A DNA stretch of 30,315 nt from a virus. The notes below the pieces were generated by a model. That model was not told the origin of the DNA, made no database searches, and saw only the letters and a program-made list of their open reading frames with translations. The DNA lies in the IMG/VR virus record IMGVR_UViG_3300010938_000538, positions 1 through 30,315 of that record. The stretch is one strand, 5' to 3'. The position numbers were made by a program, and so were the translations under genes. Of the stretch, positions 1 through 30,315 are shown piece by piece. Within the stretch, counting starts at the first letter, position 1; every line of letters begins with the position of its first letter.

Positions 1-376
1 CGGACTTTTTCTGACCCAGGAAGAGCGGGGAAAGAGCTTCCCAGGCCAGGTCGCAACCGACGAAAAAGCTACCGTCGATCTTGGCAGCGCCGGTTGCGAG
101 AATTGGGCGGTGCTTTACCCCGTTCAGGCACACACCCTCATCATGGACGCGATCGACCAACTGCGTCCATTTCTCCCACGCCTCCCGCTTTTGCCAAGGC
201 TTAAGGCCGCGTAGGGAAGCCTTGAAGCCCTTGAACGAGACAACTGCAATAGAGGCTCGTTCTGGCAAAAGAAGGTTAATGGGCGCGCCGCGCAATACCA
301 GACTGCCGTCCGGGCGCAGCGACCCATCAATTCCGCACTGGAATCGGGGTACTTCCAGGCGGTGGAGCTGCTTCAT
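1..376 (-). CDS. Leftward gene of unknown function, cut by the window edge
   Basis: The reading frame is open from an ATG at 376 down to base 1, giving 125 complete codons with the C-terminus outside the window. The start is well supported: on the minus strand an AAGGAGA Shine-Dalgarno lies 6 nt before the ATG. The protein begins MKQLHRLEVPRFQCG and contains a basic/aromatic stretch (LKPWQKREAWEKW) followed by a hydrophobic segment near GAAKIDGSFFVG. I do not recognise the family. It is the only gene left of the repeat region and is divergent from the rightward genes, so it probably begins a separate leftward unit, possibly replication or early genes. Longer rightward and leftward frames in the same span look like shadows because they lack ribosome sites. 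Confidence 0.75.
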   Translation of the reverse strand, partial: MKQLHRLEVPRFQCGIDGSLRPDGSLVLRGAPINLLLPERASIAVVSFKGFKASLRGLKPWQKREAWEKWTQLVDRVHDEGVCLNGVKHRPILATGAAKIDGSFFVGCDLAWEALSPLFLGQKKS

Positions 377-420
377 AGGCAGTCTCCTTCTTATAAAGTA
401 CGCCTCCCACATCCGCATCC

Positions 421-540
421 AATGATGTCGAGCGGTTGCCGACCCTTACACGTACCGACACGCTTGCCTTTACCCATGCCGATACCCTTACACGTGCCCT
501 TAACCGCACCTAAACACGCATACCAACACGCACCACTACG
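421..540 (-). repeat. Degenerate GGTAAGGGTA-type repeats, minus polarity
   Basis: Read on the minus strand this stretch is rich in GTAAGGGTAT, GGTAAAGGC and GGTACGTGTAAGGGT units spaced about 6 or 12 bases apart. Polarity is opposite to the other repeat blocks of the left region, and it matches the leftward gene that starts at 376. No coding frame is convincing here. Confidence 0.7.
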
Positions 541-594
541 CCAGGAACATGCGATCGCAAATGCCCGCACTTGTAACGAACGGATGGAGCATGA

Positions 595-832
595 GTGAGG
601 GGTTGATTGAGGGCGCGAGTAAAGATGCGAGTATGGCGTTGAGTATGGTGTTAAGCAAGGGTGTGAGTAAGGATGTGAGTAAGGGTATGAGTAAAGGGTA
701 TGAGTGAGAGTATGAGTAAGGGCTGAGTAAGGGGTATGAGTGAGGGTGCGAGTGAAGGGTTAAGTAAGGGCTGAGTAAGGGGTTAAGTGAGAGGTTAAGT
801 GAAGGGTTGAGTGAGAGGTGCCTGCGATCGAC
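595..832 (+). repeat. Degenerate GAGTAAGGGTAT tandem repeats, plus polarity
   Basis: About twenty imperfect copies of a GAGTAAGG / GAGTGAGG core are separated by GTAT, GCT or TTA spacers, with a basic step of roughly 6 or 12 bp. The plus strand is almost free of C. Many in-frame TAA and TGA triplets rule out rightward coding. The long leftward frame across it (rich in Ser, Leu, Pro and Tyr repeats) is an artefact of the repeat. Confidence 0.8.
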
Positions 833-926
833 ACCTATGATGCATGAGTAAGGGCGCTCCTGTGGGTACCAATGCCAATCAGGACACAATTGAAAGGTAT
901 AGAGTAGCCATAGCCAAATCATAGGA

Positions 927-1062
927 GTGCAAGCGCGGTAAAAGTGCCAGTACGGAAAGGGTGCCAGTACGGAAAGGGTGCCAGCACGGAAAGGGTGCCA
1001 GTACGGAAAGGGTATCGACGCGGTAAGGATGCCAGTACGGGGGAGGTGCCGGTACGGCAAGA
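927..1062 (+). repeat. Eight head-to-tail 17-bp repeats (iteron-like array)
   Basis: Units begin at 927, 944, 961, 978, 995, 1012, 1029 and 1046, all exactly 17 bp long. The consensus is GTGCCAGTACGGAAAGG. The copies at 944, 961 and 995 are identical and the one at 978 differs at a single base. The flanking units at 927, 1012, 1029 and 1046 are diverged. A 17-bp step is not a multiple of three, so coding is not the reason for its conservation. Direct repeats of this length and phasing are typical of iterons bound by replication initiators. That role is an inference here. Confidence 0.8.
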
Positions 1063-1100
1063 ATGCGGGTGCGGGACATTCGATCCCCATCCCTATTGCC

Positions 1101-1180
1101 GTGGGTGTAGATACAGGTCAGCACGCAGGTAAGGGCGCTCCCGTGGGTGCCGGTACAGGTCAGTACGCAGGTAAGGGCTG
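1101..1180 (+). repeat. Two direct repeats, about 38-42 bp
   Basis: Copies at 1101-1142 and 1143-1180 share GTGGGTG, then TACAGGTCAG(C/T)ACGCAGG and TAAGGGC. The motif TAAGGGCGCTCC(C/T)GTGGGT that spans their junction also occurs near 848-866, so a third partial copy lies before the 17-bp array. The region is non-coding. Confidence 0.65.
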
Positions 1181-1237
1181 TAACAAAAAACTAGTGCAAA
1201 CATCGATGCGAGGGCTAGTGCAGAACATGGGACGAGG

Positions 1238-1268
1238 ACACCCCCACCCACACTCAGGGTGGGAGGGA
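1238..1268. repeat. 31-bp hairpin element, copy 1
   Basis: The stem arms CCCACCC (1243-1249) and GGGTGGG (1257-1263) are perfect inverted repeats around the loop ACACTCA. The whole 31-bp element recurs unchanged at 1474-1504. No T-tract follows, so it is not an obvious intrinsic terminator. Confidence 0.75.
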
Positions 1269-1324
1269 CTGGAGGGTGAGAGTGCTGTGGCACGTAGGTT
1301 GCGGGGATGGGGGACTCTGGCGAT

Positions 1325-1394
1325 CGCCGCCGTACCCGCACCTCGCTCCCTCCCTTCCCCTCACCTCCCACCTCCCACACTCCCCTTCCCGTAC
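1325..1394. other. Long pyrimidine-rich tract
   Basis: From about 1338 to 1392 the plus strand is almost entirely C and T (CTCCCTCCCTTCCCC and similar) with a few A. It is preceded by a HIP1 octamer GCGATCGC at 1320-1327. The tract lies between the two 31-bp hairpin elements. Such tracts can form triplex (H-DNA) structures. No gene is visible. Confidence 0.55.
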
Positions 1395-1473
1395 TGAGAA
1401 CCAGTCGCAATAAGGTATGGGAAAGATGCACCTCCTTTTTTTCTGCCTGAGAATGAGTCGCGGTGGGGGAAAA

Positions 1474-1504
1474 ACACCCCCACCCACACTCAGGGTGGGA
1501 GGGA
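1474..1504. repeat. 31-bp hairpin element, copy 2
   Basis: This is an identical copy of the element at 1238-1268, with stem arms CCCACCC at 1479-1485 and GGGTGGG at 1493-1499. Upstream of it, the sequence CTGAGAA followed by AGTCGC (about 1448-1460) also repeats a motif near 1396-1411, so the duplicated neighbourhood may be wider than the hairpin. Confidence 0.75.
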
Positions 1505-1564
1505 TAAGCGGAAACGGGATGGTTCCGGCGCTGGCACCGGCAGTAACGGGTATCGTCATGACAT

Positions 1565-1719
1565 CGAAGCTAACATTCCATATGATGAATGATTTTCTTA
1601 TTGCATTGCACGTGCAGTGTTCTCGATTGGCGCGTCCGCGAATGGTAGGATGGCAGCGACGGGAGCGGAAGAGGATATGGGAGAATGGCGGCGACTAGAA
1701 AGAACGAGCAGGAGATTGT
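1565..1719 (+). promoter_or_regulatory. AT-rich leader with palindrome, candidate promoter/operator
   Basis: Bases 1568-1606 form the most AT-rich patch of the left region and lie upstream of the first rightward gene (1720). They are followed by TGCACGTGCA (1607-1616), a perfect 10-bp palindrome that extends to a 16-bp imperfect one (1604-1619) and could be an operator. No clear paired -35/-10 consensus can be assigned. Position and composition are the only support. Confidence 0.3.
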
Positions 1720-1911
1720 ATGGCTGTGCTTTCTGAAAGGGATTCCGGTGCCGAGAGGGAAGTGAGGCCGGCAAGCGAGAAGGAGCAGCAAGAGCGGCTC
1801 GTCGAGATCGATGATGTCGATATTGACGGAATGGTGCAGTTGCTGTCCCAGAAGGTGAGGCAGGTACAGGCCGATGACGATGGTACGGATGGCCGACGAG
1901 GGTGCTTATGA
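1720..1911 (+). CDS. Small acidic protein, unknown function
   Basis: This gene encodes 63 residues, very rich in Glu and Asp, with probable helical segments (SEKEQQERLVEIDD and MVQLLSQKVRQVQ). The start is supported by AGGAG 5 nt upstream of the ATG. The stop overlaps the next start as ATGA (1908-1911), so the two genes are probably translationally coupled. An acidic partner ahead of a hydrophobic protein is reminiscent of a chaperone or antitoxin/toxin pair, but nothing in the sequence proves that. I do not recognise the family. Confidence 0.7.
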   Translation: MAVLSERDSGAEREVRPASEKEQQERLVEIDDVDIDGMVQLLSQKVRQVQADDDGTDGRRGCL

Positions 1912-2231
1912 CATACGGACGCGGAAAAGGGTTGCTGGACTATTACGACCTCGCAACCGGAGAGTACCAGGCTGCACGGCAAAGGAAGCCGCAGAGGGCG
2001 CAGTGGATGGACGGGCTGCAAGATGCGCTGAGCGTTGCAGGCTTCTTCCCCGTTGTTGGCAGCGTAGCCGATATTGCCAACAGCGGCATCTCCGCGTTGA
2101 GGGGGAATTGGGGAGAGGCGGCGCTCAATGCCATTGCCGCCATTCCCGGCTTAGGAGATGTCGCTGCAATCCCAAAAGGTATGGGCGCGGCAGGCAGGAT
2201 TGCACGCCGTTTCCCTTTCCTGTATAAGTAA
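1908..2231 (+). CDS. Small hydrophobic protein resembling a pre-toxin membrane hairpin
   Basis: This gene encodes 107 residues. I chose the ATG at 1908 (GAGG about 7 nt upstream, ATGA overlap) over the GTG at 1902. Residues about 36-90 carry two Gly/Ala-rich hydrophobic segments: LSVAGFFPVVGSVADIANSGI, then a short RGNWGEA turn, then LNAIAAIPGLGDVAAIP. This arrangement (PGxG..AD, ALRGxxxxA, AIPGLGD) strongly resembles the pre-toxin region found before the toxic domain in polymorphic toxins. Here no toxin domain follows, and the protein ends about 15 residues later in a basic tail. It may instead belong with the other hydrophobic hairpin proteins of this phage. Confidence 0.75.
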   Translation: MTYGRGKGLLDYYDLATGEYQAARQRKPQRAQWMDGLQDALSVAGFFPVVGSVADIANSGISALRGNWGEAALNAIAAIPGLGDVAAIPKGMGAAGRIARRFPFLYK

Positions 2232-2273
2232 GCCGTAATGGCAAGTGATGGGTAAAAGCAACGCGGTAGAGTA

Positions 2274-2450
2274 ATGGATTACATTCCCCCTACATACAAG
2301 CGAACGGGGAGGGTTGCCGGAAAGATGCCCCTCGCAGCAATATCCTTTGAGGAATCGATCTTGCCCGATCCCTCATCCTACGGGATATTCCCCAGCGCAT
2401 ACGACGACAAAACCAGCGGGCAATCCCTAAGTACGTGGATGGGCGGGTAA
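2274..2450 (+). CDS. Small ORF, 58 aa, unknown function
   Basis: The frame ATG 2274 to TAA 2450 encodes 58 residues beginning MDYIPPTYKRTGRVAG. Composition is balanced and protein-like (Pro, Tyr, Ser rich, ending TWMGG). It fills most of an otherwise empty 272-nt gap between two good rightward genes and is on the same strand. The ribosome site is weak (GGTAGAG about 3 nt before the ATG), which lowers confidence. No family recognised. Confidence 0.45.
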   Translation: MDYIPPTYKRTGRVAGKMPLAAISFEESILPDPSSYGIFPSAYDDKTSGQSLSTWMGG

Positions 2451-2503
2451 AGGTACGCGGCGATTGCATAGGGTAATGGTGATGCGCATGGAGCAAGGAT
2501 GGG

Positions 2504-4102
2504 ATGAGAAACTGGGTGGCTGAGGGGATGGATTGGGAGATGACCCCCGAAAGGTGGCGATGGAGCGAACCGCATGCGTTCCGGTGGGGAAGCGGTCTGC
2601 GACAAGGGATAGATTTAGATCGTGACTGGGGTGAAATCCAAATACCGAGCAAAAGACAGAGTGCAACACAAGAAACACTTTATGAGACACCAAGCTTTAT
2701 GAACCCAATACAGAGAAGATACTACGCAGGAATTGGTTCGCGGGAAACGCCCCACGACGTGCTCAACCTCATGACCTCGATTGCGGAGCGGTTGGAGAAC
2801 ATGGGCTATATCCTTCGCTCCGGTCATGCTAGGGGTGCTGATAGGGCATTCGAGCTTGGCATATCCAACCCGTACATGGCACACATATACCTACCATGGG
2901 ATGACTACGGGGTAAAGCAGTACAAAGACGATCCCGGAATGCCAATCCGGGGACTCAGAATTGCTAAGTCCAGGAAATCCATCCTCGAAGACTACGAGAA
3001 GATGGTAGAGGAAGGGATCGTCAGCCCAAATCTTCCAGAGGCGCATCGCCTGCTCCACGGTCGCAATTACAGTCAGATCTATGGCATGGGGGCGGAACCT
3101 CACTCGTCCTTTGTTGTCGCCTGGACTCCAGATGGGGCGGAAACTCTAAGAGAACTGAGCAGGGACTCTGGAGGAACTGGAGTTACTATCAAACTCGCCG
3201 CCGACTTTGGGATTCCGGTATTCAATCTAAGGCGACCGGATGCAGTTGATAGGCTGTGGCGGTTTGTTACCGTAGATATGGGGCAAGTTCCGCCTACTAT
3301 CGTATCCACGGGTAGGGTTGCGTCTCCCGTCAGCGCCATAAAGGAGATGCTGATGTCCTACAAGGCAACGCCGAACCAGCTATTACCTTTGCTGGCCAAA
3401 GAATACCCGGAAGGGGCTTCCACGCTCGACCTAATGCGCGACTACATGCGCACTGCTACTACTCGTAAAGCCGGGTATGCAAATGTAGGGGATATTGTTA
3501 GGTTCACTGATGGGAGTGAGACGCTGAACCGGCTCTACGAGGTTGCTGAGGTAGACAGTGACATCATCAAAGATCTTCGCGATTACGCTGGCTTTCTAAA
3601 GCAGCAGCTTGAGGAGCAAGGACGGATCGATACCAGCATAAAGTTGTCGCCGCAGGTGATCAGATGGGCTGCATTGGAGGGATGGCATCCGCTTTACGCA
3701 TTCAGCCCCTCAAGTCCGTTTCTTCGTCAGGTGACAGGCGATAATTCAGCACAGTACAGGTTCATCCCCATCCGCACTGAGGGCGAGCGGATCCTGCGCG
3801 ATGAGAGAGGGGTACCTATTATCGATCTGCCCTCTACTACAATCATTCCCATGTCACAATACCAATCCTTGAGCAAGTGGAGGCAAGAGGTACCGGCATT
3901 TGCGCAGAAGGAGATGACTCCATACGGTCTCAATGCCCTGATGCGTACTGCATGGCTCAACCCGCAGAATGCTTACATCATCCAACCGAGGCCGAGAGCT
4001 GAGATAGATAGGATGGTGAATGATGATACTGCCTTGTCCCTACTCCTCGCTCCCCCCCAAAACGTTGTCATGCCTGATGCGCTAAGCGAAGCTGTATTCT
4101 AA
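2504..4102 (+). CDS. SLOG/DprA-like Rossmann-fold protein with a large unknown C-terminal domain
   Basis: This gene encodes 532 residues; AAGGAT lies a few bases before the ATG. Residues about 73-250 carry SLOG-superfamily marks: YYAGIGSRETP (73-83) at the first beta-strand/nucleotide loop, SGHARGAD (106-113) as the second Gly-rich loop, FVVAWTPDG (203-211) and GGTGVTIKLAADFGIPVFNL (223-242). SLOG proteins bind nucleotides or nucleotide-derived ligands, and many are linked to signalling and immunity. The first 70 residues and residues 250-532 match nothing I know. The gene lies outside the structural block, so an accessory role is likely, for example nucleotide handling or sequestering a host immune signal. 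That role is speculation. Confidence 0.8.
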   Translation: MRNWVAEGMDWEMTPERWRWSEPHAFRWGSGLRQGIDLDRDWGEIQIPSKRQSATQETLYETPSFMNPIQRRYYAGIGSRETPHDVLNLMTSIAERLENMGYILRSGHARGADRAFELGISNPYMAHIYLPWDDYGVKQYKDDPGMPIRGLRIAKSRKSILEDYEKMVEEGIVSPNLPEAHRLLHGRNYSQIYGMGAEPHSSFVVAWTPDGAETLRELSRDSGGTGVTIKLAADFGIPVFNLRRPDAVDRLWRFVTVDMGQVPPTIVSTGRVASPVSAIKEMLMSYKATPNQLLPLLAKEYPEGASTLDLMRDYMRTATTRKAGYANVGDIVRFTDGSETLNRLYEVAEVDSDIIKDLRDYAGFLKQQLEEQGRIDTSIKLSPQVIRWAALEGWHPLYAFSPSSPFLRQVTGDNSAQYRFIPIRTEGERILRDERGVPIIDLPSTTIIPMSQYQSLSKWRQEVPAFAQKEMTPYGLNALMRTAWLNPQNAYIIQPRPRAEIDRMVNDDTALSLLLAPPQNVVMPDALSEAVF

Positions 4103-4111
4103 TACCCGCTC

Positions 4112-4300
4112 ATGCCATCACCAGCGCAGAGAAGGCGACGGACTGCTAGGAAGATCTACCTGCTAGAGCAGTACCTAGCAGGTGCTATTCCCTTGCATTC
4201 CGTCAAGGTGACTGGTATATCCGACCTCAGCGACCGTGGGATTGCTGCTGAGGTGGCGCGATTGCGGTCCCTGTTGCAAGGGCGTGCATTACCTGAGTGA
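4112..4300 (+). CDS. Small basic protein, unknown function
   Basis: This gene encodes 62 residues starting MPSPAQRRRRTARK. It has a strongly basic N-terminus, then a helical region (YLLEQYLAGAIP, then DRGIAAEVARLRSLLQG). It starts 9 nt after the SLOG gene, without a clear Shine-Dalgarno, so translation may be coupled. The last 74 nt overlap the end of the convergent gene at 4227-4688. Both frames look protein-like, so either a true tail-to-tail overlap exists or one of the two is spurious. Confidence 0.5.
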   Translation: MPSPAQRRRRTARKIYLLEQYLAGAIPLHSVKVTGISDLSDRGIAAEVARLRSLLQGRALPE

Positions 4301-4688
4301 CATAGTACATCTGGTGCCATTTGTGTGCCAGGGAATCGGCTAGGGGAATGCCGCGGGCAATGGCAAGGTAGTAGAGTTCCTGTATGTCCGTCTCCCGTCT
4401 CATGATCTCCGACAGGATATCGCTGTCCGTCCACCGCCCGTACCGATTCGAAATTGGTTGGGGTGACGTGTCCTCGTATGCCTGCTCCAACGCTTCATCC
4501 ACGCGCTTGCGTCGTTCCTCTGACATGCGAGTAAACTCGTCAGGCGGGGGAATGGTGCGCCCTCGTCCCTCCGGGTTGGAATCCGTGCGGCTGGGGTAGT
4601 AGGCGCTTACATCCTTCGGTGGGTTCAGCGGGCGACCGTCAAGCGTCAAGCCTTGGTCGTGCATTAGGGCATCGAGCGAGTTGCTCAT
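4227..4688 (-). CDS. Lone leftward gene, unknown soluble protein
   Basis: This gene encodes 153 residues from the ATG at 4688; the frame stays open upstream to 4763. The protein is hydrophilic, with a Pro/Asp-rich first half (PLNPPKDVSAYYPSR) and a helical second half containing WTDSDILSEIMRRETDIQELYYLA and HKWHQMYYVTQVMHALATG. No rightward frame of quality covers 4301-4680, which supports a leftward gene. It starts only 22 bp from the rightward gene at 4711, leaving very little room for divergent promoters. The ribosome site is weak. Isolated opposite-strand genes in phages are often independently expressed accessory genes. Confidence 0.65.
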   Translation of the reverse strand: MSNSLDALMHDQGLTLDGRPLNPPKDVSAYYPSRTDSNPEGRGRTIPPPDEFTRMSEERRKRVDEALEQAYEDTSPQPISNRYGRWTDSDILSEIMRRETDIQELYYLAIARGIPLADSLAHKWHQMYYVTQVMHALATGTAIAPPQQQSHGR

Positions 4689-4710
4689 ACTCGTAAGTGG
4701 CGATGGTACG

Positions 4711-5922
4711 ATGCCATTATCCACGGCGATTGAACCGCAGATGCTTGCAAAGTTCTTAAACAATTTCCGTTCTGGTTTTGATTACCAGGCTCGAAGGCAA
4801 CAGAATCCCGGACTGACGATAGGTCTGTACGCGCAGAAGTCCATCCCCGTTTCCCTGGGCTTCAACTCTGGAAGGCTGGCTGCTGGTATTCTGACCGATG
4901 CCGTGCGCCAACCTTGGTGGATGTACAATCACCCGCTCGGTATTGCGCAGATGGTGGGAGCGAACCTGGCAAAGGTTCCTGGGATGCCTGAGGGGTACAA
5001 CCAACTCGGCGGGACGTTCCTCTCCCTTGGCGTGCTGCCCATCCTCAGCGGCAACTTCGACGTAACCAACCTCGCGCAGTTTGGTAGACCTGCGGGCTAT
5101 TCCGCGTTGTTCCCGTCGCCGCAAGACCCGACCCAAACCACAAATCCCCTAGGGGAATTTGTGGGGCGCTATTTCCTCGGACGCAGGGGAGACGTTCTGC
5201 CTTACGAACAACTGATAAAGGAACTGCCAGGTACCAGCCCAGAGGAGTACGCCCGGTACAAGGATACGATGTCGTTTAGGAACAGGGATTTCTTCGGTTT
5301 CCAGGACGAACCCATCATCCCTACCGTTATGGGTATGGCAATAGGTGCGGGAGTCGGCGCTCTGAATGCAAGAAGGAATACGCACATGGAACTCGACAGC
5401 AATCCCATTGGCCTTAAGCAGTTCAGAGGTAAGGATGGTTCTTGGCAAACAGGAGACTACGACCCCGATAATGGAATCATGGTCGATTACGGAAAGAGAG
5501 TCCCAGAAGAACTAATGGAAGTTGCCCGCAGATACGAGGAGGAGGGATGGGTACCGGAACCTCCTAGGGATGGTACCTACGGCATGGTCTTTGGCGCTAA
5601 TAGGGAGTACAAGGAAGTGCTTAACGATGATGGGATGAGTTTTCCGGGGTACGGGCGGTTCAAGCGCATCGCCTTTCCCATCGTTGGAGCTATTGCCGGT
5701 GGATTGGTGGGGTCTGTAGTTCCTATCCTTACAAACTTGGGTGTAATACGCAGTGGCACATCTCTCCAAGGAAAGCCATCCGTTGCACTGATGGGGTATG
5801 AGGTTCCCCTCGATGCAATTGTAGGAACCGGCTTTGCTGCAGCGGCAATGCACTACGGCCTCAAGAATGCAATCAGGCTGGGGCAGTTTGACTATCCAGG
5901 CGTAAATCGGATTATGTCTTGA
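4711..5922 (+). CDS. Large protein with C-terminal membrane segments, putative virion/ejection protein
   Basis: This gene encodes 403 residues. ATG 4711 was preferred because the longer frame uses a TTG at 4681 that overlaps the divergent gene. The N-terminal half is mixed and includes PVSLGFNSGRLAAGI and a hydrophobic stretch around TFLSLGVLPILSGN. Three further hydrophobic segments follow: TVMGMAIGAGVGALNA (about 208-223), IAFPIVGAIAGGLVGSVVPI (about 320-339) and AIVGTGFAAAAMHYGL (about 370-385). The Gly/Ala-rich small-residue helices resemble those in the block at 6084-9990, so it may be an outlying member of that set. No enzymatic motif seen. Confidence 0.75.
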   Translation: MPLSTAIEPQMLAKFLNNFRSGFDYQARRQQNPGLTIGLYAQKSIPVSLGFNSGRLAAGILTDAVRQPWWMYNHPLGIAQMVGANLAKVPGMPEGYNQLGGTFLSLGVLPILSGNFDVTNLAQFGRPAGYSALFPSPQDPTQTTNPLGEFVGRYFLGRRGDVLPYEQLIKELPGTSPEEYARYKDTMSFRNRDFFGFQDEPIIPTVMGMAIGAGVGALNARRNTHMELDSNPIGLKQFRGKDGSWQTGDYDPDNGIMVDYGKRVPEELMEVARRYEEEGWVPEPPRDGTYGMVFGANREYKEVLNDDGMSFPGYGRFKRIAFPIVGAIAGGLVGSVVPILTNLGVIRSGTSLQGKPSVALMGYEVPLDAIVGTGFAAAAMHYGLKNAIRLGQFDYPGVNRIMS

Positions 5923-5929
5923 GTACTTG

Positions 5930-6075
5930 CGCTGGAAAGGTGCTGGTGGTGTAAGGGTGCTGGTGCGGGTAATGTAAAGGTGTCTGGTAGTGTAAGGGTA
6001 TTGGTACCGATGCAGTACGAGTACCGGTGAAGTACGGGTATCGGTGTAATGCAGGTACCGGTAGTGACGTAAAAG
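5930..6075 (+). repeat. 6-bp-phased GGTGTA/GGTACC repeats, plus polarity
   Basis: This 146-bp intergenic stretch is made of GGTGCT, GGTGGT, GTAAGG, GGTATT and GGTACC steps, mostly spaced 6 bp, with few C on the plus strand. It separates the gene ending at 5922 from the one starting at 6084. GTACCGGT occurs twice near its right end. Confidence 0.7.
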
Positions 6076-6083
6076 GTTAACTT

Positions 6084-6464
6084 ATGGATATTGGTACGCA
6101 ATTACAAGACCTTACCAACGCCCTAAAGGAAAGGTGGGCGATTACCGTTCCCCTGGGAGTGGCGGCGATCGGAGGTACCGGTCTAGCCGTCGCAAACGCT
6201 ATGGGTGCCAACGACCCACCCTCAGCCAATGACGTTACCTCGATGCAGCGGGAGCAGCTACGGCAAGTGTCCTTGGATCTCCCCCCTCTCTCAACCTACG
6301 GTACACCATTGTCAGACCTAGAGCGGTTGCAGCAACGGGTAAAGATCGCCAAAGAGCTACAGGATTATCCCGCTACTCTGCAAAAGGCCGTGCGAGACGT
6401 GCAGGTACAGGCGCAACTTCAGTTCCTCGCGGCACAGAGCCTCGGTAGTCCCTACTGGACGTAA
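6084..6464 (+). CDS. Small protein with one N-terminal membrane helix
   Basis: This gene encodes 126 residues. After a short amphipathic start (MDIGTQLQDLTNALKERW) comes one hydrophobic segment (WAITVPLGVAAIGGTGLAVANAMG, about residues 18-41). The remainder is a hydrophilic helical region (LSDLERLQQRVKIAKELQDY, VRDVQVQAQLQFLAAQ). It starts directly after a repeat block; AAAAGG about 6 nt upstream is the only ribosome-site candidate. It is first in the run of hydrophobic genes and may be an internal virion protein. Family unknown. Confidence 0.75.
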   Translation: MDIGTQLQDLTNALKERWAITVPLGVAAIGGTGLAVANAMGANDPPSANDVTSMQREQLRQVSLDLPPLSTYGTPLSDLERLQQRVKIAKELQDYPATLQKAVRDVQVQAQLQFLAAQSLGSPYWT

Positions 6465-6507
6465 TGCCGTTCGCACTATCCGTACTGTAAAAGTTTGAGG
6501 TTTGGAG

Positions 6508-7467
6508 ATGAAGCAAAAGGGAAGGTTGGCAAAGATCGTCAAGTTTTTCCAGACTAAGACGGGGGAGGAAGTCCTTGAAGGAACTCTCGGTGGTTTGCTT
6601 GCAGGGATTCCGATGTTTTTCTCAGGTCAAGACCCGCGTACTGCTGCATTGGCCACTATCGGAGGAGTTGCTGGTGGAATCGGTATCGGAATGGCTGGTA
6701 GACGCTTGGGCGAGTTCATAGGCTCTAGGCTGCATCCCGAACCCCTTGCGGATCAGGCCGGGGTTGCGACATTCCTTGCCCGTGCGTTTGGGCAAGAAAC
6801 TATGGGTAAGGCGCTGGAGCAGAACTTTGTCTTTATGCGCGAGGCAGTGAAGAACGCCATGCTAGATAACCAACTCAAGAAGATGGTCGAGGATGGACGC
6901 ATCAGTGAGGAACTGATGGCAGACCTGAGAAAGTACCAGACGCTTTCCGCCATTGCATCCGCTGTCAACGATATGCCGTCGGAGCAGCGCAGGCAACTCC
7001 TTCAACAGTTCGATACGTACCTGACTCAGGCAGATGTAATAGCAGGGGGAGTAAACGATAACCTACGTCGGGCAAGGGAATATGCGGACAGAATGAAAGA
7101 GGTTGGGATGTGGGATGCCGTTGCAGCACGAGAAGCAGCGGCAAACCTTGATGAAGGGTTGAGGGAATTTGCAGAGAATATGCGGAAGATGGGAAATGAA
7201 TGGGCGAGCGATTCCCAACCCTTTGACCCGAACAGCATCGCCGACTTTGTTCGCGGGGTGGCAGATGGCAATATGGAGAGCATAACCGGAGAGCATGTCG
7301 GTCGTGCCGTAGGGCGCTTCATTGGCGACGAGATCGGAGTCCTAAGCGGTGTAGGTCTCGGAGTAATCGGAGGAAACCTGCTGGGGTTCCAGACACCTCA
7401 AGAGAGAGAGATTGTGTCGTTGAAGGCGCAACTAGCGCAGCGCTCCACCCCTTCGCTGCTGGGGTAG
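6508..7467 (+). CDS. Membrane-hairpin protein with helical middle, putative ejection protein
   Basis: This gene encodes 319 residues. ATG 6508 is chosen over an in-frame TTG at 6502 because GAGG lies 7 nt upstream of the ATG. Residues about 24-63 form two Gly-rich hydrophobic helices joined by SGQDP (39-43). The same (S/T)G(Q/D)P hairpin occurs in the proteins at 7546 and 9319. Residues 75-270 are charged and helical with few hydrophobic runs, and a second Gly-rich hydrophobic stretch (IGVLSGVGLGVIGGNLLGF) lies near residues 283-301. This layout would suit a protein that inserts into a membrane at both ends, such as an injected internal virion protein. No lytic-enzyme motif seen. Confidence 0.75.
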   Translation: MKQKGRLAKIVKFFQTKTGEEVLEGTLGGLLAGIPMFFSGQDPRTAALATIGGVAGGIGIGMAGRRLGEFIGSRLHPEPLADQAGVATFLARAFGQETMGKALEQNFVFMREAVKNAMLDNQLKKMVEDGRISEELMADLRKYQTLSAIASAVNDMPSEQRRQLLQQFDTYLTQADVIAGGVNDNLRRAREYADRMKEVGMWDAVAAREAAANLDEGLREFAENMRKMGNEWASDSQPFDPNSIADFVRGVADGNMESITGEHVGRAVGRFIGDEIGVLSGVGLGVIGGNLLGFQTPQEREIVSLKAQLAQRSTPSLLG

Positions 7468-7545
7468 CCGGGATGGCAGGGAACGTGGAGCGCAATCCCT
7501 CAGCCGGGTTATGATATTAACATTTATGGAGATGGAGGGTAAGTA

Positions 7546-7962
7546 ATGGCAGGGTTTTTACCTACAGCGGCAACGTATGCAACGGGTGTCGGCATCCCCG
7601 CTGCGATCGGCGCTCCTGCGATGGGAGGTATCGGACTCCTTACGGGTCAGCCGGGAATGGCAGAGACGGGAGCGATCCTGGGTGGCACCGTGGGTGCAAG
7701 CATGATGGCTAGCGATGGATTGAAGCAAACATTTAACGCTTCCCATCGAGGCATGGGAGAGGCGTTTGAAAATAACGTATTCCGTCGCCATCCCTACCTT
7801 CCGTATTACGCCCTACTTGGCAGTGCTGCGGGTGCTGCTGGTGGCCTTGGGTACAATCTCCTGACCCGTGGCAATGACATCAACGTTGCCATTCCCACTG
7901 CTGCCCTTGGGACTATTGCTCCTGCCACTGTTGCCCTACTCCATCGTCTGCTGGTGCGCTGA
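7546..7962 (+). CDS. Small polytopic hydrophobic protein with TGQP hairpin
   Basis: This gene encodes 138 residues with GGAGGG 8 nt before the ATG. It is hydrophobic over most of its length: an N-terminal pair of Gly/Ala-rich helices joined by TGQP (33-36), a polar centre (LKQTFNASHRGMGEAFENNVFRRHP), then a second pair (YYALLGSAAGAAGGLGYNLL and VAIPTAALGTIAPATVALL). A holin is a formal alternative, but its position inside the virion-protein block and the shared hairpin favour a structural or ejection role. Its stop overlaps the next small frame as TGATG. Confidence 0.75.
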   Translation: MAGFLPTAATYATGVGIPAAIGAPAMGGIGLLTGQPGMAETGAILGGTVGASMMASDGLKQTFNASHRGMGEAFENNVFRRHPYLPYYALLGSAAGAAGGLGYNLLTRGNDINVAIPTAALGTIAPATVALLHRLLVR

Positions 7963-8051
7963 TGAAGTTGGATACGCTTCCCTTGCCTGAAGCGCGCGCT
8001 GCCAGCCCAACATCCGCACAGCAATGTAAGTTATCGGTGTCATTGCAATGA
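7962..8051 (+). CDS. 29-aa interlocked mini-gene
   Basis: The ATG overlaps the previous stop (TGATG at 7960-7964), and the stop TGA (8049-8051) overlaps the next start as ATGA (8048-8051). The frame therefore bridges the 85-nt gap exactly. The peptide begins MKLDTLPLPEARAA and ends KLSVSLQ. No Shine-Dalgarno precedes 8048, so translation through this mini-frame could deliver ribosomes to the next gene. It may be a coupling device more than a functional peptide. Double overlap by chance is possible but unlikely. Confidence 0.5.
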   Translation: MKLDTLPLPEARAASPTSAQQCKLSVSLQ

Positions 8052-9322
8052 ACTTTATAGGCCGCGTTGCTCGTATTCCGCAAGGTGAGGCGCTCAATGC
8101 CCTTGCCGCTGGCGGTCTGGCCTTGGCAGGTGCGTCGGCTTTTGACCTGCTCCCATCGGTTGATATCGATCCCGTGGGTGTGGGAGTAGGAACCGCACTT
8201 GCCTTCGCCCCAGCGAATGCGTTCGAGCGGTACGGCATAAAGCCAATGTACGTACGAGGTGCGGGTGCTGCGACCCTGGGTCTGGAAGGTGCCCGCATCC
8301 TGGCCAATGCCGCCACGCCTGCGTATGACAGCGACTACGAACGCAATCCGGGTATTGCGATCCTCGCCCCTGGCGCGTTCCTTGGCGGGATAGCCGTATC
8401 GACACCGGAAGGGCGAGGCAGGCTTGCGGCGGATTTGAAGAAGCTGTTTGCCACCGATGCCTCTGCTGCGGCTCCCAGAACCTCTTCTCCGCCGAGCATC
8501 CTAGAAATATTCAGATCTTTAGACGACACTACCGCTGTCCCTGCCACTACCACCGTTTCCGTTGCCCCTGCCGCTGGTACGACTGTGGTTGCACCCACGG
8601 CTGCCACTACCGCTGCCCCTACCACCGTCGTGCATGGTGCCGCCATCCCCGTTGCAAGGGTTGACGAGAAAAGTCAAATAACCATCGTCGTTCCTCCCGA
8701 CTTGGACGAGAAAACGCGGCGGGCGTGGAAATTTGCGGCAGAACTCCTCGACTACAACGAGACGCTGACAAGGAAACAAATCAGCAAACATCCACGGTCG
8801 ATGCTGCGGGAGTTTCTGAATAAACCGGAACTCATGCCCAATGCCTTCAGGGACGTGTTCTCCCAAGAGCCACTGCTAGAGCGCCTCCCCGTGAGCGAGT
8901 GGTACAGTCCCGGCATGGCACCCGGCCTGAAGCAGATGGTAGTGGTGAATCCTTACAACCTCATGGTTCCGAAGTTGATGTACGAGAAGCGGATTGCCCC
9001 GCTCCTGACTGACATGACCCCAGAACAAATACAGGAATTCCTGCGGGGAAGGATGGTTGGGATTGGGGTGACTAGCCTGAAGGAGGGCAAGAGCGATATG
9101 GTCGACCAGTTAGGGGTACCCCCTGGGACGCTGATTCCTGCAAAGAGCCTTTACCAAGACAGGCACATCTTCTCAGACATAATTAGATCGGAACCTTACA
9201 GCGTATTCTCCATGTACAAAGTGCCGCGTATTAGGACTGGGTTGGGAACAGATCTGTTCAATCGTGGAGCAGCGGGAGACACGGCAAACTATACGATTTT
9301 CTATAGGAATGTGAGTCGATGA
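8048..9322 (+). CDS. Two-part protein: membrane-hairpin N-terminus, T/A/P linker, soluble C-terminal domain
   Basis: This gene encodes 424 residues. Residues 15-60 and 70-130 hold Gly/Ala-rich hydrophobic segments (LAAGGLALAGASAF, VGVGVGTALAFAPANAF, IAILAPGAFLGGIAV). Residues about 160-200 are a low-complexity Thr/Ala/Pro/Val linker. From about 205 to the end is a polar, helical domain with several basic patches (KQISKHPRSMLREFLNKPEL) and a terminal region around YSVFSMYKVPRIRTGL. No known enzyme motif is visible. It overlaps the next gene by ATGA at 9319-9322. The layout suggests a protein that places a soluble domain on one side of a membrane. Confidence 0.75.
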   Translation: MNFIGRVARIPQGEALNALAAGGLALAGASAFDLLPSVDIDPVGVGVGTALAFAPANAFERYGIKPMYVRGAGAATLGLEGARILANAATPAYDSDYERNPGIAILAPGAFLGGIAVSTPEGRGRLAADLKKLFATDASAAAPRTSSPPSILEIFRSLDDTTAVPATTTVSVAPAAGTTVVAPTAATTAAPTTVVHGAAIPVARVDEKSQITIVVPPDLDEKTRRAWKFAAELLDYNETLTRKQISKHPRSMLREFLNKPELMPNAFRDVFSQEPLLERLPVSEWYSPGMAPGLKQMVVVNPYNLMVPKLMYEKRIAPLLTDMTPEQIQEFLRGRMVGIGVTSLKEGKSDMVDQLGVPPGTLIPAKSLYQDRHIFSDIIRSEPYSVFSMYKVPRIRTGLGTDLFNRGAAGDTANYTIFYRNVSR

Positions 9323-9990
9323 ATCTATTCCGTCGCATAGGTCAATGGATGGGCAAGGGTTCCGTACCCTCGACGGCTTCCGTCAGCGTCGTTGCCGCAC
9401 CCCAACAGCAGTACCTGCGTTCTGAGGCGCAGGTGTTCCGAGACCTGAGCCGCAGCGCCTTGGGTGGCAGGCAAGGATGGATGACCTTTGCCCGCAACCA
9501 GGCACCTGGCATCATCATGGCGGCTGGGTTTGGTCTCCTCAGCGGCGATCCAACCTATGCCGTTACGGGGCTAGCGGGGGGTATTGCAGGAGCCTTTGCG
9601 GAGGAAACTCTCGCCAAAGCACTTGCCGGACGGCGCGGGGTTAGGGACTACCTCAACCGCACTGCTGCTATGCCCGTTAACGGCGAGAGGATTACCCATA
9701 TGCAAAGGCTTAGGTCTATGTCTCAGCCGGAGTACGAGGAGGCGATTCGTGGACGCGCTACCCGTAGGGCGGTAGAGCTAGGAGAAAGGAAGAGGCACTT
9801 CGGCTATACCGCAGCAGGTGTCACTGCTGATGTCACCGCATCCGCACTGCTACAGGGACTCGTTACGCCACCTCCCATCGTCGGTGTAGGTCGCGGGAGC
9901 GCCCTAAACTACTACGAATCCGCACTCGACCCTAGGTTGCTTGCCGAATCCATCCCTTATCCCACTCTGGTCCCAAACCGCTATGACTGA
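9319..9990 (+). CDS. Membrane-hairpin protein with SGDP turn
   Basis: This gene encodes 223 residues. A polar basic N-terminus (MNLFRRIGQWMGKG) precedes a hydrophobic hairpin at about residues 63-95, IIMAAGFGLL then SGDP (75-78) then AVTGLAGGIAGAF. This matches the hairpins at 6508 and 7546 in layout. A charged region follows, then a weaker hydrophobic segment (TAAGVTADVTASALLQGL) near residues 172-189. The start overlaps the previous stop as ATGA, and the stop overlaps the next gene by 8 nt, so it sits inside a coupled operon. Role inferred as internal virion/ejection protein. Confidence 0.75.
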   Translation: MNLFRRIGQWMGKGSVPSTASVSVVAAPQQQYLRSEAQVFRDLSRSALGGRQGWMTFARNQAPGIIMAAGFGLLSGDPTYAVTGLAGGIAGAFAEETLAKALAGRRGVRDYLNRTAAMPVNGERITHMQRLRSMSQPEYEEAIRGRATRRAVELGERKRHFGYTAAGVTADVTASALLQGLVTPPPIVGVGRGSALNYYESALDPRLLAESIPYPTLVPNRYD

Positions 9991-10567
9991 CGTCGACTCT
10001 CTCATCAATAGGAACGCACAACGCAACCTCACGGGCGAAGATCCTCTCGTCCTAGAGGTGGAAGCAGCACGGGAACGGTTGAGGCAATACTTCACCCAAA
10101 GACAAAATGACAGTGGCATTAACCTCCTCCGTCCCATTGGTATAGGGCGTAGGGACTTGCCTCAGAACGTGATGGAAGACCTAGTCTTGGTGGGAGGCTT
10201 GGAGGAGGCGCAAAAGCTCAGGGATCAATGGAGGTCGAGCATCGCTCCCTCTAGCTGGGTGATGCAAGATACTATCACACCGTTCCTCTCTGATGTAAAG
10301 GCACGTTCGTCCGCCCAGAAAGCAGTATCCCGACGGAAAACAGATGAATTTTCCCTTCTCTCTGAGTTACAGAATAGGGAATTCACCATGAGCACAGCCT
10401 TTCAGCGGGAACTCCTAGAGCGACAGGCGCAGAAGGAGAAGGAGTTGGCGCTAGTCCAAGGACGAATACAGGGAGAGATGCTGGATAAGCAAATCCGGGC
10501 AGGGAAGTTCAACGCGCTCCTGTCCTCTCACCCTGCATTCCGAGTAGCAAGCGGAGGATATTTCTGA
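9983..10567 (+). CDS. Charged helical protein, putative internal virion protein
   Basis: This gene encodes 194 residues. The ATG at 9983 overlaps the previous gene by 8 nt. The longer in-frame start at 9941 would overlap by 50 nt and has no ribosome site. The protein is soluble, with a long helical C-terminal half dominated by Glu, Gln, Arg and Lys (FQRELLERQAQKEKELALVQ), probably coiled coil. It ends in a TGATG overlap with the next gene. No family recognised. Position suggests a virion component or assembly factor. Confidence 0.75.
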   Translation: MTDVDSLINRNAQRNLTGEDPLVLEVEAARERLRQYFTQRQNDSGINLLRPIGIGRRDLPQNVMEDLVLVGGLEEAQKLRDQWRSSIAPSSWVMQDTITPFLSDVKARSSAQKAVSRRKTDEFSLLSELQNREFTMSTAFQRELLERQAQKEKELALVQGRIQGEMLDKQIRAGKFNALLSSHPAFRVASGGYF

Positions 10568-10980
10568 TGTACCGTGTTGGCATGCCGCAATGGTATTACG
10601 ACCCCAGACTGAATACCTACTTCCGCACCGTCAAGGGGGTGACAGAAGCCCGTAGAGCCGATCGCAACAGGGAGGTATTTCCCCCTACTCCTACCAATGT
10701 CAGCGACGTATCTGTGGAGAAGGTGACAGCTCCACCAAAACGACAGAGACCAAAGCCCAAGCCTACCCCTACTCCCATGCCTGCTATCCCCGCGGCAAAG
10801 GAAGAGCCCAATGACATCGACCTAGAGAGGTGGTGGAATAGGATCTCTGACATCTACACCCGATTGGAAGGGGAGCGATTTGCAAGGGAAAGGGAAGCTT
10901 TTGATAGAGGTGCAGCGTTCAATACCGCCCGCGATGTCTTTGGATTGTTCGGCGGTATCGTACGGCAAGGGATGCAGTAG
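10567..10980 (+). CDS. Small protein with Pro/Lys-rich linker
   Basis: This gene encodes 137 residues. The start overlaps the previous stop as TGATG. The N-terminus is aromatic (MPQWYYDPRLNTYFRTVKG), a basic proline-rich linker follows (PPKRQRPKPKPTPTPMP, about residues 57-73), and the C-terminus is a charged amphipathic helix ending DVFGLFGGIVRQGMQ. The linker separates two short domains, which suggests an adaptor. Unknown family. Confidence 0.7.
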   Translation: MYRVGMPQWYYDPRLNTYFRTVKGVTEARRADRNREVFPPTPTNVSDVSVEKVTAPPKRQRPKPKPTPTPMPAIPAAKEEPNDIDLERWWNRISDIYTRLEGERFAREREAFDRGAAFNTARDVFGLFGGIVRQGMQ

Positions 10981-11018
10981 TGTGGTATGGGTGTAGGTAA
11001 GGGCACGGGAAAGGGAAG
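10981..11018 (+). repeat. Short GGTAAGGG-type repeat leader
   Basis: The 38-nt spacer (GGTATGGGTGTAGGTAAGGG and GGGAAAGGGAAG) is a short example of the plus-polarity intergenic repeat. Its final GGGAAG, directly before the ATG at 11019, may serve as the ribosome site. Confidence 0.55.
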
Positions 11019-11567
11019 ATGACAGAGCAGGTGCAATCTCAGGGGCAGCAGTCGCGACAGCAGGAAAAACAGCTGTGGATGCCGGATTTCGGTCAGGGGT
11101 ATATCGACAATTTCCAGCGCTTCGACTCCATGCTCGGTAGGACGGCGACCGGGCGGCTGGCTCTCGAACGTTCGCGGTTGTCTAACGACCAACAGAAGTT
11201 GGAACTGAGAGCGGGGGAGGCGGAGCTGGAAGAGTACCGAAACCGGGTATCCGAGGATAGGCAGCGTCGAAGCAGGGAAGAGAACAGGGAGATTGAGGAC
11301 AGAAACGCAATGAATTCGATGCTCTCACAATCGCCAATAATGGGTGTCGGTGGCGGAATCGGCGGGATGGGCGGCAACGGAACGATGGTAGACCTAGGTA
11401 CGACTGTCGTTGAGGATGAGATTGCCAAGGCCAAGAGGAGAGCCGAAGCAGACATCATGAGGGCGCAGGCCGACCTCATGCGGGAGGAGGTTCGCTCCGC
11501 ACAGATTCTCAACCAATGGAGGTTTGAGAAAAACAATCCCTTTGCAGGGAGGGCGTACTATGGGTAA
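11019..11567 (+). CDS. Glu/Arg/Gln-rich helical protein with Gly-rich loop
   Basis: This gene encodes 182 residues. The first 100 are hydrophilic and helical (LALERSRLSNDQQKLELRAG, EEYRNRVSEDRQRRSREEN). A glycine-rich loop at about 110-123 (GVGGGIGGMGGNG) follows, then a second helix (KRRAEADIMRAQADLMREEV). It overlaps the following gene by 8 nt. Together with the genes at 11560 and 11982 it forms a trio of small highly charged coiled-coil proteins. Such proteins in short-tailed phages are often internal core or injection proteins, but no direct homology is claimed. Confidence 0.75.
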   Translation: MTEQVQSQGQQSRQQEKQLWMPDFGQGYIDNFQRFDSMLGRTATGRLALERSRLSNDQQKLELRAGEAELEEYRNRVSEDRQRRSREENREIEDRNAMNSMLSQSPIMGVGGGIGGMGGNGTMVDLGTTVVEDEIAKAKRRAEADIMRAQADLMREEVRSAQILNQWRFEKNNPFAGRAYYG

Positions 11568-11979
11568 CTTTCTCCCTATCGATCCAAGCTACGAAGGCTG
11601 GGGAAGGAATCAGTACCAAAGAGAGTACGACGATATCCGACGGGATATAGCTAACAACTTGGCTCTGGAGCGGGACAAGTACCGCTTGCAGGAATTGCTA
11701 GGTAAAGACGGACTTCAACTAGATCGGGATAGGCTAAAGGAAGAGTCGCGACGGTTCGATCTGTCCGATGCCACAAACCGCTACGGCATCGACAAGCAGC
11801 TTGAGGGACTTAAGTACAGTACCGATGCAAGCAAGTACAGCGCCGAACTCAGCGCCAATACCAGGAAGTACGAAGCCGATGCAGCAGTTGCCCAATCCTT
11901 GTTCGGAAATACCCTTGGTTTTGCCTCTGCAATCGGCTCCCGTGGCAGTAACGCGCGTATGGCTAACTACTGGGGGTAG
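11560..11979 (+). CDS. Small YxxD-type helical protein, putative virion core protein
   Basis: This gene encodes 139 residues. ATG 11560 is chosen (AGGGAGGG 6 nt upstream) over an in-frame ATG at 11524. The sequence is built from charged helices with recurring Y-x-x-D/E spacing: YGIDKQLEG, YSTDASKYSAELSANTRKYEAD. It then ends in a less polar FGNTLGFASAIGSRG tail. Proteins with repeated YxxD steps are common among phage virion proteins of uncertain role. It overlaps the previous gene by 8 nt and leaves 2 nt before the next. Confidence 0.75.
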   Translation: MGNFLPIDPSYEGWGRNQYQREYDDIRRDIANNLALERDKYRLQELLGKDGLQLDRDRLKEESRRFDLSDATNRYGIDKQLEGLKYSTDASKYSAELSANTRKYEADAAVAQSLFGNTLGFASAIGSRGSNARMANYWG

Positions 11980-11981
11980 GT

Positions 11982-12440
11982 ATGACTTCAGTTACTAGTA
12001 CGGGATTCTCGTTCGACCTAGATAACCTGTACGGCAAGGCATCCTCGCTGCTGGACAAGCAGATGAAGTTTGTTTTGGACTCGGATGAAAAGTTCCGGGA
12101 CAGGGACAAGAAAGATTTCACGTTCTATACCCAGGGTTACCAAAAGGCAAGGGCGGAAGAGGATACCCGGCGCTTTGGACTAAGCGAGAAGGGTGCCGAA
12201 TCTGACCTCAGAAGACGCAAGGACTTGATGTCCTTCCAGGAGGGGGTTGATACCCGCGCTCGCCGCCAGGCTACTGACCTAGCAAATGAGAGGGCTGCGT
12301 TTGACGAGGGGCTGATGGCAAGGAGGGACGTACGACGCGCCCAGCTGGAACGCGGTACCATGCGCCTTGACGGTCAACTCAAGCGCATGGGCAAGGACAG
12401 GGATCTGCAAAGGGCGCTGTCCATACTCCCGCGAAGGTAG
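11982..12440 (+). CDS. Highly charged coiled-coil protein
   Basis: This gene encodes 152 residues, about 40% Arg, Lys, Asp and Glu, with continuous predicted helix from residue 20 to the end (for example SDEKFRDRDKKDFTFYTQGY and ARRQATDLANERAAFDEGLM). GGGGGTAGGT precedes the ATG. It is the last gene before the small terminase candidate. Possible roles are a scaffold-like or internal protein; nothing specific can be read from motifs. Confidence 0.75.
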   Translation: MTSVTSTGFSFDLDNLYGKASSLLDKQMKFVLDSDEKFRDRDKKDFTFYTQGYQKARAEEDTRRFGLSEKGAESDLRRRKDLMSFQEGVDTRARRQATDLANERAAFDEGLMARRDVRRAQLERGTMRLDGQLKRMGKDRDLQRALSILPRR

Positions 12441-12446
12441 GAAAAG

Positions 12447-13094
12447 GTGAAAGCACAAGAGAAGAAAAGGGAAAAGTTTAAGCCGCTGGAACCGTACCAG
12501 ATAATCGATGGGTGGCTCGATCGGCTCAATGACACCACGGAGCGAGAGATGCTGATTGCGTTCTGCGAGCGGTACCAGCGCACTCCGGGTAGGGTTGTGT
12601 CGTACCTTGCGGAAAAGGGGCTGATGGCCTCTCTGGCGCAGGTAAAGTCGTGGATGGTGAAGTACGGCATCTCCCCCGGCGTTCAGGCTCAGAGGTTCAA
12701 TAACGATGTCCAGGACTATTACGGTGCCGATATCAAGGGCGCGTTGGAAAGGATGGCTGTCAAGCTGGGTAGCATCGCCAACCTGTACATGGAAACCGTG
12801 GAGAAGGTGGTCGAGGCTCGGATGCAGCACGATGGCGGGTCGGGTATCGATACCAATACCCTGAGTGCAATGGTTGCGCAGATGCCTACGGTAGCATCCC
12901 AGACGCGGCAATCACTCGAACTCGTGTACAAGCTCCAGCAGAAGGAGGAGAAAGCAGACCTCATCCTTGCGGGTGCCCGATGGTTTGTCACCTGCCTCCT
13001 GGAGTCCGTCCCGCTTGCAGATAAAGGTTGGGTGGAGGAACTGTGCAATGCTACAGTGCAGAGGTTAATGGAAGAGATGGAGATGGGTGACTGA
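12447..13094 (+). CDS. terS: Putative terminase small subunit
   Basis: This gene encodes 215 residues starting at GTG 12447 with AGGAAAA just upstream. Residues about 25-75 look like a helix-turn-helix DNA-binding region (EMLIAFCERYQRTPGRVVSYLAEKGL, then VKSWMVKYGIS). The middle (about 85-125 and 140-170) is helical and could oligomerise. The small subunit normally recognises the packaging site and hands DNA to the large subunit. The call rests on the HTH-like N-terminus, size and position two genes before terL. Sequence similarity alone was not tested. Confidence 0.6.
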   Translation: MKAQEKKREKFKPLEPYQIIDGWLDRLNDTTEREMLIAFCERYQRTPGRVVSYLAEKGLMASLAQVKSWMVKYGISPGVQAQRFNNDVQDYYGADIKGALERMAVKLGSIANLYMETVEKVVEARMQHDGGSGIDTNTLSAMVAQMPTVASQTRQSLELVYKLQQKEEKADLILAGARWFVTCLLESVPLADKGWVEELCNATVQRLMEEMEMGD

Positions 13095-13150
13095 TGCCAG
13101 TACGGAGAAGCAACAGAAGGTTGATGGGACTGTACCGGGCGAGGAGATAG
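13094..13150 (+). CDS. 18-aa basic mini-frame in spacer
   Basis: ATG 13094 overlaps the previous stop (TGATG) and the frame closes at TAG 13150, encoding MPVRRSNRRLMGLYRARR with eight Arg. It ends 1 nt before the next gene, whose Shine-Dalgarno (AGGAGA) lies inside it. It may only be a translational bridge. A spacer with a similar sequence (TGCCATACGCAAGCAGCAG) sits at about 14456-14474 before the large terminase. Confidence 0.3.
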   Translation: MPVRRSNRRLMGLYRARR

Positions 13151-13151
13151 G

Positions 13152-13754
13152 ATGACAGGACGACTGGCTCTATACCTCGGCTCTAGCGTGCTGGGAGCGA
13201 TCGCGGGGGCAGCTGCATCTCCATTATTCGGAAAAGACGAGGAGGGGCAGCAGAGAGTGAGTCCGTTGGATGCGGCATTGGTTTCGGGGATGCTCGTCCC
13301 TCCCGTCGCGATGACCCTGATGCGTCGATTTCCCGATGCAGGTTCCTGGCTGCAACCAGCAGTCGAAAGGACGGTAGAGGTCGTGAAAGAACAGCCAGGG
13401 TTCCTTCCCTTTATATCTCCCAGCAGGGTATGGGCATTTTCAAAGGGGCGCGGTACGGATTACAAGTCGTACGTTAGATATGCGGGGGCGGGGAACACCT
13501 TTAGAAGTCCCGAACCCGGAGAGTTTCCAGATCCCGTGTGGGATTTGCTGCGAAAGCTGGCTTTCAAACAACCGGGCACGCAGATCTACATCCCAAACCT
13601 GAACCTCAGCGGTATCGCAATCCGCAGAGATAAGAAAGATAGGTCTGGGGCACCCATTCACGCATTTATCGTGACTAATAGCGAGGCACTGCAACCCGAA
13701 TGGTATAAGCCTTACCTTGATGAAATAGAAAGCTTAATGGCAGGGAACGGATAG
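13152..13754 (+). CDS. Hydrophobic-hairpin protein, tandem paralogue A
   Basis: This gene encodes 200 residues with AGGAGA 4 nt before the ATG. The N-terminus (MTGRLALYLGSSVLGAIAGAAASPLFGKDEEG) holds a hydrophobic helix followed by a charged turn and a second hydrophobic helix (AALVSGMLVPPVAMTLM). The C-terminal domain (about 95-200) is soluble, with VWAFSKGR, TQIYIPNLNLSGIAI and EALQPEWYKPYLDEIESLMA. All these blocks recur in the next gene, so the pair arose by tandem duplication. The position between the terminase subunits is unusual and its role there is unknown. Confidence 0.8.
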   Translation: MTGRLALYLGSSVLGAIAGAAASPLFGKDEEGQQRVSPLDAALVSGMLVPPVAMTLMRRFPDAGSWLQPAVERTVEVVKEQPGFLPFISPSRVWAFSKGRGTDYKSYVRYAGAGNTFRSPEPGEFPDPVWDLLRKLAFKQPGTQIYIPNLNLSGIAIRRDKKDRSGAPIHAFIVTNSEALQPEWYKPYLDEIESLMAGNG

Positions 13755-13766
13755 GAGTGACGGTTT

Positions 13767-14438
13767 ATGGCAGGACGACTGGCTATATATCTCGGTTCTA
13801 GCGCGCTGGCAGCACTTGCAGGAGCAGCTGCATCTCCGTTGTTTGGGAAGGATGAGAAAGGGGAGCAAAGGGTGCATCCGCTAGTGCCTGCACTGGCCTT
13901 CGGAGCAGCTGCCCCTCCCATTGCAATAGCCTTAATGCATCGGCGCTCTAGCCCAGTCCGTCCCAGGCAAGTTCCTCTCCTCCCGCCACAGGCTGAAGAA
14001 AGCGCAAAACGAGTACCAAGGCAGCCACCGCCCCTTGTCATACCCCGTGATACGGTATGGGGAATGTCGAAGAGCCGCTACGTAGATCCTGGAATATACG
14101 TCACGCCTATGGGAGAGGGCAGCATCTTCAAGAGGGGCGGAGATCGTGTTATGAGAGAGACGCAAAGGTTCGCGCGGAGGGTGGAGCTTAATCCGCCGAA
14201 AACGGAGATCTACGATCCAAAACTAGGTCTCACTGCGATTGCGATTCCTACGGGAAGAACAGACGAATTTGGGAGGGACATTACTACCATCCTCATGACA
14301 AGCGGCCAAGCACTGGAAGCCAATTGGTATGAACCCTACTTCGATCGGCTGGAGGAAGTGATGGCAGATTTAGATCGGAAATACCTTGAGGAACTAGAAA
14401 GGTTGGCGGAAGAAGCTCGCAAGAGAGGCATCTCTTGA
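13767..14438 (+). CDS. Hydrophobic-hairpin protein, tandem paralogue B
   Basis: This gene encodes 223 residues. The N-terminus MAGRLAIYLGSSALAALAGA is nearly the same as in paralogue A, followed by the shared SPLFGKDEKGEQRV. The C-terminal domain aligns through VWGMSKSR, TEIYDPKLGLTAIAI and QALEANWYEPYFDRLEEVMA. A Pro/Arg-rich insert (about 55-90) and a charged helical tail (KYLEELERLAEEARKRG) are specific to this copy. DNA similarity of the two starts is visible by eye, so the duplication is not ancient. Probably membrane-associated or internal; function unknown. Confidence 0.8.
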   Translation: MAGRLAIYLGSSALAALAGAAASPLFGKDEKGEQRVHPLVPALAFGAAAPPIAIALMHRRSSPVRPRQVPLLPPQAEESAKRVPRQPPPLVIPRDTVWGMSKSRYVDPGIYVTPMGEGSIFKRGGDRVMRETQRFARRVELNPPKTEIYDPKLGLTAIAIPTGRTDEFGRDITTILMTSGQALEANWYEPYFDRLEEVMADLDRKYLEELERLAEEARKRGIS

Positions 14439-14521
14439 GGTCGGGGTGCGTGGGTGCCATACGCAAGCAGCAGAAAGGCAGCGCGCGGGTATTGTTGGAG
14501 CGATAGGGAGAGCGGGCGCAG

Positions 14522-16168
14522 ATGCCATCCATTCGCAGGGCAATCAGGAAGGGATCGTATACGGGTGCCCTTTTACGTGCAGAGTACTTGCGGCAAAAGG
14601 CCATACGCGATGCTCCGGTGGAGGAACTGGTGCTAGCTGCGAGGCAGAATACGGAAGAGGGGTTCTACGCCTTCCGTCGGTACGTGTGCTACCCGGAGGC
14701 GCAGGGAGCTATCAACGAACCGGCATCGCTGCGGTATGCCAAACCGCGACATCACGTCGACTGGACGCAGAGGTTGTATACGGGTAAGGATAGCGGTTGC
14801 CTGCGGGGAATAGCAGGGGATCCGCTACTCATCCTGTCTCCGCGCGGGTCGGCAAAGTCCACCTTTGCCACGGAATGGTTTGCTCATCAGATAGGGATAC
14901 AGACTGGGTACGGCATCCCTATCAAGTTGATGCTTTTGTCCTATAACGTCACCATCTCAGAGCAGAAAAGCGAGCAGATACAGCGAATCGTGGCCTCTCC
15001 GCGATACAGGACAGTATTCCCGCACGTTTGGCCTGGAAAGAACTGGGCGAAGGGACAGTGGGAGATCGATAAAGCCAAAGCGAACCTTCCCATGCTAGGG
15101 GAACCGTATACCGTCACCTGCTCCGGTCTGACGGGGGGTGTAGTATCGAAACGAGCGCACATAATCTTTGGCGATGACATCATCAAATCCCCTAAGGACA
15201 TCGCAAACCCTTACGTACGCGAGCAGATGGTTAGTAACTGGAGGAGTGCCGTAAAACCCGTCCTGTACCCTGGTGGGCGATACCTCATCCTCGGCACCCG
15301 AATGACGGGCGATGACATTTACGTCGAGGAGTTTAACGAGGATAAGGGTTGGGAAGTGGTCGAGCAGTCGGCGATCGAGCTGGACGAGGAAGGGAGGGAG
15401 AGGTCGTACTGGCCGGAGCAGTTCTCCCTCGACTACCTGCGCTCTCTCCGCGACCCGCCCAGTGGCGATGCCGTGTCCTTCTCCTTTCAGTACCAGAACA
15501 AAATCGTTGCCATTGGTGGCCTATCCATCCCCGCCCATTGGTTGCATCACCGGCACCCGGCAGATATATCGGAGTACGTACAGTGGGCGGTTGGCTCTGA
15601 CCTAGCCGCATCCAAAGGGAAAGAGGCGTGCTACACGGTACTGACGCTCATGGGCAGGCGCAGGGACGGAACCATCGACGTAATAGATTACAGAAGAGGG
15701 CGGAGTCCGGGGAACTTGGACAAGCTCAAGTGGTTCCTCGAACTTCTGTGGTCGTGGGGCTTGCTCGATGACGGTGACGAACCCCTGCCTCCATCCTTGG
15801 AGGAGATCCTTCCCTCTTCGTACAAGAGCAAGACCGGAGTCTACGTCGACTTCTTCATCGAGGACTTTGGGCAGCAGAAGAGCATCAAGGACGACTTCCA
15901 GGCGATCGTTCACAACGTGCTGAAGTTATGGAACCTCACCCCACGTCTCGTGCAGTTTGGCATGACCGATAAGAGAGAGAGGTTGATGCAGTGTACCGGC
16001 CACTTGCAAAGGGGAGCGGTTCAGTGGAACCCGGTCACCTTCCCTCACCGGGGCGAGTACCTACGCGAATTCACTAACTTCGGTGCCGCATCGTATGATG
16101 ACTGCGTCGACTCGTTCACGTGTGGTGCCATTGGTATGGGTCTGCGTGGTACGTTGCAAGGTGGATGA
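14522..16168 (+). CDS. terL: Terminase large subunit (packaging ATPase and nuclease)
   Basis: This gene encodes 548 residues. The ATPase domain has a Walker A-type loop LSPRGSAKST (105-114), Walker B HIIFGDDI (213-220) and a coupling motif ILGTR (256-260). The nuclease domain carries the acidic residues expected of the RNase H-like fold: Asp360 in VGSDLAAS, Glu447 in FFIEDFG and Asp526/527 in ASYDDCVDSF. It powers DNA translocation into the prohead through the portal and cuts the concatemer. Length is normal for the family. GGGAGAG lies about 10 nt upstream of the ATG. The portal follows after a short repeat spacer. Confidence 0.93.
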   Translation: MPSIRRAIRKGSYTGALLRAEYLRQKAIRDAPVEELVLAARQNTEEGFYAFRRYVCYPEAQGAINEPASLRYAKPRHHVDWTQRLYTGKDSGCLRGIAGDPLLILSPRGSAKSTFATEWFAHQIGIQTGYGIPIKLMLLSYNVTISEQKSEQIQRIVASPRYRTVFPHVWPGKNWAKGQWEIDKAKANLPMLGEPYTVTCSGLTGGVVSKRAHIIFGDDIIKSPKDIANPYVREQMVSNWRSAVKPVLYPGGRYLILGTRMTGDDIYVEEFNEDKGWEVVEQSAIELDEEGRERSYWPEQFSLDYLRSLRDPPSGDAVSFSFQYQNKIVAIGGLSIPAHWLHHRHPADISEYVQWAVGSDLAASKGKEACYTVLTLMGRRRDGTIDVIDYRRGRSPGNLDKLKWFLELLWSWGLLDDGDEPLPPSLEEILPSSYKSKTGVYVDFFIEDFGQQKSIKDDFQAIVHNVLKLWNLTPRLVQFGMTDKRERLMQCTGHLQRGAVQWNPVTFPHRGEYLREFTNFGAASYDDCVDSFTCGAIGMGLRGTLQGG

Positions 16169-16210
16169 TGCGGTAAGGGTAAAGGCAAGGCAAGGGTAAA
16201 GGCAAGGGTA
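16169..16210 (+). repeat. GGTAAAGGCAAGGG repeat leader of the portal gene
   Basis: The 42-nt spacer consists of GGTAAGGGTAAAGGCAAGGC, then AAGGGTAAAGGCAAGGGTA, directly before the portal ATG. Every unit contains AAGG, so the repeat itself supplies the Shine-Dalgarno. This is a compact example of the genome-wide plus-polarity intergenic repeat. Confidence 0.65.
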
Positions 16211-18253
16211 ATGGCAAGCGCGCTGAACGAGGCCATACAAAGTCTGATCGCAAGGGACAACTACGGTACCGAATCCCTGGTCGTACCGGCACACGTGCAA
16301 CAGATCGTGCTGTGGATGGTACGCCAGGGGCTAGAGTTTATCCCAAGACAGGATACGCCAGATGGAAGCCGACGCAGGTTCCTAGAGGATGTCGTAAAGG
16401 CAAATAAGTTACCCCTGTACTACAGCGGCATCGCTTCCTTGTTCCTACTAACCGGGGGCATCTTGTGGTACATCTATCCCACGGTCAGCGGCTATGGCAT
16501 CTACTGGTTCCATAGCGGAAAGGAGAACAATTCAGGGGCGGATGTCCCTTCCCAGTACCTAGTCTTTTACGCGCCAGGAGGGAGGGAATTGCAAGAGGCG
16601 ATCGTCCGTTACCCCTTTGTAGACTACGGCTACGGTAACGCGGCGATGCTGCAAATGCCGAAGAAGGAGCGCTGGATTCGGATGCGCATCCGACCGGAGC
16701 GGATAATGCAGGAGCTGTTTGATGAATGCCCTCCACTGAACCCCTACGCCATCGATACGTCCTCAATCCACAGCGCTCCAAGGGAGGTGAAGGAGTATGC
16801 CAACTCCTTCGGTTTCGTTCCCTGCGTTGAATCCCCGAACCGTCCGTATCTCCCAGGGGAACCGGGGAAGTCAGACTTCAACCTAGTTGCAAACCAGGTG
16901 GAGGTGGAGGACGGTATCCGTTCCGCAATCCTGGCCAATATCTTCACCTTTGGAAATCCCACGCTGGTTACGTCTCGTCCTGTGGAGCAGGTGCTGACTT
17001 CCCTCGGCGATGCCATAAACCGCATCAATATGGTAGGAGATTCGTCCTCGTGGGCGGCATCTCAGGGGTTTCGTTCCATTGGCAGCAACCCCTTTGCGTT
17101 CGCTCCCCTTAACCGCAATGGGATGAAATCCTGGTCGGTGCGCAGTAGGGAGCGCATCGCCCCCATCATTGGTAACGTAGACGAAACGGAACGGTTCGGT
17201 TATATCTACCCAGATCCTGTCAGTCCAGACCAAACTAGATTTGCCGACCAATACCGCTCGGCAATCCACGCCTCCCTTGGTGGCATTGACCCGCTCGATA
17301 CGTCATTTTCCACATTTGGGGAGGTCAAGTCCCTATTCGGGAAGGTAGCAGCAACTGCCCTGGAAAAGTCCCGCTCCCTATGGGAGTACGGCCTTTGCTC
17401 CCTTTTGTCCATGGCAATCCTAGCCGAGGAGCAGCTGTTTGCAGACCGTTTCAAATGGTCTCTCTCTAAGGTCGATCCCAAGATAAAAGTAGAGGAGGTG
17501 ACGGACGAGCAGATTAGCATCCTGTACTTCGATCGGGGTGTAAGGTTCCCAGGCCTCAGCGGCCTTTGCCCCTACGGTACCCGCGAGGTGAAGTGGCGAC
17601 ATCAAGGCCCCGTATTCGAGGATTCGCCAGAGGATAAACTCCAACGCACCATCTACTGCCGCAACCTTCAAGAGTTAGGCGTAGGTTCCCTTGAAGCTTT
17701 GGATGAAGTGTTCCCCGACCTCAGCGAGGAAGAGAAACGGGCAATGCTCACTGGCATCCCTTTCCGCACCGTTAACCAATATATACAAATCATTGGGCAG
17801 ATGTTAGGATTGCAGCAGCAGATGCTACAAACCCCGGACGTGCAAGACCCAGGCACTCCGATGGCCATACGTTTTGACCTCTCTCCGTACATCGAGAAGG
17901 TCATGGCAGGGTTGGCAAGAGAGCTTTCCTACGGTTCGTCCTACGACGATGCCGACCCAAACCAAGACCCCAGAACGAATCATGGCACAAGCCAATTACT
18001 TACCAGTACAGAGTCCTCAGGTGGTGCCGTTTCCGACACCGCAGACGGTACCAGCATCGCAGGCTACGATTGGGCAAACGTACCCATCGTACCCGGTGCA
18101 ACAATACGCACCCGCTCTCCCGGTACAGGGATGGGTGGGGGGTGGAATCCCAACGGCACAGGTCTCCTACGCCCCGCAGCCTACGCCAACACAACCCTAC
18201 CTGTACGGAATGGTGCAGCAGGCGCAAAACGCAAGCCGTCAAAGCGACCTTGA
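16211..18253 (+). CDS. Portal protein
   Basis: This gene encodes 680 residues, in the normal size range for portals of short-tailed phages. It lies directly after terL and before the scaffold and capsid candidates, which is the canonical order. It is a soluble protein of mixed structure with long helical regions (AATALEKSRSLWEYGLCSLLSMAILAEE, and QYIQIIGQMLGLQQQMLQTP near 550). The last ~90 residues are low complexity (Ser/Thr/Gly, ending GAAGAKRKPSKRP) and are encoded in the same DNA as the start of the next gene in another frame. The portal forms the dodecameric DNA entry ring. Assignment rests mainly on order and size. Confidence 0.75.
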   Translation: MASALNEAIQSLIARDNYGTESLVVPAHVQQIVLWMVRQGLEFIPRQDTPDGSRRRFLEDVVKANKLPLYYSGIASLFLLTGGILWYIYPTVSGYGIYWFHSGKENNSGADVPSQYLVFYAPGGRELQEAIVRYPFVDYGYGNAAMLQMPKKERWIRMRIRPERIMQELFDECPPLNPYAIDTSSIHSAPREVKEYANSFGFVPCVESPNRPYLPGEPGKSDFNLVANQVEVEDGIRSAILANIFTFGNPTLVTSRPVEQVLTSLGDAINRINMVGDSSSWAASQGFRSIGSNPFAFAPLNRNGMKSWSVRSRERIAPIIGNVDETERFGYIYPDPVSPDQTRFADQYRSAIHASLGGIDPLDTSFSTFGEVKSLFGKVAATALEKSRSLWEYGLCSLLSMAILAEEQLFADRFKWSLSKVDPKIKVEEVTDEQISILYFDRGVRFPGLSGLCPYGTREVKWRHQGPVFEDSPEDKLQRTIYCRNLQELGVGSLEALDEVFPDLSEEEKRAMLTGIPFRTVNQYIQIIGQMLGLQQQMLQTPDVQDPGTPMAIRFDLSPYIEKVMAGLARELSYGSSYDDADPNQDPRTNHGTSQLLTSTESSGGAVSDTADGTSIAGYDWANVPIVPGATIRTRSPGTGMGGGWNPNGTGLLRPAAYANTTLPVRNGAAGAKRKPSKRP

Positions 18254-18749
18254 TAGCAGTACAGGTAGAGACTTGCGAGGGGAACCCCTTGCCTCTCTGC
18301 GTGACATAATCCAGCATTTCGGCAAGGGCGATGCTGCCACGGCTTTGGCAGAGCTGAACAAGACAGCATGTGCGTTAGAGGACATGTACAACGCCCTTCT
18401 CCAGAAGTACGCGCAGCTGGAAGCGTATGCCGCTACTATCCAGGACGAAGCGTTGCGGATGGGAACCCTGCTCTGCTCCCCTTCGTATTTGAGCGATTAC
18501 TACCGGCGCTTGGAGTACGAAGTGGCAGAGTTGCCTTCCATTCGTAAATTCCGCGCCACCTACCCATCTGCTACCTACGAACAGTACGCGGAGTGGCTGA
18601 ACCAGTCTCACCAATCCAGCGACACCATTCCCGCACCTCCAAATCCCATTGCAATGTCCGGTATCGACCCATGGCGCTATATCCAAGGAGATCCGACGCA
18701 AGCATGGCGCGTAATAGACCAAGCCGGTATCGGCGCACTGTTGCAGTAG
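17982..18749 (+). CDS. Putative capsid scaffolding protein
   Basis: This gene encodes 255 residues. I chose the ATG at 17982; in-frame starts at 17949 and 17874 are possible. The ribosome site is weak (AGAACGA). Residues 1-85 are Pro/Gln/Tyr/Val-rich and disordered-looking (YPVQQYAPALPVQG). Residues 95-160 are helical (ATALAELNKTACALEDMYNALLQKYAQLEAY). The C-terminus is short and mixed. Position between portal and major capsid protein is the classic place for a scaffold. The first 272 nt overlap the portal gene in a different frame. Scaffold identity is inferred from context. Confidence 0.65.
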   Translation: MAQANYLPVQSPQVVPFPTPQTVPASQATIGQTYPSYPVQQYAPALPVQGWVGGGIPTAQVSYAPQPTPTQPYLYGMVQQAQNASRQSDLDSSTGRDLRGEPLASLRDIIQHFGKGDAATALAELNKTACALEDMYNALLQKYAQLEAYAATIQDEALRMGTLLCSPSYLSDYYRRLEYEVAELPSIRKFRATYPSATYEQYAEWLNQSHQSSDTIPAPPNPIAMSGIDPWRYIQGDPTQAWRVIDQAGIGALLQ

Positions 18750-18759
18750 GAGTTAGACT

Positions 18760-19983
18760 ATGTCATTCGTAGATAAGCTGGAAATCATCATGGGGGCGGA
18801 ACTGTATCGTCCCTCACCAACGTACATCGCTAAGTACGTGATGCAGCCACCCGTGGTGCACGACTTCAGTATGGTGCCAGGTTCCACCGTTCGCATGAAA
18901 CGCTACGGCTTCTGGAACGACCCCGGCTCGTACACGGAAGATGCCCGTTCCCGCGACAACGGCCAGATCATTGGCACTGGTGGTAGTCGTTCCTTGCCTC
19001 AAGAAGAGGTAATGCTGACCCTACGTGAATTCACGGGGCCGACAAGTGGCGACCCTAACAATGTCAACGAACCGGGGACGCTGCGCATTCCACTACGGGA
19101 ACTTATACAGGCACAGCGAAACCTGTACGACATGGCAAGCGCCGATGCGTTTCACGATTCCATCGGTTCCCGGACATTGTTCGAGGATTACCGTCGGTGG
19201 CAGGATGCGGTGTACATCAACCGCGCCCTCAGTGCCAATGCCGCAACGCCAACGGGCGGTCAGATGGCTAACAGTCGCCAAGGGGGATACTATAACCCAT
19301 CCGGCGTTCCCAACGGCGGCACGTACAACGCAAGTACCGGCGTTCCCCGCGTGGATATTATCCGCGACGTTACCCAAGTGGTAGCAGATATGCGCACGCG
19401 AATGGTTCCACCTTTCCAATCCAACCTGGGAGATTGCTACCACGCTCTCGCATCTCCCAACTTCATGCGCCAATTGCGTCAGGATCCGTCCTTCCGCGAA
19501 GCAGCACGCTACCCTGGCATTCCTATCGCAATGCTAGGAGCGGGACCGACTCCTAATAGCGCACCAGCCATGCCGCCCATGATGAACTGGACTCTCAGCC
19601 CTAACGAGTTAATTTCCCGTGGTGGGTTCTACGGACAGACCGGGTTCATGCACTCGCAGGTGATGCCTGTCGGGGTGTTCTGGGAGGGTATCCGCTGGTT
19701 CGAGTGCCAGACCTTACCGACGGCTACGGTGCAGTTGACCACCACGGGACTGAGTTCGCAGGGGTACAGTGACGGAACCGGGGTGAACCGTACCGCAGAA
19801 CTGGCGATCGTCTTTGGTCGCGACCTGGTAGGTGAAGGGGTGTGGAGCCGGGGGCCGAGCGTCCTCCTGAACAGCGACAACGACTACGGGCGGTTCCTCA
19901 TCGCCATCTGGCAGATCTACGCAGGGTACACAACCCTGAACCCGAACAACGTCACCGTAATGCGCACGTTCAATCCCTTCTGA
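18760..19983 (+). CDS. Major capsid protein (HK97-fold, possibly N4 gp56-like)
   Basis: This gene encodes 407 residues with TAGGAGTT before the ATG. An N-terminal helical/extended arm leads to VHDFSMVPGSTVRMKRYGFW. The middle holds LGDCYHALASPNFMRQLRQDPSFREAARYPG, resembling the conserved 'address a fixed position, then L..D..F..A' stretch of N4 gp56-family capsid proteins. A later GGFYGQTGFMHSQVMP and C-terminal AIWQIYAGYTTLNPNNVTVMR fit the same family. Hundreds of copies form the icosahedral shell. It follows the scaffold candidate by 10 nt. The exact capsid family is uncertain, but the capsid call from order and length is good. Confidence 0.8.
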   Translation: MSFVDKLEIIMGAELYRPSPTYIAKYVMQPPVVHDFSMVPGSTVRMKRYGFWNDPGSYTEDARSRDNGQIIGTGGSRSLPQEEVMLTLREFTGPTSGDPNNVNEPGTLRIPLRELIQAQRNLYDMASADAFHDSIGSRTLFEDYRRWQDAVYINRALSANAATPTGGQMANSRQGGYYNPSGVPNGGTYNASTGVPRVDIIRDVTQVVADMRTRMVPPFQSNLGDCYHALASPNFMRQLRQDPSFREAARYPGIPIAMLGAGPTPNSAPAMPPMMNWTLSPNELISRGGFYGQTGFMHSQVMPVGVFWEGIRWFECQTLPTATVQLTTTGLSSQGYSDGTGVNRTAELAIVFGRDLVGEGVWSRGPSVLLNSDNDYGRFLIAIWQIYAGYTTLNPNNVTVMRTFNPF

Positions 19984-20032
19984 TGCAACGGCATTGGCAT
20001 GGATACGATATAGACATAGAGGAGGAGAAACT

Positions 20033-20722
20033 ATGGCCGTACTGGTCGGCAATCTGATTACCGAGACGGCGGGGTTGAACAAACGCATCCATCTTCCCGA
20101 TGGGAGCGCAATTCTGCGCATGGCAGGTACCGCACGAGTGGGAACGACCCCGACCCTATCTACAGTCGTGAGGCAGAGGGTGAACGTGAAGGGGCAGGAT
20201 GACCTGGACATGGTCATCCCCAACGGTAGCTACGTCGTGCGGTGTGACTGGAAGGTACCGGCACTGGCAGTAGGGTCTCAGGTACCCAACGTCATCAACG
20301 ACGGGTTGCGGGGCACCACCACGGACAAGTTAAAGGTGGCAACTGCAGGGCAAGGCGTGACCTCCACCGTTGCCAACAGCCTGGGAGGGGTCAGTGCCGC
20401 CTTTGATAGCAACGGCATCTTTAGCGCCTTTGGAACGTCCTACGGAAAGCGCATCAACCCCTTTGCCAACGAGGCGGGTACCATCACCGGGCTGGGTACC
20501 TACAGTGGAGGTACGGATGCAGACAGAACTGTTGTCCTGTACTCAGTCAACTCCACGGACATTGCAGCGGGGAGTGGGTATTACGCCGCAGGGGTAGGGG
20601 CGGGATTCGGGTACCCGTCCACCTTCATCGACATCCCCGTCTTCGTCACCGTATGGATTCCTAATGACTGCCCGTCCATCTTCGACTACGGCAACGTCGA
20701 GAACTCATCCGTCCTTAACTAG
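20033..20722 (+). CDS. Putative capsid decoration or head-associated protein
   Basis: This gene encodes 229 residues. The start at 20033 has a perfect AGGAGGAG 7 nt upstream, one of the strongest ribosome sites of the window, suggesting high expression. The protein is beta-rich, with many Gly, Val and Thr and few charges (GTITGLGTYSGGTDADRTVVLYSVNSTD). It lies directly after the capsid gene. High expression plus location suggests a decoration or second major head protein. Family not recognised. Confidence 0.65.
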   Translation: MAVLVGNLITETAGLNKRIHLPDGSAILRMAGTARVGTTPTLSTVVRQRVNVKGQDDLDMVIPNGSYVVRCDWKVPALAVGSQVPNVINDGLRGTTTDKLKVATAGQGVTSTVANSLGGVSAAFDSNGIFSAFGTSYGKRINPFANEAGTITGLGTYSGGTDADRTVVLYSVNSTDIAAGSGYYAAGVGAGFGYPSTFIDIPVFVTVWIPNDCPSIFDYGNVENSSVLN

Positions 20723-20743
20723 TCAGGTATCGAAGGAGGACAC

Positions 20744-21151
20744 GTGGAAAAGGTATGGCACAGAACCCGTGGCGAATGTTCCCTCTTTGCCCAGTACTCC
20801 TCCTTCTACACCCTCATTGACAAGGACGGGGTAAAGTTCGAGGCGGCAGCGACGGACGTGTTCCCTGCCCAACCCACCGGGCAGGGAGCGGTCATCCCAT
20901 TGCGCCCGGTTCAGTTGAAGGCAGACGAGCCGGTGGCACAACCCATTGACATCAATAACATTACTGCAACGGGATTGGCGAACGAGGTGAAAGGGATAGG
21001 ACGTGCCATCTCCCGACAATTGATCGGCAACCGGCCTGCGGGTGGGTACAAGGGCTGGACAGACTTACAGGACAGAAACCCAACCGTGCAAGGGGAAGTG
21101 TGGACTGCCTTGCGGGAAACGGGCAGGGTGGTGTTCAACGCATCTTCATAG
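20744..21151 (+). CDS. Helix-hairpin-helix protein, putative head-completion protein
   Basis: This gene encodes 135 residues starting at GTG 20744 with GAAGGAGG 4 nt upstream. Residues 69-110 match the ComEA-type helix-hairpin-helix pattern: DINNITATGLANEVKGIG, then AISRQLIGNRPAGGYKGWTDL. HhH motifs bind DNA backbone non-specifically through the hairpin (here KGIG, 83-86). Residues 1-65 are separate and mostly beta. Among head genes this could contact packaged DNA at the portal or connector. DNA binding is inferred from the motif. Confidence 0.7.
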   Translation: MEKVWHRTRGECSLFAQYSSFYTLIDKDGVKFEAAATDVFPAQPTGQGAVIPLRPVQLKADEPVAQPIDINNITATGLANEVKGIGRAISRQLIGNRPAGGYKGWTDLQDRNPTVQGEVWTALRETGRVVFNASS

Positions 21152-21166
21152 GAACGTGGAGGAGCA

Positions 21167-21637
21167 GTGGCAAGCCTATCGCGCAGGGATAAGGAAAGGG
21201 TAAAGTTCCACCTCGGCTACTCCTCCTACGCAGGAATCCCAGCAGGAGATGTAGAAATCCTAGAGGAAGCCATGGATGACATTGCTTCCGAGGTTCAGGA
21301 GCAGTACATCATCCAACTCCTGGACAGGCTGGACTTGGTATGGGAATTGAAAGACCCGACCAATCCGAGCACCTACACCCAAGCACAGATCTATGCAGGT
21401 GACATCAACCGCACGAGAAAGGATCTGAGTCCGAGGGATACGGCGCGTCTGTGGAATGCCATCTACCTGGAAATGACCGACGAACTGGCCAGGACATTGT
21501 GGGTATCCAATTACAGGCAAGAGCGGAACCTAATCCATCGCTATGCCAGAAGCGGCGCAACGTATATCAACGCTGCTCCAGGTCACGCCATTCCCAACGT
21601 CGGATCCAATCTCTACCTCTATTCGCGCATGGGATGA
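21167..21637 (+). CDS. Small helical protein, putative head-tail adaptor
   Basis: This gene encodes 156 residues from GTG 21167 with GGAGGAG 2-3 nt upstream. It is mostly alpha-helical and charged (EILEEAMDDIASEVQEQYIIQLLDRLDLVWEL), with a C-terminal RYARSGATYINAAPGHAIPNVGS region. Its size, the charged helical character and its position after capsid genes suit a connector/adaptor subunit. It is followed by a hairpin and then an opposite-strand gene, so it ends the left half of the structural operon. Confidence 0.65.
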   Translation: MASLSRRDKERVKFHLGYSSYAGIPAGDVEILEEAMDDIASEVQEQYIIQLLDRLDLVWELKDPTNPSTYTQAQIYAGDINRTRKDLSPRDTARLWNAIYLEMTDELARTLWVSNYRQERNLIHRYARSGATYINAAPGHAIPNVGSNLYLYSRMG

Positions 21638-21653
21638 CCGAGTGCGTGGCAAG

Positions 21654-21673
21654 CCCCGCCATCTAGGCCGGGG
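21654..21673. terminator. Hairpin between convergent genes
   Basis: CCCCGCC (21654-21660) pairs with GGCCGGGG (21666-21673) around ATCTA, with one bulged base. It lies in the 55-nt gap between the convergent genes ending at 21637 and 21693. A GC-rich stem is present but no T-tract follows on either strand, so termination is only plausible. Confidence 0.35.
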
Positions 21674-21692
21674 AGGATGTCAACGGATACGG

Positions 21693-22022
21693 CTACAAGG
21701 GAATGTGATACAGGCCGTCCGAGCATCCATACAACTCTCTAGAGAGGTTTTGCACTACATCTAATGGTTCGCGGTCGGTGATGCAAAGTCCCCCATCGCC
21801 CAGCGGAATCCCGCAAAGGCCGTGGATGCAATCATCAAGGTGGCTGGGCGAGTATAGCGTCCTATCCCCCCTAGTCTCTTCGTAAAAGGTCAGGAAGGAC
21901 ACAACCCCATGTCCGCGGGGAATGCTATACACAGTGCCACCATAAGGCAAAACTTTTACTTCGTTGCCTGTACTCATTTCTTTACCCTTATCCATCCTTA
22001 CCCTCTCCTTGCCTGTACTCAT
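21693..22022 (-). CDS. Lone leftward gene in the structural operon (moron candidate)
   Basis: This gene encodes 109 residues from the ATG at 22022 (GGAGG 8 nt upstream). Two further in-frame starts at 21995 (AAGGAG upstream) and 21977 give 100 and 94 residues. The first 16 residues (MSTGKERVRMDKGKEM) come from repeat DNA: ATGAGTACAGGCAA occurs twice, once for each MSTG. The body contains five Cys (HLDDCIHGLCGIPLGDGGLC, and ELYGCSDGLYH) and no known motif. It has its own minus-polarity repeat leader and a hairpin beyond its end, so it looks like an independently expressed insertion. Confidence 0.65.
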   Translation of the reverse strand: MSTGKERVRMDKGKEMSTGNEVKVLPYGGTVYSIPRGHGVVSFLTFYEETRGDRTLYSPSHLDDCIHGLCGIPLGDGGLCITDREPLDVVQNLSRELYGCSDGLYHIPL

Positions 22023-22040
22023 CCCTTCAACCTCCACATT
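21950..22040 (-). repeat. Minus-polarity GGTAAGGAT/ACAGGCAAGG repeats
   Basis: On the minus strand the block reads GAGTACAGGCAAGGAGAGGG, then TAAGGATGGATAAGGGTAAA, and so on. It repeats ATGAGTACAGGCAA with a 45-nt step and supplies the possible starts and ribosome sites of the leftward gene. Polarity again matches the adjacent gene. Confidence 0.65.
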
Positions 22041-22148
22041 CCAGCTCTCCCTCCAGTACGCTATCGATCCTAATGGTAAGATAATTCCAGTTGCCAATAG
22101 GGGCGCAACCGTCAGGATCGCAGCACGTCCATTGCAAGGAAAGGGAGA

Positions 22149-22607
22149 ATGGCAGCAAACACGCAACCAATCTTCATTGGTTCTGTATTCACCGGTATTG
22201 CCACTCTAGATTCGCAGGTAATTCCACGGGGCGGAACGGGCATTCTCCCCGCCGCCGAATCATTGCTTGTAACCGCAGGGTCGTACGGTGCGCTTATCCA
22301 TTCCATCACAGCCATACCGGTGGCAGATAGCGGCACAATAGCAGCCTGTACCTTACGCATCTTCCGCTTAGCTAGCGGGAGCAGCGACCTCATCCTCTGC
22401 CTCCCAGAGGTAGAGCTACCTGCAATCGCAGATACATCGAGCACCGTCGCTCTTCCAAGCAAAACCGTTCCCCTGCCCGATATTATAGTGGGCGACATTG
22501 GCACCCAGGGGCTTCTGCTCGGAGCCGGGGATTCCCTCTACGCAGGACTATCAGTCGCCCTCCCGAACGGCGGGTATAACGTAGTAGTACAAGGCGGGCA
22601 GTACTAG
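22149..22607 (+). CDS. Beta-rich virion protein, tail/appendage candidate
   Basis: This gene encodes 152 residues with AAGGAAAGGGAG before the ATG. It is rich in Ala, Gly, Ile, Leu, Thr and Val, with short alternating patterns typical of a beta-sandwich (FTGIATLDSQVIPRGGTGIL, SITAIPVADSGTIAACTLRI). No transmembrane helix is convincing. It restarts the rightward operon after the leftward insertion and precedes the other appendage genes. Likely a small structural tail or fibre-associated protein; not recognised further. Confidence 0.65.
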   Translation: MAANTQPIFIGSVFTGIATLDSQVIPRGGTGILPAAESLLVTAGSYGALIHSITAIPVADSGTIAACTLRIFRLASGSSDLILCLPEVELPAIADTSSTVALPSKTVPLPDIIVGDIGTQGLLLGAGDSLYAGLSVALPNGGYNVVVQGGQY

Positions 22608-22685
22608 GAGTGTAGGTGCGGGTATGGATACAAGCAAGAGCGTAGATGTAGGTATGAATGCAAGTATGGAACCAGTGGAAAGCAT
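22608..22685 (+). repeat. GTAGGTATGAATGCAAG-type repeats running into a coding start
   Basis: GTGTAGGTGCGGGTATGGAT, then GTAGATGTAGGTATGAATGC and AAGTATGG are degenerate copies of the plus-polarity repeat. They contain four in-frame ATGs (22624, 22654, 22666, 22684) of the following gene, so the repeat forms its N-terminus. Confidence 0.55.
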
Positions 22686-23055
22686 GAAAGATGTCGAGCA
22701 ATTGGTATGGCCTTTAGTTTCCCGTATAGGAGAGGAGATTGGCTTTGTCTCCAACTCCTTGGAAAAGGCGATACTGTATGCCGCTATCCAAAAGGTACTT
22801 TCGCTTCTGTGGAATACATTGGAAGGAGTGCCTATCCTGATGAAGTATCTAAACAATCCTCAGTTAGGAGCGCCGAATTCCACGATCCGGCAGTTGCAGA
22901 AGAGCATTGCGCGAAGCATCAACAAGTTTGCTAACATTCCCTGGCTATCAGAGGAGCAGGAGCAGATTGTTATCGAGAGGGTGGTAGGTATCATCCTCAG
23001 TTACCTGGTAGAAGGGCAGTCCATTTGGTCTCTAGTGCAGAAGGAGGAAAAGTAG
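22624..23055 (+). CDS. Helical protein, unknown
   Basis: This gene encodes 143 residues from ATG 22624, although the in-frame Met at residues 11, 15 and 21 could each start the protein because the first 20 residues come from repeat DNA. The rest is alpha-helical and moderately hydrophobic (LEKAILYAAIQKVLSLLWNTLEGVPILMKYL, then VIERVVGIILSYLVEG). The C-terminal helix is amphipathic more than membrane-spanning. It overlaps the next gene by one base (TAGTG). Unknown role; a tail assembly chaperone or small tail protein is possible. Confidence 0.7.
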   Translation: MDTSKSVDVGMNASMEPVESMKDVEQLVWPLVSRIGEEIGFVSNSLEKAILYAAIQKVLSLLWNTLEGVPILMKYLNNPQLGAPNSTIRQLQKSIARSINKFANIPWLSEEQEQIVIERVVGIILSYLVEGQSIWSLVQKEEK

Positions 23056-23507
23056 TGGCCATCATCTTCAATACAGTAACATTGAAGCTACTCGATGGGA
23101 CGATCGACCTAGGAACGGACTCCTTCTATGCAATGCTACTGACCGCCGTACCACCCGCCACTGCTGCTATCCGCAACGACGTAACGGCAATGGAATTAAC
23201 GGGTGGGTCGTACGTGAGGAAAGACCTTGTCAAGGTAGGTACCTTTCCCTCTACCTTCGGCTCTAACGGTGCCATGGTAGACTTTAACGATGCGACCTGG
23301 AACGACCTTTACACCGCCTCCGTACAGACCATTGCAGGTCTCGTCATCGTCAAGGGAACGGTTGCGGGGAGTACACCAGGAGACCATCTCCTTTGCTTTG
23401 TGAAAGATACCACGTTACCTGCATATACCACTCCCACTTCTTCCAGCGGCGTTCCTTACACCTTTTCGTTCAATGCCAATGGTGTTTTTACCGCCCAACC
23501 CGTATAG
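23055..23507 (+). CDS. Beta-rich phage structural protein
   Basis: This gene encodes 150 residues. GTG 23055 is chosen because AAGGAGG lies 7 nt upstream and the start overlaps the previous stop; the longer frame from 23025 lacks support. The sequence LKLLDGTIDLGTDSFYAMLLTA, a following ELTGGSYVRKDL and a later DATWNDLYTASVQTIAGLVI resemble a common small phage virion family with the pattern 'G.idl..d.ikv.L......y......v...E..G..Y'. Likely a tail or fibre accessory protein. The next gene starts 3 nt downstream. Confidence 0.7.
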   Translation: MAIIFNTVTLKLLDGTIDLGTDSFYAMLLTAVPPATAAIRNDVTAMELTGGSYVRKDLVKVGTFPSTFGSNGAMVDFNDATWNDLYTASVQTIAGLVIVKGTVAGSTPGDHLLCFVKDTTLPAYTTPTSSSGVPYTFSFNANGVFTAQPV

Positions 23508-23509
23508 CC

Positions 23510-25027
23510 ATGCCCTTACCCGTATCCCGACGGCTGCGTCACGTCCTACTCAGGAACCTAAGCCTATTTGTATCTCCCGTTGGGTCGGATACCAATGATG
23601 GGCTGCATCCGTCCCGTCCTTTTAGGAGTATCCAAGCGGCAGTAGAGAAAGCAATACGGCTGGATACCGCCAGCTACGGTATCGACATCATCCTCGCCCC
23701 TGGCACGTACCCTGGCAATATCACCCTTGGTCGGTACCCTGGTTCAAAAGCCATTGCCATCTGCTCCGAAAGTTTTGCCGAGAGGGACGCGACCATCATT
23801 AGCGGCACAGTCAATGCCTTTAACTGTGGGCACTGGGAATTACGGCACCTTACCCTCAGCAACTTACTACGGGTATGCAGATCCCACATCTCCCTACGGG
23901 GTACCAACCACCTCATCAACTCAGACAGGGACTACTGCATCGAATCAGCCTTCCACTCTACCGTGACCATAGAAGATAACGGTGCGTGGGATACAAGCGA
24001 CCTGTACCTTACCTACGCCAGCGGTGTAGTGAAATCCTGGCTGTGCATCTGCGCTCATGGAGCCGCCAATCTTACGGATAGGGTAGTGGAATGCATTTAC
24101 ACCTCAGCCCCCACATGGACGCAAGGTGGAGTGTGGTTACGCACGAGTGGTGTCCTTGAGGGTCTCGGTGTTACCACCGTCAACGACAACCTGCTTGGCT
24201 ACGAGATAAAGGCAGAGGGAGGTTCTGCTGCCTACATCGCAGATGGGGACAACCTCCCCGGTGAAGGACGGGTGGGTGACAGCACCTCCACCATCGGTAC
24301 GGGTAGCACGAGAAGTGCGGGCGATACAGGACGCATCTTGTTCTTCCCCAATGACGGTACCCACATCGATAGCGGTGGTGGCGGTCTATCGGGCACCTTC
24401 AGATTTTCCATCCTTCAGGGAATTGGGGCATCAGAACCGCTCTCTCCTTGGACTCTCTCATCTCCGGTGTTTCCGCTCAGTGGCTACGAAACAATTAGAG
24501 ATGGAGACGTTACTGCGTGGAGTCGAAACACGGACATAACTCCGCCTCTTGTAAGCGTAGAACCGAAAAATGCTAGCTTACTAAGGTATTACAGTCCTGC
24601 TAACTCACCTGGCACCCCTGTCACTAATGTAACTGCCTGGGGCGCAGTATCTTTTGGAGCGACCGTCTTCGATTATCACATCAGGATGTTTACTGATGTC
24701 GCTTCTGATGACATCGTCCTTCCCAATACCCCTTACTTCATTGCTATTAAGATTAACTACTGCGGTGGCGGACAACCATATGTCATCAACTCCGTCTCGG
24801 TAATCTCTGGGACGTGCGTCATCCACGGATTCTGCTGGGAGTTTGGCTTCCCCTTCTCAACAACCTTTCCTCCCTTTACAGTCTTCTCTCCAACCTTACC
24901 TAAGTCCTTCCTGTCGAGCATATGGCTGATCCTGAAATGGTCAAACATTGGCATGAAGAATGCAGTGGTTGGGATGAATATTGATGGTGTACCCATCACC
25001 TTCAATATCAGGATTCCCTTGGGTTAA
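23510..25027 (+). CDS. Right-handed beta-helix tailspike (putative receptor-binding or polysaccharide-degrading)
   Basis: This gene encodes 505 residues from ATG 23510. No Shine-Dalgarno is present, but the start is 2 nt after the previous stop, so coupling is likely. Residues about 19-60 (LFVSPVGSDTNDGLHPSRPFRSIQAAVEKA) are the typical beginning of a DUF1565/pectate-lyase-like beta-helix, followed by IILAPGTYPGNITLGR and successive short strands to about residue 250. Residues 250-330 are Gly/Ser/Thr rich. Residues 340-505 look like a separate beta-sandwich for receptor binding. Catalytic residues cannot be assigned by eye. Confidence 0.75.
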   Translation: MPLPVSRRLRHVLLRNLSLFVSPVGSDTNDGLHPSRPFRSIQAAVEKAIRLDTASYGIDIILAPGTYPGNITLGRYPGSKAIAICSESFAERDATIISGTVNAFNCGHWELRHLTLSNLLRVCRSHISLRGTNHLINSDRDYCIESAFHSTVTIEDNGAWDTSDLYLTYASGVVKSWLCICAHGAANLTDRVVECIYTSAPTWTQGGVWLRTSGVLEGLGVTTVNDNLLGYEIKAEGGSAAYIADGDNLPGEGRVGDSTSTIGTGSTRSAGDTGRILFFPNDGTHIDSGGGGLSGTFRFSILQGIGASEPLSPWTLSSPVFPLSGYETIRDGDVTAWSRNTDITPPLVSVEPKNASLLRYYSPANSPGTPVTNVTAWGAVSFGATVFDYHIRMFTDVASDDIVLPNTPYFIAIKINYCGGGQPYVINSVSVISGTCVIHGFCWEFGFPFSTTFPPFTVFSPTLPKSFLSSIWLILKWSNIGMKNAVVGMNIDGVPITFNIRIPLG

Positions 25028-25066
25028 CGCGCATCGGGTTGTAGCATTGCTCGCAGTACGCATACC

Positions 25067-26449
25067 ATGCCACAGATAGGACAACCAACTGCCGCAGCAC
25101 CCTACGGGAGAACGAACACCATCCTCCGTATCGATGGGACGCGGGTGACCAGACGGGGGAAGGGGCGGGTATGCCTCCTATGCCATGGGGATTCAACCCC
25201 ATCCAACCCATCCAGGGCAGGGAAGCTCCTGTACGGCTACGGACTGTACGCCCTGCCCCTTCCCCTACTGGCAGAGACTCCGTACTTTCCCACAGAGAAA
25301 AATGTCCTGCGGCTCTTTGCCTCACCCTTACGCCTTCCGTACTCCCTACACCACTACCCATCCCGGCACTTAGATGGGTGGGAGAGCGACGCGAGGTACC
25401 CGTACGCGCTGAAGTATGACGGCAGGAGTCCCCGTGGGGAAGGGAGAGGGCTAGAGGTACAGGCATCTATCGCCCCTGGTCGCCCTATCCACCTCGTAGA
25501 AGAGTACCAAATACCATCCGTGCAAAGGGATGAGTTCGCACTTTGGTACTATGACATCCCCTTCCCCACAGCTCGCGTATTGGACGCGCGCTATGACTGG
25601 TTTGTGGGACTCGCGCATCCGCAGCCCATTGCGATGTATCCGAGGATCGTCGACCTACAGGATTGGAGAGTACGTTCGACACCAGAGTGGGGATTGGGAC
25701 GCATCCTCGAACCGTACTCACCACCAGAGCCGCCATCGCCGCCAGAGCCACCAACACCTCCCATAATTCCTGGCGATGCGCATGGGGATGCAGCGCAGTT
25801 AGTACTTGCTGCCCACGACGGCACAAGAGGGAGTGACATCATCGTACAGGCGTTTACCCGTGCCGATATCCAAGCTGGGACGAACGTTGGTAACAATTCC
25901 ACAAGGGCGTACGGCGACCGATACTTCAGCATCTCCTATTTCACGGGCACGTCCCTGGCAGGTGGCTCGGTTACTCCAATGAATCTATCTTCCCAGTTCA
26001 GTGGAGATAACAATGCCTTCGGGACATATGACTACGGTGCGGTTAATGGGTTCCAGGTTTACAGCACCGGTAACGGCCTCGGTACGTTCTTCGGGTGGCG
26101 GGTCTATCGCCCTGCAGGCGCAACATCTATCAGTGTCAACGGCTCCTTTGCAGGGAATACGAGTACCTGGTCGGGCGGGAGCACGTACTACGACTGGCAG
26201 GTTGATTTCTTCGATGGCACCGTTACCACCACCATTGACAGCGGAACGATCCTTGCCACAGTCTCTGATGGGCTTACATCCGTCACCGGGGATACAACCC
26301 TATCCGTTTCACCACAGGTATTCACAAACCCCATCGCGTACCTTCAGATGTTCTGGCGCGTGCGGGATAACGTCGGAGGCTCGTCCAACACCGCCAACCA
26401 CGTTAATATCTCAGATGCAGGCATTACCTACACCATTGGATTTGCGTAG
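25067..26449 (+). CDS. Modular tail-fibre protein with Pro-rich hinge
   Basis: This gene encodes 460 residues. Residues 1-215 form one domain rich in Tyr, Pro and Arg (for example YGYGLYALPLPLLAETPYFP). Residues about 216-235 are a hinge of PEPPSPPEPPTPP type. Residues 240-460 are a beta-rich domain with many Gly, Ser, Thr and Asn (SISVNGSFAGNTSTWSGGSTYYDWQVDFF), as expected of a carbohydrate- or receptor-binding module. No Shine-Dalgarno is seen before the ATG; the 39-nt gap from the tailspike gene has no other feature. Position in the appendage block supports a fibre role. Confidence 0.65.
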   Translation: MPQIGQPTAAAPYGRTNTILRIDGTRVTRRGKGRVCLLCHGDSTPSNPSRAGKLLYGYGLYALPLPLLAETPYFPTEKNVLRLFASPLRLPYSLHHYPSRHLDGWESDARYPYALKYDGRSPRGEGRGLEVQASIAPGRPIHLVEEYQIPSVQRDEFALWYYDIPFPTARVLDARYDWFVGLAHPQPIAMYPRIVDLQDWRVRSTPEWGLGRILEPYSPPEPPSPPEPPTPPIIPGDAHGDAAQLVLAAHDGTRGSDIIVQAFTRADIQAGTNVGNNSTRAYGDRYFSISYFTGTSLAGGSVTPMNLSSQFSGDNNAFGTYDYGAVNGFQVYSTGNGLGTFFGWRVYRPAGATSISVNGSFAGNTSTWSGGSTYYDWQVDFFDGTVTTTIDSGTILATVSDGLTSVTGDTTLSVSPQVFTNPIAYLQMFWRVRDNVGGSSNTANHVNISDAGITYTIGFA

Positions 26450-26534
26450 GGTGCAAGTGCTAGTCAGCGTGAGAACGAGTGCGGGTACGGGCACGGGTAC
26501 GAGTACGGCAGGGGTACGTAGTGAGGGAGAAGCA
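26450..26534 (+). repeat. GGTACGGGCACGGGTACGAG repeat, plus polarity
   Basis: An 85-bp spacer whose middle (about 26479-26520) consists of GCGGGTACGGGCACGGGTAC, then GAGTACGGCAGGGGTACG. The 6-bp GGTACG step is clear. It ends in GAGGGAGAAG, the ribosome site of the next gene. Confidence 0.65.
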
Positions 26535-26536
26535 AG

Positions 26537-27280
26537 ATGGCAGAGTTAGGTGAGAAGATCGTCCGCTCTCCAGAGGAACTCAGCCAGATCGAGTCCCTGT
26601 GGAATCGGTACCAACGGGCGCTAGAGATAGAACCGTCGTCGTTCAAGTTCGTGCCCGTCTCTGCTGAGTCCGGGTTGGAACTCGACGTGAGGTTCTTCAA
26701 GGTGCCCAAAGCGGAGATGGAAGATGCGGCATTCGACCATCGCATTACCGCACGGGTCATACGCAACGAGACCGTAGCACTGAACGAGCAGGAGTACGAG
26801 GTGCAGGTGGATGGGCGTAAGGTCAAGTCCCTGGGACGATACCGTTACCTCGTCCCAGAGGGAATGCCCATCAGTCCGAGCGTGCAAGGGAAACAGCTCG
26901 ATGGTTCGTACGTGGTCATTGACAGCAGAGGGAACACCATCGCCCTGGTAACTGCAGAGGGAGAGATAGTCCCTGTAGGATTGCCGAGTATCATCAGTGA
27001 AAGGATACGAGAAGGGAAGTCGATTGGCTATCGGTGTACCTGTCAGGACTACAGCGGCCAGTACCAAAAGCTCGTCCCCTTTAGTTTGGGGCAAGTGCAA
27101 TCGCGCTACCGTCCGCTCGGTTCCATTGGCGCGTGCAAGCACATCTACGCCCTTCGTATCAGTCGCAGGGAACCCGTGGCCATACCCTCTGACGTGCCTC
27201 AGTCGCCACCCAAGACGCAAAGGGCGAAGAAGCTTGGAACGGGAGTAAAAGGATTGACCGGGGTGAAATGGGTGCCGTAG
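26537..27280 (+). CDS. SWIM-type zinc-finger protein
   Basis: This gene encodes 247 residues with GAGGGAGAAG before the ATG. Cys167, Cys169, Cys200 and His202 (YRCTCQDY ... GACKHIYAL) form the CxC-Xn-CxH signature of a SWIM zinc finger, with a 30-residue insert. SWIM domains bind DNA or protein. Residues 1-160 are a mixed alpha/beta region (QEYEVQVDGRKVKSLGRYRY, YVVIDSRGNTIALVTAEGEI). The C-terminus is basic (KTQRAKKLGTGVKGLTGVK). In appendage operons such zinc-binding proteins can be structural; a regulatory role is also open. Confidence 0.75.
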   Translation: MAELGEKIVRSPEELSQIESLWNRYQRALEIEPSSFKFVPVSAESGLELDVRFFKVPKAEMEDAAFDHRITARVIRNETVALNEQEYEVQVDGRKVKSLGRYRYLVPEGMPISPSVQGKQLDGSYVVIDSRGNTIALVTAEGEIVPVGLPSIISERIREGKSIGYRCTCQDYSGQYQKLVPFSLGQVQSRYRPLGSIGACKHIYALRISRREPVAIPSDVPQSPPKTQRAKKLGTGVKGLTGVKWVP

Positions 27281-27445
27281 ATGTCAATGCGAGTAAGGTA
27301 AAGATGTAAGTGCGGGTAAGGATATAAGCGCGGTAAAAGCGTAAGTAAAGGTAAGGATATAGGCGCGGTAAGGGTATAGGTACGGGTAAGGATAGGCAAA
27401 GATGAAGGTAAGGGTGTAGGTGAAGGTAAGGTGGTAGGATGGCAT
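27281..27445 (+). repeat. GGTAAGGATATAGGCGC repeat block, plus polarity
   Basis: About 165 bp of 6/12-bp-phased units, for example GGTAAGGATATAAGCGCGGT, GGTAAGGATATAGGCGCGGT and AAGGGTATAGGTACGGGTAA. GGTAAGGATATA(A/G)GCGCGGTAA is a near-perfect direct repeat of about 24 bp. No rightward frame crosses it. The leftward frames are repeat artefacts. Confidence 0.75.
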
Positions 27446-27469
27446 CGGCACACCGAGGGCGGGTAGGAG

Positions 27470-27871
27470 ATGGCAACACGTAGGACAGCGCATGGGGAGC
27501 AAATCCCCGCCGTGGTTGTAGTCAATGAAGATGGAAGTATAGCCAACCTCAGCGGCGGCGGCGGTGGTAGTGGTGGCAGCAGTGCCATCGTCAGAGTATC
27601 CCTGGTAAGCATCAACGGCACCGTAACGGCAGCCAATACGTGGCAGCAACTAGCACCGGCAAATGCAGGACGCAATTTCCTGCACATCCACAACCCAAGC
27701 AGCACCGCCGTATTGTCTATCGGCATTGGAGCGGCAGGGGCAGAGGCGTTTCTGGAGGTTCTGAACCCAGGGGACAGCCTAACGTTCCCCGCTGGCAACG
27801 TATCCCCCACCAATCGCCTTGCCGTTCGCAGTGACATGGCGGGTACCCCTTACTACGCAACGGAGGGTTGA
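27470..27871 (+). CDS. Small beta-sandwich virion protein
   Basis: This gene encodes 133 residues with GTAGGAG directly before the ATG. A flexible Gly/Ser linker (residues about 29-38) follows an N-terminal strand region. Residues 50-130 (ANTWQQLAPANAGRNFLHIHNPSSTAVLSI, LEVLNPGDSLTFPAGNVSP) match a common phage beta-sandwich found in decoration and fibre-associated proteins. It ends 3 nt before the long fibre gene and is probably its partner or a trimer-base protein. Confidence 0.7.
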   Translation: MATRRTAHGEQIPAVVVVNEDGSIANLSGGGGGSGGSSAIVRVSLVSINGTVTAANTWQQLAPANAGRNFLHIHNPSSTAVLSIGIGAAGAEAFLEVLNPGDSLTFPAGNVSPTNRLAVRSDMAGTPYYATEG

Positions 27872-27874
27872 GCT

Positions 27875-29662
27875 ATGGGCATCGTTACCCGTTCTCTATC
27901 GCGGTTCCTATCAGCCTTGGCAAGCCTGCAAGCGGTGGTAAATACCAAGCTATCGGCGGTGGCTGTGGACGGGGTCACGATTATCGGTAACGGCACTCCG
28001 GTCAATCCCTTACAGGTCGTAGGCGGTGGAACCGGAAGCGTCTCATTCATCGAGTCCCCGGCTCAAACGTGGACAAGCGATAGCACGGTGGTTTTTCCCC
28101 ACGGACTGTCGGTTCGACCCACCACCGTACAAGTCTGGCTGCGGTGCGTAGTTGCCAACAACGGATACGCCGTGGGAGACAGGATTCAGGTGGGTAGCAC
28201 TGACTCCAGCGCAAACAATCGCGGCTTTGTCGTTTCCGCCGACCTGAACAATATCTACATCCGAATCGGTACGGGCGGAATTCCGATCCTGAATAGTGCA
28301 AACAATGCTGCAGCTCTCTCCGGGTCGGGAACCGCAAACTGGTTGATGTACGTGGTCTACCCTGGAGAACCGGGTGCGCTTGCCGACGGGGATAAGGGAG
28401 ACATCACTGTCAGTGCGGGTGGGAGTACCTGGACGATCGATCCCGATGCAGTAACCTACGCCAAATTCCAGAATGCAACCGCAGGAAACGTCGTCCTAAC
28501 CCGTGCGGCAAGTACGCCAGGAGACTACGCGGAAACGGCGCTGGCACCGTATCAGTTACTCGGTCGAGGAGCAGGCAACATCAGCGCCATTACCCTCGGC
28601 AGCAACCTCTCAATGGCTGGTACTGTCTTAAACGCTACGGGTGGGAGTGGACTGACCCAGGTGGTTGTCAGTACCAACCAGATGGCAACGGCGGGTGAAC
28701 TCTACACCTTCACCGGACTCAGTGCCGACCGCACCTTGACGCTCCCTGCCAGTGCCGCAGCAGGCGATCGCGTGGGAGTATGTTTGGCCGACCGAACCTA
28801 CTCCGTTACGATCGCGCTGAACGGGTTGAGGTACCAAGGATTCGAGAACGACCGGATCCTAGTACCCGGACACGACTTTGGGTTAGTGGTAGTACTGACC
28901 TACGTCAATGCGGCTGTAGGTTGGAATTCCTCGCACTTTATCCCTGCCAAGTTCTGGACGGGCTTCACCACCTGGTGGGATATGTCCGCGCTGGGGAGTA
29001 CGGGAGGGGTTCAAGGTCAGTTAATCTCTGCTGCTGGAAACGGTAGGCTGCTCCAGCGCGGGAGCGGCTACATCAAAAGCAACAAGCAGTACCGAGGACG
29101 GCTGCACCTGGGAGTGGACTTTAACGCTACGGTTGGCGCCGCCTACAGCACCTTCGGCGATCTGGCAGAAGCAGACCACGCAGGAAATTTACTAACGGTG
29201 GTTCTGTTCCAGGTCTACACGCCGCCGAGTACGCCGTACTTCAACGCGCTCTTTTCTAAATTCGAACTACTTCAACGAAGCTGGAGCAATTACGCGAACG
29301 TAGACGCGCTAGGGAACCCAGTCCACGGTTTCTCCATCAGCGGGAATGGTGCCACAAGTACGATCGTCAGCAACGCAAACTACCTGGATTACAACACCAC
29401 CTATCTAGGTATCGGTTACTACGACGGCACTGCAATCGGATCGGTCGTGTACGGCGGTGCGTACAACGGCGCAACGGCAACCGTAGCCTATAACGCAGGG
29501 ATCTATAACAGCACCGCTTCCGTGGAGTGCGGTGCATTTGACAATGCGAGTTCGGGTTGCTTGTCAGGCTGGATCGGCTACGCGGGAAGTGCAAACCTGA
29601 CCTATACCGCCGCCATCGGGGAAGAGCTAGGGGCAGGTCTCAGGTACCCGTGGAACCTTTAG
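27875..29662 (+). CDS. Long tail-fibre protein
   Basis: This gene encodes 595 residues with GGAGGG 8 nt before the ATG. Residues 1-55 are an attachment region. Residues about 170-250 contain the tail-fibre shaft signature GDKGDITVSAGGSTWTID followed by AVTYAKFQ and YQLLGRGAGNISAITLGSNL. The C-terminal 300 residues are beta-rich (YFNALFSKFELLQRSW, YLGIGYYDGTAIGSVVYGGA), similar in style to laminin-G/concanavalin-like sugar-binding domains. Host recognition is the expected role. The last 23 nt overlap the convergent gene at 29640-30110. Confidence 0.8.
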   Translation: MGIVTRSLSRFLSALASLQAVVNTKLSAVAVDGVTIIGNGTPVNPLQVVGGGTGSVSFIESPAQTWTSDSTVVFPHGLSVRPTTVQVWLRCVVANNGYAVGDRIQVGSTDSSANNRGFVVSADLNNIYIRIGTGGIPILNSANNAAALSGSGTANWLMYVVYPGEPGALADGDKGDITVSAGGSTWTIDPDAVTYAKFQNATAGNVVLTRAASTPGDYAETALAPYQLLGRGAGNISAITLGSNLSMAGTVLNATGGSGLTQVVVSTNQMATAGELYTFTGLSADRTLTLPASAAAGDRVGVCLADRTYSVTIALNGLRYQGFENDRILVPGHDFGLVVVLTYVNAAVGWNSSHFIPAKFWTGFTTWWDMSALGSTGGVQGQLISAAGNGRLLQRGSGYIKSNKQYRGRLHLGVDFNATVGAAYSTFGDLAEADHAGNLLTVVLFQVYTPPSTPYFNALFSKFELLQRSWSNYANVDALGNPVHGFSISGNGATSTIVSNANYLDYNTTYLGIGYYDGTAIGSVVYGGAYNGATATVAYNAGIYNSTASVECGAFDNASSGCLSGWIGYAGSANLTYTAAIGEELGAGLRYPWNL

Positions 29663-30110
29663 GTGCAGTTTGCTGTACTGGTATCCTGTACCAGATGTAG
29701 AGGTAGGCCTGGAAACCGACGAGCAGAATGCCGATGAGGAAAAAGGGCACGACACCGGCCAGGGAAGAGCGGATGAAATCGCCCCACTTATCCCTTACCG
29801 ATTGCCTATCGGTTTCGTAGGATTCGAGAATGCTTATCCTCTTCTCCAGGTGCTCGACGTTGCCCTCGGTCACGTGTACTTCCTTGCGTAGGGCATCGAC
29901 GCTGTTCTTGAGACCCGACACCTGAGCCGGAATGCCATTACCATCACCTATGATGAGATTGCGCAGGTCGATCAGCTCGTTCTCTAGCCGTTCCTGTTGC
30001 GCTTGCAGCACCGAGACCGCAGCCTCAACCTTCAATGCCACTGATTGAAGGTTGAGCAGAGTCTCTACAGCAACATCCTCCGCGCGTTCCATATCCCTGA
30101 CCTGCGTCAT
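29640..30110 (-). CDS. Coiled-coil protein with C-terminal membrane helix, holin/XhlA-like candidate
   Basis: This gene encodes 156 residues from ATG 30110. An in-frame ATG at 30092 has a better ribosome site (AGGTCAGGGAT). Residues 12-100 form a long coiled coil (VLQAQQERLENELIDLRNL, NVEHLEKRISILE). They are followed by KWGDFIRSSLAGVVPFFLIGILLVGFQAYLYIW, a single membrane helix at about 117-140, and a short polar tail. This layout resembles XhlA-type haemolysin/holin partners of phage lysis cassettes. No endolysin is in the window. It lies tail-to-tail with the fibre gene. Confidence 0.7.
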   Translation of the reverse strand: MTQVRDMERAEDVAVETLLNLQSVALKVEAAVSVLQAQQERLENELIDLRNLIIGDGNGIPAQVSGLKNSVDALRKEVHVTEGNVEHLEKRISILESYETDRQSVRDKWGDFIRSSLAGVVPFFLIGILLVGFQAYLYIWYRIPVQQTAPKGSTGT

Positions 30111-30139
30111 GGCAGCATTCTATCACCTGGGATAGAGAC

Positions 30140-30315
30140 AGCAGCATGGGGTGCAAGGTAGTGGGAAGGTATGGGTGGCTGCGGGTATGGATATGGGTGA
30201 TTGCGGGTATGCGTACCAGTGAAAGAATGCAGCAAAGGTAAGGACAAAGGCAAAGGCAAAGGTACGGGTAAGGGTACAGGTAAGGGTACGGGTAAGGGTA
30301 CAGGTAAGGGTACGG
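30140..30315 (+). repeat. GGTAAGGGTACG tandem repeat running off the window, plus polarity
   Basis: The last ~58 bp (30258-30315) form a nearly perfect tandem of alternating GGTAAG and GGTAC(G/A) hexamers, about ten units, preceded by degenerate GGTATGGAT and GGCAAA units. The polarity predicts a rightward gene just beyond the window. The adjacent leftward gene starts on the other side of this block. Confidence 0.8.

Follow-up and report, generated by a model that had tools for sequence, protein, structure and literature searches.

The DNA analysed here (the window, positions 1 to 30,315 of IMG/VR record IMGVR_UViG_3300010938_000538) comes from a virus that, judged by its genes, belongs to the same lineage as the short-tailed cyanophage S-EIV1, within which it is divergent, and it carries a conserved cassette of hydrophobic-hairpin and hydrophilic proteins ahead of its packaging and head genes. 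On balance, the cassette probably encodes virion-carried ejection or channel proteins that act like gp14 to gp16 of T7 or gp7, gp16 and gp20 of P22 without being homologous to them.

Lineage and layout of the cassette

The portal-like protein, TerL and capsid protein of the window matched those of S-EIV1 (KJ410740) with E values of 2e-91, 5e-42 and 3e-23, p4711 and p21167 also have homologs there, and in both genomes a block of hydrophobic-hairpin proteins precedes TerL. Identity to S-EIV1 is only about 30-37 %, however, most of the cassette proteins cannot be aligned, and no homolog of p6508 was found in that genome. The terL genes of the nearest relatives are 47-50 % identical to that of the window. 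S-EIV1, a cultured member of the lineage and the nearest isolate, is filed under Caudoviricetes and listed as short-tailed (PMC7156551, PMC9382816). At least 584 related portal-like loci were obtained in one scan, and a single-sequence scan with the portal-like protein of the window (p16211) gave nothing usable. In one ocean survey (PMC5332604), 3.3 % of the cyanophage content belonged to the group containing S-EIV1. Phages of this kind are widespread, yet every one of their cassette proteins is annotated as hypothetical. The cassette and the genes that follow it are:

4711-5922, plus strand: p4711, 403 aa, cassette marker with three Gly/Ala-rich hydrophobic segments
6084-6464, plus strand: p6084, 126 aa, one hydrophobic segment at 17-37 (dG +1.2)
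6508-7467, plus strand: p6508, 319 aa, N-terminal hairpin (SGQDP loop), helical middle, conserved C-terminal TGEHVGRAVGRFIGDEIG and hydrophobic segment
7546-7962, plus strand: p7546, 138 aa, two hairpins with TGQP and TRGNDI loops
8048-9322, plus strand: p8048, 424 aa, N-terminal hairpin (DIDP loop), third hydrophobic segment, Ala/Thr-rich linker, hydrophilic C-terminal domain
9319-9990, plus strand: p9319, 223 aa, weakly hydrophobic hairpin with SGDP loop
9986-12440, plus strand: p9986, p10567, p11019, p11557 and p11982, five charged hydrophilic proteins, probably helical, with no hydrophobic or membrane segment
12447-13094, plus strand: p12447, 215 aa, TerS candidate, named by position
13152-14438, plus strand: p13152 and p13767, tandem paralogs between the TerS candidate and TerL, each with an N-terminal hydrophobic pair and a hydrophilic C-terminal domain
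14522-16168, plus strand: TerL (phrog_38, 4.6e-56)
16211-18253, plus strand: portal-like protein (phrog_20475, 3.9e-116)
17982-18749, plus strand: unnamed open reading frame
18760-19983, plus strand: major head protein (phrog_1357, 1.1e-9)

The cassette is syntenic in the closest relatives, where it runs in the order p4711, p6084, one to three tandem two-hairpin paralogs, p8048, hydrophilic helical proteins, TerS candidate, TerL, portal-like protein and capsid. Across the 84 loci with sufficient upstream sequence, the block before TerS, TerL, portal and capsid is conserved, and a mean of 4.8 of its 10.2 genes encode a hydrophobic segment. Homologs of the marker p4711 are present at 71-72 loci across the lineage, including S-EIV1 48626-49588 (E 3e-18) and the closest relative, L173 (1.1e-78), and the p4711 profile matched a p4711-type protein in the hydrophobic block before TerL (6.7e-33). 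Syntenic homologs were found for p6084 in L173 and others (2.3e-14), for p8048 in L173, L174-L177, L179 and L183 (best 1.4e-7), for p11557 and p11982 in L173, L179, L183 and others, and for p12447 directly before TerL in the closest relatives (E about 1e-25). The match of p12447 to its S-EIV1 counterpart was too weak to count, and no significant link to p9319, p9986, p10567 or p11019 emerged from profiles of the genes that follow the p8048 homolog. The tandem p13152 and p13767 are the only clear paralog pair within the window (mutual iE 1.8e-42), and counterparts are absent from the same place in L173, L176, L179 and L183.

The clustering of Gly/Ala-rich hydrophobic proteins upstream of terL, to which the earlier note had drawn attention, was borne out. 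Such segments occur in 8 of 18 open reading frames upstream and 1 of 14 downstream (Fisher P = 0.044), and in 128 distinct related loci, which are not independent of one another, in 250 of 883 upstream and 52 of 748 downstream.

The hairpin proteins

Open reading frames are present at 6508-7467, 7546-7962, 8048-9322 and 9319-9990, as the earlier note had them, and the SGQDP, TGQP and SGDP loops of p6508, p7546 and p9319 each lie between two small-residue hydrophobic stretches. These three proteins had been taken as a shared hairpin family; the loops and paired stretches are real, but no mutual homology was detectable with profiles. In leave-one-out searches with hairpin-seeded profiles the hairpins of p6508 and p7546 were not recovered and that of p9319 was recovered weakly, which rules out a single homologous family; compared pairwise, only p9319 and p7546 matched each other (iE 0.017). 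The apparent strength of an iterative hairpin profile had come from scoring its seeds against themselves. A strict pattern of loop plus hydrophobicity was observed twice against 0.165 expected in shuffles, and a relaxed loop pattern that also catches p9319 four times against 2.2 in shuffled sequences (P = 0.17), a non-significant result on which the loop motif was rejected as a statistical signature. The hairpin predicted in p6508 appears in the AlphaFold model as a helix at 17-38, a loop at 39-42 and a helix at 43-75, but with pLDDT of about 40-50 across most of it.

Tandem two-hairpin paralogs that are truly homologous to one another, with TxGSDPNP and TxGxDIDxN loops, are present in one to three copies at the same cassette place in the uncultivated relatives L173, L176, L179 and L183. 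Their profile matched p7546 modestly (12.2 bits; best of 1,023 decoys 8.0), the match being to their second hairpin, and p7546 lies between p6084 and p8048 as the paralogs do. It is probably the window's copy of this family, by sequence and position; the window differs in having one copy plus the unrelated p6508, which was not among the listed matches of the paralog profile, and p9319 scored just -0.3 bits.

The family of p6508 is a separate one, confined to the lineage: homologs were found at 25 S-EIV1-like loci and none in cellular genomes. Their position in the genome is variable. In some relatives they lie 25-45 kb from the portal gene, which we count against a role in ejection; in L030 the homolog directly follows a peptidase-like open reading frame within what was judged by eye to be the structural module, and this placement, like the confinement of the family to phages of one lineage, would speak for such a role.

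The hairpin of p9319 is hardly hydrophobic (best dG +3.2). It matched weakly the Gly/Ala-hairpin family of S-EIV1 49618 (12.3 bits; best decoy 7.8), a family built by jackhmmer at 1e-10; at E <= 1e-4, Gly-rich stretches drew p4711-family proteins into the search. A single-sequence scan with p9319 gave nothing usable, and a resemblance to membrane proteins of Microbacterium phage Crestdrop (E 0.06), next to an endolysin gene, was judged to be chance.

Comparison with ejection systems and competing roles

A multi-component ejection apparatus, one of the two readings offered in the earlier note, fits best because the cassette is conserved beside TerS, TerL, portal and capsid in a short-tailed lineage, with a type of particle that depends on ejection proteins (PMC8954989), because the marginal hydrophobicity and Gly/Ala richness of its segments fall in the range of P22 gp7 and T7 gp16, although the T7 holin shares the hydrophobicity range, and because hydrophobic-hairpin and hydrophilic helical proteins are mixed as in T7 gp14, gp15 and gp16. 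In T7, too, small hydrophobic and larger hydrophilic helical proteins are encoded upstream of terL, and gp14 is matched in weak hydrophobicity as well. The hydrophobic proteins of the window are, in contrast, more numerous and smaller, and their genes lie directly before TerS and TerL rather than after tail genes. P22 gp7 has a C-terminal pair of Gly/Ala-rich hydrophobic segments like the window hairpins, whereas the genes for gp7, gp20 and gp16 lie downstream of the coat gene. The location upstream of terL, which had been called unusual for internal virion proteins, is not anomalous, because T7 and P-SSP7 have such genes there, although P22 does not.

No homology to named ejection proteins, those of T7 and P22 included, was detected by Pfam, PHROGs, PDB sequence search or fold search, which counts against the ejection reading, and the cassette proteins had no usable Pfam, PHROG or PDB match. 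Fold searches with the low-confidence models of p6508 and p4711 returned no informative match. The p4711 model, folded from an alignment with the S-EIV1 row left out, has a core at 118-190 with pLDDT of about 80-97, and its sole significant match was a viral protein without a name.

The same proteins could be virion or assembly proteins with no membrane role, their Gly/Ala-rich helices packed together around the portal as part of a core, a neck or a scaffold. Conservation of the cassette next to the packaging and head genes would suit this, and the predicted insertion energies are positive, so that membrane insertion is not assured; but unrelated cassette families have kept pairs of hydrophobic segments joined by short polar loops, and the alternation of hydrophobic with hydrophilic members is that of known ejection sets. 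We regard this role as unlikely, though worth keeping in view. Somewhat less likely still is that they act in the membrane of the infected cell, in lysis as holins, in superinfection exclusion or in membrane remodelling, and are not virion parts. Holin and spanin genes commonly lie directly upstream of terL, as in T7, and the tandem p13152 and p13767, which exceed the rest of the upstream set in hydrophobicity (dG +0.7), are exactly there; the T7 holin also falls within the hydrophobicity range of the cassette segments, a further point against ejection. Against this, five to nine such proteins are more than the one or two that lysis requires, most of the segments are weaker than a typical membrane anchor (the T7 Rz-like protein, for example), and the annotated lysozyme of S-EIV1 lies elsewhere, at 73216-73881.

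A lipid membrane in the virion, with the hairpin proteins as its membrane proteins, had been offered as the other possibility and is very improbable. Internal-membrane phages have another capsid fold and another packaging ATPase. The window encodes a terminase, a portal-like protein and a PHROG major head protein, which are those of tailed phages, in keeping with the placing of S-EIV1 in Caudoviricetes; by PHROG match it has TerL (phrog_38) and the major head protein (phrog_1357), not the non-terminase ATPase and jelly-roll capsid of the Tectiviridae/Corticoviridae type, and the membrane-containing virion is therefore unsupported. What favours it is the number of small hydrophobic proteins and the chloroform sensitivity of PA-SR01, an unrelated tailless cyanophage, which its authors do not regard as proof of lipid (PMC7431792).

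Proposed working of the putative ejection cassette

Under the preferred ejection reading, the genes from 4711 to about 12440 and those at 13152-14438 would encode internal ejection or channel proteins, and we infer that these are present in particles, insert into membrane, oligomerise and let DNA pass. The hydrophobic members would be soluble when made and packed near the portal, would leave with the DNA at infection, and would enter membrane through their Gly/Ala-rich hairpins only upon delivery, where glycine-zipper hairpins could form oligomers in the cell envelope. The soluble part of the conduit would be supplied by p9986 to p11982 and by the C-terminal domains of p8048 and p13152/p13767. 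Among relatives, hairpin genes have been duplicated, lost or exchanged, which would be expected for parts adapting to each host envelope.

More tentatively, and with a fair measure of doubt, five to nine small glycine-zipper hairpin proteins may make up, as a modular set, the DNA conduit of a widespread aquatic phage lineage; with their genes tandemly duplicated and swapped between relatives, they would form an apparatus not homologous to the T7, P22 and N4 types. An ejection role would make the cassette an independent, modular way across the cell envelope, and several orphan protein families conserved in many genomes would gain a role. A cassette protein of one relative (L139) carries Peptidase_S74, a virion-fibre domain, which is likewise counted for ejection.

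Lineage and the conserved block upstream of terL

The window is a viral contig of 30,315 bases, in which three structural and packaging genes were assigned by PHROGs matches:
14522-16168, TerL
16211-18253, portal-like structural protein
18760-19983, major head protein

Searched against 50,697 annotated phage records, the portal-like protein had a single relative, that of the Synechococcus phage S-EIV1 (33.5 %, E 2e-91); the name "portal" was given by position or by eye. The TerL proteins of the window and S-EIV1 share 37 % identity, and p4711, p18760 and p21167 (window proteins are named by ORF start) also matched S-EIV1, which later papers list among short-tailed phages (PMC7156551, PMC9382816). 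The TerL of S-EIV1 (24081-26621) has 846 aa versus 508 aa in a close relative (L030), and its extra part, starting CLVGDTMVLTNHG and ending HNFIANGFNVLNC, looks intein-like by eye. A profile of the portal-like protein returned at least 584 related loci, of which 80 were kept, and a p4711 search returned 55; ORFs in related contigs were called mechanically as longest ORFs.

The block upstream of TerL is conserved in 84 loci, those with enough upstream sequence. Its usual order starts with one large and two small proteins, then a ~200-aa hairpin protein, a p4711 homolog and a G/A-rich hairpin protein of ~270-350 aa; after these come a mainly hydrophilic group and a TerS-like gene. p4711 therefore marks the block. 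Hydrophobic segments occur in a mean of 4.8 of 10.2 block genes. G/A-rich hydrophobic segments were found in 8 of the window's 18 ORFs before terL versus 1 of 14 after it (P=0.044), and across 128 distinct related loci in 250/883 versus 52/748 genes; since these loci are related, the counts are less independent than the nominal P (1.5e-30) implies. The composition and place of these segments are the robust part of the earlier note.

Hairpin families within the block

The ORFs of p6508, p7546 and p9319 were correctly placed by that note, and each has a short S/T-G-(Q/D)-P turn flanked by small-residue hydrophobic stretches. No homology among the three hairpins was detectable: leave-one-out profiles failed for p6508 and p7546 and were weak for p9319. 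In addition, the excess of the relaxed loop pattern in real over shuffled proteins was not significant (P=0.17).

A hairpin family does exist in the lineage, but with a different membership. The nearest relatives from a TerL scan (47-50 % identity) have a cassette syntenic with the window: p4711, p6084, tandem gene(s), p8048, hydrophilic proteins (homologs of p11557 and p11982 among them), p12447 (a TerS candidate by position or by eye), TerL, portal-like protein and capsid. Between p6084 and p8048 lie one tandem gene in L179, two in L176 and three in L173 and L183. These are mutually paralogous (e.g. L173 2306 vs 3284, iE 1.9e-12; L173 2763 vs L183 3256, 1e-20), each with two hairpins whose usual loops are TxGSDPNP and TxGxDIDxN. 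The syntenic p7546 matched the paralog profile via the second hairpin (12.2 bits, against 8.0 for the top-scoring of 1,023 decoys, made by shuffling and reversing window proteins), and p9319 weakly matched the hairpin family of S-EIV1 gene 49618 (12.3 bits; best decoy 7.8). p6508 was not found in the nearest relatives.

Homologs of p6508 were found in 25 loci (27-42 % identity within the aligned set), and searches of cellular genomes and of S-EIV1 gave none. The S-EIV1-type portal-like protein was present in all nine carrier contigs of at least 57 kb and in 14 of all 20 searched. The gene lies upstream of TerL in the window, between TerL and portal in L138 and L139, beside the p21167 homolog downstream of the capsid gene in L030 and L141-L143, and elsewhere in the lineage 25-50 kb from the portal gene; in L030 it is directly 3' of an ORF resembling, by eye, a peptidoglycan peptidase. 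Conserved features are zipper glycines, a loop Asp (~90 %) and a C-terminal TGE-x-x-GR-x-x-GR-x-x-GDE-x-G. An AlphaFold model from 21 aligned sequences was mainly helical, with a low-confidence hairpin at 17-38/43-75; mean pLDDT was 64 (~64 in both models made), and ~40-50 across most of the hairpin. L138 carries tandem homologs (4445-5470 and 5496-6437), the first much more divergent (6e-9).

A possible ejection function

Window segments are only marginally hydrophobic, their insertion being predicted to cost roughly +0.7 to +3.2 kcal/mol. The G/A-rich P22 gp7 (+2.8 and +3.0 kcal/mol), T7 gp16 (+1.2, +2.0) and T7 gp14 (+3.1) fall in this range, as does the T7 holin (+1.6), so hydrophobicity alone cannot tell ejection proteins from holins. 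T7 gp14 is insoluble in water when isolated, is kept soluble in the particle by gp15, and is ejected first to give an outer-membrane pore (review PMC8954989). Like the T7 set, the cassette mixes small hydrophobic-hairpin and hydrophilic helical proteins and adjoins packaging and portal genes. From this shared make-up we lean slightly towards internal, ejected channel proteins, which would be present in particles, leave them during infection and form a pore. Searches for homologs among known ejection proteins gave none, so the claim is one of working like them, not of membership. The virion role is mildly supported by L139 2346-3122, a cassette protein just 3' of the p4711 homolog. In this protein a hydrophobic helix leads into a C-terminal Peptidase_S74 (intramolecular chaperone) domain, which scored 37 bits against a cut-off of 22; a motif search showed no other such case among the loci. 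The domain is familiar from virion fibres. A lipid-containing virion, the other suggestion of the earlier note, is unlikely, since the phage has a terminase, portal-like protein and major head protein. Nor is the position upstream of terL unusual, as had been thought: internal virion genes of T7 and P-SSP7 also lie there, unlike those of P22.

Other features

Further observations in the window were:
1902-2231 (+), 109-aa protein containing a pair of hairpin-like Gly/Pro stretches, FPVVGSVADIANS... and IPGLGDVAAIPKG
2504-4102 (+), DprA-like protein (phrog_768, 3.4e-40), where the structural side starts
640-1178, 5939-6062, 16175-16218, 26485-26518, 27297-27438 and 30254-30315, short G-rich tandem repeats (units e.g. 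GGTACGGGTAAG)
29640-30110 (-), 156-aa ORF

By eye, the first resembles the pre-toxin TG domain found in polymorphic toxins; Pfam gave no match. Directly 3' of the p6508 homologs, L138 6437-7825 and L139 10903-12015 encode proteins that by eye look related and of nucleotide-binding type; a direct search of both genomes with p2504 gave no match. The repeats occupy many intergenic gaps and reach the contig's right end, which may be an assembly break inside a repeat. In the 156-aa ORF, a single strong hydrophobic segment at the C-terminus comes after a long stretch resembling a coiled coil.
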